Shown piece by piece: positions 1-64,000 of a DNA stretch of 64,000 bases. Position 1 is the first letter of the stretch, and every line of letters begins with the position of its first letter. The notes under the pieces were generated by a model. It did no database searches. It had not been told where the DNA came from and saw only the letters and a list, made by a program, of their open reading frames with translations. The DNA comes from Acidimicrobiia bacterium (GTDB taxonomy: Bacteria; Acidobacteriota; Terriglobia; Bryobacterales; Bryobacteraceae). Where the stretch lies: NCBI GenBank assembly GCA_016871315.1, contig VFZE01000012.1, positions 1 to 64,000 on the forward strand. Reading direction: 5' to 3'. A program made the translations under genes and the position numbers.

Positions 1-278
1 GCGCGGATACCATCCTCGGCGCCCTGCGGGGAGTCAAGGGAATCCTCGCGAAGATCGACGTCCCGGAGATCGCCAACCGCGTTCCGCACATCATGCTGGA
101 CTGGAAAGATCCCGCGCAATCCCCCACTCCCAAGCAGATCCACCAGGCCCTGCTCGATTCCGATCCGCCGATCCACGTCTCGCTCACTCCCACGGGGCTG
201 CGCATTTCCGTCTGGATGCTGCGCGATGAGGAGCCGCAAATCGTGGCCCGTCGGCTGGGCCAGCTGCTTTCGGCGTAA
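1..278 (+). CDS. SelA-like PLP-dependent enzyme, C-terminal fragment
   Basis: The open frame enters from the left edge (first full codon at base 3) and ends at a TAA at 276-278, so only about 91 C-terminal residues are visible. The text, with DPPIHVSLTPTGLRIS followed by a stretch ending in IVARRLGQLL, resembles the C-terminal small domain of selenocysteine-synthase-like (SelA-like) PLP enzymes, where a 'DPPI' loop precedes a short strand and a final helix. The PLP lysine and catalytic core lie outside the window, so substrate cannot be judged; the Solibacter-type relatives are usually general aminotransferase/lyase-like paralogues rather than true SelA. It converges on the minus-strand gene ending at 289. 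The family call is moderately sure, the reaction unknown. Confidence 0.55.
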   Translation, partial: ADTILGALRGVKGILAKIDVPEIANRVPHIMLDWKDPAQSPTPKQIHQALLDSDPPIHVSLTPTGLRISVWMLRDEEPQIVARRLGQLLSA

Positions 279-288
279 GAATCACCGC

Positions 289-861
289 CTACTGCGTGGG
301 CATCGGCGGCGCGGCCAGCATCCCCTTGGTTGTGTAATCGGCCGGAACAATGCGGTACCGGTAAACCATTCCGTGGTTGCCCACCGCATAGCCCCGATCC
401 GGTTTCACCAGACAGAATGCGTTCACCATTGCGGGAAAGCCGATGTTTCGCGACAACCACTGCTTTCCGCCGTTGGTCGTGTAGGTCATGGTCTGGTAGT
501 ACATCATCCAGCCGACGCTCGCGCCCGCGAATTCGATCTCCGGACGGCCCTGTGGCTGCCCGGATACGCCGTTCCAGGTTTGTCCTCCATCGGTGGTCAG
601 AAACATGCGGTTCTCCTTCGTGCGCACGACACCGTTGTTTCTGTCGAAGAAAAGGAATGGATGGCTCCTTCGTATGCCGTTTCCCCTGGCAACACTTCCC
701 AGATCTTCCATGTCGTGCCGCCGTCTTCAGTGCGGGCCAGCGCGAAGCCGGCGCCATCCGCCAACTGCCGGCTGGCGGCGAAGCCTAGCGTTCTTGAACG
801 CCTGCGCGAAGGCGGAGCAGGCCATCAGCCCGGCAATCGCAGGGATTCCCAGGGTCTTCAT
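289..861 (-). pseudogene. Secreted BNR/YCF48-like repeat protein, two compensating frameshifts
   Basis: A start ATG at 861 has a good ribosome site (AAAGGA about 10 bases upstream) and opens a signal peptide (MKTLGIPAIAGLMACSAFAQ). That frame meets TGA near 735. A middle part (about 785 to 655) reads as a typical BNR/YCF48 repeat, with GFALARTEDGGTTWK, only in the +1 frame, after which the first frame resumes with a second repeat (FLTTDGGQTW) and runs to the stop at 289. The total of 573 bases is divisible by three, so two opposite single-base changes explain it. The family forms extracytoplasmic beta-propellers; function here is unknown. It lies 14 bases after the nucleoside-hydrolase-like gene and is probably cotranscribed. 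Either a recent pseudogene or two sequence errors. Confidence 0.7.
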
Positions 862-875
862 CTGCGGGTGTCCTT

Positions 876-1943
876 TCAGGGTTGGGGTTTGGCCGCCGGA
901 GGCTGTTGCGGCTGGTTCTGCTGTTGTTGTTGCTGTTGCTGTTCCTGCTGCTGCTGGCCGAACCGCCGCCGCGGCGCGCGGGGAACCGGTTTGGCGCTGG
1001 CGATCTCCGTGTAGATCTGCTGAATCTTCTCCCGCTGCGCCGGGTCAACTCTGAGATAGCGATGCTTGCCGCCCTCCGTTGGCGTGAACTTCGTGCGCCC
1101 GTCATCGAGCACCGTGATCACCCCGGGCTCTGACAGCTGGAACAGATTGTCCTTGGCCCGCACCGCGTGCAGCACCGCCGCCATGGCCGCAGTCGTCGCG
1201 TCATAAGGCATCGCCTGGTGGGCCTTGTAGGCATCGGCCACCGGATGCGCCGGCGTGTATGTGAAATCTTTCTCGATGCTCGCTCCGGGGAAGGGAATTG
1301 CTTCACCGATTTCGGCACCCACGGCCACGATCGGCGTGGGCCATTCTGCGAACAGCTTTCTCGCGGCGACAATGTCTGCCGCGATACTGGGCTCGGCCTT
1401 GCCGTCCGGGTAGGAGCCGGCGGCGACCACCAGCAGCCGCGCGCGTTCCGGCACGAAATGCAGAAAGAGTGGAAACTTCAGCAACGCCGCCAGATTCGTT
1501 GCCGGTCCGGTGGCCACCACGATTGCGTTGCCAGGATGCTGCGCGCTCAGCCCGTTCCGCAGCACGTCCACGGGATTGGCCGTCTGCTGAATACTGTCGA
1601 TTCCGTGAACATAGGCCGGTTTGCCTTCCGCCGTCTGCTTGCCGAGCACGGCCAGCATCGGCGTATCTTCCTTTGACGGCCCCGCCGTGGCCAAACCGAC
1701 CGGCAGCGTCCTGCCCATGGCCGCATAGGCGGCGCTCACTTCGCCAGCGTAAAAGCGTGCGATCACTTCCGACAAAGCCGCTGCCTTCACGTTCGGCTTG
1801 CTGACGGTGGTGGCTACGACGCGGCACTCGCCCTTGCCCTCCAGCCCGTAGAGCAGCGCCATTGCCAGCACACCGTCAATCTGATTGCCGAGGTCGCTAT
1901 CGAAGATGATGCCGACCGGCGGCAGTGGTTGTGATCGTTGCAT
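876..1943 (-). CDS. Nucleoside hydrolase-like protein with poly-Gln tail
   Basis: This 355-residue protein begins with the metal-binding loop of inosine-uridine-type nucleoside hydrolases: DSDLGNQIDG at residues 15-24, where the family has DxDxGNxxDD. The second aspartate of the usual pair is glycine (G24), so Ca2+ binding and N-glycosidase activity may be altered. Later segments (ATGPATNLAALL, LVVAAGSYPDG) match the family core. No signal peptide is visible. The last 30 or so residues are a low-complexity Gln/Pro-rich tail encoded by CAG/CAA runs (near 880-960), not part of the fold. It sits between a small secreted protein (9-base gap) and the BNR gene, in the operon starting with the DUF1592 protein. 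Family call good; substrate unknown. Confidence 0.8.
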   Translation of the reverse strand: MQRSQPLPPVGIIFDSDLGNQIDGVLAMALLYGLEGKGECRVVATTVSKPNVKAAALSEVIARFYAGEVSAAYAAMGRTLPVGLATAGPSKEDTPMLAVLGKQTAEGKPAYVHGIDSIQQTANPVDVLRNGLSAQHPGNAIVVATGPATNLAALLKFPLFLHFVPERARLLVVAAGSYPDGKAEPSIAADIVAARKLFAEWPTPIVAVGAEIGEAIPFPGASIEKDFTYTPAHPVADAYKAHQAMPYDATTAAMAAVLHAVRAKDNLFQLSEPGVITVLDDGRTKFTPTEGGKHRYLRVDPAQREKIQQIYTEIASAKPVPRAPRRRFGQQQQEQQQQQQQQNQPQQPPAAKPQP

Positions 1944-1952
1944 GCCGTTCCC

Positions 1953-2354
1953 TTACGTCTTGCCCTTGGTTTCCACGCGCTTGGCGATCATTTGCCGCAT
2001 CCGCTCACCGGCCTCGACGGTGAACTGAATCTCCTCGCTGAACAGATGCCCACGATAGGTTGCCCTCAACGCATATTCCTCACGCTTGATCACCACATTG
2101 AAGAAAAGGTCCGCACCGTCCACCGATCCATTCTCAATGGGAAACTCCCCATGCGGCGTCTTTAGCTTCCCGGTGAGCAGCTTCCCATCCATCTTCACAT
2201 CCAGCAATGAAGCCGCCTTCGGATCCGCTCCGTCCATCTCCAACTTCCACACGCCAGTGAAATCAATTTGCCGCCCGAACTGCGCCAGCGCAATTCCGGC
2301 CGCAAGACAGAACAGCAACGCCGGCCTCGCCCATCCGTGTTTGTCCGTGTTCAT
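1953..2354 (-). CDS. Small secreted protein of unknown function
   Basis: The 133-residue product has a signal peptide (hydrophobic ALLFCLAAGIALAQ near residues 12-25) followed by a short all-beta-looking domain containing DFTGVWKLEMDG, VKMDGKLLTGKL and a GSVDGADLFF segment. This 'tGxWk...v.g.ltGt' pattern is common in secreted acidobacterial proteins found beside sugar-phosphate-isomerase-like and DUF1552 genes, and it recalls a small beta-barrel. No catalytic residues can be identified. It lies between the DUF1552 gene (22-base gap) and the nucleoside-hydrolase-like gene (9-base gap), all on the minus strand, so it is probably one transcript. Real gene very likely; function unknown. Confidence 0.75.
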   Translation of the reverse strand: MNTDKHGWARPALLFCLAAGIALAQFGRQIDFTGVWKLEMDGADPKAASLLDVKMDGKLLTGKLKTPHGEFPIENGSVDGADLFFNVVIKREEYALRATYRGHLFSEEIQFTVEAGERMRQMIAKRVETKGKT

Positions 2355-2376
2355 CCGTGCCTCATCGAGGAATCAG

Positions 2377-3717
2377 CTAGCTGAGGTCCAGACCGTCCAG
2401 CCTGCCCGTGGCATCCCCGAAATGCTCCATTTGCAGCCCCATGCGGTCCATCATGGTCAGGAACAGATTGCACATCGGCGTTTCGCGGCGGCACACAATG
2501 CGCCGTCCGGTCGTGAAGTATTTCCCGCCGCGGCCGGCAATCAGCGTCGGCAGATCTTCATGCGTATGGCGGTTGCCATCCGATAGTCCGGCGCCGTAAA
2601 CGATCATCGAATTATCGAGCAGTGTCGAATCGCCTTCCTGAATCGACTTCAGCTTGGTGAGCCAAGCCGCGAACTGGGCGGTGTGATACTCGTTGATCTG
2701 CCGCACCTTCTCCATCAGTTCCACCTTGCCCATGTGATGGGTGAGCGGATGATGGCCGTCGGGTATGCCGATTTCGCGGTAGGCGCGGGAGGTGCCCTCG
2801 CGCGTCACCAGGAACGTCAGAACGCGCGTCAAATCGGCCTGAAACGCGATCGTGACCATATCGGTCATCAACCGGAAATGCTCGGCGAAATCGGCCGGCA
2901 CCCCGTAAGGCTTGTCCATCTTCGGATCGATCTGCTGGTTGTCGCTGGCAGCCTTCTCCATCTGCCGCTCCACTTCGCGGATCGAGGAGAGGTACTCATC
3001 CAGTTTGCGGCGGTCCGTCGGCCCGAGGTCCGATTTCAACTTCTGCGTATCGCCGCGGACGAAGTCGAGAATGCTGCGCCGCTCCGCCGCTTGCGCCTTG
3101 CGCGCCTCCGGGCTCAGCAGGGTGCCGTCGCCGAACAGCCGCTCAAACAGCGCGCGCGGATCGAGAATCGGCGGCAGTGGCTGCGTCTCGCTGCGCCACG
3201 CCAGGTTGTTGGTGTAGGCGCAAGAATAGCCGGAATCGCAGTCGCCCGCCTGCCGCGCGTCTTCCAAACCAATCTCGAGCGAGGCGAGGCGCGTATGCTT
3301 GCCCACCTCATTGGCGACCAGCTGATCGCACGACACCGAGGCCTTGATGTCCACCAGCGTCTTTTTTACCTGCACGCCGGTCAGGTAGGAGCCGCTGCAG
3401 CGCCCGTGATCGCCGGCCCCGTCCAACAACGCGCGGCCCGTATTGTGCGTGAGGTTGCCGATCTGCAGGATGTCGTTCTTGTGCGCCTCCAGCGGCTTTA
3501 AGATACGCGGCAGCGCCTCCAGCTTTCCTTCATAATCCGGATTCCAGCCGTCCATCATGATGCCGTTCGGCACATAGACGATGGCCATCCGGACCGGCGC
3601 CTTCTTAGGCCCGCTGGCGGCCAATGCCGGAACCATCGCATCCAGGAAGGGAAGCGCAACGGCGGCTCCCGCCCCTCGGAGAAGTGTACGTCGGGAAAGC
3701 GATTTGCGTGTGATCAT
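2377..3717 (-). CDS. DUF1552 domain protein, Tat-exported
   Basis: This 446-residue protein matches DUF1552 (PF07586), a family found in Planctomycetes, Verrucomicrobia and Acidobacteria. It opens with a twin-arginine signal (SRRTLLRGAGAAVALPFLDA). Body segments such as VRMAIVYVPNGIMMDGW and the LDNSMIVYGAGLSDGNRHTH stretch near the C terminus are typical; the second recalls sulfatase/alkaline-phosphatase-type folds such as DUF1501. Its start overlaps the stop of the upstream DUF1592 gene by four bases (3714-3717), which points to coupled translation and a shared extracytoplasmic function. The pair is a well-known but uncharacterised unit, often proposed to act in oxidative breakdown of polymers or in c-type electron transfer. 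Confidence 0.92.
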   Translation of the reverse strand: MITRKSLSRRTLLRGAGAAVALPFLDAMVPALAASGPKKAPVRMAIVYVPNGIMMDGWNPDYEGKLEALPRILKPLEAHKNDILQIGNLTHNTGRALLDGAGDHGRCSGSYLTGVQVKKTLVDIKASVSCDQLVANEVGKHTRLASLEIGLEDARQAGDCDSGYSCAYTNNLAWRSETQPLPPILDPRALFERLFGDGTLLSPEARKAQAAERRSILDFVRGDTQKLKSDLGPTDRRKLDEYLSSIREVERQMEKAASDNQQIDPKMDKPYGVPADFAEHFRLMTDMVTIAFQADLTRVLTFLVTREGTSRAYREIGIPDGHHPLTHHMGKVELMEKVRQINEYHTAQFAAWLTKLKSIQEGDSTLLDNSMIVYGAGLSDGNRHTHEDLPTLIAGRGGKYFTTGRRIVCRRETPMCNLFLTMMDRMGLQMEHFGDATGRLDGLDLS

Positions 3718-6068
3718 CTTTGTGCCGTCTCCACCGGCTTGTCCTGCTTGCTCAACAGTTCTCCCCGCCGCGACTGGAACGGCAGGCTTTCGACTACTTC
3801 ATAGATTATCGACTGGAATGGATAGTTCGATGTGGCCAAGCGGCGCGTGATGTCCTTCACCACGATGCGATCATAGCCGCCCAGCCCGCGGCCGAGCGCG
3901 TAGATCATCATCTTCTCCACCATGTTCTGCGCAAAGTCCGGAAGTTCCGCAAGCAGTGCGCTCTTCAGTTGCGACGGGCCCGTGAAGTTACGGCCGTCGG
4001 GCAGCGTTCCGCTTGCATCCACGGGGAACTTGCCGTCTTTGGAGCGCCACTTGCCGATGGCGTCGTAGTTCTCCAGCCCGAAGCCCAGCGCATCCATCTT
4101 GGCGTGGCAGCTGGCGCACACCGGGTTTGCGCGGTGCTTTTCCATCTGCTGGCGCAGAGAAGCCGAGGTGCCGACCGCTTCTTCCTCCAGCGACGGAACA
4201 TCGGGCGGAGGTGGCGCAGGGGGCGTGCCGAGTATGTTCTGCAAAATGTACTTGCCGCGGATCACCACGGAGGTCCGCGAAGGGTAGCTGCTGATGGTGA
4301 GGATGCTTGCCTGTCCGAGCAGTCCGCCGCGCTGATCGGTGGCCAGATCCACTTTGCGGAATTCCGGACCCTTCACTCCGTCGATGCCATAAAACCAGGC
4401 CAGCTTCTCGTTGAGGAAGGTGTAGCGGGCATCCAGAAACTCCGCCAGCGTGCGGTTGTTGCGCAGAATGTGATCGAAGAACAACTGCGTCTCGGTCTTC
4501 ATGGCCGCGCGGAGATCGGGCCCCCAATAAAGGAAGCGGTCCGGGTCCGGCTTCACCGTGTCCAGGTTACGGAGCTCCAGCCACTGCCCGGCAAAATCGT
4601 CGGCCAGCGCCGACGAGCGTGGATCGTCGATCAGTCGCTTCACCTGCGCGCGAAGCACCGTCTTGTCGCGCAGCTTTCCCGCTTCCGCCAAACCGAGTAG
4701 CTCCTCATCGGGCATGGACCGCCACAGGAAATAGCTGAGGCGCGAGGCAAGCTCGATATCGGATATGCGGTGAACCTTGGTGGGGTCGCGCGGATCATCG
4801 CGCTCGATGCGGAACAGGAAGTGCGGCGACACCAGCATCGCCACCAGCGCCGTGCGGATGCCGTATTCGGCGCTGTGGCCCTTGCGCCTGGCCTCATTCA
4901 CGAACCGGACCAGCGATGCCGTCTCCGCCGCCGTCACCGGACGCCGGTAAGCGCGCCGCGCCAGCGTCGACACAATCTTCTCTACGCAGGCCGGGCCGGT
5001 CTTCGGATCGCAGCGGAGTATGCTCTTCCTGCTCGCTCTTTCTCCGGTTCCCGCAAACGGTCCGACCACCATCACCGTATCGGGAAACTTGTTCTTGCGG
5101 CGGTTAAAGTAATCCTTCTCCGGCAAGGCCGTCAGGAACTCATCCTCCACAAACGCGATCCGCAGCACGCGGTCGCCTTCTCCCACAGTCAACTTGACCT
5201 GCTCCTCGGAAAACGGATCGAAGTAGACCAGGCCCGACGGCTTGGTCTCCACCATCCGTGACTCCACCAACTGCCCGTCCAGCCAGATGTTCATCTTCAC
5301 CGGCTTGGCCTGCGCGCCCCGCTCGCCCGGCAACCCGATGCGGAACTGGTATTCGCCGTCGAATTCAAACCGGTGCGTCACCTCGATCGTGCCCACGTTA
5401 ATGCGCCGGATCGTCCCTCGTCCGCCCCCCTGCGGCGAGCCGCTCAGCAAACTCCGGATGCTGTAGGACGACTCCATCGGCTTCGGCAGCTTCTCCAGCC
5501 CCATCGCCCGCGTCGCGATGCGCTCGGCCGCGGTGAGATACTTCTCCATCAGCAGCGGCGAGATGGTCAGCACATCGGCGATGTTGTCGAAGCCTTCGCC
5601 GGAATCGTCGGTGGGAAAGGTGCGGTCGGCGCGGAACTCCACGCCCAGCAGATCGCGAATCGTGTTCGAGTATTCGCTGCGGTTCAGCCGCCGCGCGGTG
5701 ACGCGGCCCGGATCAGCCTTACGCGAACGGTCGTCGCGTTCAAAGGCTTCCTCCACCTGTTTCAGGAATGTCTCGCGTTCGGTCTGAGCCGGCCGCGGCG
5801 CTCCGTTGGGAGGCATTTCGCCGCCGCGAACCTGGCGCACGATCTTTTCCCACGCCTCGCGCTCCTCCCGGATCGACTTGGGATCACGGAACGGAAGTAT
5901 GTTCAAACCGCCGGAGGCCAGCTGGCCGTTATGGCACCCCGAGCAGCGCTTGGTGAGCATCGGCGCGACATGCTGCGTGAAAGGGTTGGCACCCGAAGGT
6001 GGGCTGGTTTGCGCCGATGCCGCCGCGATCAAGCCCGTGGCTGTCAAGAAAAGGAAACAACGGTTCAT
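3714..6068 (-). CDS. DUF1592-family cytochrome-like protein
   Basis: The start chosen is ATG at 6068 (MNRCFLFLTATGLIAAASAQ, a signal peptide); an ATG two codons upstream (6074) is possible. The 784-residue protein has a heme-c site RCSGCH (residues 41-46) and then the block order of this family: DUF1587, DUF1595, DUF1592, DUF1588 and DUF1585. NRSEYSNTIRDLLGV marks DUF1587, and a second heme-c site VCASCH lies in the DUF1588 part about 130 residues before the end. It is thus a probable secreted di-heme protein. It is the first gene of a minus-strand operon with the DUF1552 gene (4-base overlap). The biochemical role of the family is not established. A promoter at 6150-6178 precedes it with a leader of about 75 bases. 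Confidence 0.93.
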   Translation of the reverse strand: MNRCFLFLTATGLIAAASAQTSPPSGANPFTQHVAPMLTKRCSGCHNGQLASGGLNILPFRDPKSIREEREAWEKIVRQVRGGEMPPNGAPRPAQTERETFLKQVEEAFERDDRSRKADPGRVTARRLNRSEYSNTIRDLLGVEFRADRTFPTDDSGEGFDNIADVLTISPLLMEKYLTAAERIATRAMGLEKLPKPMESSYSIRSLLSGSPQGGGRGTIRRINVGTIEVTHRFEFDGEYQFRIGLPGERGAQAKPVKMNIWLDGQLVESRMVETKPSGLVYFDPFSEEQVKLTVGEGDRVLRIAFVEDEFLTALPEKDYFNRRKNKFPDTVMVVGPFAGTGERASRKSILRCDPKTGPACVEKIVSTLARRAYRRPVTAAETASLVRFVNEARRKGHSAEYGIRTALVAMLVSPHFLFRIERDDPRDPTKVHRISDIELASRLSYFLWRSMPDEELLGLAEAGKLRDKTVLRAQVKRLIDDPRSSALADDFAGQWLELRNLDTVKPDPDRFLYWGPDLRAAMKTETQLFFDHILRNNRTLAEFLDARYTFLNEKLAWFYGIDGVKGPEFRKVDLATDQRGGLLGQASILTISSYPSRTSVVIRGKYILQNILGTPPAPPPPDVPSLEEEAVGTSASLRQQMEKHRANPVCASCHAKMDALGFGLENYDAIGKWRSKDGKFPVDASGTLPDGRNFTGPSQLKSALLAELPDFAQNMVEKMMIYALGRGLGGYDRIVVKDITRRLATSNYPFQSIIYEVVESLPFQSRRGELLSKQDKPVETAQR

Positions 6069-6149
6069 GAGCATGTCTTCACTCGAACAATGTTTTGAAG
6101 CGGAACCAGCCACGCTCCGAGCAATTAACTTCAATCCCCGCTTGAGGAT

Positions 6150-6178
6150 ATTATATTGCAAACGCATACCTCGGGCAA
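6150..6178 (-). promoter_or_regulatory. Sigma70-type promoter of the DUF1592 operon
   Basis: Read on the minus strand, TTGCCC (6178-6173) is followed after exactly 17 bases by TATAAT (6155-6150). The -10 is a perfect consensus and the -35 matches four of six. It lies in the gap between the divergent genes at 6068 and 6231, pointing to the DUF1592 gene, with an expected transcript start near 6143. Confidence 0.6.
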
Positions 6179-6230
6179 CCGGAATCTCACCTGCTTGTCC
6201 ACTCCTGCTTCGATGCTTTAGAGTGCTTCC

Positions 6231-6671
6231 ATGCCCATTCTCGGTTGGCCTGAGCTGACGCTCCTCCTCGGAATTCTGATTCTCCTTCATGCGCCCGTAT
6301 GGCCCGCGATGAGAGCGAAACCGCTGGGGCCGCTCCCTTACCGATGGGGATGCTACGTGGGCATTCAGTCCTTTCTCGCCTCCGCGGTGCTGCTGGTGGA
6401 AGCATATTCTTTTGCCGGCAACCATCCCCTGCTTGCGGCAGCTTCCGCACTCCAGGCCGTGCTGCTTGCCTCGGCCGGTATCGGCCTGCTGCGGCGGCGG
6501 CGTTGGGGCGTTGCCTGCCTCTTTGCCGGCTATCTAACGCGCGAGGCGGTTCCGGCGATGGCTGGATCCGGTAGCGCTTTCATCGGTCTGATTGCCACGC
6601 TGATCTTCCTGGGCATAAACCTGCTGTACTTCGGAAAACGTTGGACGTGGATGGGCCTCAAAGCCTCTTGA
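6231..6671 (+). CDS. Small four-helix membrane protein
   Basis: The 146-residue product is nearly all hydrophobic, with four predicted transmembrane segments (about residues 5-24, 42-62, 66-85 and 118-138) and a positively charged LLRRRRWG loop between the third and fourth. No known family is recognised. It is divergent from the DUF1592 operon and ends 88 bases before the TonB receptor gene. There is no clear ribosome site; a TTTAGAGT stretch sits just upstream of the ATG, so a very short or absent leader is possible. Function unknown. Confidence 0.7.
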   Translation: MPILGWPELTLLLGILILLHAPVWPAMRAKPLGPLPYRWGCYVGIQSFLASAVLLVEAYSFAGNHPLLAAASALQAVLLASAGIGLLRRRRWGVACLFAGYLTREAVPAMAGSGSAFIGLIATLIFLGINLLYFGKRWTWMGLKAS

Positions 6672-6759
6672 GACAGATGCAATTTCGTGCTTCCCATCAA
6701 GAGTTTCCTGTGATATATATTCCGCCTGGGGTAAACATCAGTTAAGCCTGGGAGGTCAG

Positions 6760-9700
6760 ATGTCCAACCGAGTTGTTCTCGCTTTGTCCATCCTTTTGCT
6801 CTTTTCCGGAGCCGCCTGTGCGCAGGAGCTTCGCGGCAGTGTCCGCGGAACGGTCAGCGATTCTTCCGGCAGCGTCGTCGTCGCTGCGCAAGTCACGCTG
6901 CGCAACGTCAACACCGCCGTCCGGACCACCCGCGAAACCAGTTCCAGCGGCGACTACCTGTTCGATTTCGTCAGCCCGGGCAGCTACACGCTCACCGTCG
7001 AAATGCAGGGCTTCCGGACCTTCATCCAAGAGAACATCCTCGTGCAGACGCGTTCGGACCTCACCATCAATGCCCGGCTCGAACTCGGCCAGCTGACAGA
7101 AACCGTCCGCGTCATCGAGGCGCCCGTCACCGTCCAGTTCACCAAGACCACCATGGAGACCACGCTCGACTCCAAGATGTCCAACTCGCTGCCCATCATC
7201 CACCGCAATCCCTTCCTCTTGTTGCAGCTCGATCCGCAGGTCACATTCACCTCCACCTCGCAGGAGCAGAGCCCGTTCCATCACTGGGCGGGTTCCCGGC
7301 TTGACGTCGGCGGCGGCACCCAGCTCAAGAACGACATCCTCGTCGATGGTTCTCCCAACACCTGGGGACCCAAAACCAACTACGTCCCCACCATCGACTC
7401 CGTCTCGGAACTCAACGTCCAGCAGAACGCCACCGACGCCGAATACGGCCACTCCGCCGGCGGCATCGTCTCCGTCCAGATGAAATCCGGCTCCAACGAT
7501 TGGCACGGCTCCACCTACTTTTTCGGCCGCAACCCCCTCCTCAACGCACGTCCGGACTCCACCACCCCCACTCCCTCTTTGATCCGCCACAACGTCTGGG
7601 GCGTTACCAGCGGCAATCCGATCCGCAAGAACAAGCTCTTCAACTTCTTCTCCTACGAAGGCCAGAACCTGCGCGAGCCCATCAACCTCATTAAGACGCT
7701 GCCCACCGCGCTGGAGCGCGAAGGCGACTTCTCCCGGACCATGTTCCTTGTCGCCGGTCAGTCCGGCATCAAGCCCATCTTCGATCCATGGACTACCCAG
7801 ACACAGGGAAATACTGTCACTCGAATGCCCTTTGCCGGAAACGTCATCCCCAAGTCGCGCATGGATCCCACCTCCCTCATCTTCCTCCGCGATATCTGGG
7901 CCCCCAACGGACCAGGCGACAATATCACCGGCATCAACAACTACCGCCTCACCTTCGCCCGCGTCTACGACTACTACAACTACACCAACCGCACCGATTG
8001 GAACATCAATGACCGGCTCAAGGTCTTCGGCCGCGTCTCCCGTTTCCACACCAACGTCGCTTCCCCCAACCCGCCCGGCACTCCCGCCGCTTCCACCGGC
8101 GGCTCCGAGCGCAACTCGCTCACCATCGCCGGCGACGTCGTCTGGACCATGAATCCAACCACCGTTCTCGATTTCCGCGGCTCCTACAACAAGCCCGTGG
8201 ACCGCTTCATGGATCCCATCGCCGAGGTGCCTTCCATGGCTCAGTTCTGGCCTTCCAATCCGACATGGTTCGACAGCTACGCCAAGGCCCTCCCGGTGCA
8301 GTATTACCCGGGCCTCCAATTAGGCGGCAACTTCGGCCGCGGCGGCTATTGGTATTCGGCGCCCGATTTCTGGAACATGCAGGGTAAGATGGCAAAGACC
8401 TCCGGCAAGCACTATCTCAAATTCGGCGGCGAGTTCCGCTCCTTCCGCGGCAACAACTCACTCCCTGCTCCACTACAGTTCTTCTTCCCCGCCGCCAATA
8501 CCGCCAATACCTACATCAATCCCAACACCGGCCTCAGCGGCCACGATTGGGCCACCTTCCTGCTCGGAGCCATCGGAGACAATTCGCGCGCCCGCAATGT
8601 CCCCGCCTTGTTCGGACGCAACCATTTCTGGGCTCTCTACTTCCAGGACGACTTCAAGGTCAGCCAGAACCTCACTCTCAATCTCGGCCTCCGCTGGGAA
8701 TACGATACTCCCCTTCGCGACCGCGACCAACGCCTCTCCCGTTATCTGGACTTCACCAACCCGATTCCCGAATTTCAGGGAGCCAATGCGCCCAGGCTGC
8801 CCGCCGCGGTCATGGCCATCCGCGGGACCGCGCCTGTCTACAATGGCGCCTGGATCCACACCGACGACTCCCATCCCGCCGCCCACAAGTCGCCCAAGAG
8901 CTTCCTGCCCCGCGTCGGCATTGCTTACCGCCTCAGTGACCGCTCCTCCCTCCGCTTTGGTTATTCTCGCTACGCCATTCCGCCCTCGGTCGACATCGAA
9001 GGCGGCATCAACCTGAACGACGTCATCCCCTATCCCGGCTACGGCCAGGACACCTTCATCCTGCCCACGCTTCAAGGCGTTCCCAGCGCGCGCTTCTCCG
9101 ACCCGTTTCCCAACAACAGCAACCCGCTCACCCCGCCGGTCGAAAAGCGGCTCGGCCGGTACACTGAACTCGGCTCCCGCGTCCAATCCATCGTCTGGAA
9201 CCAGGATCTCCGCACTGCCTACAACGAGCGCTTCAACTTCAGCTACCAGCGCCAGATCTGGTCGCAGATTGTCGTCGACGCCACCTACTTTATGAGCTTC
9301 GGCTTCAATGAGCGCTATCTGAAACAACTCAACAACATCGACCCCCGTTATGGGTTCCAGTTCCGCAATGCCGTGCAGGCACAGGTCGATAATCCCTTCT
9401 TCCAGATCCTCACCCCGGACAAGTTCCCCGGCGGCCTGCGCAACGTGGCGCGGATCCCCGTCAATGAACTACTGCGCCCCTACCCTCACTACAACGCCAT
9501 TACTCAGTGGATGTCGGAAGGCGTCCACCGCCGCTATCACTCGATTCAGTTGAAGGCGCAGCGGCCTTTTGCCGGCGGCTACAACTTCCTCATCGGCTAC
9601 AACTACAACCGCTACCGCCAGGATGAATTCTACGATAACGTCGATAACTTTCTCGACAACCTTACTCTTCAGGATGCTCCCAATGCGCGCCATAAATTCA

Positions 9701-10194
9701 ACATCGGCGGCATCTATGAGCTCCCCTTCGGCAAAGGCCGCAAGTACGCCTCCAACGCGCACTCCGTCGTCCGCCACGTCTTCGGCGGATGGGCCGTCAG
9801 CGGCATCCTGCAGATCATCAGTGGCGAGCCCCTCCGCCTCCCCGCCGCCATCGTCTCCGGCAATCCCGGCATCGAAAACCCGATCCTGGGACGCTGGTTC
9901 GACACCACCAAGGTCACCCGCCAGCCCGATTTCACCCGCCGCGGCAACCCGCTGCAGTGGCCCGGTTTCAATGGCCCGGGCATTTTCAGTCTCGACATGA
10001 CGCTAGGCAAGGATTTCCGCATCAGTGAGCGCATCGGCTTCGAGTTCAAGATGGAATCCTACAACCTGCCGAACCACTTCAACGCCGCCAATCCTCAGCT
10101 CAACCCGGACAGCTCCCTGTTTGGCCGCGTCACCGCGCAGCGCAATACCTACTTCGGACGCCAGTTGCAATACACCGCGCGTATACGATGGTAG
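6760..10194 (+). CDS. TonB-dependent receptor, Oar-like
   Basis: This 1144-residue outer-membrane protein has a signal peptide (LALSILLLFSGAACAQ), then a carboxypeptidase-regulatory-like beta-sandwich (about residues 25-105: RGTVSDSSGSVVVAAQVTL, GDYLFDFVSPGSYTLTV). A plug domain follows, with DILVDGSPNTWG and QNATDAEYGHSAGG, and then a long beta-barrel ending in a C-terminal aromatic/basic strand (YTARIRW). This architecture is the Oar-type receptor family that is greatly expanded in Acidobacteria. A strong ribosome site (GGGAGG) precedes the ATG. The next gene overlaps its last bases, so the PQQ-repeat protein is probably in the same transcript. Ligand unknown; plausible ligands are oligosaccharides or peptides. 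Confidence 0.95.
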   Translation: MSNRVVLALSILLLFSGAACAQELRGSVRGTVSDSSGSVVVAAQVTLRNVNTAVRTTRETSSSGDYLFDFVSPGSYTLTVEMQGFRTFIQENILVQTRSDLTINARLELGQLTETVRVIEAPVTVQFTKTTMETTLDSKMSNSLPIIHRNPFLLLQLDPQVTFTSTSQEQSPFHHWAGSRLDVGGGTQLKNDILVDGSPNTWGPKTNYVPTIDSVSELNVQQNATDAEYGHSAGGIVSVQMKSGSNDWHGSTYFFGRNPLLNARPDSTTPTPSLIRHNVWGVTSGNPIRKNKLFNFFSYEGQNLREPINLIKTLPTALEREGDFSRTMFLVAGQSGIKPIFDPWTTQTQGNTVTRMPFAGNVIPKSRMDPTSLIFLRDIWAPNGPGDNITGINNYRLTFARVYDYYNYTNRTDWNINDRLKVFGRVSRFHTNVASPNPPGTPAASTGGSERNSLTIAGDVVWTMNPTTVLDFRGSYNKPVDRFMDPIAEVPSMAQFWPSNPTWFDSYAKALPVQYYPGLQLGGNFGRGGYWYSAPDFWNMQGKMAKTSGKHYLKFGGEFRSFRGNNSLPAPLQFFFPAANTANTYINPNTGLSGHDWATFLLGAIGDNSRARNVPALFGRNHFWALYFQDDFKVSQNLTLNLGLRWEYDTPLRDRDQRLSRYLDFTNPIPEFQGANAPRLPAAVMAIRGTAPVYNGAWIHTDDSHPAAHKSPKSFLPRVGIAYRLSDRSSLRFGYSRYAIPPSVDIEGGINLNDVIPYPGYGQDTFILPTLQGVPSARFSDPFPNNSNPLTPPVEKRLGRYTELGSRVQSIVWNQDLRTAYNERFNFSYQRQIWSQIVVDATYFMSFGFNERYLKQLNNIDPRYGFQFRNAVQAQVDNPFFQILTPDKFPGGLRNVARIPVNELLRPYPHYNAITQWMSEGVHRRYHSIQLKAQRPFAGGYNFLIGYNYNRYRQDEFYDNVDNFLDNLTLQDAPNARHKFNIGGIYELPFGKGRKYASNAHSVVRHVFGGWAVSGILQIISGEPLRLPAAIVSGNPGIENPILGRWFDTTKVTRQPDFTRRGNPLQWPGFNGPGIFSLDMTLGKDFRISERIGFEFKMESYNLPNHFNAANPQLNPDSSLFGRVTAQRNTYFGRQLQYTARIRW

Positions 10195-11459
10195 GGATGA
10201 AATCTGCTTCCCTTACCTGTGCGTTTCTTTTCTCGTCCGCTATTGCCATCCCTGCCGACTGGCCCCAATGGCGTGGCCCCGGCCGCGATGCCATTTCCTC
10301 TGAGACCGGCCTGCTGAAGCAGTGGCCCAAGGACGGCCCAAAGCTCCTCTGGCGCATCGAGGGCATTGGAGACGGCTACGCTACTCCCGCGGTCGCCGGC
10401 TCTCGCCTGTTGCTCCTCTCCAGCCGCGGTGTAGAAGACGAATCCGTGCAAGCCTTCTCCGTCAACGATGGGAAGCTGCTGTGGTCCACCCGGCTCGGCA
10501 AGGTCGGCGCGCCCGATCAGCAGCCATCCTATCCGATGGCGCGCTCGACTCCCACCATCGATGGTGACCGCCTCTATGCCCTCAGCTCCGGCGGCGATCT
10601 CGCCGTCCTCGAAACTTCCACTGGCAAGATCATCTGGAAGAAAAACCTCCAAACCGACTTCCAGGGCAAGCAAGGCAAATGGGCCTACTCGGAATCGCCT
10701 CTCATCGATGGCGACCTCCTCATCGCAACCCCCGGTGGCGCCGAGGCCACCCTCGTCGCCCTCAAAAAATCCACCGGCGAACTCATCTGGAAATCAGCCG
10801 TGCCCGGCGCCGACCCGGCAGCCTACGCCTCCGCCATCGTCGCCCAAGCCGCCGGCCGCAAGCAGTACGTGCAGTTCCTCGACAAAGGCGTCGTTGGCGT
10901 CGACGCAAAAACCGGCCAGTTCCTCTGGCGCTATGAGAAAACCAGTACCGGCCCCGCCAACATCGCCACACCCATCGCTCACAATGGCTACGTCTACTCC
11001 ACCAACGCCCGGCGCTTCGGAGCAGGCCTTGTACAACTCCATGCCACCGCGCAGGGCCTCTCCGCCGAAGAGGTCTACTTTGAGCGCGACGCTCCCAACA
11101 CGCTCGGCGGCCAAGTGCTGGTCAACGGCGTTCTCTACGGCACCAACCAGAAAGGTCTCGCCGCCGCCGGCTTCGCCACCGGCAAGCTGAAATGGCAGTC
11201 GGAAACCGACGGCCCCGGCTCCGTGCTCTACGCTGAAGGCCGCATCTATCTCCACACCGAGGCCGGCGACATGATCCTCGCCGAAGCCACACCGGAGGCA
11301 TACCGGGAACTCGGCCGCTTCACGCCGCCGGGCCAGCCCAAGCACCTGCGCAATCGCGAAATGGCCTGGTCCTATCCGGTGGTCGCCAACGGCCGCCTCT
11401 ACATTCGCGACCAGGGCGTCCTTTGGTGCTACGACGTCAAGGATTCAAATCCCCGTTAG
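10188..11459 (+). CDS. Secreted PQQ-repeat beta-propeller protein
   Basis: The product (423 residues, or 420 if the in-frame ATG at 10197 is used) starts with a signal peptide and then DWPQWRGPGRDAISSETGLL, the usual opening of BamB-like/PQQ-repeat propellers of Acidobacteria and Planctomycetes. Repeated blades follow: SVNDGKLLWSTRLG, ETSTGKIIWKKNL, KKSTGELIWKSAV, DAKTGQFLWRYEK. It lacks the lipobox of true BamB and the catalytic residues of quinoprotein dehydrogenases, so it is more likely a scaffold or binding propeller. It overlaps the end of the TonB receptor gene by seven bases, suggesting cotranscription and an envelope role. Confidence 0.88.
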   Translation: MVGMKSASLTCAFLFSSAIAIPADWPQWRGPGRDAISSETGLLKQWPKDGPKLLWRIEGIGDGYATPAVAGSRLLLLSSRGVEDESVQAFSVNDGKLLWSTRLGKVGAPDQQPSYPMARSTPTIDGDRLYALSSGGDLAVLETSTGKIIWKKNLQTDFQGKQGKWAYSESPLIDGDLLIATPGGAEATLVALKKSTGELIWKSAVPGADPAAYASAIVAQAAGRKQYVQFLDKGVVGVDAKTGQFLWRYEKTSTGPANIATPIAHNGYVYSTNARRFGAGLVQLHATAQGLSAEEVYFERDAPNTLGGQVLVNGVLYGTNQKGLAAAGFATGKLKWQSETDGPGSVLYAEGRIYLHTEAGDMILAEATPEAYRELGRFTPPGQPKHLRNREMAWSYPVVANGRLYIRDQGVLWCYDVKDSNPR

Positions 11460-11474
11460 CAAGGAGTCACCTCC

Positions 11475-12020
11475 ATGAACCGCGCTTTGATCCTGCTGAT
11501 GCTGGCCGCGCTTACCATGCCCGCTCAGGAAAACCCGCTTAGCTCCGAAGCCCAGCAGTCTTGGGCTCGAACCAAGAACAACATTCTCGGCGCCGCAAAC
11601 AAAATGCCCGAGGATAAATACGACTACAAGCCAGCGCCGGAAAGCCAAAGCTTCCGCGATCTGGTGGCGCACACCGCCGATTCCGCCATGGGCGCCTGCT
11701 CCGGCTTCTCCGGCGAACGCAAATCAGCCGGCGCCGCACAGATGACCGCCAAGGCCGACCTCATCACCGCGCTCACCGCCGCCATGACCGAGTGCGACAA
11801 CGCCTACGCCTCCCTGACAGACGCCAAAGCCACGGAGATGATCGCCGGCCGCGGCGGCCAGCGCTCGCGTCTCGGCACGCTCTACGGCAACACCATCCAC
11901 ATCGAGCATGAGTACGCCCAGATGGCCGTGCACCTGCGCGCCAATGGCGTCGTTCCTCCGTCGAGCGAAGGCCGCATGGGCGGTGGTGGCGGCAAAAAAG
12001 GCGGCAAGAAGCAGCAGTAG
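11475..12020 (+). CDS. Secreted DinB-family protein
   Basis: The 181-residue product has a signal peptide (ALILLMLAALTMPAQ) and a four-helix DinB-like domain. Matches include SWARTKNNILGAANKMPEDKY, with the usual helix 1 and P-x-x-x-Y turn, FRDLVAHTADS with the first metal-ligand histidine, and HIEHEYAQMAVHLRANG with further histidines. DinB/YfiT proteins bind divalent metals through three histidines and include thiol-dependent transferases, but secreted ones have no assigned function. The C terminus is Gly/Lys-rich (GGGGGKKGGKKQQ). A strong ribosome site (AAGGAG) lies just upstream. It follows the PQQ-repeat gene by 15 bases and probably shares its transcript. Confidence 0.85.
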   Translation: MNRALILLMLAALTMPAQENPLSSEAQQSWARTKNNILGAANKMPEDKYDYKPAPESQSFRDLVAHTADSAMGACSGFSGERKSAGAAQMTAKADLITALTAAMTECDNAYASLTDAKATEMIAGRGGQRSRLGTLYGNTIHIEHEYAQMAVHLRANGVVPPSSEGRMGGGGGKKGGKKQQ

Positions 12021-12026
12021 CGCCCG

Positions 12027-13232
12027 TCAGCCGGCGCGGATCTTCTCTCCATCTGCGAGCGGTGGCTCGGCAGGCAGCGCCACCGCTTCACCCTCTTGAA
12101 GCCCGTTTTTCACTTCCACGTGCGTCAGGCTCGACGTGCCCAGCTCCACCTCGCGCCATCTCACTTGATCCCCACTGCGCACGAACACCCCCGTCTTGCC
12201 TCCCTCCCTCCGCAGCGCCTCTTTCGGAATGCTCAGCGCATTCTCCACCACCTCCGCCACGATCTCCACATTCACGTTCGCCCCGGCCGGCAAGCGCCCG
12301 TCCCTGTTTTCGATCCCGCAGCGCACCTCCCCCACTTGCCGCGTTCCTATCGCTACGATCTGCGCCGGCATCATTTCTACTTCCCCCTTCCAGCTTTCCC
12401 CCGGCGCCGCATCCCAGCTGATCGCGACCGCCATGCCCACCGATACGCGGCCCAGCTCCGGCTCGTCCACATAGACTGTCACCTTCAATCGATTCAGCTG
12501 TCCCACTTCCCCCACCAGGTCTCCTGGCCGCAGGAATGCGCCGTTTCGGATCGCCAGATTGTAGATGACGCCGTCCTGCGGCGAGCGGATCACCGCCTTC
12601 TCCAGCCGCAGCTCCGCCAGCGTGATGCCCGCTTCAGCCTCCTTCAGCCGCGCCTCGGCAGCTTCGCGCCCGCCGGTTGGCAGCAGGGAACCACGCTTCT
12701 TCTCCAGCCCCGCGATCTGCGCCTCCAGCTGCTTCACACGGTCTTGCTGCGCCGTCAGTTCCTGCTTTGTCGCCGCGTTCTTTTCCACCAGCCGCGCCGT
12801 CACTCCGGCCTCGCGCCGCGCGATTTCCAGATCCAGCCGCGCCTGCCACAGTCCGTTGTCGATCTCCGCCAGCGCCTCTGCCGCTCCGCCTCGCTCATAC
12901 ACTTCCAAATCGGCCCGCGCCTGCGCTTTGCGTGCCTCCGCGGAAGCCAACTCCCCGCGCACCGCGGAAACATCCACCTCCGCAACCACCTCACCCCGCC
13001 TCACTCGGCTGCCCTCCTTCACCCGCAATCTCACCACGCGCCCCTCCGCCTCGCTCCGCACGGCGGTGAACTCGGCCGGCAACACCTTGCCGTTCGTCGT
13101 CAGCCGGCTCACCAGCCGTTGCCGCTCCACGCGCATGAACCGGACCTCGCGCCCCACATCCCTGCGACCGTACATAAACATCGCGGCTGCAACAACCACC
13201 ACAACCAGCAGAAACGTGGCCAGCTTCCTCAC
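12027..13232 (-). CDS. HlyD/RND-type periplasmic adaptor subunit
   Basis: The start chosen is GTG at 13232, whose GTGA overlaps the stop of the dehydrogenase gene and opens directly into a membrane anchor (LATFLLVVVVVAAAMFMYG). The 401-residue protein then shows the membrane-fusion-protein pattern: first half of the lipoyl domain (VRSEAEGRVVRLRVKEGSRV), a long coiled-coil hairpin (about residues 85-190), the lipoyl return (VIRSPQDGVIYNLAIRNG), and beta-barrel and membrane-proximal domains. Such adaptors bridge an inner-membrane ABC or RND pump to an outer-membrane channel, but no pump or TolC gene lies nearby, so its partner must be elsewhere. It converges with the DinB gene, with six bases between stops. 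Confidence 0.88.
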   Translation of the reverse strand: MRKLATFLLVVVVVAAAMFMYGRRDVGREVRFMRVERQRLVSRLTTNGKVLPAEFTAVRSEAEGRVVRLRVKEGSRVRRGEVVAEVDVSAVRGELASAEARKAQARADLEVYERGGAAEALAEIDNGLWQARLDLEIARREAGVTARLVEKNAATKQELTAQQDRVKQLEAQIAGLEKKRGSLLPTGGREAAEARLKEAEAGITLAELRLEKAVIRSPQDGVIYNLAIRNGAFLRPGDLVGEVGQLNRLKVTVYVDEPELGRVSVGMAVAISWDAAPGESWKGEVEMMPAQIVAIGTRQVGEVRCGIENRDGRLPAGANVNVEIVAEVVENALSIPKEALRREGGKTGVFVRSGDQVRWREVELGTSSLTHVEVKNGLQEGEAVALPAEPPLADGEKIRAG

Positions 13233-14329
13233 GGCACCAGCACCGCCTTCCCGCTCTGCCACCGCTTCACCGTCTCCAGCGCCTCGGTCGCTTGCTCCAG
13301 CGGAAACCGGTGCGTCACCTGGCTCGCAAACAGCCGCGCCCACTCGCCCAACTCCAGCATCCGCAACGCCGCATCCACGTGCCGCGGCTCGAAACCCCAG
13401 CTTCCATGCACGGCCAGTTGCTTGCGCGTGATCGTGTGCGGGTTGAACTCGATATTGCCCGCATTGGCGTACTGGCCCAAAACCAGGAACTTCCCGCCGT
13501 CCCGGCACATCTCGATCCCTTCATTTACGGCTTCCGGATGGCCGACACACTCCACCACCACATCGGCTCCGTAGCCGCCGCATAACTCCAGCGTCAGTTT
13601 CTGCCGCTCCGCGCGATCCTTCACCTCGGCGATATCCACCGTCACATCTGCCCCAAACGCGCGCGCCATCTCCAACCGATGCGCCGGCCCGCCGATCGCC
13701 ACAATCTTGCCCGCGCCCGACTGCCGCGCCACCGCCAGCGCCGCCAGCCCCACCGGCCCCGTCCCCTGAATCACTACCACATCCCCCCACCCAACCGGAC
13801 ACCTTTCCAGCCCGTGGATCGCTGTCGTCAGCGCGCATCCGGCGCCCACCACCGACACCGTCTCCAGACTGTCCGGCAGCCGGAAAATCGACGACCCGGC
13901 CCGAAGCATGATCTTCTCCGCATACCCCCCGCGCAGATGCGGCGCATCCTCGCAACAATAGGAGATCCCGTACGCCTTCCTCTGCAAACACCTGGTCGGT
14001 TGTCTCTTCTGCCGGCAGTAGTAGCACTCCCCGCACACCACCGAACTCGCCCACGTCACGCGATCCCCGGCCTGAATCGGCACTCCACGCCAGTCACGGC
14101 TCAGCCCCTCACCCACCTCCTCCAGCCGCCCCACCGACTCATGGCCCAGGATCACCGGCAGCGGAATCGGCAGTTCGCCCTTCCACAAATGGACATCGGT
14201 GCCGCAGATGCCCGCCATCTCCACACGCGCCACCGCTTCGCCCGGCCCGGGCCGCGGCGGGGCAGGGAAGTCGCGCATCTCCAGCGGCTGGTTGTAGCCG
14301 GCCAGCACCGCCGCCCTCACCGCGCTCAT
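13229..14329 (-). CDS. Zinc-dependent alcohol dehydrogenase (MDR family)
   Basis: The start is ATG at 14329 with AGGAG seven bases upstream, giving 366 residues. The catalytic zinc site is GICGTDVH with GHESVG, and the structural zinc loop is CGECYYCRQKRQPTRC. The Rossmann fold shows VIQGTGPVGLAALAVARQSG. It should oxidise a secondary alcohol or polyol with NAD(P)+; the substrate cannot be told. It overlaps the upstream gene by four bases (ATGA) and the adaptor gene downstream by four bases (GTGA), so all three are translated from one message even though their functions look unrelated. Confidence 0.9.
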   Translation of the reverse strand: MSAVRAAVLAGYNQPLEMRDFPAPPRPGPGEAVARVEMAGICGTDVHLWKGELPIPLPVILGHESVGRLEEVGEGLSRDWRGVPIQAGDRVTWASSVVCGECYYCRQKRQPTRCLQRKAYGISYCCEDAPHLRGGYAEKIMLRAGSSIFRLPDSLETVSVVGAGCALTTAIHGLERCPVGWGDVVVIQGTGPVGLAALAVARQSGAGKIVAIGGPAHRLEMARAFGADVTVDIAEVKDRAERQKLTLELCGGYGADVVVECVGHPEAVNEGIEMCRDGGKFLVLGQYANAGNIEFNPHTITRKQLAVHGSWGFEPRHVDAALRMLELGEWARLFASQVTHRFPLEQATEALETVKRWQSGKAVLVP

Positions 14330-14895
14330 GCGCCGCTCCTCGCGCACCAGGCAAACAGCAACCGCCACTCCTTCAACTGCAGCTCCATCGCATCCTTTTC
14401 CATCGCCGAACCCGGCTTGCGCCACGCCTCCTCGCATTGATCGATAAACGCGAACGGATCCCACCGCGCCACGCCCGCCGCCTCCGCCAGTTCCTCAAAC
14501 ACCGGGTGCCGCCCCACTCTCCGGAACCAATAGGCCGCGTTTCCCGCATCCGGCTCCCTCCGGTGCATGATCCCGTGCCAGAAGCGCCCCTCCACGCTGT
14601 GGATGTTCTGCGAAATCTCGTGCGATTCATCCAGACGTGAAAAATACAGCCACAGCCCGCTCAGCGCTGCTTCCGGATGCCGCGCTCCGGGAAACAGCTC
14701 CGGCGCCTGGGCCTTCTTCAACAGGCGGCCCACCGCATCATCCAGCGCCAGCGAACCGGCCAACGGCATGACGCGCTTGCCGTCTCCTGCCAGCCTCAGA
14801 ATCTCCTGAACCGCATCCGAATAGATCATCGCCGAAAGAACCTCATTCTCCCATACCCGCCCCGGCAACTGAGCGGATTCCCTTGCACTAAACAT
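14326..14895 (-). CDS. Hypothetical protein translated with the dehydrogenase
   Basis: No family is recognised. The start is taken at ATG 14895 (MFSARESAQLPG, 189 residues); an upstream in-frame ATG at 14958 would overlap the divergent gene and is less likely. The protein is soluble, helical and rich in Trp/His/aromatics, with segments GLWLYFSRLDESHEIS, FWHGIMHRREPDAGNAAYWF and a C-terminal WRLLFAWC. It overlaps the dehydrogenase start by four bases, so the two are likely made together and may act on the same substrate. The His/Glu-rich middle (HEIS, HGIMHRREPD) could bind metal, but that is speculation. Confidence 0.7.
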   Translation of the reverse strand: MFSARESAQLPGRVWENEVLSAMIYSDAVQEILRLAGDGKRVMPLAGSLALDDAVGRLLKKAQAPELFPGARHPEAALSGLWLYFSRLDESHEISQNIHSVEGRFWHGIMHRREPDAGNAAYWFRRVGRHPVFEELAEAAGVARWDPFAFIDQCEEAWRKPGSAMEKDAMELQLKEWRLLFAWCARSGA

Positions 14896-14924
14896 TTTTA
14901 TTATGTTATGTTTGATCCTTCTCC

Positions 14925-15263
14925 ATGCCTTTGTACCGTATTCACCGCCTGAAGCCAAACCCCAGGCAATCTTTCCGCTGGGCTCCCCACACTGCCGGCG
15001 CCGCCTCGGTCAAGCCCAGGGACTACGAACCGGCCGGCGAGGTTGACGCTTCCTCGCCCTACGCCGCCTGGGCCGCCCTCAGCCAGTCCGAGCAGCCCCT
15101 CGAGGTCGGTGACCTGTTGGAGCAACCCGGCGGCGTTCTTTGCATCTATAAATATGTAGGCTTTGAAAAAGCCAACTGGGTGATCCCGGAAATCAAATCC
15201 GGAATGGAGAACGATCCCGCCGCCGCGGGCCCGCCGGTGCCGGACGCCTGCGCCGAAGCCTGA
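14925..15263 (+). CDS. Hypothetical 112-residue protein
   Basis: This soluble product has a basic N terminus (MPLYRIHRLKPNPRQSFRW) and a middle part, LEVGDLLEQPGGVLCIYKYVGFEKANWVIPE, that looks like a small beta-rich domain. No family is recognised and no catalytic motif is visible. It is divergent from the hypothetical protein at 14895 with only 29 bases between starts, an A+T-rich stretch that probably holds promoters for both. The 2H-phosphoesterase gene follows after 23 bases, so the two may be cotranscribed. Confidence 0.65.
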   Translation: MPLYRIHRLKPNPRQSFRWAPHTAGAASVKPRDYEPAGEVDASSPYAAWAALSQSEQPLEVGDLLEQPGGVLCIYKYVGFEKANWVIPEIKSGMENDPAAAGPPVPDACAEA

Positions 15264-15286
15264 CAATGTGTATTATGAGGTAAGAA

Positions 15287-15862
15287 ATGGAACCCCATCA
15301 GAATGGGGCCGCCAGGGTCAACAGTTTTGCGTTGGTAGCGTATATACCGGATCCCCTCGGCTCCTTCCTGGACCGGCTTCGTCAGAAGCTGGAACCCAAC
15401 TCACTCAGCCCCAAGGCTCACGTCACCATCCTCCCACCCCGCCAGCTCCCTGACCCCGGCATGAAGCAGCAAGCCTGGAATTGGCTGTGCGGCTCACTGA
15501 ACGGCGAGCCGGCCTTTAACATTTCCGCCGGCGGCATCGAAATCTTCCCCGGAACCCACGTCATCTACCTCTCCGTCGCCGACGGCTTCCATCGGCTTCG
15601 CGAGCTGCACCACCAGCTCAACGCCGATTCCCTTCAATTTGAAGAGCGCTTCCCCTACCACCCCCACATCACCCTCGCACAGAACCTCACCCAACAACAG
15701 GCTCGTGAACTCGCCGAGGAAGCCTCGCGCCTCTGGGCCGGCTTTCATGGCCCCCGCTCGTTTTCCGCCGAACGGCTCACCTTCGTCCAGGAGACATCGG
15801 ATAAGCGCTGGATCGACTTGCACCAGCTCCCCCTGGCTCACGCCGGCGTCCTGCGCTCCTGA
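15287..15862 (+). CDS. 2H phosphoesterase, 2'-5' RNA ligase-like
   Basis: The 191-residue protein carries both H-x-T motifs of the 2H superfamily, HVT at 45-47 and HIT at 127-129, spaced as in bacterial LigT/ThpR proteins. These enzymes act on 2'-5' or cyclic phosphodiester bonds; the physiological substrate is generally unknown. The fold pattern is typical: an N-terminal strand FALVAYIPDPLG, AHVTIL, and PHITLAQNL near the second motif. Its 3' end overlaps the convergent beta-helix gene by 86 bases, an unusually long tail-to-tail overlap; the beta-helix protein's last residues may therefore be a non-conserved extension. Confidence 0.88.
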   Translation: MEPHQNGAARVNSFALVAYIPDPLGSFLDRLRQKLEPNSLSPKAHVTILPPRQLPDPGMKQQAWNWLCGSLNGEPAFNISAGGIEIFPGTHVIYLSVADGFHRLRELHHQLNADSLQFEERFPYHPHITLAQNLTQQQARELAEEASRLWAGFHGPRSFSAERLTFVQETSDKRWIDLHQLPLAHAGVLRS

Positions 15863-17519
15863 CCTCCACCTCCTCGTCCACTCCCTCCGGTCTTGGCCCG
15901 TATAGCGGTAACGTCTGCCCCGCCTCATAGGCGCCGATATCCGGCCCTTCACCTGAGTATCCATCGTTGATATTCGGCAACCTCAAACCCGCATCCACCA
16001 CTTTCGATCCGGCCCGCGGCCGCAAATCGGGCGGCTCACGTTCCGGTATGGCCGGCAGCGGAAACGCTACGCCTTCGAACACGTCCATCTCCACGCGAAC
16101 CCCGTGCGGCTCCGCCTGAAAGAAATCCAGCCGCCCGATCCGCCCGCGGAACGGCGTCTCATACGTCCCCACCGCATCGTAATCGAAGCTGCAATGTGGC
16201 CCTGGATTCGCCATGTTCGCCGCCATGCCCGCCCCCGGACTGTAATTGCCGTACCGCGCCTCACCCGGCGGCCCGCCGATGGATAGATTGTTCCGGAAGT
16301 AGGCATGGTCGAACGGCTGGCTTGAAAAACACGCCATCCCGTCGCCCACCTTCACCGTCGTGTTGTGCAGCACCACGTCTCCCTGACTGTAGCGGTGCAG
16401 CTTGAACGGAACATGCGTCAGGTTGTACATCACGTTCCTGATGAAGTACGTTGGCCCTCCCAGCCCAGGTTGCGAACTGAGGCCCACAAAACAATTCGTC
16501 AGCCGGTTCCCCACGATCCGGCAGTTGTTAAAACAAAAATCCGCCTCGATTCCGTCATCCACTCCCTTATCAATATCGTTGCCGTACACATCGATCCCAA
16601 TCTGCTCATGCGCGCCCCGATCCTCCATGAACGAGATGCAGTCGCGGAAACCGCTCACACGGTTATGCGCTATCACATTCCCCGGCCCGGTCAGCTGAAT
16701 CCCTTCCCCCAGGTTCTCCCCATCGGCCCCCATCGCCTGGCTGATCCACGCATTTCGCCCCTCGATCACGTTATCGGCGATGTAGGCGTTCTTCGCCCCC
16801 GGCGGATTCGAGGCTCTCACCCCGTAGGTCGCGGTGATACGGCACCGCCGCACCACGATATCTTCGGTATCGTTCAGGCTGATCCCGGTTCCATCCGTGC
16901 GCACCGTCACGCCTTCGACATAAACATGCTTCCTCCCATTCAACGAAATCGACTCGAACACCGCCCCCCCATCCTCGGACCGGTAAACGATCGGCCGCCC
17001 CGGCTCCCCATCCTCCAACGCCACGAACCGCCCATACTCGCCCGCCTCCAGCAGCACGATCTCTCCCGGCGCCGCTCTGCCCAATTCTCCCGGACGCGCC
17101 CGCCTCAGAACGCTGTCCGGCGCCGCCCTCGGCACCGGTCTCGTTCGCGCCCGCACCGTCCGCTCCTCTGCTCCCCCATCCGGATCCTCAAGCTGCAGGT
17201 GAATCTCATATTCAGTCCCAGGCCGCAAGTCGAAAATCGACCCGCTATGCTTGTTCTCCCACGAAAAAGGAACCGTCGTTGTCCGCCCTTCTCCCGCCGG
17301 CACCCTGCGCAGCGGCATCGCCTCCCGCCACTCCTCTTCTCCCACCGCGCGGTACCGCACCCGAACCACTCCGTTCAGATTCTCGTCCCCGGCGATTTTC
17401 CACTCCACCGCCAGGTTCACCAGAGTCGGATACGGTGCGCTAACTTCCCCCGCTATCGTCGCATTCTGTGCCGCAACAGACCCTGCTGTCAGCGCCAACG
17501 CCGCCACCCATCGCATCAT
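15777..17519 (-). CDS. Secreted right-handed beta-helix protein
   Basis: The start is ATG at 17519, whose ATGA overlaps the stop of the preceding VOC fragment, giving 580 residues with a signal peptide (MMRWVAALALTAGSVAAQ). An N-terminal fibronectin-like part (about residues 25-125, including DLRPGTEYEIHLQL) is followed by many PbH1-type coils: GRKHVYVEGVTVRTDGTG, NDTEDIVVRRCRITATYG, GNVIAHNRVSGFRDCIS. This suits pectate-lyase-like polysaccharide lyases or hydrolases. The fold usually ends near DIGAYEAG; about 35 further residues run antisense to the 2H gene and are probably unstructured. No catalytic residues can be assigned, so the substrate is open. Confidence 0.85.
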   Translation of the reverse strand: MMRWVAALALTAGSVAAQNATIAGEVSAPYPTLVNLAVEWKIAGDENLNGVVRVRYRAVGEEEWREAMPLRRVPAGEGRTTTVPFSWENKHSGSIFDLRPGTEYEIHLQLEDPDGGAEERTVRARTRPVPRAAPDSVLRRARPGELGRAAPGEIVLLEAGEYGRFVALEDGEPGRPIVYRSEDGGAVFESISLNGRKHVYVEGVTVRTDGTGISLNDTEDIVVRRCRITATYGVRASNPPGAKNAYIADNVIEGRNAWISQAMGADGENLGEGIQLTGPGNVIAHNRVSGFRDCISFMEDRGAHEQIGIDVYGNDIDKGVDDGIEADFCFNNCRIVGNRLTNCFVGLSSQPGLGGPTYFIRNVMYNLTHVPFKLHRYSQGDVVLHNTTVKVGDGMACFSSQPFDHAYFRNNLSIGGPPGEARYGNYSPGAGMAANMANPGPHCSFDYDAVGTYETPFRGRIGRLDFFQAEPHGVRVEMDVFEGVAFPLPAIPEREPPDLRPRAGSKVVDAGLRLPNINDGYSGEGPDIGAYEAGQTLPLYGPRPEGVDEEVEVRSAGRRREPGGAGASRSSAYPMSPGRR

Positions 17520-17717
17520 TTCCGCCGCACCTCGCTCATCAACTCTAGCAAGTTCCCATCCGGGTCGCGGAACCCTGCCATCCACAAATCGTGTTCCGGC
17601 ATCTTCGCAATCAGCCGCGGCTGGGTAACCGTCTTTACGCCGTTAGCCACCAGCGTCTGGTAGCTCTTCTCGATATCCTCAACCACCAGGTAAACAATGG
17701 AGCTGTACCTCGCCCCG

Positions 17718-17756
17718 TCCGCCCTCTGGGGCACCAACGTTAACGGCGACAAGTAG
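17718..17756 (+). pseudogene. Orphan 3' tail of a W-G-repeat subtilase
   Basis: On the plus strand this stretch reads SALWGTNVNGDK then TAG. The intact subtilase 2 kb downstream ends SALWGSSINGDK then TAA, and the DNA is similar too, with the last dozen codons matching at most positions. Nothing upstream on this strand continues the repeat. It looks like the remains of a second, deleted subtilase copy or a recombination scar, and it replaces the first half of the VOC gene on the opposite strand. Confidence 0.6.
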
Positions 17757-17956
17757 TCCGCCGCCTTCCCTTCTGCGCGTGATACGCTGTTCCTCACGTC
17801 TTTGCTCCGCTTCAGGAGAAAGGAACAGCGTTTGCGCTTTCTGGTTGCTCTTCTCTTCACCGAAACCCGGCTCGATGCCCGCGGCCCCACAGGATGGCGT
17901 TCACCCGGCCCAGTTCTTTCGCTCCCGGGTTGATCACCATGCCTCGATGCTAACAC

Positions 17957-17975
17957 CAAGTTGCCCGACAACTTG
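17957..17975. promoter_or_regulatory. Inverted repeat upstream of the subtilase promoter
   Basis: A perfect 7-bp inverted repeat, CAAGTTG-5-CAACTTG, lies about 130-150 bases upstream of the predicted sigma54 start. One half-site (CAACTTG) occurs again at 18072-18078, touching the -24 element. The position fits an upstream activator site for a sigma54 enhancer-binding protein. The inference rests on spacing and symmetry only. Confidence 0.35.
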
Positions 17976-18075
17976 ACGGGGAATACCACCCCGAACTCGA
18001 CAATGTGTCGTGTTCCTGCCTCCGAGGCCCACTGCTATGTGTCTGTAAAAACACGACTTACATTGGCAACGCAAC

Positions 18076-18093
18076 TTGGCACGAGCCGTGCTT
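18076..18093 (+). promoter_or_regulatory. Probable sigma54 (-24/-12) promoter of the subtilase
   Basis: The bases TTGGCACGAGCCGTGCTT match the consensus YTGGCACG-N4-TTGCW at every defined position except one (GTGCT for TTGCT), with exact spacing. The expected transcript start is near 18104, giving a leader of about 17 bases before the ATG at 18121. If right, expression of the secreted protease depends on RpoN and an enhancer-binding activator. Confidence 0.55.
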
Positions 18094-18120
18094 TTGTTCT
18101 AGGCGACGGAGACAATCCAC

Positions 18121-19827
18121 ATGACGACCACCCGGCGATTCTTTACCCTCTTCCTGTGCGGGATCAGCCTGCTCTCGGCCCAACAGAAGCTTTCCCCAGA
18201 ACTGGAGAAAGCCACCGGATCTCAAACCACCCGGGTCCTTGTCTGCCGGACCCCGAACAACAACGGGCTATCCGTAGCGGCCCGGCTGATGCCCAAGACT
18301 CGCCAGGTATTCCCCAAGACCGGAATCACGGTCGCTGATCTTACGCCTGCCGAAATCAAAAGCCTTGCTCTGGACGCTGGTGTCGACTACATCGCCCCGG
18401 ACCGCGCGGTAACCGCATCGCTCGATTACGCGGCCCAAGCCACCTTTGCCGACCTCGCTGCCAACAGCAATTGGACCGGCGCCGGGGTAGGGGTCGCCAT
18501 CCTCGACAGCGGAGCCGAAATCGGCCATCACGACCTAACCAATCGCATCCTTACCACCACGAACCTGGTTCCGGGCCAATTCGGCGTCGTCGACGGTTAC
18601 GGCCATGGTACCCATGTCGCCGGCATTCTGGCAGGCACTGGGAAGATGTCGACAGGCGTACAGTACAAGGCCACCTTCCGCGGCATCGCACCGCAGGCTG
18701 AACTTCACATCTTCCGCGTACTGGATGCAACCGGGGCAGGCAGGGACAGCTACGTCATCGATGCCATCGAGCGTATCCTCCTCTATAACGAATTGGAGAA
18801 ACTCAAGTCCAAGCCCAGGCCCATCCGGATCATCAACCTTTCCCTGGGACGTCCCGTCTTTGAAAGCTTTACTTCCGATCCCTTGGCGCAAGCCGCCGAG
18901 AAAGCCTGGCGAGCCGGCATCGTCGTTGTCGCCGCGGCCGGAAACTATGGCCGGCTGAACAACCTCGGCAATAACGGCTACGCTACCATCACCTCGCCCG
19001 GCAACCATCCTTTCGTGATCACCGTCGGCGCTATGAACACGTTGAAAACGGCCACCCGGGCAGACGACGTCATGGCTACCTACAGCTCCAAGGGTCCCAG
19101 TTATGGCGACCACGTCATCAAACCCGACATCGTCGCCCCGGGTAACCTGATCGCAGCCGCGATCGCTAAGAATAGCTTTCTCTACTCCAACTATCCCGCC
19201 AACCGCGTTCTGGACTCCGACTACAAGGTCAACGGCGCAGCCAAGGCCAGTGGGGACTACTTCCGTCTCAGCGGCACAAGCATGGCCACTCCCGTCGTCA
19301 GCGCAGCCGCCGCTCTCCTCCTTCAAAAGAGCCCGGCTCTCACACCCGATCAGGTCAAGGCTACCCTGATGCTCACCGCCGGAAAGAGCTTCCCCACCTC
19401 CTCTGCCATCACCGACTCCTCCACCGGCCAGACTTTCCACATTCAGTACGACATCTTCACCGTCGGCGCCGGCTACCTTCACATCGCCGATGCCCTCGCC
19501 TTTGGAGGTCAGCTCCCCTCGGGCCGCGCCGCTTCCCCCTTCGCTCAGCTCAATCCCCAAACCGGCGCCGTCACCCTCATCACTTCGAATTCCGCGATCT
19601 GGGGCGAATCCGCTCTTTGGGGCTCTTCCGCTCTTTGGGGCTCTTCCGCCGTCTGGGGAACCTCCGTCCTCAACGGCGCCTCCGCCCTTTGGGGGAGCTC
19701 GGCCGTCTGGGGCACTTCCGGCACCCAGGGCTTCAGCGCTCTTTGGGGCAGCTCGGCTCTTTGGGGCAGTTCCGCCCTCTGGGGGAATTCCGCCCTATGG
19801 GGTAGTAGCATCAACGGCGACAAGTAA
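18121..19827 (+). CDS. Subtilisin-like S8 protease with W-G hexapeptide tail
   Basis: The 568-residue protein has a signal peptide (residues 1-20), an inhibitor-like propeptide (about 35-100) and an S8 catalytic domain. The triad is Asp129 (AILDSGAEIGHHD), His162 (GYGHGTHVAG) and Ser387 (SGTSMATP), with oxyanion Asn near 275 (AAAGNYG). From about residue 491 to the end runs a hexapeptide tail, S-A-[LIV]-W-G-x, with about ten W-G units and two degenerate ones. Such tails occur on some acidobacterial and actinobacterial subtilases and may form a beta-roll or a cell-wall or substrate anchor; this is not established. It stands alone behind a sigma54-type promoter. A copy of its tail lies at 17718. 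Confidence 0.93.
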   Translation: MTTTRRFFTLFLCGISLLSAQQKLSPELEKATGSQTTRVLVCRTPNNNGLSVAARLMPKTRQVFPKTGITVADLTPAEIKSLALDAGVDYIAPDRAVTASLDYAAQATFADLAANSNWTGAGVGVAILDSGAEIGHHDLTNRILTTTNLVPGQFGVVDGYGHGTHVAGILAGTGKMSTGVQYKATFRGIAPQAELHIFRVLDATGAGRDSYVIDAIERILLYNELEKLKSKPRPIRIINLSLGRPVFESFTSDPLAQAAEKAWRAGIVVVAAAGNYGRLNNLGNNGYATITSPGNHPFVITVGAMNTLKTATRADDVMATYSSKGPSYGDHVIKPDIVAPGNLIAAAIAKNSFLYSNYPANRVLDSDYKVNGAAKASGDYFRLSGTSMATPVVSAAAALLLQKSPALTPDQVKATLMLTAGKSFPTSSAITDSSTGQTFHIQYDIFTVGAGYLHIADALAFGGQLPSGRAASPFAQLNPQTGAVTLITSNSAIWGESALWGSSALWGSSAVWGTSVLNGASALWGSSAVWGTSGTQGFSALWGSSALWGSSALWGNSALWGSSINGDK

Positions 19828-20216
19828 TCCCTACGCCTTTGGAGGAGGTCAGCTGTCTTCAGTTGACCTCCCGCTGCAGCGGAAACACGCCGGCCTGGCC
19901 CTGGCGGTCTGTCCTCAATCCCTCCACCCAAGCCCACCTGCTCTTCGTTAACCCCATCGTTGTCAACAACGGTCAACTCAGGTCTAGTTGGGCTTTCTGG
20001 GCATAGTATTTTGCGCTGGCGGCCAAGTCCATAAGGCCCTTCGCGTCTTTGGCCGAGATCGGCGAGAGTGGGCGGCGATATCGGTCCCTCGCCGGAACCG
20101 ATATTCTTTTCTCGTCCGGGCGGGTGCTTTGCCGACCAACTGGACACTATGCTGTCCACGTCCTCACAGCTCCTCGAAAGAGGGTCAATTCAACGCGAGT
20201 GTGGTAAACCTCGCCC
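19828..20216. other. Gene-poor stretch between subtilase and kinase remnant
   Basis: No convincing complete gene is seen. A short minus-strand reading (about 20066 to 19984) gives AKDAKGLMDLAASAKYYAQ and a stop, which has a protein-like composition and could be the end of a deleted gene, but it is too short to place. The kinase N-lobe that should occupy the right part is absent. Confidence 0.4.
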
Positions 20217-21545
20217 ATGCCGCCAGCGCCGCTGCGCGACCGCCTGGTCCTGTTTGAGAAGATCTGCGGTGCGGTCGAGTACGCGCACCGCAACCTTGTG
20301 CTTCATCGCGACATCAAGTCCGCGAACATTCTGGTGAATCCCGAGGGCGAACCCAAACTGCTCGACTTCGGCATCGCGCGCGGCCACTCGAGCAAATCGA
20401 AGGAAACGCGACACAAACCGGACTGCGCGCGTTCACACCGGACTATGCCAGCCCGGAGCAGATCGAGGGTAAGCCAACGGGCACCGCCACCGATGTTTAC
20501 TCCCTTGGCGTCGTGCTGCACGAGTGGACGACCGGACGCAAAGCATTCTCGCTCTCCGGAAAGTCGCTGAGCGGGGTGGTGGACGCAGTGTGCCGGCATG
20601 GCATGCCGGCGGCGGGCACGGCTTCCATCGAACTCGACGCGATCATCGCCAAAGCCGTACGGATCGATCCGGTCGAACGCTAACCGTTCGGTGGCGGATC
20701 TGGCCGCCGACATCCGCCGGTGTCTGGAAGGCAGGCCGGTCGGTGCGCGGCCGGCGACGCGCCGGTATCGCTTCCGGAGACTGGTGTCGCGCAACCGGCT
20801 CGCTTCGGCGATGGCGGCGGCCCTCTTTGTGGCGATCGCCATCGGGGCGGCCAGCTATGTCCGTCAGTCGCGGGCGCAAGCGCGGAGGTTCGAGGACGCC
20901 CGGAAGCTGATCCGGACGGTAATTTTCGACGTTCAGCCGAAAATGGAAGCGATCCCGGCGACACTGCCGCTTCGCAAGACGTTGATCGAGGAGACGATGA
21001 CGTATCTCCAGAGCGTTTCCCGCGACACCGGCGGCGATGTGACGCTGATCCGGGAACTGGCCGGAGCATACCGTCAGTTGTCGCGGATCCTGAGTGACGC
21101 CAACTACGCCAACCTCGGAGATCGCAAGGGACGGGACGCCGCGATGCGCCGGGCCGAAGCGCTTCTTGCCGAAGCCCTCGCACAGAGTCCGTCCGATGCC
21201 GGTCTGCTCCGGGAGGCCGCCGAATTTCACGGAGAGATCGTCGGATTGCACGTCCAGGATAACTTCGGGGCCGAGGCGCGCCGCCATGCTGCTGTGTCCC
21301 TTGACTGCGGCAGGCGTGCCGCGGCGTTGGCGCCGGCCGATTTGCAGATCCGCGAGGCGTTGGCAAGATCCTACTTCTGGAACGGTGTGGCGAATCGCCG
21401 GTCGGATTGGAAGCTGGCGATTGATCAGTTGCAAAAGGCCTACACGATCAGCGCCGAACTTGGGTCCGGCGGCGATGCGAAGTTCACTCGCTACCCTCAG
21501 ACCCAGCCGGGAGAGCAAATTCCCTTCCGGCAGCAACCCGCCTAG
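20217..21545 (+). pseudogene. Ser/Thr protein kinase with TPR region, truncated and frameshifted
   Basis: The reading begins in the kinase C-lobe: [20 protein letters not shown], the catalytic loop [12 protein letters not shown] and the Mg loop LLDFGIA. It then leaves frame near 20400. The next part ([36 protein letters not shown]) is in another frame and ends at TAA 20681-20683. The first frame then resumes with SVADLAADIRRCLEGRP, a transmembrane helix (LASAMAAALFVAIAIGAASY) and helical TPR-like repeats. The Gly-rich loop and N-lobe lysine are missing. This is the acidobacterial membrane kinase-TPR family (PknB-like), here dead. Its 3' end runs antisense into a sulfotransferase gene. Confidence 0.85.
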
Positions 21546-21833
21546 AAAGCGCGCCAAATGCGTGTACGCCGGATAGCCACCCATGGGGTTATCCGGCACC
21601 TCCCCCTCGACGTGCTGCGTCATCGCCGTGCCGTCGGTCAGCAGACTCCGGCGCGTCTCGGCGAAAAACCGGTTCACTCCATCGCATACAGCCTCGTGGT
21701 CCGTCAGGTCAGGGTAATCCGTCCACACCAGAGGCTCATGCAGAGCCACCGTGTTGGCCACCTTGTTCAGCAGATGGCACGTGAGTGTGGTACCGGATCG
21801 GGGAATCCCCGTCGGAATGATGTCCGCGCTCAT
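20643..21833 (-). pseudogene. Sulfotransferase, 3' half replaced by kinase remnant
   Basis: ATG at 21833 has a strong ribosome site (GGAGGAG, five bases upstream) and overlaps the stop of the glycosyltransferase by four bases. The first 115 or so residues are a sulfotransferase N terminus with the PAPS 5'-phosphosulfate loop TGIPRSGTTLTCHLLNK. Beyond about 21480 the frame stays open to 20643 but is only the antisense of the kinase TPR region, so the 3'-phosphate-binding and C-terminal parts are lost. The predicted 396-residue product is a chimera and almost surely inactive as a sulfotransferase. It is the last member of the glycan operon, which suggests the final product was once sulfated. 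Confidence 0.75.
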
Positions 21834-22585
21834 AATGCTCCTCCCTCGGGCAGCTTCCGCCACGCCAGCGCATCCGCATGGTCTACCCGGACTCGCGGGT
21901 GGAACCTCGGCTGCACGTACCGCAGGATTGCCTGATCCGATCCCACGCCCGCCGGAAAATCCGGTAGACGGCTCCGCAGCGATCCATCGCGGATGTAGCG
22001 CACCCTCTCCCCCTGGGTCATCTCCGTCTCCCGGATATACCGCATCGCCTCGCCAAACACCTCGGGCAGAATCCCGGGCTGGCAAACGAACACTCCGGTA
22101 TTCAGAAACCGCGGTGCCAGACCCTCCCGCAGAGTCAACTCCTCCAGCCAACTCCGTACCTCCGGCATGCAGTCATACATGAACGACTCGCGCTCGGAGG
22201 AAAACAGCAGATCGCAGCCATGATCCTCCATCAGCCTGATCGCTTTTCCCGGATCATCCCGCACGAACACATCGTTGGCGTCCAGGTACAGCAGACTTTG
22301 ACTTGCACTGCCCGCTGCGCACGTAATCCACCAGGCTCCGCTCCGTAAGCGTCTCGCGCCGGTAGTTGTGTACCAGAACAATCGTCAGATCCTCCGGGCA
22401 TCGCAGCCTGCCGCGGACGTCCCGCAGATCCCCGCAATCATCATGGCGGCCGGCAGCGCCAGAAACTGCGGACTGTGGACGAACAACTGCGAGCCCCGCC
22501 GCACATCGTTCAACGCCGCCGGAATACCCAGAAAATGGCGGATGCGCGGCCGTAGCCTGCTGAACATGGAGACCTGAGACATCAC
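21830..22585 (-). pseudogene. Glycosyltransferase (PLOD/procollagen type), two compensating frameshifts
   Basis: ATG at 22585 overlaps the stop of the ligase gene by four bases. The N terminus (RPRIRHFLGIPAALNDVRRG) is in the first frame; the next part (EDLTIVLVHNYRRETLTER, SLVDYVRSG) is one frame off between about 22440 and 22300. The first frame then returns with LLYLDANDVFVRDDPGKAI, which carries a DxxD metal/sugar-nucleotide motif like that of LH3/procollagen glycosyltransferases, and FLNTGVFVCQPG. The total of 756 bases is divisible by three, so two opposite indels restore the end. If the indels are real the enzyme is dead; if they are errors it is a normal 251-residue transferase. Fourth gene of a fully overlapping operon. 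Confidence 0.7.
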
Positions 22586-24297
22586 TGCCGCCTGAGACTG
22601 CCGTCCACCCGGCCCGCCATCGCCCGCACCGTCGGAACTTCCAGCAGATCCAGCTCCGATGCGTCAATCTCGAACGTCTCGCTGATCCGCATCACCAACT
22701 GCGCCGCCAGCAGCGAATCGCCGCCCAGTTGCGAGTAGTCGTCATCCAGCCCCACATCACCCCCCTGCAAAAGTTCACTCCAGATGGCTGCTATCTGCTT
22801 CTCCGTTTCGCTCTCGGGAGCCACCCACGCCGCCGTCGCTAGACCCAGCCGCTCCGCCATCCCGATCCGCTGAATCTTGCCCGTCGAGCCCTTCGGCAAC
22901 TCCTCGCGAAATACGATCCGCCGCGGAATCTTGAACTCCGCCAGCCGCGCCGCCAGGAACTCCCTGATTTCCTCGGCGCTCACGCCGCACGCCGGACGCA
23001 GCACCACTTCAGCCGCAACCTCCTGGCCCAGCGTCGGATGCGCCACCGCGAACGTCACCGCCTGCGCCACCGCCGGATGCTCAAGAATCGCTTCATCAAT
23101 CTCCCTCGGCGACAGCTTCTCACCCCCCCGATTGATCATCTCCTTGGACCGCCCGGTCAGAAACAGGTAGCCGTCCTCGTCCATCCGCCCAAGGTCGCCC
23201 GTGCGAAACCAGCCGTCATCGAACGCCTCCGCGTTGGCTGCCGGATTCGCCACATACCCCGGCGTCACGTTCGCGCCCCGGATCGCCACCTCGCCACCTT
23301 CCAGAATCCGGATCTCCGGCCCGGCGGGCAGCCCCACCGAACCCGGCTTCCGTACACCCGGGGGAAGCGGATTGCACGCCATCTGGTGCGCCGCCTCCGT
23401 CATCCCGTAGGCCTCCACCACCGGCGTCGAAAACGTCTCTTCCAGCTGAGCCATCACCACCGGAGGCAGCGCCGAGGACGACGACCGCACGAACCGCAGC
23501 GGCCTGCGCCGAATCACCTCGCGGTACGCCGGAGCCTGCGTCAGCACCGCCTGGTGAATCGTCGGAACCGCCGTGTACCAGTTCGGCTCCAACTCGTCAA
23601 TCCACCCGAAGAACTTCCCGGCGTCGAATCCCGGCGTGCAGATCACGCTCCCTCCGGCGGACACGGAGCTCAGCATCGCCGCCACCAGCCCATGGATATG
23701 GAACAGCGGCATGACGTTGAGACACCGGTCTTCAGGCGTCAGCCGCAGTGTCGCCCGGATGTTGGCCGCCGAAGCCGCCAGATTCGCGCCCGTCAGGGCC
23801 ACCAGCTTTGGTCGCGAAGTCGTGCCTGAGGTGTGCAGCAGCAGCGCATCTTCCTCCGGTCCGGAAAATCCGCCCCCAGCCACCGGATCGCCCGCTGACC
23901 CGCTCAGCCGAAACCGTCCCGCTTCCGCTTCCGGCCGCAGTTGAACCACCGGGATTCCGCGTGCCCGTGCCACCTCACGCGCCGGAGTCGCCATCCCCTC
24001 GCCAACCAGCAGCGCTTTCGCTTGCAGATCGTCGAGGAAGAACTCAAACTCCTGCTGCCGGTAGGCCGGATTCAGCGGAGCCGCCACCGCGCCCGCCGCC
24101 ACCGCCAGAAACGCCGTCGCGGCATCCGGTCCATTCGGCAGCACAATCGCTACCCGGTCCCCCCGTCCGATCCCGGCTGCGTTCAGCGCCTCTACCGTCC
24201 CTTCCACGTGAGCCGCCAGTCCCGCGTGACTCAGCGCCTGCCGTCCCGGGGCCAGAAGTGCGGGCGTGTCTTCACGCCCCAATAACGAATGCATCAT
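22582..24297 (-). CDS. AMP-dependent acyl/aryl ligase fused to a carrier-protein domain
   Basis: This 571-residue protein is an ANL-superfamily adenylation enzyme with its own carrier domain. The ATP loop is LLHTSGTTSRPK, the A5 motif is AYGMTEAAHQM, the A7/A8 region is DGWFRTGDLGRMDEDGY with SKEMINRGGEKLSP, and the catalytic A10 lysine is in PKGSTGKIQR. The last 55 residues are a phosphopantetheine carrier domain with LGGDSLLA (Ser528). It would activate an organic acid and load it on its own arm, from which a transferase could pass it to an amino sugar. The overall sequence is closest to oxalate/fatty acyl-CoA-ligase-like members, so the acid may be a small carboxylate. It overlaps both neighbours by four bases. 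Confidence 0.9.
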   Translation of the reverse strand: MMHSLLGREDTPALLAPGRQALSHAGLAAHVEGTVEALNAAGIGRGDRVAIVLPNGPDAATAFLAVAAGAVAAPLNPAYRQQEFEFFLDDLQAKALLVGEGMATPAREVARARGIPVVQLRPEAEAGRFRLSGSAGDPVAGGGFSGPEEDALLLHTSGTTSRPKLVALTGANLAASAANIRATLRLTPEDRCLNVMPLFHIHGLVAAMLSSVSAGGSVICTPGFDAGKFFGWIDELEPNWYTAVPTIHQAVLTQAPAYREVIRRRPLRFVRSSSSALPPVVMAQLEETFSTPVVEAYGMTEAAHQMACNPLPPGVRKPGSVGLPAGPEIRILEGGEVAIRGANVTPGYVANPAANAEAFDDGWFRTGDLGRMDEDGYLFLTGRSKEMINRGGEKLSPREIDEAILEHPAVAQAVTFAVAHPTLGQEVAAEVVLRPACGVSAEEIREFLAARLAEFKIPRRIVFREELPKGSTGKIQRIGMAERLGLATAAWVAPESETEKQIAAIWSELLQGGDVGLDDDYSQLGGDSLLAAQLVMRISETFEIDASELDLLEVPTVRAMAGRVDGSLRRQ

Positions 24298-25421
24298 GCG
24301 TTGAAACTCCGTACACCATCAAGAATCTGGTCCAGATCGGAATCCGACAGCGCTTGGTGCAGCGGTAGCAGCAGCGTCTCATCCGCCACCCGCTCCGTGT
24401 CGGAAAGCGCTTGGCCGGAATGGCCGTAGTACACCACCCGGTGCAGCGGATGATAGCGGAACGTGGTGTAGATGCCCCGCTCCTTCAGGTGCGCCGCCAG
24501 CCGGTCGCGTCGCCCCTCGCCCGCTACCTGAATCCAGTAGAAGTAGTAGCTGGAACGGCAGTCCGCCGGGACCTCCGGACGCGGCACCAGCCAGTCGATC
24601 GCCGCCAACTCCCGCCGGTAGAACTCGTCCACCTGCCGCCGGCGTTCCAGAAATCCGGGCAGCTTCGCAAGCTGCTCTAGCCCGATCGCGGAACTAATGT
24701 CATTGGTAATCCCCCGCCTCCCGTCGCACGCCACTTCGAACTCCCACCACCGCGTCGCCGACGTATTTGAAAACCCGCTTTGGCTGCCGAGGCCCAGGTA
24801 CAGCTCCCGCTCTGCCCGGGAGGCCAGTTCTTCATCCCGTGCGTAGACCATGCCGCCGTCGCCCGTCACCAGAATCTTCGCCGGGTCGAAGGACCACACG
24901 CCGATGTCTCCCATCGTGCCGCACGCCCTTCCCCGGTATACCGACGCCACACTGCACGCGCTGTCTTCGATCAGGGCGATTCCGCGCGGCCGCAGCAGTT
25001 CAAGAATCGGGTCCATGTCCGCGGGCAGGCCGCCGTAGTGAAGCAGCAGCACCGCCTTCGTCTTTGGGGTCAGACACGCCGCAATCGTCTCCGCCGTCGC
25101 ATTCAGCGTGCGCGGATCCACGTCGCAGAACACCGGACGCGCACCCCGCGAGACCGCTGCGTTGGCTGACGCCACAAAGCTGATCGATGGCATCACCACC
25201 TCGTCGCCCAGCCCGGCGCCCACCAGCTTCACCGACAGAAACAGCCCTTCGCTGCAGGAATTCGCACTCCGCAACTGCTCCCGCCGTACGCCAAGATGCC
25301 CGGCGAAGGCGGCTTCAAACCTGCCGGTCAGCTTACCTTTTCCCAGCCAGTTCGACGCGAAAACACGTCCCACCGCCGCCAGTTCTTCCGCCCCCAGAGA
25401 GGGCTGAAACACATTGATCAC
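24294..25421 (-). CDS. DegT/DnrJ/EryC1-family sugar aminotransferase
   Basis: The start is GTG at 25421, whose GTGA overlaps the acyltransferase stop; this gives 375 residues beginning INVFQPSLGAEELAAVGRVF, a typical DegT N terminus. The PLP region shows ALIEDSACSVASVYRGR (Asp) and GVWSFDPAKILVTGDGGMVY, where the lysine forms the Schiff base. The family transfers an amino group from glutamate to a keto-sugar nucleotide. Followed by the ligase and preceded by a NeuD-like acyltransferase, it most likely builds an acylated amino sugar for a surface glycan. It overlaps both neighbours by four bases. Confidence 0.92.
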   Translation of the reverse strand: MINVFQPSLGAEELAAVGRVFASNWLGKGKLTGRFEAAFAGHLGVRREQLRSANSCSEGLFLSVKLVGAGLGDEVVMPSISFVASANAAVSRGARPVFCDVDPRTLNATAETIAACLTPKTKAVLLLHYGGLPADMDPILELLRPRGIALIEDSACSVASVYRGRACGTMGDIGVWSFDPAKILVTGDGGMVYARDEELASRAERELYLGLGSQSGFSNTSATRWWEFEVACDGRRGITNDISSAIGLEQLAKLPGFLERRRQVDEFYRRELAAIDWLVPRPEVPADCRSSYYFYWIQVAGEGRRDRLAAHLKERGIYTTFRYHPLHRVVYYGHSGQALSDTERVADETLLLPLHQALSDSDLDQILDGVRSFNA

Positions 25422-26086
25422 AGTCCGTCCACTCCATGCTTTACCGCCACGGCCGGCGTCCCCGCTACCATCACGTGCGCCGGAACGTCCCGATGCACCA
25501 CCGCGCCCGCCGCCACTACCGCGCCCTCGCCCACGCTCAGACTCCCCATCACAATTGCGCCCATGCCGAGGTGGCTGCCCGCTCCTATCCGGCTCATTCC
25601 ACTCATGCAGACGCCAGGCCCAACCGTCACACACTCCTCCATCACGATGTCATGCCCGATCAGCGCTCCCCGGTTGATCAGCGTGTGCCTGCCGATCCGC
25701 GTGTTCGTCGCAATCTGCACTCCGGACGAGATGATGCTGCCGTCGCCCACGACACTGCGCCGCGAAACCCTTGCCGTCGGATGAATCACGGAAGTGAACC
25801 GGAATCCCATCGCCTCCGCCTGCCGGATGAACGCGATCCGGCGGGTGCTGCCGAAGGCGCACACGCACCAGTGCGTCGCCGCCATCTCAGCGATGTCGTC
25901 CACCCAGTAGACCGGTAACCCGTCGATCATCGCCTCGCCGCACAGCGCGCGGTCGGTGTTCTCCACAAAGCCGGTCAGTTCAAGGCCGGCAATATCGCTC
26001 ACCAGGTCCGCCACTTCCCGGGCGAAGCTCCGCGCGCCTAAAATCAGTAGCGGTCTGCGCTCATCGGAGTCCGTGGCGTTGTTCAT
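25418..26086 (-). CDS. NeuD/PglD-like hexapeptide acyltransferase
   Basis: The 222-residue protein has an N-terminal Rossmann-like sugar-binding part (LLILGARSFAREVADLV, residues 13-29) and a C-terminal left-handed beta-helix of hexapeptide repeats (IHPTARVSRRSVVGDGSIIS onward). The catalytic histidine is probably in ALIGHDIVMEE. This matches acetyltransferases such as PglD, PerB and NeuD, which acetylate UDP-4-amino sugars made by DegT aminotransferases, and the DegT gene is the next gene. Its start overlaps the end of the upstream glycosyltransferase gene by 26 bases. Confidence 0.9.
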   Translation of the reverse strand: MNNATDSDERRPLLILGARSFAREVADLVSDIAGLELTGFVENTDRALCGEAMIDGLPVYWVDDIAEMAATHWCVCAFGSTRRIAFIRQAEAMGFRFTSVIHPTARVSRRSVVGDGSIISSGVQIATNTRIGRHTLINRGALIGHDIVMEECVTVGPGVCMSGMSRIGAGSHLGMGAIVMGSLSVGEGAVVAAGAVVHRDVPAHVMVAGTPAVAVKHGVDGL

Positions 26087-27059
26087 GTTCCTCCATCAGT
26101 CCAACCATCCGTTCGGTGGAGCGCATCAGCGTCGCTTCCTCCCTCACGAAACCATATGCCTTTTCCGTAATGGCATGCCGCTCGGTGTCGTGGTCCAGAA
26201 AGTGGCGGATGCACCCCGCCATTTCGCCGGTGGGCGCCATCAGAAAATGCTCTCCGGGAACAAAGGGTTCCGGCCGGTAAATCGGTTCGGAAACCACTAG
26301 CGCCTTGTTCGCCATCCCCAGACTCAGCCGGTATCCCGAGAACTCCGCCGGTGTCCTGGCCAGATTCACCAGAATCTTCGCCCGATTCAGCAGCCGCGTG
26401 CGGTTCTCGCCCCAGTACGCCGGGTCGGTCCAGCTTCCCGCCTCGGTGACTTTGATATTCTGCTGCCGCAACGACCGCAACAGACGATTCCGCCGGGGTA
26501 CGTTCAAAATTCCCAGAAACAGCACTTCCATATCGCGTGCAAGGCCGAGATCCCGCCCCATTGACGGATCGCACCCAAGTGGCGCAAAATGCCCGGGGAT
26601 GCCGCGTTCTGCCAGAAACTCCTGCCGGCCGCGCGAAGAAAGCACCAACACATCCGGAATCCCGGCTCGATGCAGCTTTCGAATCGTCAGGTAGTTGGTG
26701 TAAACGTCGGTGGCCCGCGCATCCCGGAGAACGATCTTGGCGATCTCCCGCAGGTTCAGCCACGGCATCGGGACACCGGTGGCTCGCGCCGGCGGAAGCG
26801 GTTCCGAGTGCCACAGAAGGATGTACGGACGCCGTTCAGGAGCCAGGCGCAGCAACCGTCCGCAAATCTGCGGATACCAGGCGGCATTGCCGAAAATCAC
26901 CAGCCATTCGCCTGCCGGAGGAATCCGGTCCCCGTCGTCGCCGGTCAGGGTCACCCGGCATCCATGGTGCCTCAGTGCTTCGATGAACGGCGACTCTGCG
27001 CCAACCAGGGCCTTGAGCACGCGGTAGCAAAGCGTGACTCGCCGAATCCCATTCCTCAT
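26061..27059 (-). CDS. CgeB-like glycosyltransferase family protein
   Basis: ATG at 27059 with AGAGG about eight bases upstream gives 332 residues. The protein has two Rossmann-like halves; the C-terminal half carries HFAPLGCDPS, DMEVLFLGILNVPRRNRLL and a late segment with FVPGEHFLMAP, which match the GT4-like CgeB/spore-maturation glycosyltransferases (a 'P.g.d' anchor and a 'PG.h.l.' donor-site loop). There is no membrane segment. It is the first gene of the minus-strand glycan operon that continues to about 21480. A possible -10 (TATACT at 27128-27123) lies 64 bases upstream but without a good -35. Confidence 0.75.
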   Translation of the reverse strand: MRNGIRRVTLCYRVLKALVGAESPFIEALRHHGCRVTLTGDDGDRIPPAGEWLVIFGNAAWYPQICGRLLRLAPERRPYILLWHSEPLPPARATGVPMPWLNLREIAKIVLRDARATDVYTNYLTIRKLHRAGIPDVLVLSSRGRQEFLAERGIPGHFAPLGCDPSMGRDLGLARDMEVLFLGILNVPRRNRLLRSLRQQNIKVTEAGSWTDPAYWGENRTRLLNRAKILVNLARTPAEFSGYRLSLGMANKALVVSEPIYRPEPFVPGEHFLMAPTGEMAGCIRHFLDHDTERHAITEKAYGFVREEATLMRSTERMVGLMEEHEQRHGLR

Positions 27060-27273
27060 ATCCAACCTCTGCTGGCCGAAAACAACATGCTTGGAAGCCC
27101 CGTACAAACCGCCATTGAAACGAGTATATCTGTTACCGCAATCGGTGGGCCTATTCCCTAATGTGATCGATAATTCCTTCTGCCGTGAACAAAAATAGCG
27201 CGGTCTGTTTCGGTAAAAAAGAGTGAGCGGCAAACATCCGCCTCGGGAAGAGGCGGCCGCGGCTGCCCGCCGC

Positions 27274-27420
27274 TCACTTGCGCGGCAATCGGCCCCGCGC
27301 CAAGCCGACGCCGCAAACCACCAGGAACAACCCGCCGACGATGAAACCGGCCGGTGGAGCGATGAGGAACGCGCCGGCGATAACCAGCGCGCCCCCGGAG
27401 ATGAAAAGGGAATCAGCCAT
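27274..27420 (-). CDS. Small two-helix membrane protein
   Basis: ATG at 27420 gives a 48-residue, nearly all hydrophobic protein with two transmembrane segments joined by a Pro-Pro turn (IAGAFLIAPPAGFIVGGLFL) and a basic end (ARGRLPRK). Its start codon is five bases past the CCA of the truncated tRNA-Glu copy at 27426-27452, so before the island inserted it probably sat directly behind the tRNA gene. No family is recognised. Small but with a convincing membrane-protein pattern. Confidence 0.5.
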   Translation of the reverse strand: MADSLFISGGALVIAGAFLIAPPAGFIVGGLFLVVCGVGLARGRLPRK

Positions 27421-27425
27421 GCGCT

Positions 27426-27452
27426 TGGTAGCGCTAACGGGATTCGAACCCG
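27426..27452 (-). repeat. 27-bp copy of the tRNA-Glu 3' end (att-like repeat)
   Basis: These 27 bases are identical to the 3' end of the intact tRNA-Glu gene at 28753-28779, including CCA, acceptor strand and most of the T arm; identity then stops. No 5' half of a tRNA follows, so it is a fragment. A direct repeat of a tRNA 3' end flanking about 1.3 kb is the usual mark left by a tyrosine-recombinase integrative element. Confidence 0.75.
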
Positions 27453-27656
27453 ACGGCTCCCAGTTCAACTCGGGCCAGTTGGGTCCGAGTAGTTGTGTTT
27501 TCGGTACATTTGGTATTCCGGGACGCTCGGGAACACCGCCACGAACCGCCGACGTCACAGCGCGGTCACAGCGCATTCGTGGACAGACGGCGTGCGAACG
27601 GCGCGGCCTCATGTCTGGACTCCATCGTCTGGAGCAAGGTGCAGTAGAATCCAAGT

Positions 27657-27863
27657 ATGAAGCTGCTCGTGACGCTGGAGCCCGACGAGACCGGGATGCT
27701 TGTCGCCGAGTGCCCCTCGATTCCCGGCTGTGTCTCGCAGGGGCGAACGGAAGCCGAGGCATTGGACAACATCCGCGAAGCGATCGCGGGTTGCCTTGAG
27801 GCGCGCGCCGCTAACGGCATGCCTCTGACCATCGAGATCCGGGAAGTCGAGGTTCCCGCGTAG
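27657..27863 (+). CDS. hicB: HicB-family antitoxin
   Basis: The 68-residue protein matches the short HicB/UPF0150 fold: MKLLVTLEPDETGMLVAECP, then IPGCVSQGRTEAEALDNIRE and a helix. This partial RNase-H-like domain neutralises HicA mRNA interferase. No C-terminal DNA-binding domain is present, so any autoregulation would use another factor. The hicA start follows the stop directly (TAG then ATG). A TAGAAT element (near 27647) sits only a few bases before the ATG, so the mRNA is probably leaderless. It lies inside the tRNA-Glu-flanked island. Confidence 0.85.
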   Translation: MKLLVTLEPDETGMLVAECPSIPGCVSQGRTEAEALDNIREAIAGCLEARAANGMPLTIEIREVEVPA

Positions 27864-28086
27864 ATGGCATCCTTGCCCTCCGTATCGGGGGAGCGGGCGG
27901 TGCGAGTTTTTCCAGAAGGCGGGATGGAGGAAGGATCGCCAGCGCAGAAGCCACGTCATTCTGATCAAGCCAGGACAGGCGGCGAGCCTCTCGGTGCCCC
28001 AACATCGCGAGCTAGCACCGGGGACTCTGCGCGCGCTGATCCGGTCCGCGGGGATGTCGGTGGACGAATTCGTGGCACTGATGTGA
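27864..28086 (+). pseudogene. hicA: HicA-like toxin, single-base frameshift
   Basis: The first frame reads MASLPSVSGERAVRVF and then turns to nonsense. After one base is dropped in the run of five T near 27910, the other frame continues as a complete HicA: QKAGWRKDRQRRSHVIL with the active-site histidine of the usual G-S-H motif, then SLSVPQHRELAPGTLRALIR and SAGMSVDEFVALM, ending at TGA 28084-28086. HicA is a small dsRBD-like mRNA interferase of about 60-75 residues, and the reconstructed length is about 73. The order hicB-hicA is the reverse of the classic operon but common. Loss of the toxin with the antitoxin intact is biologically plausible; a homopolymer error is the alternative. Confidence 0.75.
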
Positions 28087-28147
28087 ATCACGGGCATGTT
28101 TGGGACGATAATCAGCAGCGGAACCGGATGGAGACACGAACCGGAGT

Positions 28148-28675
28148 TCAGTGAATCTGACCTGACGTGACGTTCGGTTCATCAGGGAAGTAGGCCGCCA
28201 TCATGCCTTGTACGACCGCGAGCCACGGAATGGCATTGGCGCAAAGATCATCACATAGGTCGGGTCGGTTCAAGATCTTCGACACCGCGTGACCGAGGCC
28301 CACCTCGCCAAGCGGGACCATGTTCCACGGAGCGGAGTCCGGCTTAGCGTGCAGCAAGCTGTTCATCGTTGCAGTCAAATCCCGGCCGGCGACCGCAGGG
28401 TTCTGCTGTTGCTTCGCCTGGATTGCGTCGAACATTTTCGCAAGCCCAGGGGCGTCGCCCTGATGCCAGCCTCGCTTCCACCGTTCGATGTCGTTCGGAT
28501 AGAGGTGAGGTACAGCAGGATAGCAGCACGCTCCACGAGAGCGCGAAGGAGGCGCAGTCCTGGAGTTTTGCTCCATCGCGGAGCAAATGAGTTGATCGAA
28601 GTGGAAGAGGAGCTCGCGACCCAGGTATGGTTCGTTGTTAGGCGTGAATACAACTGGAATTGCTTTGGGCTGCAC
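28148..28675 (-). pseudogene. Hypothetical protein with two compensating frameshifts
   Basis: The outer parts read well in one frame: VFTPNNEPYLGRELLFHFDQ at the start and YPNDIERWKRGWHQGDAPGL, ATMNSLLHAKPDSAPWNMV and WLAVVQGMMAAYFPDEP later. Between about 28570 and 28500 the protein-like reading (LRLLRALVERAAILLYLTS) is in another frame. The joined text resembles the helical, DUF5677-like proteins with a 'RaLvEr...YL..hp' helix and W-K motif, though this is a pattern resemblance only. It lies in the tRNA-Glu island. Function unknown; probably decayed. Confidence 0.5.
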
Positions 28676-28752
28676 ACTTCATCCTAAGCAAAGCAGCATC
28701 GTCCTGACGGTGTTCGCGTCACAGCGCATAGCCCGTAAGTGTATGAAACATT

Positions 28753-28826
28753 GGTAGCGCTAACGGGATTCGAACCCGTATTTGAGCCTTGAGAGGGCTC
28801 CGTCCTAACCCTTAGACGATAGCGCC
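28753..28826 (-). tRNA. tRNA-Glu (anticodon CTC)
   Basis: On the minus strand the 74 bases fold into a full cloverleaf. The acceptor stem is 7 bp (with one G-T at the first pair) and there is a D arm. The anticodon stem GAGCC/GGCTC closes a 7-base loop CTCTCAA, giving anticodon CTC for GAG codons. The T arm is ACGGG/CCCGT with loop TTCGAAT, followed by an encoded CCA end. A copy of the last 27 bases lies at 27426-27452. Confidence 0.95.
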
Positions 28827-29009
28827 ACGGGGCTCATTCATTATATCAACCACCGCCCCGGTCCAGTCACGTGGATCGAAAATATTTCCGCGGCCCTAAG
28901 CCCCTGCACCCCAGTCGCTTGGCCGTCCTGCCCACTCGGCGTTCTGCCGGCCAGCTTGACCACCCCCTACACTTGGCTAGCGGGACAGTCCAGCCCCGCG
29001 ACATTTAAT

Positions 29010-29140
29010 CGACACAATTCGACAGAATTCGCCACTTTGTAGAAAGCAGGTCCGAAACGTGATTTTTGCAGAACGAACTCCATCGGCCCATCATCCGCCC
29101 TCGCTGAGGCCGTTCGACAGTTTTCGACACTTTTTCGACG
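29010..29140 (+). promoter_or_regulatory. Helically phased TCGACA repeats upstream of the hydrolase gene
   Basis: TCGACA occurs at 29010-29015 and 29020-29025 (10-base spacing, followed by another TTCG), and again at 29114-29119, 29124-29129 and as TCGAC at 29135-29139 (10-11-base spacing). The groups lie about 180 and 75 bases before the ATG at 29197. Such one-turn spacing suggests cooperative binding of a regulator on one DNA face. A third group (29322, 29332 and nearby) lies inside the coding start. No known operator is recognised. Confidence 0.4.
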
Positions 29141-29174
29141 CGCCGCACCTCCCCCCGCGCGCCGCTCGAGCCGA

Positions 29175-29180
29175 TATAAT
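29175..29180 (+). promoter_or_regulatory. -10 element before the secreted hydrolase
   Basis: A perfect TATAAT lies 16 bases before the ATG at 29197, with GGAG (29183-29186) between. No good -35 is found at 16-18 bases upstream, so an activator, perhaps binding the TCGACA repeats just upstream, may be needed. Confidence 0.45.
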
Positions 29181-29196
29181 ACGGAGCTTATCTGTC

Positions 29197-31026
29197 ATGA
29201 GGCTTCTTCCTATCTTTCTCTTCGTCGGTCTTTCTCTCACCGCTCAGGCGCCCAAGGACACTCCTTACGTCCCCACCGCGGAGGAGCGCGCCGAGATTCA
29301 AAGCAAACTCGCCGAGCTCGATCGACAGATTTCGACACTTCGCGACACCAAACACGGTACGCTGCTTGCCGACGTCGAGGTCTACAGCAAGGCCGCCTCA
29401 TGGATCATGCGCTTCCCCGAGGAGTTCTTCAACAAGAACTACCTTGGCCACACTCTGTTCGTGCTCGACCGCGGCCTCCAGCGAGCCCGCCAACTCGCCG
29501 CCGGCAACCCGGAGTGGACTCACAAATCCGGCCACATCGTCCATGCCTACCGCTCGCGCGTCGATGGCAGCCTCCAGCCCTACGCCGTAGTCGTCCCCAA
29601 GGATCTCCCGCGCGGCAAACCGGCCCGGCTTGATGTGGTTCTGCACGGCCGCGGCGCGACGCTGAACGAAATCAGCTTCATCCAGGCGCATGAAAATCCC
29701 AAGAACGCGCCCGCTTACAACGACCGCATCGAACTCCACGTCTTCGGCCGCACCAACAACGCCTACCGCTGGAGCGGCGAGACCGACGTCTTTGAGGCGC
29801 TCGCCTCGGTCGAGTCGCGCTACAAGATCGATCCGGCGCGCACCGTGCTGCGCGGCTTCTCGATGGGCGGCGCCGGAACCTGGCACATGGGCCTTCATCA
29901 CCCTTCGCGATGGGCCGCCATGGAAGCCGGCGCCGGATTCAGCGAAACGCGAAACTACGCCAGCCTCACCGATCTGCCTCCCTATCAGGCCGAGACGCTT
30001 ACGATTTACGACGCGGTCGAATACTCCGCCAACGCCTTCAACCTGCCCATCGTCGGCTACGGCGGCGAACTCGACCGCCAGCTGCAAGCATCCACCAATA
30101 TCAAGGAGCGGCTGGTCAAGGAGGGACTGAAGGATCTCCGCGCGATGTTCCTCATCGGGCCCAAGACCGAGCACAAGTGGCATCCGGACAGCAAAGCCGA
30201 ATCCGACGCATTCCTCGATGCCCATCTCCACGGCCCGCCCAGCCCGCGCAAGCAACTCCGCTTTGTCACTTTTACCACGCGCTACAACCAATGCGACTGG
30301 CTCACCATCGATGCTCTGGACAACCACTATCAGCGCGCCGACGTCACCGCCGGCAAGGGTCCCGGCGGCGTCTGGCTGCAAACCCACAACGTGGCATATC
30401 TCTCCCTAAGTGAACCCGCGCAGGTGTCAATCGACGGCCAGCAGATTCCCGGCGCAGTCCAGCACATGGAAAAACGCAAAGGCAAGTGGGTCTCCTCAAG
30501 CCCCCTCACAGGACTCCGCAAGCGTCACGGGCTGCAAGGTCCCATCGATGACGCCTTCATGGACAGCTTTCTCTGCGTGCGTCCTTCCAATGGCCCCGAC
30601 CCACGTCTGGAGCGTTTCTCCCAAGAGTTCGCCAAGTGGCTCCGCGGCGACATCCGCATCGCCGCCGACACCGAGGTCACTAACGATCATATCCGCGACC
30701 ATCACCTGATCCTGTTCGGCACACCGGAGAACAACGCCCTCATCCGCAAGGTGGCCGGGAAGCTTCCGATCCAGTGGTCGAAATCCCACATCCGCGTCGG
30801 CCTGCGCAATTTCGACGCCCGCACGCACACGCTCGCCATGATCTACCCGAACCCGCTCAACCCGGAGCGCTACGTGGTCCTTAACTCCGGCCACACATTC
30901 GGCGAGAAAGAGTTCCGCGGCACCAACGCCCTGCTATTCCCCAGACTGGGTGATTGGGCCGTTCTCGACGCGAACGGCAACACCGTAGCCGCCGGCCTCT
31001 TCGACGACTTCTGGCAGCTTCACTAG
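29197..31026 (+). CDS. Secreted alpha/beta hydrolase (prolyl-oligopeptidase-like fold)
   Basis: ATG at 29197, with GGAG upstream and a TATAAT further up, opens a signal peptide (LLPIFLFVGLSLTAQ); 609 residues. A helical N-terminal part (about 25-130) precedes the hydrolase domain: YAVVVPKDLPRGKPARLDVV, oxyanion-side VVLHGRG, and nucleophile elbow GFSMGGAGTWHMG. A histidine near GPKTEHKWHPDS probably completes the triad. The C-terminal part (from about 385) is a beta-rich domain of unknown role. The family (phospholipase/carboxylesterase-like, PF00326/PF02230 type) acts on esters or short peptides; the substrate is unknown. It ends four bases into the convergent enolase-family gene. Confidence 0.85.
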   Translation: MRLLPIFLFVGLSLTAQAPKDTPYVPTAEERAEIQSKLAELDRQISTLRDTKHGTLLADVEVYSKAASWIMRFPEEFFNKNYLGHTLFVLDRGLQRARQLAAGNPEWTHKSGHIVHAYRSRVDGSLQPYAVVVPKDLPRGKPARLDVVLHGRGATLNEISFIQAHENPKNAPAYNDRIELHVFGRTNNAYRWSGETDVFEALASVESRYKIDPARTVLRGFSMGGAGTWHMGLHHPSRWAAMEAGAGFSETRNYASLTDLPPYQAETLTIYDAVEYSANAFNLPIVGYGGELDRQLQASTNIKERLVKEGLKDLRAMFLIGPKTEHKWHPDSKAESDAFLDAHLHGPPSPRKQLRFVTFTTRYNQCDWLTIDALDNHYQRADVTAGKGPGGVWLQTHNVAYLSLSEPAQVSIDGQQIPGAVQHMEKRKGKWVSSSPLTGLRKRHGLQGPIDDAFMDSFLCVRPSNGPDPRLERFSQEFAKWLRGDIRIAADTEVTNDHIRDHHLILFGTPENNALIRKVAGKLPIQWSKSHIRVGLRNFDARTHTLAMIYPNPLNPERYVVLNSGHTFGEKEFRGTNALLFPRLGDWAVLDANGNTVAAGLFDDFWQLH

Positions 31027-32201
31027 GCTTCCCGCAGCCCCGCATCAAACTCGACGCCCAGCCCCGCTCCTTGCGGCACCGAAAGGTAACCTTCTTTATC
31101 CACCTTCGGCGGATCCGCCATGATCGCGAACCGGTGCTCGTAAGCCCCCACCGGCGGATCATGCAGCAGCTCAAAGTACGGCGCATGTGTCCACGCGGCC
31201 ACCAAGTGCAGATGCGCCACCGTGCCGATGTCGCCGCCGCCGTGATGCGGCACGACGCGCTTGTTCCAGATCTCGGCCAGCGCGCCGATCTTGCGCAGAT
31301 TGGTGATCCCCTCGCCCACCATGCTCTCCGGTTGCAGAATGTCGTAGACGCCCTGCTCGCACATCGCGCGGAACTCGTGCAGCCCGCGGTTGTTCTCTCC
31401 GCCCGCCAGCGGAACATTCACCTGCCGGTTCAGCTCCGCGAGTTGATCGAACGCGTAGCGCGGCAGAGGCTCCTCCAGCCAGTAGCAGTTCAGCCGCTCC
31501 AACTCGCGGGCCGTGGCCAGCGCCCGCTCGAAGTCCCAGCGCACGCCCGGCTGCCAGTTATGCGCCGACTGCGCCTGGTTGGCATCCACCATGATCGTCA
31601 TCCGCTCGCCCACCGCCTTGCGCACCAGCTCCACCGTGCGCACATCTTCGCGCATCGTTTCATGATGCAGCCGCAGTTTGATCGCGCGCCAGCCTTGTGC
31701 CAGCAAACTGGAAGCCATCCGCGCCCGCTCCTCCGGCGTCGACAACAGGATCATGCTGGCGTAGGGAATCACCTTGTCGCGCCCGCCGCCGAACAGCTTT
31801 TGTAAAGGTTGCTTGGACGCCTTCCCGATCAGGTCCCACAGCGCGATATCCACCGACGCGCATCCGCGATAGTTCGGTCCCATGGCATACTGCCGCAGCC
31901 GCGCCGCGTGCCGCTCGATATCGAACGGGTCCTGCCCCTTCAACTGCGCGTTGACGGCCTCCAGCAGCGCCGGGTCCAGCGCCGGGCCGATGCCGGTCAG
32001 CCCTTCATCGGTCGCGATCTCCACATACGTGCCTCCGCCGGTGGCGATCTCCATCCTTCCGCCCGGATTCCATGCCGGCTCCAGCGTGCCCGCCGTCCGC
32101 GCGCGCTTCAGCCTTACCACGCGTGCTTCGGTGATCTTCAACCGCGGCGCGGAGCGCGCCAAAGGTGCAAGAAATGCGGCCAGCAGCGAGCGGCGTTCCA
32201 T
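31023..32201 (-). CDS. Mandelate racemase/muconate lactonizing-type enolase-superfamily enzyme
   Basis: The 392-residue protein has an N-terminal extension with an R-R and hydrophobic run (MERRSLLAAFLAPLARSA), perhaps an export signal. The enolase-superfamily domains follow: the capping domain, then a barrel with catalytic GWRAIKLRLHH (a K-x-K-like site, here K-L-R). Metal ligands are Asp in IMVDANQAQ, Glu in YWLEEPL and Glu in LAGGENN. HHGGGDIG may supply a C-terminal base. The changed second lysine means racemase-type chemistry is not assured; acid-sugar dehydration is likely. It follows an SMR pair by ten bases on the same strand. Confidence 0.85.
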   Translation of the reverse strand: MERRSLLAAFLAPLARSAPRLKITEARVVRLKRARTAGTLEPAWNPGGRMEIATGGGTYVEIATDEGLTGIGPALDPALLEAVNAQLKGQDPFDIERHAARLRQYAMGPNYRGCASVDIALWDLIGKASKQPLQKLFGGGRDKVIPYASMILLSTPEERARMASSLLAQGWRAIKLRLHHETMREDVRTVELVRKAVGERMTIMVDANQAQSAHNWQPGVRWDFERALATARELERLNCYWLEEPLPRYAFDQLAELNRQVNVPLAGGENNRGLHEFRAMCEQGVYDILQPESMVGEGITNLRKIGALAEIWNKRVVPHHGGGDIGTVAHLHLVAAWTHAPYFELLHDPPVGAYEHRFAIMADPPKVDKEGYLSVPQGAGLGVEFDAGLREA

Positions 32202-32211
32202 CGAGCGCTCC

Positions 32212-32571
32212 TTATCGGTTGCCCAAGGCCAGGAACACGATTCCCACCAGAATCATCCCCAGCCCGATAAACTTGTTCCGCGTGAACGGCTCCTTGAAGA
32301 AGATGCGCGACCAAACCAGCGTCCACACGTAGCCCAGCGAGACCATCGGATAGAGGATCGTCAGCTCGCCATGCTGGATGCCCTTCAAGTAGAGCAGGGA
32401 AGAGGCCAGGAAAAAGACGACGCCGATCGCCAGCCGCCAGTTCACGAAAAGCGATGCGATATTGCGGTGCAAGTGCTCGGCGCCCGACTTCAGAAACACC
32501 GCCCCGAAGGAGCCCACAAACGATGCGCCCAGCACCAGCAGCATGGAGTTGGTGGGAGTCCCCGTCGTCAA
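32212..32571 (-). CDS. SMR/EamA-type small transporter subunit B
   Basis: This 119-residue protein has four transmembrane helices. The segment ELTILYPMVSLGYVWTLVWS is the conserved 'ySlaYp.w.G.g' region of small multidrug-resistance proteins, and KFIGLGMILVGIVFLALG is helix 4. It overlaps its partner gene by four bases. Paired SMR genes such as ArnE/ArnF form heterodimeric flippases or exporters. The acidic residue of drug-type SMR helix 1 is not clearly present, which favours a lipid-linked or metabolite substrate. Confidence 0.82.
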   Translation of the reverse strand: MTTGTPTNSMLLVLGASFVGSFGAVFLKSGAEHLHRNIASLFVNWRLAIGVVFFLASSLLYLKGIQHGELTILYPMVSLGYVWTLVWSRIFFKEPFTRNKFIGLGMILVGIVFLALGNR

Positions 32572-32972
32572 CTCTTCCGCCCCCTTCCAAGTACGCCCAC
32601 GCCTAACACTACCGTCAGCAGCCCGAGCATCTTCCAGGGATTCATCGCTTCGCTGTAGATCAACACGGACAATCCGGTCACCCAGACGTAGGTAAGTGCG
32701 ATCACGGGATAGAGAATCGACAACTCGCCGTACTTGAGCGCCACCACCAGCACCAGCGTACTGATCCCGTAAAAAGCATAGCCGAGAAACAGCTTCCCGC
32801 TCTTAAAGATCGCCAACAGCAACTGGAGTGCTCCGGAGTGCGGGTACTCCAGCGTCCCGGCCTTCATCAGGATTTGCGCCGCAGCGCCGAGCAGCGTGCA
32901 GACAAACACCAGGGCAATGGACAGGCGCCGGGCCTTTTCCGGGTCGTGTTTCAGTGCATCCAGCGTGGACAA
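32568..32972 (-). CDS. SMR/EamA-type small transporter subunit A
   Basis: The 134-residue protein has a basic N terminus (about 17 residues), then four helices: LSIALVFVCTLLGAAAQILM, LGYAFYGISTLVLVVALK, LSILYPVIALTYVWVTGLSV and KMLGLLTVVLGVGVLG. It shares the ELSILYP/ELTILYP motif with the downstream gene, so the two arose by duplication and probably dimerise. First gene of a three-gene transcript with subunit B and the enolase-superfamily enzyme. Transport of the enzyme's substrate or product is a reasonable guess. Confidence 0.82.
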   Translation of the reverse strand: MSTLDALKHDPEKARRLSIALVFVCTLLGAAAQILMKAGTLEYPHSGALQLLLAIFKSGKLFLGYAFYGISTLVLVVALKYGELSILYPVIALTYVWVTGLSVLIYSEAMNPWKMLGLLTVVLGVGVLGRGRKS

Positions 32973-33012
32973 TATCTACCCATGATAGCGGATGAGCGAT
33001 GGTACCGTGGGT

Positions 33013-34566
33013 CTATTTTGCGCCCCAACCTCCGCCGCCGGGCGTCTCGATTGCCAGCCTGTCACCCGCGCTGACCTGTAACCGCACTTTGCCCGCCAGG
33101 CTCCTGTTTTTGCCGCTCGTGGTCAGCCGGTTCTGCCCAGGCTTACCCGCTCTGCCGCCCTGCAATCCGTAGGGCCCGCGCGCGCGGCGGTCGCTCAGTA
33201 TGGTCACCTCCACGGGCGTCAGGAACTCGAACTCCTTGATGATGCCGTCGCCGCCGCGATACCGGCCTTCGCCTCCGGAACCGTTCCTCATGCGGTAGCT
33301 GCGCAGCCGAACCGGGAACAGGTGCTCAAACGCTTCGATCGGCGTGTTCAGGCTGTTGGTCATATGCGTGTGCACGGCGTCGTGACCGTCGGCCTTTGCC
33401 GATGCGCCCATACCGCCCGCGATCGTCTCGTAATAAGCGAAGGTACGCCTCCGCAACGGATCGTGCCCGCCAAAAGTGAGATTGTTCATTGTGCCCGAAC
33501 TCGCCGCCGGGATGCGCTCCGGCGCGGCTTGCGCCAGCGCCCCCAGCAGCACATCGGTGATGCGTTGCGAGGTCTCGACGTTGCCGGCCGCCATCGCCGC
33601 CGGGGGCAGGGCATTGGTGAGCGTGCCTTCCGGATTCACGATCGAGATGGGCCGCATCAGTCCCGCCGTGAAGGGAACATCCTCGCCGATCAGGCAGCGG
33701 AACACGTAGCTGGCGGCCGCAACGGTGATTGCATGATTGGCATTCACGGGTCCGTCGGCCTGTGCCGCGGTGCCGGTGAAGTCGAGCTTCGCGGTGTCGC
33801 CCTTGATCGTGATCGTCACGGCGATGCGCAGCCCTTCCTCATCGAGGGAATCCTCAAACGAATAGCGCCCATCGGGCAGCTTTTCGAGTGTCGCCCGCAT
33901 CATCCGCTCGCTGTAGGCGCACAGGGCGCGCATGTTACCGTCGACCCGCGCCATCGAATAGCGCCCGGCCAACTCCTTCAGCCGCTGCTTGCCACGCTCG
34001 ATCGACATCATCTGCGCCAGCAGATCGCCTTCCCGCTCCACCGGCGTGCGCACATTGGCCAGCACGAGCGACAGCATCTCGCCATCCATCCGCCCGCCGC
34101 GAACCAGCAACACCGGCGGAATGCGGATGCCTTCCTGAAAGATCTCGCGCGCCAGCGGCATCGAGCCCGGACTCATCCCTCCGACATCGGCATGATGCGC
34201 GCGGTTGGCGAGAAAGAAGCGCGGCGCCCGCTCCCCGTCAAGAAACACCGCCGACACGGCGGTAATGTCCGGCAAGTGGGTTCCTCCCCGGAACGGGTCG
34301 TTCACGATGGCCACGTCGCCCGGCTGCAACTGGAGCGAAGCCCGCACCTCGCGCACCGATTCCGGCATCGCGCCCAGGTGCACGGGCATATGGTCGCCCA
34401 TCGCCACCGCCTCGCCGGCGCTGTTATAGACGGCGCAGGAGTAATCGCGCCGCTCCTTGATGTTGGCGGAGAAGGCTGTCTTCCGCAGAACGATCCCCAT
34501 CTCCTCGCACACGGAGGCCAGCACGTGCCGGAATAGCTCCAGCTCAATCGGGTCGGCTTGTCTCAA
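33013..34566 (-). CDS. Hydantoinase B/oxoprolinase-family protein
   Basis: The 517-residue protein matches HyuB (PF02538): ELFRHVLASVCEEMGIVLRK at the N terminus, MGDHMPVHLGAMPESVRE, VIVNDPFRGGTHLPDITAV-type metal region (VAIVNDPFRGGTHLPD), NRAHHADVGGMSPGSMP and the C-terminal GGGGWG loop. HyuB works with HyuA in ATP-dependent opening of hydantoins or oxoproline. No hyuA lies in the window, so it either pairs with a distant gene or is an orphan. Its ATG overlaps the stop of the upstream BNR protein by four bases. Confidence 0.92.
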   Translation of the reverse strand: MRQADPIELELFRHVLASVCEEMGIVLRKTAFSANIKERRDYSCAVYNSAGEAVAMGDHMPVHLGAMPESVREVRASLQLQPGDVAIVNDPFRGGTHLPDITAVSAVFLDGERAPRFFLANRAHHADVGGMSPGSMPLAREIFQEGIRIPPVLLVRGGRMDGEMLSLVLANVRTPVEREGDLLAQMMSIERGKQRLKELAGRYSMARVDGNMRALCAYSERMMRATLEKLPDGRYSFEDSLDEEGLRIAVTITIKGDTAKLDFTGTAAQADGPVNANHAITVAAASYVFRCLIGEDVPFTAGLMRPISIVNPEGTLTNALPPAAMAAGNVETSQRITDVLLGALAQAAPERIPAASSGTMNNLTFGGHDPLRRRTFAYYETIAGGMGASAKADGHDAVHTHMTNSLNTPIEAFEHLFPVRLRSYRMRNGSGGEGRYRGGDGIIKEFEFLTPVEVTILSDRRARGPYGLQGGRAGKPGQNRLTTSGKNRSLAGKVRLQVSAGDRLAIETPGGGGWGAK

Positions 34567-35576
34567 GGTTTCCTCAGTGCCGGCGGTTTGGCCGGACGCG
34601 GGGCGGGCGGGGCTGCCGGCTCCGCTGGCGTTGCCGGCTCAGGCGGCGGTGGCGGCTCCAGCGGCGCAAAGTCGGGCCGGCATTCGGCTACCTTTACGAA
34701 GAAAGCCGCCACACGCTGCCAGCGCGTGCCTTCCCGCCTCTCCATGACGTGCGTGCCGGAGGCATCGGCGCGCAGCCGCCAATCCGGAGTCGCCACCACA
34801 TCCTTGGCGCCGCGCAGCGTCAAAGGCTTCGAACTCACCTCGCGGATCATCCACGTGTCGCCGCCGGTCATGGTTTCATGCCGTTCATAGCGGCCCGTAT
34901 CGGCGCCCTGCACGCGGTCAAACAGCATCGCGCCGGCCGTGCGCGATTCGAACCAGAACTTTTCCACCGCGCCGATGCGCGGCTCACTAAACACCGGCCG
35001 GCGCCGCCAGTTGTTGCCGCCATCGGTGGTGAGCAGGAAGAACGGATCGCGCGGCAGCGCTTGCAGGATGTGCCCGCTCGCCCAGCCGGTTTCCAGATCA
35101 AAGAACAGCACCCGGTCCAGTCCCGCCATCGGAATGCGTTCCACCGGCTCGCTCCAGGTGCGTCCACCGTTGCTCGACACCAGAAACAGGCTGAACATCG
35201 TCGTCGCACCGTTGTGGAAGTTGCCCGTCAGAAAGAGTTTCTCACCCAGCGGCTGAAAGCCGGCGATCTCGGCATAGACTGGGCACGGATCGTTCTCCGT
35301 GCATGTCATCCCGAACTTCTGGATGATCTCTTCGGAGCAGTCAAAAGGAATCTTGATCGGCTTGCCCGCGTACTCCATCACCGCCTGCTTCGGTTCCTCC
35401 ACCTTGGGCGCGGCGGCTTCCGGCTCCGGCGGCACAGGAAAGGCGGGAGGAAGGCGGAAGACCCCTCCGGGCGCGGTATCGGGAGGCTTCGGCTGCTGGG
35501 CAGGCGGAGGGTTCTGCGCCGCCATCGGCGCCAACAGGAGAACCGCAATGGCCAGCCCCTTCCGCATTCTTGTCAT
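34563..35576 (-). CDS. Secreted BNR/YCF48-like repeat protein
   Basis: This 337-residue protein has a signal peptide (GLAIAVLLLAPMAAQ), a Pro-rich linker (about 25-60) and sialidase-like repeats with the SxDxGxxW-type turn: SSNGGRTWSE and TTDGGNNWRRRP. A second Pro/Ala-rich tail follows residue 300. Short paired acidic/Cys text (GMTCTENDPCPVY) could hold a disulfide. It is an extracytoplasmic propeller of unknown role, a paralogue in type of the broken gene at 289-861. It is divergent from the cyclase gene with 20 bases between starts, and overlaps hyuB by four bases. Confidence 0.8.
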   Translation of the reverse strand: MTRMRKGLAIAVLLLAPMAAQNPPPAQQPKPPDTAPGGVFRLPPAFPVPPEPEAAAPKVEEPKQAVMEYAGKPIKIPFDCSEEIIQKFGMTCTENDPCPVYAEIAGFQPLGEKLFLTGNFHNGATTMFSLFLVSSNGGRTWSEPVERIPMAGLDRVLFFDLETGWASGHILQALPRDPFFLLTTDGGNNWRRRPVFSEPRIGAVEKFWFESRTAGAMLFDRVQGADTGRYERHETMTGGDTWMIREVSSKPLTLRGAKDVVATPDWRLRADASGTHVMERREGTRWQRVAAFFVKVAECRPDFAPLEPPPPPEPATPAEPAAPPAPRPAKPPALRKP

Positions 35577-35596
35577 TCCGATTGTAGCTCGATATC

Positions 35597-36514
35597 ATGC
35601 AGACCATGTCCCGAAAACTTGCTCTTGTTGCTCTAGTTTTTCTGCTTGCCTGCGCGCGCTCTCCGCAGTCCTCCTCCCAGCCCGCGGCGGCAACGAATCC
35701 GGCCGATCTATTCATGGGTCATGACGTCGTCGATCTCACCGTCACGCTCGCCGAGAACATGCCCGGGCATTGGGGCACGAGCCCGCCGTTTCAGCGCTGG
35801 ACCTACAACTGGTTCTCGCAGAAGAAGGATGAGTACGGGAACAACTACATGATGAGCGAAGGCCCCTACTTCGGCCAGCGCTACCTTGTTGACGAGCACA
35901 CCGGCACGCAGACAGACTTCCCCGCCCACTTCGTCCCGCCGCCGAACAGCGGACTGGAGCACGCTGGTCCGATGGGCGAGGTGACCGGCGACAAGTATCC
36001 GCTGGACCGCATGATGGGTCCGGCGGTAGTGATCGACGTCACGGCGCTTCGCGACAAGGCCGAGCCCGGCAAGAGCGCCGCCATCGGCATGGGCGTGATA
36101 CAGGCCTGGGAGCAGCAGCATGGCGAGATCAAGCCGAACGACGTCGTGTTGTTCTACAGCGGCTACTCCGACGCTTATTACAAGCCGCTTCCGGAAGGCC
36201 TCCGCATGACCTATGAACCGGTGGTCGCCAAGACCAAGCCCGGCTGGCCCGCGCCAACGGTGGAGGTAATGCAGCACCTGCGCAAGCGCGGCGTCTGGCA
36301 CATGGGCACCGACGGCGCCAGCATGGGGCCGTGCGAAGGCGGGCAAGCCGTTCACCTGGCCGGATTAAAAGAGGGCATGAGCTGGGAGGAGATGCTGACC
36401 GGACTGGGGCAGCTGCCGCCACGGGGCGCCTTCTATGTCGCTCTCGGCGCCAAAGTGCGGGGCCAAAGCGGAGCCATCACCCGCGCCGTTGCGTTCATGC
36501 CAAAGAAGCAATAA
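35597..36514 (+). CDS. Cyclase-family (kynurenine formamidase-like) lipoprotein
   Basis: The 305-residue protein has a lipobox (FLLACA, Cys19), so it is probably an envelope lipoprotein. ATG 35606 is an alternative start. The metal-binding signature H-x-G-T-x-x-D-x-P-x-H is HTGTQTDFPAH (His101, Asp107, His111), as in PF04199 cyclases and formamidases. Later segments (VVIDVTALRDKA, NDVVLFYSGYSDAYY) and a C-terminal glycine-rich GLGQLPPRGAFYVALGA match the family. It hydrolyses an amide or ester; the substrate is unknown. It is divergent from the BNR gene, and its end overlaps the DUF309 gene by 20 bases. Confidence 0.9.
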   Translation: MQTMSRKLALVALVFLLACARSPQSSSQPAAATNPADLFMGHDVVDLTVTLAENMPGHWGTSPPFQRWTYNWFSQKKDEYGNNYMMSEGPYFGQRYLVDEHTGTQTDFPAHFVPPPNSGLEHAGPMGEVTGDKYPLDRMMGPAVVIDVTALRDKAEPGKSAAIGMGVIQAWEQQHGEIKPNDVVLFYSGYSDAYYKPLPEGLRMTYEPVVAKTKPGWPAPTVEVMQHLRKRGVWHMGTDGASMGPCEGGQAVHLAGLKEGMSWEEMLTGLGQLPPRGAFYVALGAKVRGQSGAITRAVAFMPKKQ

Positions 36515-36818
36515 CCGGCGGAGGCCCGCCGGATTCGCGCCAATCGATGACGTCCTCGTAAAGCGCCTTGGTGTCGATGCCCTCAAACGCGGGCAAATAG
36601 CCGGCCAGCTTCTTCAAACCCTTTTCAAATTGCAGCCGCTCACCGATCGCATTCCCGCGGCCGTGCTGATAGTAGGCCACTGCCAGATGAATGAGCGATT
36701 GCAGGAACCAGCGGTGCGCACCGGTTGCCTGCATCCACACTGCCTCCAACACTTCGTGGCACTCGTAGAACTCGCCCGCATTGAACAGCTCGATGCCTCG
36801 TGCGAAACCTGCCTGCAT
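36495..36818 (-). CDS. DUF309 domain protein
   Basis: The start is taken at ATG 36818 (MQAGFARGIELFNAGEFYEC), which matches where the family begins; 107 residues. The signature is FYECHEVLEAVWMQ and FLQSLIHLAVAYYQHGRGN, the helical DUF309 fold (PF03745) with conserved E, H and W. Function of the family is unknown. The in-frame ATG at 36851 is possible but would overlap the divergent gene. The start codon shares the GCATGC palindrome (36815-36820) with the ATG of the gene on the other strand. Confidence 0.85.
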   Translation of the reverse strand: MQAGFARGIELFNAGEFYECHEVLEAVWMQATGAHRWFLQSLIHLAVAYYQHGRGNAIGERLQFEKGLKKLAGYLPAFEGIDTKALYEDVIDWRESGGPPPVIASLA

Positions 36819-37233
36819 GCTAGAATCCACCGTATTGTTCGACTGGCTCAAAAAGCGTCTCCAGCCTCCGGCTCCGCTGACCGGAGCACCCGCGGTGCGG
36901 CGTCAGAAAACCTATTCCGCACAAAGCGGCTACGTTTACCAGTATTACTACGAAGGCCACCGCGAAGTTTCACAGGCCACCGAGTATGTCTTCGACGTCA
37001 GCGCGGATCGCAAGAGCTCATTCCCCGTTTCGGTGATGCTCGATCACGGAGCAGTGTTGAGCTGGCAGCAAACGCACGAGCGCGACCTGAACAGCACGGA
37101 GCGCTACGCCATCGCCAAGATGGCCTTGTTCCGCGCCTTTGATGACCGGCCGAGGCCGGAGCTGATGCGCGAACAGGTTCGCGTGCCGCTGGAGCGGATC
37201 GACGAGATCCTTAACGATCTGGACTTGGTTTAG
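36817..37233 (+). CDS. Conserved hypothetical protein
   Basis: The 138-residue product (from ATG 36817) has FDWLKKRLQPPAP near the start and a compact alpha/beta domain: GYVYQYYYEGHRE, EYVFDVSADRKSSFPVSVML and a C-terminal helix ending ERIDEILNDLDLV. No family is named with confidence; aromatic text around YVYQYYYEGHR suggests a beta-sheet core. A TAGAAT element at 36821-36826 lies eight bases before an in-frame TTG at 36835, so a leaderless TTG start (132 residues, MFDWLKK) is at least as likely. It converges with the gene ending at 37230. Confidence 0.7.
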   Translation: MLESTVLFDWLKKRLQPPAPLTGAPAVRRQKTYSAQSGYVYQYYYEGHREVSQATEYVFDVSADRKSSFPVSVMLDHGAVLSWQQTHERDLNSTERYAIAKMALFRAFDDRPRPELMREQVRVPLERIDEILNDLDLV

Positions 37234-39695
37234 GGAATCCGCAGCGAGAGAATTCCTACCGGATTGCGCTCGGGACTAAAGGCGACCGCCGAGACGAAAC
37301 CGGATTTGGTGTTCACGATCTGGAACTGGGCCGCAGGCTGCTGCTGCCCTCCGCCGCCTTGGCCAGGCTGGCCGGGCTGCGCCGGCAACTGGCCGACAAA
37401 GGCGACGCCCGGCGGATTGTCCGGGATCATCACGTCGCCGGTGAGCAGGTCATAGACGATGTACTGCGAGCCGGAGTTATTGGCGCGGTTCCCGCGGGCA
37501 AGCACTTTGCGCGTGTTGGGGAAGGCGGTGATCAGATTGATGGACACAAAGCCTTCGGGAATCGGCAGAATGCGCGAGGTCTCGTTCTCCAGATCAAAAT
37601 AGACCAGCCCGGCGTCGTTCGGCGTGCGGCTGGTTGCCTGCGCGATGAGTGCGGAAAGATCTTCGATGGGCTGGATATTGGAGAACTGCGTGATTCCGGT
37701 CGGCAAATCCAGACGGAAAGCGCTGCCGGAAACGCCGTCCATGACGAAAAGCGTATCAAACAGGTTTGCATTCCCCGCGTCGCGGTTAACCCCAAAGACA
37801 TAATCGTTCAAATCGCCGCTTGGGCCCGAGACGCTGATTTGGCCCTGGCCTGTGAGCGGAATCGCGGAGATTCTCGCCGTTGCGACTTCGACCGTCAGAA
37901 ACCCGTTCGCCGCACAGTTTTGCCGCGCCTCGGTCTCCGCCGTCAGCGAACCGAAGAATGCGATGTTGCGGGAAAGCTCTAGATTGCGAAAGGGAATCTG
38001 CTGCCAGCAAGAGGTGGCGAACCAGCCTTCCGGCATGTTCACCGTGCGTGCCTGGAACTCCTGTCCCCCGAACACTGTCATCGAGTGCGCGCTGCCATCG
38101 GCATTGCGCGAGAGAACAAAGTAGTTTCTCGATAGGGGATCCCAGAAGAACGGAAGCCGGAACGCGGGGCCCGGCTGGACTCCTGGCTGGCCCGGCTGCC
38201 CTGGCTGGCCCGGTTGCCCCGGCTGCCCTCCACCTTGAGCCCGTAGAAGAGGGGGCACCAGAGGAAGCCGTCCTTCCGGGAAGTCGCGCGTCTCCAATAC
38301 GGCGCCCAGGTTGTTGGTGATCGCGAGTCTGCCCTTCGTGGGGCGCGCAGCATCGTCGCCAACAACCACCGCAAACCGCTGCTGGCCCAGATTGCTGGCC
38401 GGAGACAGGCGGTGTGTAAGCCCGTCGCCCAGATCGATGGGTACCTGGTTGATGTTGACCGCTCCTGCCCCTCCTCCGGGGACTTGGCCGCCGCCCTGGC
38501 CTCCACCGATCGCGGCAGGGCCGTCCGTTACCTCTCCGGTCTGAGGATTAATCGCGAAGATGCTGGGGGGAGTGCCCGGCGCCACAGCTAGAACCTGCCC
38601 CGCCAGCCCCACGAGATTGGAAGCAGCGGCTGGCAATTCCACCGTCAGCGGGATCTGCGAGGCTGGATTGTAGACGGCGACTTTGTTGGTCAGCCCGGTT
38701 TGCGCATCCCCTGTCGCCGGACCGGCTAGCGCGGCCAGCGTTCCGCTTTCGACGATCGGAATCACCGGTGTCGCGATATTCGCGTTTGCACTGATGAGGC
38801 AGTTGTCTATGCGCGCACTGATTTGCCTTCCCAGGTCGAACAGCCAGCTCGGATAGCAGCCATCCTCCCCGCGCGCGGCGTTGCCGATCACATAGTTGCC
38901 ACGCAAATCGGCGGTGCGAAGAACACGGATTCCACCGGCGCCCGCCGGCAGAGGCATGTATTGCATCTCCGCACGGAAGTTCTGCCCAAAGCTGGGCCGG
39001 TTGGCCGGAGGCGTATTCGCCGCTCCCAGCGAGATCAAGTCGCCAGCCTGCGCGCCCTCGGGAATCTCGATCTCCACGTCATACTCGCCCACCCGGTCCG
39101 CCGAAAGCGAAGCCGTCGTCGGCGCAAGCAACCCTCCAACGTAGGTGCGGACAGGAAGGCGCGGCTCTGCCGGTCCGGGCGCACCGGATGGCACCTGCGG
39201 ATCAACCGGGCCCAGCCCGCTGGCCGAGATCTTCAACCGGTTTCCCGTCATAACTCCGGCCACTTCCCCGAATCCCAGCCCGTTCTTCGTACGGATCCCA
39301 GGCATCAGGTTCATCACGTTGATCGAGGTCGGCCGGCTCGCCAGCTCCCCTCGGCGCACCACAATTACGGCCTGGCCTTGCGGAACCTCCCACGGAATCT
39401 GAATCACGAGGCGGCCGGAGCCGACGGAAAACAGCGGGGCGGCGCGGTTGTTCACCATCACTTGCACCGGCGGATCGCCCAGCCGCGTGGGCAGCGGAAA
39501 CTCCGTCGCCTTAATCTCCTCGGCCGGGCCCAGGTTGATGCCCCGAAGCACCAATACGCCACCTTGCGTTACCTGTGCCGGCGCCGGCTCCATCGTAACC
39601 GCGTTCTGCACCGTGCGAGGGAAAACCACCGGTGCCTGAGCGCTCGCCAGCCCAACCGCAAACGCGGAAACAACCACCACCCGTTGCAGTCTCAT
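37230..39695 (-). CDS. Secreted protein with TIGR03437-like domain and G-Q-P repeat
   Basis: ATG at 39695 opens a signal peptide (MRLQRVVVVSAFAVGLASAQ); an ATG ten codons upstream is weaker. The 821-residue protein begins with a domain like the Solibacter TIGR03437 / IPT-TIG family, including GGVLVLRGINLGP, FPLPTRLGDPPVQVMVNNR and RLVIQIPWEVPQGQAV. A large beta-rich, propeller-like region follows. Near two-thirds there is a collagen-like G-Q-P run with about five triplets, and a second Gly/Gln/Pro-rich patch near the end. It lies 46 bases after the TonB receptor gene on the same strand. Probable surface or periplasmic partner of that receptor; function unknown. Confidence 0.75.
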   Translation of the reverse strand: MRLQRVVVVSAFAVGLASAQAPVVFPRTVQNAVTMEPAPAQVTQGGVLVLRGINLGPAEEIKATEFPLPTRLGDPPVQVMVNNRAAPLFSVGSGRLVIQIPWEVPQGQAVIVVRRGELASRPTSINVMNLMPGIRTKNGLGFGEVAGVMTGNRLKISASGLGPVDPQVPSGAPGPAEPRLPVRTYVGGLLAPTTASLSADRVGEYDVEIEIPEGAQAGDLISLGAANTPPANRPSFGQNFRAEMQYMPLPAGAGGIRVLRTADLRGNYVIGNAARGEDGCYPSWLFDLGRQISARIDNCLISANANIATPVIPIVESGTLAALAGPATGDAQTGLTNKVAVYNPASQIPLTVELPAAASNLVGLAGQVLAVAPGTPPSIFAINPQTGEVTDGPAAIGGGQGGGQVPGGGAGAVNINQVPIDLGDGLTHRLSPASNLGQQRFAVVVGDDAARPTKGRLAITNNLGAVLETRDFPEGRLPLVPPLLRAQGGGQPGQPGQPGQPGQPGVQPGPAFRLPFFWDPLSRNYFVLSRNADGSAHSMTVFGGQEFQARTVNMPEGWFATSCWQQIPFRNLELSRNIAFFGSLTAETEARQNCAANGFLTVEVATARISAIPLTGQGQISVSGPSGDLNDYVFGVNRDAGNANLFDTLFVMDGVSGSAFRLDLPTGITQFSNIQPIEDLSALIAQATSRTPNDAGLVYFDLENETSRILPIPEGFVSINLITAFPNTRKVLARGNRANNSGSQYIVYDLLTGDVMIPDNPPGVAFVGQLPAQPGQPGQGGGGQQQPAAQFQIVNTKSGFVSAVAFSPERNPVGILSLRIP

Positions 39696-39741
39696 AAACC
39701 TATTAAACACCACAGATTGCTCCATGTTACGGCCCGGCTGC

Positions 39742-42258
39742 CTAAAACTGAAACCTCAGGCCCAGTTGCAGCCTGCGCGACGGTTGCGCGGCCACGGCAC
39801 GGCCGAAGAAAGGCGATGTTAAAGCGCCGATGTAGCTCTGGAAGTTCACCCTGTTAAGAACATTGAACGCATCAACGCTTAACGTGACGGATGAGCTTTT
39901 TTCCTTGAGCGACGGATTCAGCCGCAGTTCGCGGAACCACCGTAGATCCATCCCAACCCAGCCGGGTCCTTGGCCGGTGTTGCGGGTCACCCCGGCTGGG
40001 CGGTCCTGCGGCATGCCGTCGCCGTTGTCATCGCGACCAGTGGTGATGTTGTAAGGAAGCCCGGTGAGGGCGAATGCGGAAATGCCGAAGTTGGCCCAAC
40101 GGTGTAGCGCGGCAGTACCGAGGAAGTTGAACTGGTGGCGGCGGTCGGAATCGGCGCGGCCCCACTCGCCGCGTGGAGCGAAACTGTCGGCGGGGAACCA
40201 GTTCAGTCCGCCGGTGTCGGATGAGGTTTTCGAGAACACGTACTGCACCATGCCGGTGACGCGCGGCGCGATGTCGCCGCGAACGGAAATCTCCAGCGCA
40301 TTGCCCTCCATGCGTCCCGCCGATTCGATCAGGCGCAGCACGTTGACGGTTCTGACCGGTCTCGAGGAGAAAGAAGGCGGCAGGGGAGCGTTGGCGTCGC
40401 GCGAGCGGAACTGCTTCACGGCGCGCGTACCGACGTAACCGATGGCGAGCATACTCTTCTTGAAGAGCTGCCGCTCCAGGCCGGCGCTGAACTGCGCGAC
40501 TCCGGGAAGCTCGACCTCCGGCTCCAGCCGATGCAGGCTGGGGGCTAGCGTGGCCGGATCGGTGGAGATCTGCGCCGGCCCGAGCACGTAGCGCCGCAGG
40601 CGGACGCCGTTGTAGCGGAGTATGTCCCAGATGGGGACCGGGCCGGAGCGGTCATAGAACAGTCCGGCGCCGGTGCGGATCACCCAGTTGCGCTGCTTTC
40701 CGGGAGCGTAGGCGATGGCGAGGCGCGGCGAGAGGTTGTTGCGGTCGCCGAAGTAATTCTGCCAGTCGTAGCGCAAACCGGGGGAAACCGACAGATTCTT
40801 GCGGAACTGCCATTCATCCTGAACGAACCACCCGAGGTTCTTCTCGATGAAAATGGCGTACGGATCGCCTTGCTGAAGCACGGCGGCGAAGGGACGGCGC
40901 GCGGCGAAATCGGCAAGCGTTGCATAGGAAAAGGCGCCGAGGCGATTCGTTTCATCGCGCAAACCGCGGCGGCTCCAGTCGGGCACGTTGACGCCGTACT
41001 TGAGCGTGTGGCGCCTCACGGTGTGGGTGAGCAGCCAGGTGATGGAGGTGTGGAGTTCGGTGGCGAGCCGGTCAGCCTGCGCGCCGCCGCCGGTGAAGGC
41101 GTCGGTAACGGTGAGACGTGGCGCATCGAGGTTGCTGTTGGTGGGCGCCCAGAAGCGGCCAAGCAGAATGCGGAACTGCGAGAGCAGGGAAGTAGAGATG
41201 GTGGCGCGGTGGTTGAAGATGAGCTCATCTTCGCGGAAACGGGAGCGGAAGCCGGCCTCGGGGAGCGTCGTGCCGCCGGCGCCGAGATTGTTCTGCCAGC
41301 GGTCCTGAAAGTTGAGCTGGAAGAACATGGCCTGTTTCTGGTCGAGTTGGTGCGACACGCGCAGTGAGGCCACGGAGTTGCGCTGCGGGGCAGGGAGGTT
41401 CTCGCGAATGGTTCCCTGCAAGCCTTGCGCGAAGATGAAGGCCACCAGGTTTTCCTCCTCGCGCGCGCCGGAGAACAGAAACGATGTGTCCTTGCTGTTA
41501 CCGATAGGTCCGAACAGGCTGCCTTCCATCATGCGGCGTTGCTCGGGTGGTCGCACGGCGGCGAAGCTGTCGCGGGCGTTGAATTGGGAATCGCGGAACA
41601 GGAAGTTGAAGGTGCCGTGATAGGCGTCGGCGGCGGTCTTGGTGATCACCTCGATGCGGCGGCGGCTCCAGCGCGGATATTCCACCGTGTAAGGGTTGTT
41701 GTTGATGCGGATCTCCTGGATGGCCGATGGCGTGACACCGACGTTGCGCGACTCCATGCCGTCCACGACCAGCGACGGGCCCGAGTCGCCGGGCGTGCCT
41801 GGCCCCAGGAAGCGGGCCAGCGTGTTGAGGTAGTTGTTATCGAGGGCAGGGAGGTTGTCGAGCATGGTTCGCTCGACCGAGATCGAGTCGAGGCTGCGGT
41901 CCGCATGAAGGGAAAGCTGATTGCCGCCGCCGGTGATGGTGACCTCCTCCTTGAGTGGGGCCAGTTTCAAGCGGATGTCGACGCCTGACAGCGGGCGGTT
42001 CTGCACGCGCACGCGGCGGCGGACGGGTTCAAAGTCGGCCACTTCCACGAGCAGCTCATATTGGCCCGGCGGAACCTGTTCGAATAGAAACTGCCCGGCG
42101 ATGGTCGAGACGGCCGACAACTCTGTTTGGCCCTGACGGAGGCGCACTGTCGCTCCGCCGACGGCAGCGTCGGAAGGATCCGTGATTGCGCCTGACACCG
42201 GAACCTGAGCCGGTAGCGTGAGAGCCGCCAGCAGCAGACATATGGCGATGCGGGCCAT
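39742..42258 (-). CDS. TonB-dependent receptor, Oar-like, short form
   Basis: This 838-residue protein has a signal peptide (IAICLLLAALTLPAQ), a carboxypeptidase-regulatory-like domain (about 18-100: GAITDPSDAAVGGATVRL, FLFEQVPPGQYELLVEV), a plug (SLVVDGMESRNVGVT) and a barrel ending RRLQLGLRFQF with a terminal Phe. It is shorter than the other two receptors in the window, mainly in the barrel loops. It is transcribed away from the DSD1-like enzyme, with 53 bases between starts, and toward the TIGR03437-like protein, with which it probably forms an operon. Confidence 0.93.
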   Translation of the reverse strand: MARIAICLLLAALTLPAQVPVSGAITDPSDAAVGGATVRLRQGQTELSAVSTIAGQFLFEQVPPGQYELLVEVADFEPVRRRVRVQNRPLSGVDIRLKLAPLKEEVTITGGGNQLSLHADRSLDSISVERTMLDNLPALDNNYLNTLARFLGPGTPGDSGPSLVVDGMESRNVGVTPSAIQEIRINNNPYTVEYPRWSRRRIEVITKTAADAYHGTFNFLFRDSQFNARDSFAAVRPPEQRRMMEGSLFGPIGNSKDTSFLFSGAREEENLVAFIFAQGLQGTIRENLPAPQRNSVASLRVSHQLDQKQAMFFQLNFQDRWQNNLGAGGTTLPEAGFRSRFREDELIFNHRATISTSLLSQFRILLGRFWAPTNSNLDAPRLTVTDAFTGGGAQADRLATELHTSITWLLTHTVRRHTLKYGVNVPDWSRRGLRDETNRLGAFSYATLADFAARRPFAAVLQQGDPYAIFIEKNLGWFVQDEWQFRKNLSVSPGLRYDWQNYFGDRNNLSPRLAIAYAPGKQRNWVIRTGAGLFYDRSGPVPIWDILRYNGVRLRRYVLGPAQISTDPATLAPSLHRLEPEVELPGVAQFSAGLERQLFKKSMLAIGYVGTRAVKQFRSRDANAPLPPSFSSRPVRTVNVLRLIESAGRMEGNALEISVRGDIAPRVTGMVQYVFSKTSSDTGGLNWFPADSFAPRGEWGRADSDRRHQFNFLGTAALHRWANFGISAFALTGLPYNITTGRDDNGDGMPQDRPAGVTRNTGQGPGWVGMDLRWFRELRLNPSLKEKSSSVTLSVDAFNVLNRVNFQSYIGALTSPFFGRAVAAQPSRRLQLGLRFQF

Positions 42259-42311
42259 CTTTTAATGATGACTGTTTATTGCCGCGAAATCTTCGCTACA
42301 ATGGCCGCATC

Positions 42312-43505
42312 ATGATGACCAGACGAAACCTGATTACGGTTGCGGCCGGCGCTTCCTGGCTTGGGGCGGCCGAACTGGAGCGACGCATCGCGAAGCGGGA
42401 CTTCCGGGGGCTTACCAAGGAGGATCTGCCGACGCCATCGATGATTCTCGACCTCGAGCTGTTCGAGGCGAACCTGGCGAAGATGGCCGCGCACTCGCGC
42501 TCTTCCGGGCTGGCCCTGCGCGGGCACGTCAAAATTCACAAGTCGCCCGAGATCGCCAAGCGGCAAATCGCGCAGGGCGGCCTCGGCGTCTGCTGCGCCA
42601 CCATCGCCGAGTGCGAACTGATGGTGAATGCCGCCATCAAAGGCGTGCTGTTCACCTGCCAGCCGACAGGGAAGCAGAAGATCGAACGCTCCGTCGCGCT
42701 GGCGAAAAGGGATTCGAGCTTTGCTTGCGTTGTGGACGATGCCATCGTCGCGAAGCAGTTGCAGGAGGCCTCCGCCGCGGCCGGCACGCGGCTGAACCTC
42801 TGCGTGGACGTGTTCGCCGGGCTGACACGGCAGGGCTGCTCCCCGGGCGTGACAGCCCTCGCCATTGCGCAACAGATCGACAAGTCGAAGAATTTGAAAC
42901 TGGCCGGTTTGATGGCCTATTCCGGCGACGCTTCTCATACCAAGACGTTTGAGGCGAGGAAGAAGAAGTCGATGAATGATCTGGCGGGAATGCTGGAAAC
43001 GGCGGAGTTGTGCAAGAAAAGCGGGCTTGAGGTGGCGATCCGCACAGGCGGCAGCACCGGCACCTACAACATCGACGTGGGTTCGTTGACGGAGCTCCAG
43101 GCGGGTTCGTTCGTCTTCATGGACACCGCCTACATGAAGATTGGCGGAAAAGGAAATGATCAGGCTTACGAGGATTTCCGTCCGGCGCTGACGGTGATGA
43201 CCACCGTGATCAGCAAGACGCGGCCGGGGATGTGCTCCATCGACGCCGGCAACAAGGCGACGCTGCGGCCCACCGATCAGGTGAAGGGGCGGCCGGAGGT
43301 GAAGGTGGAAAACCAGGGCGCCGAGTACGGCATGCTGCTTTGGCGGGAAGGGGATCGCGACTACCAGGTGGGCGAGAGAGTGGAGCTGTACCCGAGCAAT
43401 CTCGACACTTCGACGAATGTTTTTGACCGTTATTATGTGGCGCGCGGCGATAGCATTGTGGATGTGTGGCCGATCATGGGCCGTTCCGGCGCGGCACAAC
43501 GTTAG
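42312..43505 (+). CDS. DSD1-family PLP enzyme (D-threonine aldolase / D-serine dehydratase-like)
   Basis: The ATG at 42312 (next ATG at 42315) gives about 397 residues with a Tat-like N terminus (MMTRRNLITVAAGASWLG). The alanine-racemase-type barrel shows TPSMILDLELFEANLAKM and LRGHVKIHKSPEIA, where the lysine in HVKIHK is the PLP lysine of this fold type III family. C-terminal zinc-site text (Asp/His region) is partly replaced: VFDRYYVARGDSIVDVW ends the protein where many members have H and C ligands. Substrate is probably a D-3-hydroxyamino acid. A TACAAT element lies 11 bases upstream. First gene of an operon with the esterase (20-base gap) and the ABC ATPase. Confidence 0.88.
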   Translation: MMTRRNLITVAAGASWLGAAELERRIAKRDFRGLTKEDLPTPSMILDLELFEANLAKMAAHSRSSGLALRGHVKIHKSPEIAKRQIAQGGLGVCCATIAECELMVNAAIKGVLFTCQPTGKQKIERSVALAKRDSSFACVVDDAIVAKQLQEASAAAGTRLNLCVDVFAGLTRQGCSPGVTALAIAQQIDKSKNLKLAGLMAYSGDASHTKTFEARKKKSMNDLAGMLETAELCKKSGLEVAIRTGGSTGTYNIDVGSLTELQAGSFVFMDTAYMKIGGKGNDQAYEDFRPALTVMTTVISKTRPGMCSIDAGNKATLRPTDQVKGRPEVKVENQGAEYGMLLWREGDRDYQVGERVELYPSNLDTSTNVFDRYYVARGDSIVDVWPIMGRSGAAQR

Positions 43506-43525
43506 TCCGTGGTAGGCTCACAGGG

Positions 43526-44746
43526 ATGCGAGTACTGTTTCTGCTTGCGCCTGCTTTGTGTATGGCGCAGACGGCTTCCATTCAAGAGCTGACCCGGCAG
43601 GCCAAGTCGAACCCGGCGGCCCTGATCCAGAGCCTGGGCGCGGCGGCGCTGAAGAAGGGAACTGCCTGGGCCGGGCACGGACCCGACTTCCTGTTCGCGG
43701 TGGAGTCGGTGAAGACGCCCACGCTCCTCATGAATGACGGACCGGGTCCGCGCATGCGCAAGGGAGGCGGCGCAAACCTCTGGTACGCGACGGCGAAACT
43801 CGAAACCGGGCGGACCCACAACTTCCACTACATGGTGGACGGCAAACCGTTCGGCGGCGCGAACGACGTGCCTGCTTTCGGGCCCGATTCCTATGAAAAG
43901 CCCGGCGTGCCCCAGGGCAAACTCGATGGCAAACATGTCCATACCAGCCAGATCTACCCGGGCATGCAGAGCGACTACTGGGTGTGGGCTCCCGCCCAAT
44001 ATCAGCCCGGTACGCCGGCGGCAGTGATGGTGTGGCAGGACGGGGAAGTACTGGTCGCGCGCGAGCGCAGCCGGGCGCAGATCGTATTCGAAAACCTAAC
44101 TCATGAGAAGAAGATACCGGTGATTATTCATGTATTAATTTCACCCGGCTTGGTGGGCCAGCAGCGCATGCGCAGCATCCAGTACGACACCATGGACGAC
44201 CGTTATGCGCGCTTCCTCCGTGATGAGATTCTCACCGAAGTCGGCAAGAAGTACACCCTCCGGCAGGACAGCTACAGCCGCGCCATCGCAGGCGATTCCT
44301 CCGGCGGGATCTGCGCCTTCAACGCCGCCTACACGCATCCGAAGCTGTTCAGCCGGGTGCTGAGCCGCATCGGCAGCTTCACCAGCATTCAATGGAAGCC
44401 GGGGGTGCTCGACGGCGGCAATGTTTATCCGTTCAAGATCCGCAAGGACACCAGGAAGAACATCCGCGTGTGGCTCCAGGACGGGGCAGGGGACTTGGAG
44501 AACGCGCACGGTAGCTGGCCCGCGCAGAACGTCGCGATGGCCAATTCGCTGAAGATGAAGGAGTATGACTTCCGCTTCAGCTGGGGCAACGGCACGCATT
44601 CACGCAACGGCGGCCATGCCGAGTTGGCCGAGGAGATGATCTGGCTCTGGCGGGATTACGACCCTTCAAAGACCAGCCAGGAGTTCCTCATCGACCCTGC
44701 GGAGAAAGAAAAACCGTACTTCCGCATCAAGGCCCTGAACCGGTAG
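43526..44746 (+). CDS. Secreted esterase, enterochelin-esterase-like
   Basis: ATG at 43526 with GGTAGG upstream opens a signal peptide (VLFLLAPALCMAQ); 406 residues. An N-terminal Ig/CBM48-like domain (FLFAVESVKTPTLLM, THNFHYMVDGKPFGG) precedes the alpha/beta hydrolase domain, which matches Fes/D-family esterases: YWVWAPAQYQPGTPAAVMVW, nucleophile in AGDSSGGICAF and a histidine in WGNGTHSRNGGH. Such enzymes split esters of siderophores, feruloyl or acetyl groups. Located between a D-amino-acid enzyme and an ABC ATPase in one operon, its role is unclear. Confidence 0.85.
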   Translation: MRVLFLLAPALCMAQTASIQELTRQAKSNPAALIQSLGAAALKKGTAWAGHGPDFLFAVESVKTPTLLMNDGPGPRMRKGGGANLWYATAKLETGRTHNFHYMVDGKPFGGANDVPAFGPDSYEKPGVPQGKLDGKHVHTSQIYPGMQSDYWVWAPAQYQPGTPAAVMVWQDGEVLVARERSRAQIVFENLTHEKKIPVIIHVLISPGLVGQQRMRSIQYDTMDDRYARFLRDEILTEVGKKYTLRQDSYSRAIAGDSSGGICAFNAAYTHPKLFSRVLSRIGSFTSIQWKPGVLDGGNVYPFKIRKDTRKNIRVWLQDGAGDLENAHGSWPAQNVAMANSLKMKEYDFRFSWGNGTHSRNGGHAELAEEMIWLWRDYDPSKTSQEFLIDPAEKEKPYFRIKALNR

Positions 44747-44756
44747 CCGCGCGCCG

Positions 44757-45536
44757 ATGATTCCACTGATCGAATACCATAACGTCACCGTTGTGCGAAA
44801 ACAGCGGGCGGTGCTGGACGGGCTCAGCTTCCAGATCGGACTTGGTGAGCATGTCGCTATCCTGGGTCCCAATGGCAGCGGCAAATCGTCGCTCGTCAAG
44901 ACCATCACGCGGGAGCTTTACCCGGATCCGAACAAGCCTGACTCGTGGCTCAAGATCATGGGCAAGGAGCGCTGGAACATCTTCGACCTGCGGCCCCTGT
45001 TGGGCGTGGTGAGTTATGACTGGGTGGAGATCTGCCGGCGAGAGTATTCAAGCTATGAGACCGTGCTGAGCGGCTTCTTCGGCAGCGTCGGGGTGTGGAA
45101 AAACCACCATCTCACTCAGGAAATGGAGCGCAAGGCGCGCGAGGTGATGGAGCGTTTGGAACTGTGGCACCTGGCCGCGCGCCCGACCGAGGAACTGAGC
45201 ACCGGCGAATCGCGCCGGGTGCTGATCGCCCGGGCGCTGGTGCATGATCCCAAGGCGCTGATCTTCGACGAGCCTACCAATAGCCTCGACATGCACGCCT
45301 GCCGCGAGCTGCGCGAGATCCTCCGCCGCATCGCGGCGCAAGGCACCGGGATCGTGCTTGTGACGCATCATTTACCTGATATAGTCCCTGAGATTGAGCG
45401 CGTTATCTTATTGAAGGATGGGAAGGTATTCGCTCACGGTTCGACTCCTGAGATGCTGACCGAGGCGCGGTTGAGGGGTGTGTTTGGAGAGGGGATCGAG
45501 GTGATGCGTAAGGACGGCTATTATCACGGGTGGTAG
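44757..45536 (+). CDS. ABC transporter ATP-binding protein
   Basis: The 259-residue single-domain ATPase has Walker A GPNGSGKS (residues 37-44), signature LSTGESRRVLIARAL, Walker B ALIFDEPTNS and the H-loop VTHHLPDI. The spacing between Walker A and signature, with an inserted TRELYPDPNKPDSWLKI stretch, resembles ModF/PhotoRep-like cytosolic ATPases. No permease or binding protein is adjacent, so it may be soluble or pair with a remote permease. It follows the esterase by ten bases and is probably cotranscribed. Confidence 0.9.
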   Translation: MIPLIEYHNVTVVRKQRAVLDGLSFQIGLGEHVAILGPNGSGKSSLVKTITRELYPDPNKPDSWLKIMGKERWNIFDLRPLLGVVSYDWVEICRREYSSYETVLSGFFGSVGVWKNHHLTQEMERKAREVMERLELWHLAARPTEELSTGESRRVLIARALVHDPKALIFDEPTNSLDMHACRELREILRRIAAQGTGIVLVTHHLPDIVPEIERVILLKDGKVFAHGSTPEMLTEARLRGVFGEGIEVMRKDGYYHGW

Positions 45537-45695
45537 AGGCGAGCAGATTTATTTACATAATACATATTATCGGAAGTTGCAGAACGGTAGGGGGAACAGT
45601 TGCAGCGGCCGCGCTCCTTGCTTACGGGCGCTGCGGGCGTCCGGCGTGTGGTTATGCTGCGCTCTTCGGGGCGTTGTACACTGGGAGCGGAGACG

Positions 45696-45962
45696 ATGAG
45701 CACCAAGAACAACGGCCGGCCTGTTACACGAGCTCAGCTTCACGCCGAGCTTCAGGCCTTGGAGGATGGCGTAAAGCGGGAGATGCGTGATATGGAAGAC
45801 CGCCTCGTCGAAAAAATGCGGGACATGCAGACGGAGGTGCTCCGCGCATTTCATAGCTGGGGGCGGCCGGTGGAGATCAAACTCCGGCGCCTGCCGGAGC
45901 TCGACGAGCGTATTGGTCTGCTGGAGGAACGTATCAGCCGCCTGGAGCGAGGGGACCCATAG
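45696..45962 (+). CDS. Small coiled-coil protein
   Basis: ATG at 45696 (88 residues) opens into a mostly charged helix: RAQLHAELQALEDGVKREMR, DMEDRLVEKMRDMQTEVL and a second coil, PELDERIGLLEERISRLER. No family is recognised. The bases TGTACACTG lie about 13 bases upstream and occur again before the coiled-coil gene at 47512, a possible shared -10 (TACACT). Its stop (TAG 45960-45962) overlaps the reading frame of the phosphatase. Confidence 0.65.
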   Translation: MSTKNNGRPVTRAQLHAELQALEDGVKREMRDMEDRLVEKMRDMQTEVLRAFHSWGRPVEIKLRRLPELDERIGLLEERISRLERGDP

Positions 45963-46729
45963 CCGGTCTGGTAACTCATCCCTTTGCGAAGCTGTCCAAT
46001 TTTCGCGACGCGGGCGGATTAACCACGCGTGACGGGCGTACAATCAGTACCGGACTGCTGTTCCGCTCCGACGAGCTGACGCGCATGAGCGGCGAGGACG
46101 TCGCCAAGTTGCGGGATCTCGGCATCCGGGTTATCTGCGACCTGCGCTCGCACGAGGAAAGCCGCAAGCGCCAGCCTCGGGGCCTTTCCATCCGGCTGGT
46201 CAACATCCCCCTCCATGAGCAGCACGCAGGGGGGCTCAAGGACCTGTACCGGTTCCTGTTCCGCGAAACAGGCGAGGCAAGATTCCGTGAGTTTCTGCGG
46301 GGCTACTATCACCACATTGCCTTCGAGCAAACCGCGCGCATCGGAGAAGTCGTGAGGCTCATTTCCGAAGAATGCAACCTACCTGCCCTGATCCACTGCC
46401 GCGCCGGAAAGGATCGCACCGGCCTCGTCGCCGCCCTGATCCAACTCGTGCTCGGCGTTTCCTACGAAGACGTGCGGGCCGGCTATCTGCGGTCGAACGA
46501 CTATTTCGAGCCACGGCTAAACAAGTTTATCCGCGTGGTGCGCGCGGTGACATTCCGCCAGGTTCCTGAACGGCGCATCCGCATGATTCTCATGGCGCAC
46601 GCCGAGTATCTGGATGAAGTGTATGAAGGCATCCTCGGCAGGTACGGCTCGGTGGAGGAGTACATACAGAACGGATGTGGAATCGACGCCCTTATCTTGG
46701 AGCGGCTGCGCCGGCTGCTGCTCGCCTGA
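45959..46729 (+). CDS. Tyrosine/dual-specificity protein phosphatase without a normal start codon
   Basis: The catalytic loop IHCRAGKDRTGL has the C-x5-R signature, and the N-terminal text just upstream of the first ATG (46085) is plainly part of the family: KLSNFRDAGGL and LLFRSDELTRMS, which form the substrate-side core. That conserved part runs back to about 45975 with no ATG, GTG or TTG in frame. The only candidates are ATA at 45959, placed behind AGGGG and overlapping the upstream stop, or CTG at 45968. About 256 residues from 45959. It should dephosphorylate phosphotyrosine or inositide-like substrates (PF13350). The last part adds a helical tail (YGSVEEYIQNGCGIDALI). Confidence 0.8.
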   Translation: MAGLVTHPFAKLSNFRDAGGLTTRDGRTISTGLLFRSDELTRMSGEDVAKLRDLGIRVICDLRSHEESRKRQPRGLSIRLVNIPLHEQHAGGLKDLYRFLFRETGEARFREFLRGYYHHIAFEQTARIGEVVRLISEECNLPALIHCRAGKDRTGLVAALIQLVLGVSYEDVRAGYLRSNDYFEPRLNKFIRVVRAVTFRQVPERRIRMILMAHAEYLDEVYEGILGRYGSVEEYIQNGCGIDALILERLRRLLLA

Positions 46730-46744
46730 ACTAAGATAGAACAC

Positions 46745-47152
46745 ATGCTTGGAGTCAACCCCTACATCGCATATAAAGGTAATTGCCGTGAAGCCATGGA
46801 GTTCTACAAGAGCGCGCTGGGCGCCGAGATTGTGTTCACCCACACCGTGGGAGAGTCTCCAATGACCGACATGGGTCCGCCGGACAACATCATGCATGCC
46901 ACGGTGAAGGTGGGTGAGTCGACGATCATGATGTGCGACGATCCCAGTCCTCAGCCGGCGGCAACAGGAGGCAACATCAGTCTCGCCATCGGGCTGAACG
47001 ATCCCGCCCGCGCCAGGCAGCTGTTTGACAACCTGGCCAAGGGCGGCACGGTCGTCATGCCGATGGACAAGACCTATTGGGCGGAGGCATTCGGGATCGT
47101 GAAGGACAAGTTCGGTGTGCAGTGGATGGTCAACTGCGACGCGCCGAAGTAA
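46745..47152 (+). CDS. PhnB/YjdN-like VOC protein
   Basis: The 135-residue protein is a VOC fold of the PhnB type: VNPYIAYKGNCREAMEFYKS, GDSPMTDMG-like text (VGESPMTDMGPPDNIMHATV) and the C-terminal FGIVKDKFGVQWMVN. It lacks some of the classical glyoxalase metal ligands, as usual for PhnB-like proteins whose function is unknown. ATG has AAGATAGAACAC just upstream, so the leader may be very short. It follows the phosphatase by 15 bases. Confidence 0.9.
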   Translation: MLGVNPYIAYKGNCREAMEFYKSALGAEIVFTHTVGESPMTDMGPPDNIMHATVKVGESTIMMCDDPSPQPAATGGNISLAIGLNDPARARQLFDNLAKGGTVVMPMDKTYWAEAFGIVKDKFGVQWMVNCDAPK

Positions 47153-47511
47153 ATCGGGCACCATTGCACGGTTCGGGGCCGGCTGACGTCAACTACTGGC
47201 ATGAAGGGCACAAGCTGCTGGATCTCGATTGCCTTCGCCTTTTCGTGGATCCATGCCATTAGGTGGCGCCGGGGCAGCAGGCAGCCAAAATACCCACCGG
47301 ATTCCTGCCGGTCATCCATTCCAGGCAGGTTAGTTCGACCGCCGTTATCGCGCTGGGTCCATCCGTAATGATCGCCGGTATAGACGACCCTGCAAGCGGC
47401 AACCGGCTCGAAATCCTGGTGTCGGCGGAGCGGTTTGCGGCTTCCGCGGACCCACGGTAACCGGATCCGCGTCTTGAAATGCCTTGGACACGGTGTACAC
47501 TGAAGTCAGGC
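47153..47511. other. Gap without a convincing gene
   Basis: Short open frames on both strands (plus 47263-47460, minus 47074-47319) lack ribosome sites, family resemblance or conserved motifs. A TACACT element at the right end belongs to the coiled-coil gene at 47512. Nothing else is recognised. Confidence 0.4.
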
Positions 47512-47841
47512 ATGCCTGAGACACCGGAGACTTGGGAACACCGGCTGGACCGCATTGAGCGCAGCATCGATCATTTGGTCCAGCTTGCGGCCCGCCACGA
47601 TGAGCAAATCGCCGGCCTTAAGGATGTTGCTGATCGCACGCTCAAACTGGTCCAAGGACTGACCCAAGTGTCGGCGCGCCACGAACAAGAAATCGCGAAC
47701 ATGAACAGGAAGGTTGCCGAGGCGTCGGAGGCGGCACGGGAGGCGGCCGCCGCAGGCAAGCATACCGAGGAGAAACTGAACGCATTGCTGGGGTACGTTT
47801 CCGGCTGGAGGCAGCCTCCCCCGGAACCTCCCAAACAATAG
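47512..47841 (+). CDS. Small coiled-coil protein
   Basis: ATG at 47512 gives 109 residues forming a long helix with heptads: ETWEHRLDRIERSIDHLVQL, DEQIAGLKDVADRTLKLVQG, HEQEIANMNRKVAEASEA, then a Pro-rich end. No family is assigned. GTGTACACTG lies about 11 bases upstream of the ATG, as before the coiled-coil gene at 45696, so the two may share a promoter type and be weak paralogues. The MutS-like gene follows after four bases, suggesting that the pair works together at the membrane, though this is only an inference from spacing. Confidence 0.65.
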   Translation: MPETPETWEHRLDRIERSIDHLVQLAARHDEQIAGLKDVADRTLKLVQGLTQVSARHEQEIANMNRKVAEASEAAREAAAAGKHTEEKLNALLGYVSGWRQPPPEPPKQ

Positions 47842-47845
47842 CTCT

Positions 47846-49666
47846 GTGCCAGAACCAGCAACCGCCGCTCGCTCCGAGTACGAGCAACGCCTGAAGCAGC
47901 GCCGCGAATCGTTCGAGCAAACCGATCAACAGCACCAGACTGCCGGGTACGTGCGGCTCGCGCTGGTGGTTGGCGGACTCGCCGCGATCAGCTCCGGCTT
48001 CGGTTGGTGGGCCGCCATACCTGCGGCGGGATTTCTAGCGATTGGTTTCCGTCTGGAGGCGCTGGCGAACCGGCGCGCCCGGATCGGCCGGGCGATCGCC
48101 TGCTATGAACGCGCGCTGGCGCGGCTGGACGGGAACTGGGCGGGCTGCGGCGAGACCGGGCAGCGGTTCGCCGATGAACATCATATTTATGCGCGCGATC
48201 TGGACCTGTTCGGGGCCGGTTCGCTGTTTCAGTTACTGTGCGCGGCGCGAACACGAATGGGCGAGGAGACGCTTGCGGACTGGTTGAAAGCGCACGCCAC
48301 GCCCGATGCCGTGCGGATGCGGCAGGAGGCGGTAAAGGAGCTGGTTCCTCGTCTCGACCTGCGTGAGCAGCTCGGCGTCGTCGCCGAGGACGCGCGCGCG
48401 GGGCTGCATCCGCGGGCGCTGGCCGACTGGTGTGAGCGGGAGCCGGTGTTGGCGCCGGGCTGGTTCCAGCCGGTGGCATGGCTGCTGTCGGTCGCCGGGG
48501 CCGGGGCGGTGACTTCCCTGCTCCTATACTTTGCGGCGGAGTTCGGCGTCGTTGCGCTTTCTGAGAAGACACTGCTCGCATTGCGGGTCTACTTTCTCGG
48601 CGTGCTGGTGATCTATAGCGGCGTGCTGTGGCGTTTTCACCGCCGAACGGATCGTATTTTGCTCGAAGCGGCGGCGACGGCGCGCGAGCTTCGTCTTCTG
48701 GCCGGCGTGCTCGAACGGCTGGAGCGCGAGACGTTCCACTCGGAAAGACTGGCGGCGCTGCGCAGGGCGCTCGATGCCGAGGGAGCGCCGCCGTCGCGGC
48801 AGATCGCGCAACTGGACCGGTTGATGGTGGTGGCCGGAAACCGCCGGCATGCGCTGGTCGCCATCATTGGGCCGATGCTGCTGTGGGATCTGCACCTGGC
48901 TTACGCGCTGGAGCGCTGGCGGCGGCGGTCGGGCACGGCGATGCGGATGTGGCTGGAGGCAGTGGGGGAAATCGAGGCTCTGGTTTCCTTTGCCGGCTTC
49001 CACTACGAGAACCCTGAGTATGTGTTTGTGGAATTCAGTGGCGAATCACCGTGCTTTGAGGCGGAGCAACTATGCCATCCGCTGATCGCGCAGGGCGCGG
49101 TGGCGAACGATATCAAGCTGGATGCGCAGCTTCGTGTGCTGGTTGTGAGCGGCTCCAACATGTCGGGCAAAAGCACGTGGCTGCGCTCAATCGGCGTGGC
49201 CGTGGCCCTGGCCCAAGCCGGCGCTCCGGTACGTGCAAAGAGGCTGCGCATGTCGCCGGTAGCTGTCGCCGCTTCCATCCAAGTGCACGATTCGTTGCAG
49301 GCCGGGGAATCACGCTTCTACGCCGAGATCACGCGGCTGCGTCAGGTGATGGACACCGCCGCATCGAATCCCCCCGCGCTGTTCCTGATTGATGAGTTTC
49401 TGCACGGAACGAACTCGCATGACCGGCGGATCGGCGCCCAGGCGATCGTGCGTGGGCTGGTGGAGCGCGGCGCCATCGGACTCGTGACGACTCACGACCT
49501 GGCTCTGGCGCAGATCGCCGAATCGCTGGGCGAGCAAGGCGCCAACGTGCACTTTGAGGATCACATGGAGGACGGAAAGATGCAGTTCGACTACCGGCTG
49601 CGCCAGGGCGTGGTTGAGAAAAGCAACGCCATCGCGCTGATGCGCTCAGTGGGGTTGGACGTCTAA
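47846..49666 (+). CDS. Membrane-anchored MutS-family ATPase
   Basis: GTG at 47846 gives 606 residues. Two hydrophobic pairs flank the lever part: residues 35-65 (YVRLALVVGGLAAISSGFGW) and about 210-260 (SVAGAGAVTSLLLYFAAEFG, then LRVYFLGVLVIYSGVLWRF). The C-terminal ATPase has Walker A SGSNMSGKSTWLRSIG, the Q-loop region, Walker B LFLIDEFLHGTNS and TTHDLALA, which are typical of MutS. It lacks the N-terminal mismatch-binding domain with its Phe-x-Glu, so it is not a standard mismatch sensor. Related membrane MutS-like proteins are known in Bacteroidetes and Acidobacteria with unknown roles. It lies four bases after a coiled-coil gene. Confidence 0.88.
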   Translation: MPEPATAARSEYEQRLKQRRESFEQTDQQHQTAGYVRLALVVGGLAAISSGFGWWAAIPAAGFLAIGFRLEALANRRARIGRAIACYERALARLDGNWAGCGETGQRFADEHHIYARDLDLFGAGSLFQLLCAARTRMGEETLADWLKAHATPDAVRMRQEAVKELVPRLDLREQLGVVAEDARAGLHPRALADWCEREPVLAPGWFQPVAWLLSVAGAGAVTSLLLYFAAEFGVVALSEKTLLALRVYFLGVLVIYSGVLWRFHRRTDRILLEAAATARELRLLAGVLERLERETFHSERLAALRRALDAEGAPPSRQIAQLDRLMVVAGNRRHALVAIIGPMLLWDLHLAYALERWRRRSGTAMRMWLEAVGEIEALVSFAGFHYENPEYVFVEFSGESPCFEAEQLCHPLIAQGAVANDIKLDAQLRVLVVSGSNMSGKSTWLRSIGVAVALAQAGAPVRAKRLRMSPVAVAASIQVHDSLQAGESRFYAEITRLRQVMDTAASNPPALFLIDEFLHGTNSHDRRIGAQAIVRGLVERGAIGLVTTHDLALAQIAESLGEQGANVHFEDHMEDGKMQFDYRLRQGVVEKSNAIALMRSVGLDV

Positions 49667-50266
49667 CGCGCGGAGCACTTGTTCGGCCATCGTTGCCGGC
49701 GAAGTTACGTGCACGACGTCGAAGCCGGCGGCGCGGCCGCTGGCCAGTCCGGCTTGGGAGTCCTCAACCACAAGCGCGCGTTGAATGCCGAGACGCTCGG
49801 CGGCAAGCCGATAGGGCTCCGGATCGGGTTTGAGCGCCGTGACGTCATCGCCGCAGACGATGGTCTCAAATCGCGGCCATACCCCCGCGGCTTCCAGCGG
49901 CGGCTCCACTTCCGTACGCCCGCTGGAACTGACCACCGCCAGGCGGTATCCGTTGAGGTTTTTCAGCAGCTTGCGCGTGGAATCCGGCATCGGCACTTCA
50001 GCCAGCATCCGTTCTCTAAACAGTTGTTTTTTGTGTGCGTAACGGCTCCAGATATCATTGAACGCATCAGACTTCCCCGACAAGTCGCACAATCGCTGAA
50101 CCATTGTGCGGTCTGAGACGCCAACGCAGTGGGCCTCATAATCATCCCAGGAAATAGCAAGGCCGAAGGGCGCCAGCACCCGGTTCCAGCACTCAAAATG
50201 GACCGGCTCACTATCGACCAGCACGCCGTCAAAGTCGAAGAGTATAGCCTGGTAGCGGCGCGGCAT
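49646..50266 (-). CDS. HAD-superfamily phosphatase (subfamily IA)
   Basis: The 206-residue protein shows the HAD motifs: FDFDGVLVDSE (Asp11, Asp13), VVSSSGR, KPDPEPY (Lys) and VVEDSQAGLASGRAAG. The cap domain (about residues 20-85) is helical, of the beta-phosphoglucomutase/phosphoglycolate-phosphatase type. The nucleophile Asp, acid Asp and lysine are all present, so it should be active on small sugar phosphates or phosphoglycolate. Its start follows the stop of the M48 protease gene directly (50266/50267), and its end overlaps the MutS-like gene by 21 bases tail to tail. Confidence 0.9.
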   Translation of the reverse strand: MPRRYQAILFDFDGVLVDSEPVHFECWNRVLAPFGLAISWDDYEAHCVGVSDRTMVQRLCDLSGKSDAFNDIWSRYAHKKQLFRERMLAEVPMPDSTRKLLKNLNGYRLAVVSSSGRTEVEPPLEAAGVWPRFETIVCGDDVTALKPDPEPYRLAAERLGIQRALVVEDSQAGLASGRAAGFDVVHVTSPATMAEQVLRALDVQPH

Positions 50267-51619
50267 TCAGTTGGCGAACCGCACCGAGCGCAGCACCTGA
50301 TCGAAGGCGTTCTGCACGCCGGGGTATTCGCTCTCCGGCGCGATGAAGACAAAGTAGTAGAGCCCGCCGGGCCGGTCGATCGTCACAACCAGGTCAATCT
50401 CGCGCGACCCGCGAAACGGCGAATCCGACTGCAACCGCGCGTACATGGCTTGCAGATTGTTCAACCGGAACCGGCGCGGGTTTTCGGTGACACGCATGGA
50501 GGGGTTGTCGCGGCGTAGCTGCTCGAGCAACTGCGCGGTGTCCGAGCGCAGATCCGAGCGCCGGCTGGGCGACTCAAAGAAGCTGGCGATCATGCCGTAG
50601 CCGATCTGCTGGCCGAAGACGGCTGACTGGTTGAGAATGGTCACTTGGTCGGAGCCGCGTTCGCCGAACACATCCCAGTTGTCGGGGTGGAGAAAGCTCA
50701 CTTCCCTGCCCTGGTATTGTTTGAAACGGCCCGAGGGTCTGGAGGCAGCCGGGTCCTGACTGCCGGTTGGCCCTGCCGAGGGCACAGCCTGGCGGCCCGG
50801 CTTGCGTGGCGCCGGCAGATCTTCGATCAGCTTCTTCATCTGCGGCAGTTCACCCGAGGCGGCGGCGTACTTTTTCTGCGGCAGGTAGCGGATCTCGTCC
50901 TGCACGCTTTTCACGCGGTTGCCGGGATTGGGATGGTCGGAAAAGAACTGGCCGATCGCGCTGCCCTTGCCTGCTTCCGCTTCCAGTTTTTCAAAGAAGC
51001 GCGCCATCTCGATGGGATTGTAGCCGGCGCCGTTCATGATGCGCGCGCCCAGCAGGTCCGCGTCGCGTTCGGCGTTGCGGGAGAATTTCATCAGCACGGA
51101 GTTGGCGCCCAGCCCGATGCCGATCTGCGCGAGCATGCCGGTGATGGAATCGCCTCCGGCAAGCGCGCCGGCCAGCATCGCAGGCAGCGAGATCAGTTGC
51201 GCCTTGGATGCCTGGTTAGTGCCGTGGCGCAGCGCGACGTGCGCAATCTCATGCGCCATGACGCCTGCCAGCTGATCTTCGTTTTCCGCGGCCGCGATCA
51301 GCCCGGTGTGGACGTACGTGGGCCCGCCGGGCAGCGCGAAGGCGTTGATCGATTTGTCGTTGACCAGCTTGAATGTGTACGGATAGCTGTCGGCCTCCGG
51401 ACGGCTGGCAAGCTTCTGGCCGATGCGTTGCAGGTAGGCATCGAGCTCGGAGTTGCGTACCACGGGAACTTGCTTTTCGATCTGGGCGGCATACTCCTTG
51501 CCCATCTGGACGTCCTGCTGCTTGGAAAAAAGGTTCCAGCCGGGTTTTAGCTGCCGCTGCTGGGCCACAGAGGCTGCGGCAACAAAGAGTAAAAGGAACG
51601 TTACCCTGCGGAGCTTCAT
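50267..51619 (-). CDS. M48-family secreted metalloprotease (BepA/LoiP type)
   Basis: ATG at 51619 opens a signal peptide (TFLLLFVAAASVAQ); 450 residues. The zinc site is HEIAH (His123, Glu124, His127) with the third ligand in AERDADLLGARIM. The N-terminal extension and 'PDPGNRVKSVQDEI'-like text (HPNPGNRVKSVQDEI) match BepA-like proteases. The C-terminal part (from about 270) has a Pro/Gly-rich linker and a DUF-like beta domain instead of TPRs. Such enzymes trim misfolded outer-membrane proteins. AAGGA directly abuts the ATG, leaving little room for a ribosome site; GATATC/TATCAT upstream may give a leaderless mRNA. Confidence 0.9.
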   Translation of the reverse strand: MKLRRVTFLLLFVAAASVAQQRQLKPGWNLFSKQQDVQMGKEYAAQIEKQVPVVRNSELDAYLQRIGQKLASRPEADSYPYTFKLVNDKSINAFALPGGPTYVHTGLIAAAENEDQLAGVMAHEIAHVALRHGTNQASKAQLISLPAMLAGALAGGDSITGMLAQIGIGLGANSVLMKFSRNAERDADLLGARIMNGAGYNPIEMARFFEKLEAEAGKGSAIGQFFSDHPNPGNRVKSVQDEIRYLPQKKYAAASGELPQMKKLIEDLPAPRKPGRQAVPSAGPTGSQDPAASRPSGRFKQYQGREVSFLHPDNWDVFGERGSDQVTILNQSAVFGQQIGYGMIASFFESPSRRSDLRSDTAQLLEQLRRDNPSMRVTENPRRFRLNNLQAMYARLQSDSPFRGSREIDLVVTIDRPGGLYYFVFIAPESEYPGVQNAFDQVLRSVRFAN

Positions 51620-51920
51620 TCCTTCATGATATCGAACCCGGCATTTGCGAGCGGCGAACGGGCAGAGACCCGCCGGGTGGAGGAGTTTCGGCATGGAGGA
51701 AACCTCGGCGGGCGGATCACTGGCGGGCGCCTATCCGACGGTCACCTCCCCCGAGATATCCCGTCGGTCAGACGCCCGCAGCAGATCGTTCTCATTCTTG
51801 CCCGGATGAGGTGTGTTTGGAAAGGGAATTCTGCGGTGGCGGCGGGCTTTTCCGCAGGAATTTCCCCATGCCTTGTCTTAGGTTTACAATGGGCGGGTGT
51901 GAAAAGGTTGTGCATAAAAC
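51620..51920. other. Intergenic gap between protease and NagA genes
   Basis: About 300 bases between divergent genes with no convincing coding region. It holds GGTTTACAATGGG (a TACAAT element near 51884), 31 bases before the nagA start, and little else that is recognisable. Confidence 0.4.
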
Positions 51921-53090
51921 ATGAATGAGAAGAAATGTTCCGGCCTCGATGCCGTCTCCGGACGCGCCGTCGAGTTGCGCTTTGACCGCGTCATCAATGG
52001 CGTGGATGATCTGATCGGACCTTCCGCGACGGGCCGGTGGCTGGCGCCGGGATTTATCGACGTACAGGTGAACGGATTCGCGGGGGTCGATTACTGTTCG
52101 CCGGACACTTCCCAGGAAGAGATCGCACGTTCGGTCAACGTGATCTTCTCCACCGGCGTCACACGATTCTTTCCCACCGTCATCACCGGCTCGGTCCCGG
52201 ATATGTCGGGAGCCATCTCCAACCTTGCTCGCGCCAAGGCGGCGCTAGGCGCCGAAGGACGCGCCATGGAAGGCTTCCACATGGAAGGGCCGCATATTTC
52301 GCCCGAGGACGGCCCGCGTGGGGCGCATCCGCGCCACTGCGTCCGCCCGCCCGACGTGGGCGAGCTCAAGCGCTGGATCGATCTTGGCCAGGGCCATCTC
52401 CGGCTGGTGACCGTGGCTCCGGAGTGGCCCGGCATTACCGGCTACATTGAACAGGCCGTGCGCGCCGGAGTGGTAGTGAGCATCGGCCACACGAACGCCA
52501 ACGGGGATCAGATCCGCGAAGCCGTGAGCGCCGGGGCGACTATGTCGACCCACTTGGGCAATGGAGCCCACGCAGTGCTGGCCCGCCATCCCAACTACAT
52601 CTGGGAGCAGCTGGCCGAGGACCGGTTGACGGCGAGCTTCATTGTCGACGGCATCCACTTACCGCAGTCATTCTTGAAGGCCGCGCTGCGCGCCAAGGGG
52701 ATTGAACGGAGCGTGCTGGTGACCGATGCGGTGATGCCAGCCTGCTCGAAGCCGGGCCGCTACCGGCTGGGCGAGGTGGAAGTCGAGCTGCATCCGGACG
52801 ACCGGGTGACGCTGGTGGGTCAGGAGCGGCTGGCCGGTTCCAGCCTGCGTATGGATCGCGGCGTGGAGAATCTGATGAAGCTGGCGGGACTGAGCTTGAC
52901 CGAGGCGGTTACCATGGCCTCCCGCAACCCCGCGCGCGTGTGCCGGATCAGCAATCGGCAACGGGGGCTGGCTGCGGGAGAACGTGCCGACATCGTGGCT
53001 TTTGAGTTCGATGACAAGAGCAAAGCCCTCCAGGTGGAGCAGGTCTATCTGGATGGAGAAAGCGTGTACAGGCGGGCCCGCTCAGCCTGA
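51921..53090 (+). CDS. nagA: N-acetylglucosamine-6-phosphate deacetylase
   Basis: This 389-residue amidohydrolase keeps the family motifs: PGFIDVQVNGFAG at the barrel entry, GFHMEGPHIS (His120, Glu122), SIGHTNA (His190), STHLGNGAH (His211) and LVTDAV (Asp269). It converts GlcNAc-6-phosphate to glucosamine-6-phosphate in chitin or peptidoglycan use. Only the second half of the HxH pair is replaced by DVQ, normal for NagA. No nagB, PTS or transporter is adjacent; a decayed ROK regulator lies 6 kb away. A copy of its last dozen codons is found at 54078-54137. Confidence 0.93.
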   Translation: MNEKKCSGLDAVSGRAVELRFDRVINGVDDLIGPSATGRWLAPGFIDVQVNGFAGVDYCSPDTSQEEIARSVNVIFSTGVTRFFPTVITGSVPDMSGAISNLARAKAALGAEGRAMEGFHMEGPHISPEDGPRGAHPRHCVRPPDVGELKRWIDLGQGHLRLVTVAPEWPGITGYIEQAVRAGVVVSIGHTNANGDQIREAVSAGATMSTHLGNGAHAVLARHPNYIWEQLAEDRLTASFIVDGIHLPQSFLKAALRAKGIERSVLVTDAVMPACSKPGRYRLGEVEVELHPDDRVTLVGQERLAGSSLRMDRGVENLMKLAGLSLTEAVTMASRNPARVCRISNRQRGLAAGERADIVAFEFDDKSKALQVEQVYLDGESVYRRARSA

Positions 53091-53135
53091 GGCGCCGCCG
53101 CGCTGTACGTATCCATTTCGCGATATAATACGTAT

Positions 53136-53366
53136 ATGTCGAAGCTAACGCTGAGCGTGGACGATCAGGTCATTACCTCCGCCAAACGCTACGCCAAGCG
53201 GCAGGGAATTTCGGTTTCCCAAATGGTGGAATCCTACCTTGCCGCAGTGGCCAACGTGGCTTCCCAAGACCGCCGCGATACCCCGGTCCTGCGTTCAGTG
53301 CGCGGATCGTTGAAGAAGGCCGATCAGCAGGAGTACCGGAAGCATTTGGCGTTGAAGTACCGGTGA
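53136..53366 (+). CDS. DUF6364-like antitoxin
   Basis: The 76-residue protein begins KLTLSVDDQVITSAKRYAKR, then QGISVSQMVESYL: the ribbon-helix-helix-like pattern of DUF6364 antitoxins, which bind DNA and neutralise PIN toxins. The C-terminal part is a charged tail that would wrap around the toxin. The bases TATAAT lie just upstream of the ATG, with GTAT between, so the mRNA is probably leaderless. The PIN gene follows after 13 bases. Confidence 0.9.
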   Translation: MSKLTLSVDDQVITSAKRYAKRQGISVSQMVESYLAAVANVASQDRRDTPVLRSVRGSLKKADQQEYRKHLALKYR

Positions 53367-53379
53367 AGTCGAAGCAGGA

Positions 53380-53796
53380 ATGAAAAGGATACTCTTTGAT
53401 GTCAATGTGGTCCTGGATGTTCTGCTGGACCGGAAACCGCATGCGGAGGGTAGCGCAGCGGTGTGGGCGGCAGTGGAAACCGGTGGTGCGGAGGGACTGC
53501 TGGCGTCGCATGCCTTGACCACGATTCACTACTTGATCCGAAAGCAGCTTGGGGCGGCCAAAGCCAAGGAGCTGCTCTCAACAATTCTGAAAGTGTTCGA
53601 GATCGCCGCGGTCGACCGCGCCGTAATCGAAGAGGCGCTGCAGTTGCCCTGCTCCGATTTCGAGGATGCAGTTGGCGCGGCGGCAGCCCGTCATGCTGGT
53701 TGTGATTACATCGTCACCAGAGACCCGAGAGGATTCCGCGGGGCAGAGGTTCGCATCCTGACGCCGGAAGCCGCCGTGCCGCTTGTAATGGCTTAA
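53380..53796 (+). CDS. PIN-domain toxin (VapC-like)
   Basis: The 138-residue protein has the PIN acidic residues in order: FDVNVVLDVLLDR (Asp7), the middle Glu region (VIEEALQL), SDFEDAV (Asp93/Asp96) and TRDPRGFR (Asp115). It is a probable Mg-dependent RNase toxin. It is cotranscribed with the DUF6364 antitoxin. The pair lies between nagA and a piece of nagA-like tail joined to a transposase scrap, so it may have come in with, or been left by, a mobile event. Confidence 0.9.
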   Translation: MKRILFDVNVVLDVLLDRKPHAEGSAAVWAAVETGGAEGLLASHALTTIHYLIRKQLGAAKAKELLSTILKVFEIAAVDRAVIEEALQLPCSDFEDAVGAAAARHAGCDYIVTRDPRGFRGAEVRILTPEAAVPLVMA

Positions 53797-54029
53797 CAAC
53801 GGCGTTCGGGCACGACAGCGCTGATTCAGCGATGGTGACATTGCATTCTCGGGTGTTGAGCAGCCTGCCGGCGGGGGACGACAACCTCCCTCGGCCGAGG
53901 GTCGGATGGGAGTTCGCGGCGGCCCGGATTTCCGATTTGAAACATTTCCGTGTAACTTTGTAAGATGCTCCGACGCCTTTATCCATGCGGGTTTGAACGT
54001 CGTGAGGACGCTCCGGAGGTCAACACCCA
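53797..54029. other. Gap before the transposase remnant
   Basis: No gene is recognised. If the scrap at 54030 belongs to an IS1380-type element, its left end should lie in here, but no inverted repeat pair can be shown because the right end is missing. Confidence 0.35.
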
Positions 54030-54137
54030 ATGGGTGAGAAACAAAATCAACCTTTTCAGCTCACCTTCAATACCTCTCTGAACCAGGTGGACGAGAGCTC
54101 ACTGGATGGCGAAAGCGTGTACAGGGGGGCGGCCTAG
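54030..54137 (+). pseudogene. IS1380-like transposase N terminus fused to a nagA-like tail
   Basis: ATG at 54030 opens a 35-residue frame. Its first part, GEKQNQPFQLTFNTSL, matches the N terminus of IS1380-family DDE transposases. The second part, SLDGESVYRG followed by A-A and TAG, matches the end of the NagA protein upstream (YLDGESVYRR). DNA similarity to nagA begins at CCAGGTGGA (about 54082) and covers about 55 bases. It is a deletion or recombination scar, not a working gene. The adjacent tpx gene ends at 54139 on the other strand. Confidence 0.6.
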
Positions 54138-54138
54138 T

Positions 54139-54663
54139 TTAGCCTGCCGCCTGGCCCGCGGCCGATTTCACGGCGGTAAGCGCAGCGTCGTAGTTAGGAT
54201 GATCGGCCACTTCTTTCACGTACTCGACGTGCCGGATCTTGTTGCTCCCATCGACGACGAAGATGGCGCGGCTGTGAATCCGCAATTCCTTGATCAGCGT
54301 GCCGTAGGCGGAGCCGAAGCTGGCGGAGCGGTGGTCCGATACCATTTTCACCTTGTCGATGCCGAAGGCGCCGCACCAGCGCTTCTGGGCGAAGGGCAGA
54401 TCCATCGAGAAAGTGTAGATGTCGACGCCGCTCAGCTTGGCGGCCTCTTCATTGAAGCGCTTGGTCTGCGCGTCGCAGACGGGGGTGTCAAGCGACGGGA
54501 CCACCGAGAAGATGCGTACGCCGTTGCCGGTAGTGGCAAGCGTGACCGGTTGCAGTCCGTTGTCGACGCCTTCAAAATCCGGAGCGGTGTCGCCGGCCTT
54601 CAATTCCGGCCCAATCAGCGTGAGGGGATTCCCCTTGAGTGTAGTAGCGGCTGCTCTTTCCAT
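54139..54663 (-). CDS. tpx: Thiol peroxidase
   Basis: The 174-residue protein is a Tpx-type peroxiredoxin: PSLDTPVCDAQT holds the peroxidatic Cys63, and QKRWCGAFG the resolving Cys97. The N-terminal TLKGNPLTLIGPELKAGDTA and FSVVPSLDTPVC are diagnostic. It reduces hydroperoxides with thioredoxin. A TAGAAT element lies about eight bases upstream of the ATG, so a leaderless mRNA is likely. The thioredoxin-like DUF255 gene lies upstream with only six bases between, a sensible pairing. Confidence 0.95.
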   Translation of the reverse strand: MERAAATTLKGNPLTLIGPELKAGDTAPDFEGVDNGLQPVTLATTGNGVRIFSVVPSLDTPVCDAQTKRFNEEAAKLSGVDIYTFSMDLPFAQKRWCGAFGIDKVKMVSDHRSASFGSAYGTLIKELRIHSRAIFVVDGSNKIRHVEYVKEVADHPNYDAALTAVKSAAGQAAG

Positions 54664-54669
54664 AGATTT

Positions 54670-56769
54670 CTATTCTAGCAACTGGGTGAAAGCATCGATA
54701 TCGGTCACAGGGAGCTGGCAGGAGTAGTTCTGGCAGACGTAGCCGGTGAGGCGGCCTTCTTGTGCGGTCATCGTGGCGGTTACCGGGATACGCTCGGCGA
54801 ACCAAGCCTGCGCGGCGGCATCGTTCAGGTGAATGAGCGTGCGGCCGGGAACGAAGCGGCGTCCGGCGGCGGCCAGCATCGGCGCGGGCTTTTCTCCGGC
54901 GAGGATGATCTGAGGTGGCTTCGATTCGGAGAGCATGTAGGCGACCAGCATTTGCGGGACACCATGCGGAGCTGCGCGCAGGCGCGGGGCGAACGCTTTC
55001 AGAGCGCGCCCGGCGGCCGCGCGGAACGGCTCGGAATCGGTAAACTGGGCCAGGCGCAACAGAGCCAGGGTTGCCATGGAGTTGCCGCTCGGCTCGGCGC
55101 CGTCGTAGTCTTCCTTCATGCGAACCACCAGGCTTGCGTCGACGCCGGTTGTGCTGAAGAAGGCGCCGTGCTCGGTGTCCTCGAAGCGGTGGATGATAGC
55201 CTCGCCCAGCGCCACCGCCGTTTCCAGATAACGCAGGTCGAAGACGGTTTCATAGAGATCGGCGAGCGCGAGCGCGAGGAAAGCGTAGTCGTCAAGAAAA
55301 CCGTCAATGGCTGCCTCGCCTTCACGCCAGCGGCGCAGCAGCCGGTGGCTGGAAGGATCGTACATGTTGGCAAGGATAAGATCGGCGGCGCGGCGCGCGG
55401 CCTCGGCGTAGCGCGGCTCGCCAAGCGCCTGTGCGCCCAGGGCGAAGGCGGAGATCATGAGACCGTTCCAGCTGGTGAGGATCTTGTCGTCCAGGTGCGG
55501 GCGGACGCGCGTGTCGCGGACCTTCATCAGCTTGCCCGCGGAGGAGGCGAGCGCCATGCGGAGCTGCGACTCATCGACCTGGAAGTGGCGCGCCGCTTCC
55601 TCGATGGAGTGGGCCTGGTAAAGGATGTTGCGGCCCGTGAACTCCTGGTGCGGATCGGCGTGCACGTTGCCGGACGGCTCGACGCCGTAACGGTAGGCGA
55701 ACCATCGCGAAACTTCCTCGCCGAGGATTTGATCCAGCTCGGCTTGCGACCAGATGTAGAAGGCGCCTTCGCCTTTGTGGTGCGGATCGGCCGGATCGAT
55801 GACCGAATCGGCGTCTTCGGCGGAGAAGAACGCGCCCCCAGAATGGGTCATGTCCCGGAGAACGTATTCGAAGATGTCGCGCGCGGCGGCGGCGTAGATC
55901 TCCTCGCCTGTGATTTGGAAGGCTTCCAGGTAAGAGACGGCCAATTGCGCCTGGTCGTAGAGCATCTTTTCAAAGTGCGGCACAAACCAGCGCTCGTCGA
56001 CCGAGTAGCGGTGAAAGCCGCCGCCGAGCTGGTCATTCATGCCGCCGCGGGCCATCTCGCGCAACGTGAGCAGGACCATGTCGAGCGCTTCCTGGTTGCC
56101 TGTGCGCTTCCAATAACGAAGCAGGAAGTTGTGCGCCACCGGCCGCGGGAACTTCGGCGCCTGCCCGAAGCCGCCCAGACGCGGATCATGGGTTCGGCGG
56201 AAGACATTGAAACCCGCCTCAAGAATCGATTCATCCAGCCAGTTGGTCTGCCCGGGCCGCACCTCGGCCTGTTTCTTCATCTGCTCGACGATGTCGGTGC
56301 TGGATTCCAGGATCTTCGCGCGTTCGTTCGCCCAGGCGTTGGCGATGGATTCGAGGATGGCGCGGAAGCCCGGCCTGCCGTACCGGTTATCGGGCGGAAA
56401 GTAAGTGCCGCCGAAGAAGGGCTTCCGGTCCGGAGTAAGCCAGACGGACATGGGCCAGCCGCCGGCGCCGGTGGTTGCCTGGACGAACATCATGTAGATG
56501 CGGTCAACGTCGGGACGCTCTTCGCGGTCTACTTTAACCGGGATGAAGTGGCGGTTCAGGACCTCGGCGACCGAGTCGGATTCAAACGACTCGCGCTCCA
56601 TGACGTGGCACCAGTGGCAAGTGGAGTAGCCGATGGAGAGGAAGATGGGCTTGTCCTGGGTGCGCGCCTGTTGGAAAGCCTCCTCGCCCCAGGGGAACCA
56701 GTCGACAGGGTTGTGGGCGTGCTGAAGCAGGTAGGGGCTCTTTTCGCCGGCCAGGCGGTTGGTGGGCAT
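54670..56769 (-). CDS. DUF255/thioredoxin-domain protein (YyaL/SPATA20-like)
   Basis: This 699-residue protein matches the YyaL/SSP411 family. An N-terminal thioredoxin-like domain (PF03190, residues 1-165) carries [20 protein letters not shown] and the redox site STCHWCHVM (Cys51, Cys54). An alpha/alpha-barrel region similar to GlcNAc epimerase/cellobiose epimerase follows. The family has no signal peptide and is thought to act in redox or metabolite repair. A TACAAT element lies about 11 bases upstream. It is cotranscribed with tpx. Confidence 0.94.
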
Positions 56770-56814
56770 TACGGGCTTTTATTGTAGCGCGTGAGCGGCA
56801 AAAGGCCGACTTTG

Positions 56815-58788
56815 CTATGGAGCCAGGCACGAAGCGGGAGAGCCGCACTTGGGCAGGAAGGTGAGACTGCCGGGCGTTTCCCCGGAGACCCGCATCTTGT
56901 CCTGGAGCACGGCGGCGACGCCGGCAATATCGGTGTAGCGCAACACGCCGAGATAATGAGGCCCCTGCCGATGCGACGGCGGTGGAGAATGCAGGATTAC
57001 GCGGGATACGCGTCCGTCGAGCAAGGCCGCATACATCGCGTTGATGCCCATTTCGCCTTTGCCGGTGAGGATGAGCCCTGCCGGATCCACCTCCGGTACG
57101 GAACGCAGCAACTCGATGGCGCGGAGAAGTTCATACACTTGCATCGATTCGATCGTGGTGCCGGCGACCATGGCCTGACGCTTCATGTGATGAACAGGGT
57201 CGTCATCGGAAAAACTGCGGAGATTCCGTTCCAGCGCCCGGCTGCCACGGTCAAGCGGTTCGACAACCAGCACCGCACGCTCGCCCCATTGGTTGCGCTC
57301 CAGCGGCTGCTCGTTTCCCCAGACCGGTATGCCCCGGCGATGATCGGCGATCAGAAGCGCCGGAAGACGGCCCCGCCGGTTCTCAGGCAGCGACAGGACC
57401 GCCTTGACGCGGAGTCCCTCGAAGCTGGTGAAGGTGACCGGTTGAGCGGAACGGCCCTGCGCCACCGACTTTTCGCCCCAAACAGGATTCAGCGGTTCCG
57501 CCTTCGCGGGAAAGTAGCGGAACACGTTCTCTCGAAGCGCCGCAATCAGCTCGGGTCGGCGGCGCTCAGCCGGCGAGGCAAGCCGAATCAGTTCTTCGTC
57601 GATACGCGTGAGCCGCTCGTCGATGGGCAGTCCGTTCCGGTAGCAGACCAGCGCTTCCCGCGGCGGCACATCCACCGGGCCTTCGGAGGTGACCGGAGTC
57701 TTGATTCCCAGGAACTGCTCCAGGAAGAAGGAATAGACCGGAAGGCGGATCACCTCGATGTCCTCATGGCGGCCAGGCGTGACGGAGGTTCGAATGGCGC
57801 CGCGGGCGCCGTATAGGTCGTATATCCCGCCGATCTTGGCCACCATCTCCTCGAAGGCGGGCATGGGAAACCCGGGATCGGCATCCGCGTTGCACTGCAG
57901 TTGCACGCGCGGCGCGATGAGGGCGCCTACCTCGGAATACGTCAGGCCATGGCTATTGACCGGATACTGGCAGTCGCAGTGCAATGCGCCAAGCCGGTGC
58001 TTCACCCAGCCGTTTGTCGAGAGCGTTCCCGATACCGGCGCCGACGCGGCGATGCGCTCATCCAGCGCCGCCAGGAAGAACGTGGTCATGCCGCCGCCGG
58101 AACGGCCGGTCGCGCCAATGCGTTTCGGGTCCATATCCGAACGGGAAGCGAGATAGTCGACGGCCCGTTTGGCGTTGAGCAATTCCACCGCCAGCGGAGA
58201 AAACCCTCGGCTGTACCAGTGAAACCAGGCCTGGGCGTAGACGCCATGATGCGTGAACTCCACCTCGCCCATCTCGATGTTGTCCATCACCAGCGCCGCA
58301 ATGCCGTGCGCCGCGAACCAGGCTCCATGGCGTGCATAGAGATGCTTGGCGGCGTGGCCGCACTGGTACAGCACAACGGGAAACGGACCCTTCCCCTCCC
58401 TAGGCAGATAGAGATTGGCCGTCAAGAACACCTTGGAGGCGGTCTCGAGGATGATGTTTTCCAATCGGTAAGCTGCCCGTTGTTCGGTGTGCGTAATGGT
58501 GGCGTGTGGAGGCGTCTCCGGCCACCGCATATCATGCCAGAGCATCTGCTCCAGCGTCCGCCGCGTCGCGGCCTTGCGCTGCTCCCACTGCGCCACCGCC
58601 GTGATGCCTTGGAACTGCGTGTTATGGCGGCGGCTGATCACTCCTTCAAAGTGCGCCTGTAGCGCGAGGAGTTCCGCGGCCGGCGCCGGCGCAGGTTGCT
58701 GCGCCCGTTGCTGCGCACGTCCGGCGGGGACTGACCAGGAACCGGCCAGCGCGAGAAAAAACATCCCTGCCGTGAAATGTTGTTTCAT
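56815..58788 (-). CDS. Acetyl-xylan-esterase-like secreted hydrolase
   Basis: ATG at 58788 opens a signal peptide (MFFLALAGSWSVPAGRAQQ); 657 residues. The first hydrolase domain shows FPVVLYQCGHAAKHLYARHG, VMDNIEMGEVEFTHHGVYAQ and the nucleophile elbow GATGRSGGGMTT, followed by HEDIEVIRL with the likely catalytic histidine. This is the AXE1/dienelactone-hydrolase-type (PF05448) family, abundant in Acidobacteria. A second, degenerate hydrolase-like domain follows from about residue 430 (PALLIADHRRGIPVWG), without a clear nucleophile. The ROK pseudogene ends over its start. Confidence 0.85.
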   Translation of the reverse strand: MKQHFTAGMFFLALAGSWSVPAGRAQQRAQQPAPAPAAELLALQAHFEGVISRRHNTQFQGITAVAQWEQRKAATRRTLEQMLWHDMRWPETPPHATITHTEQRAAYRLENIILETASKVFLTANLYLPREGKGPFPVVLYQCGHAAKHLYARHGAWFAAHGIAALVMDNIEMGEVEFTHHGVYAQAWFHWYSRGFSPLAVELLNAKRAVDYLASRSDMDPKRIGATGRSGGGMTTFFLAALDERIAASAPVSGTLSTNGWVKHRLGALHCDCQYPVNSHGLTYSEVGALIAPRVQLQCNADADPGFPMPAFEEMVAKIGGIYDLYGARGAIRTSVTPGRHEDIEVIRLPVYSFFLEQFLGIKTPVTSEGPVDVPPREALVCYRNGLPIDERLTRIDEELIRLASPAERRRPELIAALRENVFRYFPAKAEPLNPVWGEKSVAQGRSAQPVTFTSFEGLRVKAVLSLPENRRGRLPALLIADHRRGIPVWGNEQPLERNQWGERAVLVVEPLDRGSRALERNLRSFSDDDPVHHMKRQAMVAGTTIESMQVYELLRAIELLRSVPEVDPAGLILTGKGEMGINAMYAALLDGRVSRVILHSPPPSHRQGPHYLGVLRYTDIAGVAAVLQDKMRVSGETPGSLTFLPKCGSPASCLAP

Positions 58789-59567
58789 CGAACAGAGTCC
58801 ATCGAGACCCGGTTTGGAAGAGAATCGTCTTTCGTATGATCGAACAGGGGGAAAAGATGCGCAAGCACGAGTGCGGCGGCCCCGCGCAAGGCGATGTCGG
58901 CGCCAATCCTGGACGGTAACAGCCGGAAGTGGCGCAGCTGATAGGCCGGCGTCCGTTGGCTTAGTTCCGCCATTAACTGCGGCGGCACCAGATCCCATGC
59001 GGAGGCATATGGCTCTCCGAGGATGATAGCTTGCGGATTGAGTGCCGCAATCAGATTGACGAAACCGAGCGCCAGCGCGGAGGAGGTGGCGTGCGCATCC
59101 CCATTTACGGGCGCGGCGGACAATCTCCAGCGCCGCATCGAGCGGTTTTTCTTTCTCCGGGGCCATACCCCCGAGTTCGCGGTAGGCGTCCACCAACGCC
59201 GAGTCAGACACAAATTGTTCCCAGCAACCGCGGTTTCCGCAGTTGCAGGGACGGCCTTCCGGATACAGCATCACATGGCCGAACTCGGCCCCCACAGCTG
59301 CTTTCCGACCTCGACACTGAACCAGCCGATCGATTCGGCGCCGCCAACCAGCCGCTGGACTTGTCGATCGTGCCAGGAAGCGAGAGGCCAACCCCCAACA
59401 TCTTCGTGCGCTGAGGTTCGGCCAGCTTGCGCACCGCCGTCGCGATTTCGTCGAGAAACGCATCGGTATCACGGCGCACTGGACGGCGCTAGGGCTCAAA
59501 GGCTCCCATTCACGTCAAGCAAAACCACTCGGGATTGGGGCTGGGAGATCTCCACGCCGAGCTCAAG
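58785..59567 (-). pseudogene. ROK-family regulator/sugar kinase, decayed
   Basis: Pieces of one ROK protein are read in different frames. LELGVEISQPQSRVVLLDVN (N-terminal ATP site region) runs to a stop near 59500. Then DTDAFLDEIATAVRKLAE and LGVGLSLPGTIDKSSGWLAA occur in another frame. AVGAEFGHVMLYPEGRPCNC with the CGNRGCWE zinc motif is in a third, and finally ALGFVNLIAALNPQAIILG and LRGAAALVLAHLF. Frame order is 1, 0, 2, so at least two same-direction shifts occurred, and the N-terminal HTH is missing. It was probably a NagC/XylR- or glucokinase-type protein. Its stop overlaps the esterase start. Confidence 0.75.
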
Positions 59568-59618
59568 AAAAAAGAACGGAGATAAGGAACGCCAAGCAAG
59601 GGAAGAAGAGGAGGGCTC

Positions 59619-59647
59619 TTGACATTCTCTTTTTCTTCGCCCACAAT
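59619..59647 (+). promoter_or_regulatory. Sigma70-type promoter of lexA
   Basis: TTGACA (59619-59624, perfect) and CACAAT (59642-59647) are separated by 17 bases, a good housekeeping promoter. The transcript start should be near 59654, about 35 bases before the ATG. No clear LexA-type palindrome can be recognised in the surrounding bases. Confidence 0.6.
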
Positions 59648-59688
59648 AGACTAGATTGCGCGAGGATTTGGAGGAGTGAAGGAAGACA

Positions 59689-60318
59689 ATGGCACTGACC
59701 CCGCGACAGAAACAAGTACTGGATTTTATCGCCGGCTTCGTAGAGGAGCACGCCTACTGCCCCAGCTATGAGGAGATCGCCGGTGGGCTCGACCTGGCCT
59801 CCTTAGCCACCGTCCATAAACACATTACGGCACTGGAATCGAAGAAATACTTGAGGCGCTCTTTCAACCAAAGTCGCTCGTTGGAACTGGCGCCACGATA
59901 TTTCGAGGAAACTCGCCGGCGCGGAGCTCCGGCACCGGCTTCTCTGGAGGTTCCGCTGGAAGGCCGCATTGCGGCTGGGACGCCGGTGGAGGCGTTCTCC
60001 GGACGTGAGACGGTGAACTTCGCCGACTTTGCCGGCGATCGCGACACATACGCGCTGGAGGTCAGCGGGGAGTCGATGATCGAAGACCACATTTGCAGCG
60101 GCGACTACGTGCTGGTGGAGCGCACCACGGAGGTACGCAATGGGGACATCGTCGTTGCGTTGGTGTGCGGCTCGGAAACGACGTTGAAGCGAATCTACCG
60201 GGAAGGTGACTCGATCCGGCTGCAACCGGCCAACTCCGCCATGGAACCGATCCGTGTGCCGGCCTCCGACGTCAACGTGCAAGGCCGCGTTCTGGCCGTC
60301 CTTCGCAAGTACAGATAA
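59689..60318 (+). CDS. lexA: LexA repressor
   Basis: The 209-residue protein has the winged-helix N-terminal domain (LTPRQKQVLDFIAGFVEEH, LASLATVHKHITALE), then the self-cleavage site A96-G97 in GRIAAG. The Ser-Lys dyad is Ser129 (VSGESM) and Lys167 (TTLKRIY). It represses SOS genes and is autocleaved on RecA filaments. A strong ribosome site (GGAGGA with GAAGGA further on) precedes the ATG, behind a good sigma70 promoter. The recognition helix (LASLATVHKHI) differs from the E. coli sequence, so the operator may differ too. Confidence 0.96.
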   Translation: MALTPRQKQVLDFIAGFVEEHAYCPSYEEIAGGLDLASLATVHKHITALESKKYLRRSFNQSRSLELAPRYFEETRRRGAPAPASLEVPLEGRIAAGTPVEAFSGRETVNFADFAGDRDTYALEVSGESMIEDHICSGDYVLVERTTEVRNGDIVVALVCGSETTLKRIYREGDSIRLQPANSAMEPIRVPASDVNVQGRVLAVLRKYR

Positions 60319-60388
60319 GAGTGGGATGAGGCGGGTTACGCCTCACCCCGTACACGCCAAGGAGCGTTTCCGTAAGGCGTGCAAAACC

Positions 60389-63300
60389 TCAGAACTCGTA
60401 TCGTAGCGCAAACTGCATCTGGCGTGGAGTGTTGGCCTGGTCGCTGAACTTGCCCCAGTTGGCTGTTCCCACGCGGCTGATGGTGGGCGATCCGAAGCGG
60501 ACCTGGTTAAACACGTTGAAGGTCTCCCAGCGGAACTGAAGGGAATGGCCTTCGTCGTAGGGCATCGAGAAGCGCTTAGCGACGGCGAAATCGATGTTGG
60601 ATCTGCCCGGTCCCCAAACGGTATTGCGGCTGCCGCTTTGTCCGGGAAGCGTGAAGTCCCATTCGCTCAAGGTCGCGGTGGGATCGGCCCACATATTGGG
60701 GCCGCCTCGTCCGGAGACGGCCGGCGCATTCTTGGTGACCGTCGTCCGGGTAATTGGCCCGCGTGGCGTACCGAAGCCGGTAATGTTCCAGTTGGTGGGC
60801 CAGTTGCGCCCGTTGCCGACGCTGAATGGCAGTTCGGTGGATTGTGTCCAGACGCCGGAGATCTGCCAGCCGCCGATCAAGGCGTCGAGCCCGCGATTTG
60901 CACCACCGCCAAACCGTTTGCCTTTGCCGAAGGGCAGCTCATAGATGCCGAGCAAATTGTAGATGTGCCGCTGATCATAATCCGAAACAGCGCGCCGCTG
61001 GGAAGGATCCCAGGAGTTGACGAGGAATCCGCTGAAGGAGCCGGCGTTTTCCGCTGAAGAGGCCAGATCCTGCGACTTCGCGTAGGTGTAGTTGAAGTCG
61101 ACGGTAAGCCCTTCTGAGAAGCGCTTGCGCAGGGTCCACTGCATGGCGTGATAGTTCCCGCCACCGATGGAACTCCAGGCCGAGAGCGCGGAGAACTGCG
61201 GATTCATCATCATGTTCGCGCCCAGCCGGCCGCAGTCGGGATCGCAGAACTGATCCAGGTCGGCGAGCGCGGAGGTGAAGTCGTTCGGATAGAATCGAGC
61301 CACGCGGAACACTTGCTGCGATGCGGTCTCGTTAGCGGTGGCCAGATTCCGGTAGAAGTTTTCAAAGAACGGAATGCGGGGTACCGCGGAGATCGCAGCC
61401 CGGTCGTTGACCAGCCGCGCCATGATGGTGGCGGCCTCAAAGTAGCTCTGGCCACTGGCCGGGTCGAACATGTTGGTGGGCATTGCCAGGTCGCGGTTCA
61501 TGAGCGAGCGGCGGGACTGGCGGCCGACGTAGCTGCCCTGAAGGAACCAGCCGCTCTTGAACTCGCGCCCGATGGAGAAGTTCATGTTCATCGTGTAGGG
61601 CGGCTGCAAATTGTCGTCAATGGAGTTGGTGATGGCGAAACTGCCGGTACCGCGCGAGGGGAACTGAATCGGGAAGCCTCCGGGAGGCGCCGCGCGCAGC
61701 AGTTGAGACGGCACGCTGAAGACGCCGTTAAAGCGGGGAGCGGTGGAAGGCGTCAGTTGGCCGGCCGGGTTCACCAGTGTCGTGGCGAAACCGAAAGCCG
61801 TCAAGTCGAAGGTGCGCGCCAGAGGCTGGCCGAACAAGTCGTAGTACATGCCCCAGCCGGCGCGGATGGAGGTTTGTCCCGCTCCGCCAAACAGGAACTT
61901 GCCGATCGCAGATTGCGCGTTGGGCGACCAGGCGATTCCGACGCGAGGCGCGAAATTCTTCTTGTGGAATGGATAGATCGGCCGCGCATTCGGGTCGGAG
62001 CGTCCCAGGAAGCTGATGCGTCCGGCCTCTTCCTGGCTCTTGCCCTGATCCGCCAGAGCGCCACGGGTGTTAAACCATTGGCCGAGCGGAATGTTGGTGG
62101 AGACCTGCACGCCGTCGGCTTCGTAGATGGACGGCATCAGACTCCAGCGCAATCCATAGGTCAGCGTGAGATTCCGCTTGATGCGCCACGTGTCCTGAGC
62201 ATACAGTTCATACTCCTCGTTCCGGTAGTCACGTTGGATCGGCGCTCCCACCGGCAGCAGCCCGCCGTCGATTTTGTAGTTGTAGCGGGCATTGCCTTGG
62301 CTGACGATGCCGAGAACGGCCATAATCGCGTCGTTGTAGGCGGTGCGGTCGGCAGAAGCCAGGTCGGCAGGTTGCAGGTCCGAGCCAGTTCCGCGGAGCC
62401 AGCTGACGTTGGTGGAAGCCGAATGGAAGGAACGGCCGAAATTATTCGACTGATTGGAAATCCGCCGCGTGATGAAACCGAACTGCACCGCATGCGTGTT
62501 CTTGGTCCAGCTCAGGTCCTCGCTGAACTGATGGACGGGGATCTGCCGCGAAATGCCGGTCGTGAGCCCGAAGCGGTCGGAAAGATTGCGGAAGCTGACG
62601 GCGGAGGCATTCTGGATGCCCGTGGTTTCGCGGGAGAGGCGAGTGATGCCATAGCGGAAGGTGCTCACCAGGTTGGAGGTGATGAGGGAATTGAAACCAA
62701 TGGCCAGTCCCTTGGCATTGGTGAGGGCCACGTTGTTGGGCTGTTCGCCGGGAAACTGGGGAGCCCCGGTGGAACGGTCGTTCTGCAGCTGGCCGCGCAC
62801 AAACACGTTGTGGGCTGAGTTAATGTTGTAGTCCAGCCGGGTAGTGTAGGTGGTGTTCCTCAACTGGAGAGGGGCCGTGAAGCGGAAGCCGACAATGTTG
62901 GCACCGTCGCCAAGTGTGAAATCGTTCGGCGTCGGGTAGGAGTTGAACAGCTGCAGCACCTGCTGGTTGGGCCCGAGGCCCAGCGGATCACGGGCCCGAA
63001 CCTGCTGCGGGCTGAGCTGAATCGTCTGGCCGGCTGTGCTGCGGTACTGAATAATGCCCTGGCGAAGGTTCATCGAGGGGACCGTGCGGCTCACGTTGGC
63101 TTCGCTGCGGTCGCTACGCTGCTCCCAGTTGGCAAAGAAGAACAGCTTATTGCGCTTGATCGGGCCGCCGACGGAGGCGCCGGGAATGTTGATGAGCAGC
63201 TTGGGCCGTTTGACATCGGAGAGATTGTTGAAGAAGTCGTTGGCCGCTGTTGCCGTGTTGCGGTGGTACCAGTAAAGGGATCCGCGATATTCGTTGGTTC

Positions 63301-63994
63301 CGCTCTTTGTTACCAGCGCCACTTGGGCTCCCGAGGTTCGCCCCTGGTCGGCATTGGCGTTGGTGGTGGTGGTCCGGAACTCCTGCACCGAATCCAGCGT
63401 CACGCGCAGGACGCTGGTGAAGGAACTACGCTCCATCTGGTCATTCACGTCGACGCCGTCGAGGGTGACATTAGCCTGATCGGCTTTGCCGCCATTGACG
63501 TTGCCGAACACGTTGACGCCGGGCTGCAGCATCAGAATACCCACCACGTTGCGCGCAAACGACGGCAGTTGAATGATGCCGTGGCTGCCGATGGCGTTAC
63601 CGATGGAGGCATCGGTGGTGTTCACCTGCACCGCCTCCGCGCTGACCGAGATGGTCTCGGCCACTGCACCCACTTTTTCAAATGCGATATTCAAGGTGGA
63701 GGGCACATTCACCAGCAGCCTCACTCCGTTCACGATCACGTCGGAAAAGCCGGAGGCCTTGCCCAGTATCTGGTAATTGCCCGGCTGCACTTGCGCGAAA
63801 TGATAGCGCCCCTGCGGATCGGAAACCGCGGTGCGGGTCGCCTGCGTGTCGATGTTCTTCAGGGTGAGATGGGCCGAGCCGATCACTGCCCCCGTCGGAT
63901 CCACCACCACACCACTGACCGAACTCAGATTCTGAGCGTAGAGAATTGAGGCGCCAAGCAATAATGCCGCGGCGCACACGAACAATTTGTTCAT
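60389..63994 (-). CDS. TonB-dependent receptor, Oar-like, long form
   Basis: The 1201-residue protein is complete: start ATG at 63994 and a signal peptide (MNKLFVCAAALLLGASILYAQ). A carboxypeptidase-regulatory-like domain follows (about 25-105: SGVVVDPTGAVIGSAHLTL, RYHFAQVQPGNYQILGKAS). The plug has VTLDGVDVNDQMERSSFTSV and TTNANADQGRTSGAQVALVT, and the long barrel ends QMQFALRYEF with a terminal Phe. Its promoter lies beyond the right edge. It is convergent with lexA, with 70 bases between stops. Ligand unknown. Confidence 0.95.
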   Translation of the reverse strand: MNKLFVCAAALLLGASILYAQNLSSVSGVVVDPTGAVIGSAHLTLKNIDTQATRTAVSDPQGRYHFAQVQPGNYQILGKASGFSDVIVNGVRLLVNVPSTLNIAFEKVGAVAETISVSAEAVQVNTTDASIGNAIGSHGIIQLPSFARNVVGILMLQPGVNVFGNVNGGKADQANVTLDGVDVNDQMERSSFTSVLRVTLDSVQEFRTTTTNANADQGRTSGAQVALVTKSGTNEYRGSLYWYHRNTATAANDFFNNLSDVKRPKLLINIPGASVGGPIKRNKLFFFANWEQRSDRSEANVSRTVPSMNLRQGIIQYRSTAGQTIQLSPQQVRARDPLGLGPNQQVLQLFNSYPTPNDFTLGDGANIVGFRFTAPLQLRNTTYTTRLDYNINSAHNVFVRGQLQNDRSTGAPQFPGEQPNNVALTNAKGLAIGFNSLITSNLVSTFRYGITRLSRETTGIQNASAVSFRNLSDRFGLTTGISRQIPVHQFSEDLSWTKNTHAVQFGFITRRISNQSNNFGRSFHSASTNVSWLRGTGSDLQPADLASADRTAYNDAIMAVLGIVSQGNARYNYKIDGGLLPVGAPIQRDYRNEEYELYAQDTWRIKRNLTLTYGLRWSLMPSIYEADGVQVSTNIPLGQWFNTRGALADQGKSQEEAGRISFLGRSDPNARPIYPFHKKNFAPRVGIAWSPNAQSAIGKFLFGGAGQTSIRAGWGMYYDLFGQPLARTFDLTAFGFATTLVNPAGQLTPSTAPRFNGVFSVPSQLLRAAPPGGFPIQFPSRGTGSFAITNSIDDNLQPPYTMNMNFSIGREFKSGWFLQGSYVGRQSRRSLMNRDLAMPTNMFDPASGQSYFEAATIMARLVNDRAAISAVPRIPFFENFYRNLATANETASQQVFRVARFYPNDFTSALADLDQFCDPDCGRLGANMMMNPQFSALSAWSSIGGGNYHAMQWTLRKRFSEGLTVDFNYTYAKSQDLASSAENAGSFSGFLVNSWDPSQRRAVSDYDQRHIYNLLGIYELPFGKGKRFGGGANRGLDALIGGWQISGVWTQSTELPFSVGNGRNWPTNWNITGFGTPRGPITRTTVTKNAPAVSGRGGPNMWADPTATLSEWDFTLPGQSGSRNTVWGPGRSNIDFAVAKRFSMPYDEGHSLQFRWETFNVFNQVRFGSPTISRVGTANWGKFSDQANTPRQMQFALRYEF

Positions 63995-64000
63995 GTAACC

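Follow-up and report, generated by a model that had tools for sequence, protein, structure and literature searches.

Four genes in the window, as we call the whole stretch of 64,000 nucleotides analysed here, make up a conserved unit that we propose, with roughly even confidence, to make an N-acylated 4-amino sugar and pass it on; its acyl group is most likely oxalyl. They are the first four of six genes read on the minus strand with successive overlaps of 26, 4, 4, 4 and 4 bases, a run whose overlaps agreed with the original prediction. The four intact genes encode a glycosyltransferase of the Glyco_trans_1_2 type (GT1, 26061-27059; PF13524, 43.4 bits, cut-off 25), a hexapeptide-type sugar N-acyltransferase of the NeuD/PglD/VioB family (25418-26086), a TlmJ-like DegT/DnrJ/EryC1/StrS aminotransferase (24294-25421; PF01041, 280.5 bits), and a ligase-carrier in which an oxalyl-CoA-synthetase-like adenylating enzyme is joined to a phosphopantetheine carrier (22582-24297; PF00501, PF13193 and PF00550). 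The expected catalytic residues are present in this core. The carrier domain that had been noticed on the ligase is indeed there (22609-22797), with a PP-binding match over residues 501-563 and the serine of the motif LGGDSLL at position 528. The four core proteins gave 0 matches to PADLOC models, and a known anti-phage defence system was rejected on this basis. As a separate observation, comparison with a genome of the same genus is cut off where its contig starts at a tRNA. No Pfam family was matched by any of three open frames that lie between the two tRNA repeats or run across them.

The last two genes of the run, said from the outset to look damaged, are broken. The second glycosyltransferase-like gene (GT2, 21830-22585, named by eye and after the earlier note) was read in three frames; both of its ends lie in one frame with a stop codon between them, and some 28 residues that look coding were made out by eye in another. 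It starts with GTG, and with the next ATG as the start its overlap with the ligase-carrier gene would be 1 base only. The sulfotransferase-like gene (21546-21833) is a 5' fragment with a PRSGTT motif, whose reading stops after about 96 residues and whose match to PF13469 is weak (16.3 bits, below the cut-off of 27; E 0.012). Beyond about position 21545 its frame runs antisense to the abutting remnant of a Ser/Thr-kinase-like gene, which lies outside the cassette on the plus strand (20217-21545); we infer both the exact junction and the end of the fragment. Two frames of this remnant were taken as one gene by eye, the first matching positions 103-153 of the 263 in the Pkinase profile and the second matching no family. 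GT2 itself matched no Pfam family. Among the 257 genomes of the order, homologues of GT2 (searched in frame beyond its N-terminal piece) and of the sulfotransferase were found in this genome only, and both genes were absent from all 92 neighbourhood loci compared. A six-gene unit was rejected on these counts, and since both genes were found only in this one genome of the 257, little can be concluded on the core from the damage to them.

The core, on the other hand, recurs. GT1 is rare, being found at 11 places in 10 of the 257 genomes, and at six of these places, the window included, it stands together with the acyltransferase and the ligase-carrier. DegT is present at four of the five other ligase-bearing places, and the contig of the fifth ends at GT1. 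GT1, DegT and acyltransferase without a ligase in the stretch fetched account for another four places, and GT1 alone for one. In FastTree phylogenies, the window GT1, acyltransferase and ligase each grouped with the proteins of ligase-bearing cassettes (support 0.98, 0.88 and 0.91, respectively). The window DegT fell outside this group and was probably exchanged for a different one. The GT1 tree was built without the broken GT1 of G053, and the DegT of G549 is off its contig; the ligase tree comprised 39 sequences, including 20 stand-alone ligases from a subset of 51 of the 67 collected, without L101, which trimming had left too short, or the duplicates L095 and L118. GT1, acyltransferase and ligase are thus inherited together, and the conserved unit consists of four genes, not six. 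Of the operon first proposed, then, the four-gene core stands and the last two genes drop out. The ligase-carrier does co-occur with sugar genes in the order, as that proposal implied, and the core genes are not scattered in relatives. As they recur together and their proteins track each other in the trees, a chance grouping was rejected. A plasmid-borne GT1 family was likewise discarded, as no match was obtained at E 1e-15 in 72,556 plasmid records.

We then turned to the acid that the ligase might activate. Its best matches in the PDB were the oxalate-CoA ligases 5ie0, 6qjz and 8aff (398, 382 and 349 bits), and its adenylating domain, where aligned, is 46.6% identical to that of AAE3. The window residues Arg162, His200, His202, His248, Ser274, His304 and Lys474 correspond to AAE3 residues 176, 214, 216, 264, 289, 319 and 500 (numbered as in the 5ie0 chain), among which the pocket histidines and the serine contact oxalate in AAE3. 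The pair His264 and His319 is found in the window ligase, all five cassette ligases and a paralogue in the same genome, at all 13 carrier-fused loci (two of them with proteins already counted for the cassettes) and in 67 of 67 stand-alone relatives, and in none of 10 control ligases hand-picked among weaker matches (31-35% identity). Only these two positions discriminate, since the others also occur in the controls (His214 in 9/10, Ser289 in 7/10, His216 in 6/10 and Arg176 in 2/10). With a carrier that bears a GGDS serine placed after the adenylating domain, the protein has the layout of an adenylation-carrier didomain of nonribosomal peptide synthetases. No condensation domain was present among the window genes scanned, and an amino-acid-type adenylation domain was rejected because acyl-CoA ligases head the PDB matches, the score of gramicidin synthetase being only 176 bits against the 398 of the best oxalate-CoA ligase. 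Because the carrier is fused to the ligase, we argue that it, and not free CoA, would be the acceptor; the genome holds two genes of the phosphopantetheinyl-transferase family.

The surroundings of the stand-alone relatives also point to oxalate. A PanE-type gene, putatively oxalyl-CoA-reductase-like, lies within 3 kb of 53 of the 67, within 200 bases in 51 and on the same strand in 52; the other 14 loci, some on short contigs, have no such neighbour, and an oxalate/formate antiporter gene adjoins in only four. The Methylobacterium PanE is given as an oxalyl-CoA reductase in excerpts of PMC9485241. In the genome under study, the gene for the ligase paralogue overlaps a PanE-like gene, which in turn overlaps an antiporter-type gene whose product passes the cut-off for oxalate/formate antiporters (417 vs 335) and also that for L-lactate transporters (349.5 vs 320). 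Near the 13 carrier-fused ligases, three of them on contigs of only 3.8-5.0 kb, neither PanE nor the antiporter was found. Taken together, the closest PDB relatives, the pocket histidines and the PanE/antiporter context of the relatives make oxalate the most likely acid as judged from sequence.

As for the other core proteins, the acyltransferase barely exceeds the TIGR03570 cut-off (162.4 vs 160.8 bits) and has the pilin glycosylation protein 4m98 and VioB (7txp) as PDB relatives. Its conserved histidine (His145 in the window) is present in 10 of 10 cassette homologues, and the C-terminal motif VK.GVDG[LY] occurs in all six ligase-associated acyltransferases vs none of the four ligase-less ones. 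The expected PLP lysine of DegT (Lys182 in the window) is kept in 9/9 cassette DegTs. The window DegT matches TlmJ (5uid), which we take to be linked to tallysomycin, over nearly the whole protein (468 bits); the DegT of the G008 cassette, the one other compared with the PDB, is closest to ArnB. A profile of GT1 gave no matches to PDB sequences, and an AlphaFold model from three sequences was weak (mean pLDDT 62), so that its best fold matches, GT-B glycosyltransferases at a TM of about 0.5, assign it to the GT-B class and no further. A family scan of the six window genes revealed no sugar dehydratase.

In the pathway that we propose, DegT would transaminate an NDP-4-keto sugar supplied from elsewhere in metabolism, as its family suggests. 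The ligase domain, going by its pocket residues, relatives and context, would adenylate oxalate and load its own carrier at Ser528. The acyltransferase may then take oxalyl off the carrier (or off CoA) and put it on the amine of the sugar, a step suggested by co-occurrence and family, and GT1, judging from family and fold, would pass the finished sugar to an acceptor. The original prediction, of a ligase-carrier that could supply the acid for an amino sugar, gains a co-inherited unit and is plausible from the sequences, here sharpened to oxalate as the likeliest acid.

There is a minor chance that the same cassette and carrier-to-amino-sugar logic serve another small acid, such as glycolate, glyoxylate, malonate or a hydroxy or amino acid. 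The closest curated NCBIfam model, FadD7, is named for fatty acid-CoA ligases and is matched below its cut-off of 650 by both the window ligase (403.5) and the paralogue (474.7), and no oxalyl-CoA-synthetase model appears among the best 25 of 107 NCBIfam matches to the window ligase. Carrier-fused relatives also occur in varied contexts, which could mean varied acids: some have thioesterase fusions, some have neighbours with more ligase-like domains, and some adjoin a TPP enzyme or a PEP-mutase-family gene. For two carrier-fused ligases, the adjoining TPP enzyme was not counted for oxalate, since its score for acetolactate synthase is close to or above that for oxalyl-CoA decarboxylase (341.8 vs 342.9 bits for L049 and 309.1 vs 284.9 bits for L053, all below cut-off). 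Against another acid, the inspected pocket positions are identical in stand-alone and carrier-fused proteins. A malonate-type ligase was rejected, as malonyl-CoA synthetase scores far lower against the window ligase (204.6 bits; a chimera, 209.5) and 10/10 controls lack His264 and His319.

It is unlikely that the acyltransferase simply N-acetylates from acetyl-CoA while an enzyme outside the cassette adds the acid of the ligase-carrier at another position or to the acceptor. The NeuD/PglD/VioB family is known for acetyl-CoA use and named for acetyl transfer, and the ligase-less cassettes at four places mean that acylation without the ligase is possible. However, the ligase-adjacent acyltransferases form their own group with a common C-terminal tail, and as the relatives' genes are contiguous, a further acyltransferase cannot fit inside the cassette (the flanks were partly scanned). 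We consider it very improbable that the ligase-carrier is merely co-transcribed and serves some other pathway, such as oxalate handling or a small-molecule product. Homologues of GT1, DegT and the acyltransferase are indeed missing from 11 of the 13 carrier-fused loci, but ligase, acyltransferase and GT1 stay together at six places with agreeing trees, and the acyltransferase-ligase joint is tight in five relatives (the genes overlap by 11 bases or lie 1 or 3 bases apart). In addition, G020 has another, sugar-type locus, where the gene of a stand-alone ligase is coupled by 4 bases to that of a hexapeptide acyltransferase and a DegT gene lies upstream.

The proposed oxalylation combines features of several known systems. 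The adenylating domain and pocket residues resemble those of the oxalyl-CoA synthetases AAE3 of plants and Pcs60 of yeast, whereas the window ligase is fused to a carrier and lies in a sugar cassette rather than in oxalate breakdown. In vio and pgl loci the acyltransferase gene adjoins that of a DegT aminotransferase. The window acyltransferase shares this arrangement, the family score and the conserved histidine with NeuD/PglD/VioB N-acetyltransferases, and unlike them is coupled to a ligase-carrier and has its own tail. In contrast to the bacillosamine (Pgl) pathway, the dehydratase PglF and the lipid-linked transferase PglC are absent from the six window genes. The Pseudomonas syringae viosamine island for flagellin, as reported in PMC3927599, joins amino-sugar and glycosyltransferase genes, as does the window, to produce a modified amino sugar. 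In butirosin synthesis, a side-chain ligase, a carrier and an acyltransferase move a carrier-bound acyl group to an aminoglycoside. These two systems use other ligase families, separate carriers and other acids. The closest chemical analogy may be the Lathyrus beta-ODAP route through AAE3 and a BAHD oxalyltransferase, where, according to PMC9485241, oxalate is activated as a thioester and then moved onto an amine. Unlike the cassette, that route has a plant BAHD enzyme, free CoA and an amino-acid acceptor.

Among the literature matches listed, we found no description of an oxalyl-carrier protein, a bacterial oxalylated glycan or the proposed oxalyl-amino-sugar decoration. Only one oxalyl-CoA transferase was known in all as of 2022, according to excerpts of PMC9485241. 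The ligase-carrier, until now unassigned, is tied to a specific prediction, in which the oxalyl-carrier would donate the acyl group and the product would be an N-oxalyl sugar. More broadly, and with somewhat less than even confidence, we suggest that bacteria may make N-oxalyl (oxamoyl) amino sugars through a carrier-fused ligase from oxalate metabolism and a PglD-like transferase. The result would be a charged, metal-binding decoration and a bacterial N-oxalyltransferase, with the oxalyl-carrier protein as donor in other ligase-carrier clusters too. If this is true, oxalate would gain a biosynthetic use in bacteria besides its breakdown.

The six overlapping minus-strand genes of the original prediction were confirmed in the window. 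The first four, in the order GT1 (a glycosyltransferase), NeuD/PglD-family acyltransferase, DegT aminotransferase and ligase-carrier, an order unlike that of the related loci, are intact, and the residues expected are present: Lys182 in DegT, His145 in the acyltransferase, Lys474 in the ligase and Ser528 in the carrier. The damage suspected in the last two genes was borne out: the frame of GT2, the second glycosyltransferase, is broken mid-gene, and what remains of the sulfotransferase, ~96 residues, runs into an antisense kinase-like remnant. A direct repeat of 28 identical bases (27425-27452 and 28751-28778) places a second copy of the 3′ end of a tRNA-Glu gene (28752-28826, minus strand) 1.3 kb off, ~370 bases upstream of GT1, and appears to be the remnant of an element once integrated there. 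None of three open frames lying between the two copies or spanning them had a Pfam match. Elsewhere in the window, a subtilase-family protease (PF00082; 18121-19827, plus strand) bears many C-terminal near-repeats of the WGSSALWGSSA type.

GT1 is rare. Among the order's 257 genomes, from 84 genera, it occurs at 11 places at a threshold of E 1e-30, in 10 genomes and 8 genera; of 396 genomes sampled from the phylum this one alone had it, and no match was obtained among plasmid records. The original prediction had called for a search for co-occurrence of the ligase-carrier with sugar genes, and consecutive GT1, acyltransferase and ligase-carrier genes are present at five of the ten GT1 places other than the window (G008, G548, G549, G593 and G625). 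DegT lies ahead of the row in four of these, and the contig ends there in the fifth. At four further places (G033, G053, G520 and G561) the 16-20 kb fetched contain GT1, broken in G053, together with DegT and acyltransferase genes and no ligase; GT1 stands alone on contig C28 of G033. Flanking genes vary between places, as judged by eye and by a few family scans. The core genes form a cassette.

The best PDB matches of the window ligase are oxalate-CoA ligases. Seven pocket positions (Arg176, His214, His216, His264, Ser289, His319 and Lys500, numbering of PDB chain 5ie0) are kept in the window ligase, all five cassette ligases, a paralogue in the same genome, and all 13 carrier-fused and 67 stand-alone relatives among the best 80 ligase loci of the matches listed, two of the 13 being the same proteins as cassette entries. 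Ten control ligases were hand-picked from these and related genomes (31-35% identity). Since His214 (9/10), Ser289 (7/10), His216 (6/10) and Arg176 (2/10) also occur in these controls, only His264 and His319, each absent from all ten, discriminate. Positions 214, 289 and 319 contact oxalate in the plant oxalyl-CoA synthetase AAE3, and by motif several controls resemble malonyl-CoA synthetases at the pocket. Counting against the assignment, the best NCBIfam model for both window ligase and paralogue is FadD7, under its cut-off.

Among the same 80 loci, a PanE-type reductase gene lies within 3 kb of 53 of the 67 stand-alone ligases (within 200 bases in 51, on the same strand in 52) and near none of the 13 carrier-fused ones. 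Within ~200 bases of four of the 67 there is also an oxalate/formate-antiporter-like gene. PanE of Methylobacterium extorquens is described as an oxalyl-CoA reductase (PMC9485241) and panE2 is used for the oxalyl-CoA reduction step (PMC12686821). The genome itself carries the ligase paralogue (498 residues, 47.9% identity to the window ligase) as part of a probable oxalate-use operon (contig C20, 2660-6371), in which the antiporter, PanE-like and paralogue genes overlap by 4 bases at each join. The antiporter gene scores 417 with the oxalate/formate antiporter model (cut-off 335) and 349.5 with that of L-lactate transporter (cut-off 320). Because sequence, pocket and context all point there, we assign the ligase branch to oxalate metabolism, and infer that its carrier-fused form in the cassette loads oxalate as well.

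Two of the 13 carrier-fused loci are cassettes (L095 and L118); the other 11 gave no match to GT1, DegT or the acyltransferase. Ligase-carrier-thioesterase fusions of 874-890 residues occur at L046, L048 and L109, on contigs of Solibacteraceae, Anaerolineales and Bryobacteraceae. Oxaloacetate hydrolases that produce oxalate belong to the PEP-mutase/isocitrate-lyase superfamily. A gene of this family is present in L049, with methylisocitrate lyase as its best model, below cut-off, and a shorter relative adjoins the ligase-carrier in L071, L073 and L078; those of L071 and L073 are near-identical (116 residues), and the former had no Pfam match. In L049 (Gammaproteobacteria SZUA-140, 7851-16776), possibly a small-molecule cluster, the ligase-carrier is followed by this gene, by one for a protein of 1407 residues that includes a ligase-like domain, and by a TPP enzyme. 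TPP enzymes within the ligase-carrier clusters of L049 and L053 were dropped as oxalate evidence, acetolactate synthase and oxalyl-CoA decarboxylase models scoring about equally and below cut-off. At a sugar-type locus in G020 (L136; contig C471, 6771-13709, minus strand), a stand-alone oxalyl-CoA-synthetase-like ligase and a hexapeptide acyltransferase are joined by 4 bases, with DegT upstream and also an epimerase-like gene, identified solely by eye like the deacetylase-, flippase- and glycosyltransferase-like genes of this locus.

In FastTree trees the window GT1, acyltransferase and ligase each cluster with their counterparts from cassettes that have the ligase (support 0.98, 0.88 and 0.91). 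The window DegT falls outside the corresponding group, sharing 29-32% identity with its members and 32-38% with the DegTs of cassettes that lack the ligase. Its best PDB match is TlmJ (468 bits; the next scores 197), and the G008 cassette DegT is closest to ArnB. Judged from these relationships, GT1, acyltransferase and ligase appear to travel as a set, and DegT to have been exchanged. The tail motif VK.GVDG[LY], present in all six ligase-associated acyltransferases and none of four ligase-less ones, may reflect a changed partner, with plain ancestry as the alternative.

Many of the named DegT relatives act at sugar carbon 4, so a 4-amino sugar is proposed. Most likely, DegT would convert an NDP-4-keto sugar to the NDP-4-amino sugar, the ligase-carrier would convert oxalate to oxalyl-carrier, the acyltransferase would pass the oxalyl group to the sugar amine, and GT1 would transfer the finished sugar. 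The genome carries two phosphopantetheinyl-transferase-family genes, whose products would arm the carrier. Against oxalyl transfer, the acyltransferase family is known for acetyl-CoA, which may be its donor here too; moreover, cassettes without the ligase exist, and carrier-fused ligases lack an adjoining PanE or antiporter gene.

In a literature collection with few subscription journals, none of the four papers matching oxalyl-carriers dealt with a carrier protein, judged by title and abstract opening. For N-oxalyl glycans, the best-ranked matches in this collection (15 of 818 and 15 of 5,988) included one relevant report, which describes a plant wall oxalyltransferase activity by which glucosamine was O-oxalylated, not N-oxalylated (PMC6099474). 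The original prediction of an acid loaded and passed to an amino sugar is partly supported, and is sharpened to a particular acid, most likely oxalate. Sugar N-acylation is already known; what the cassette would add is a particular, unusual and testable acid.
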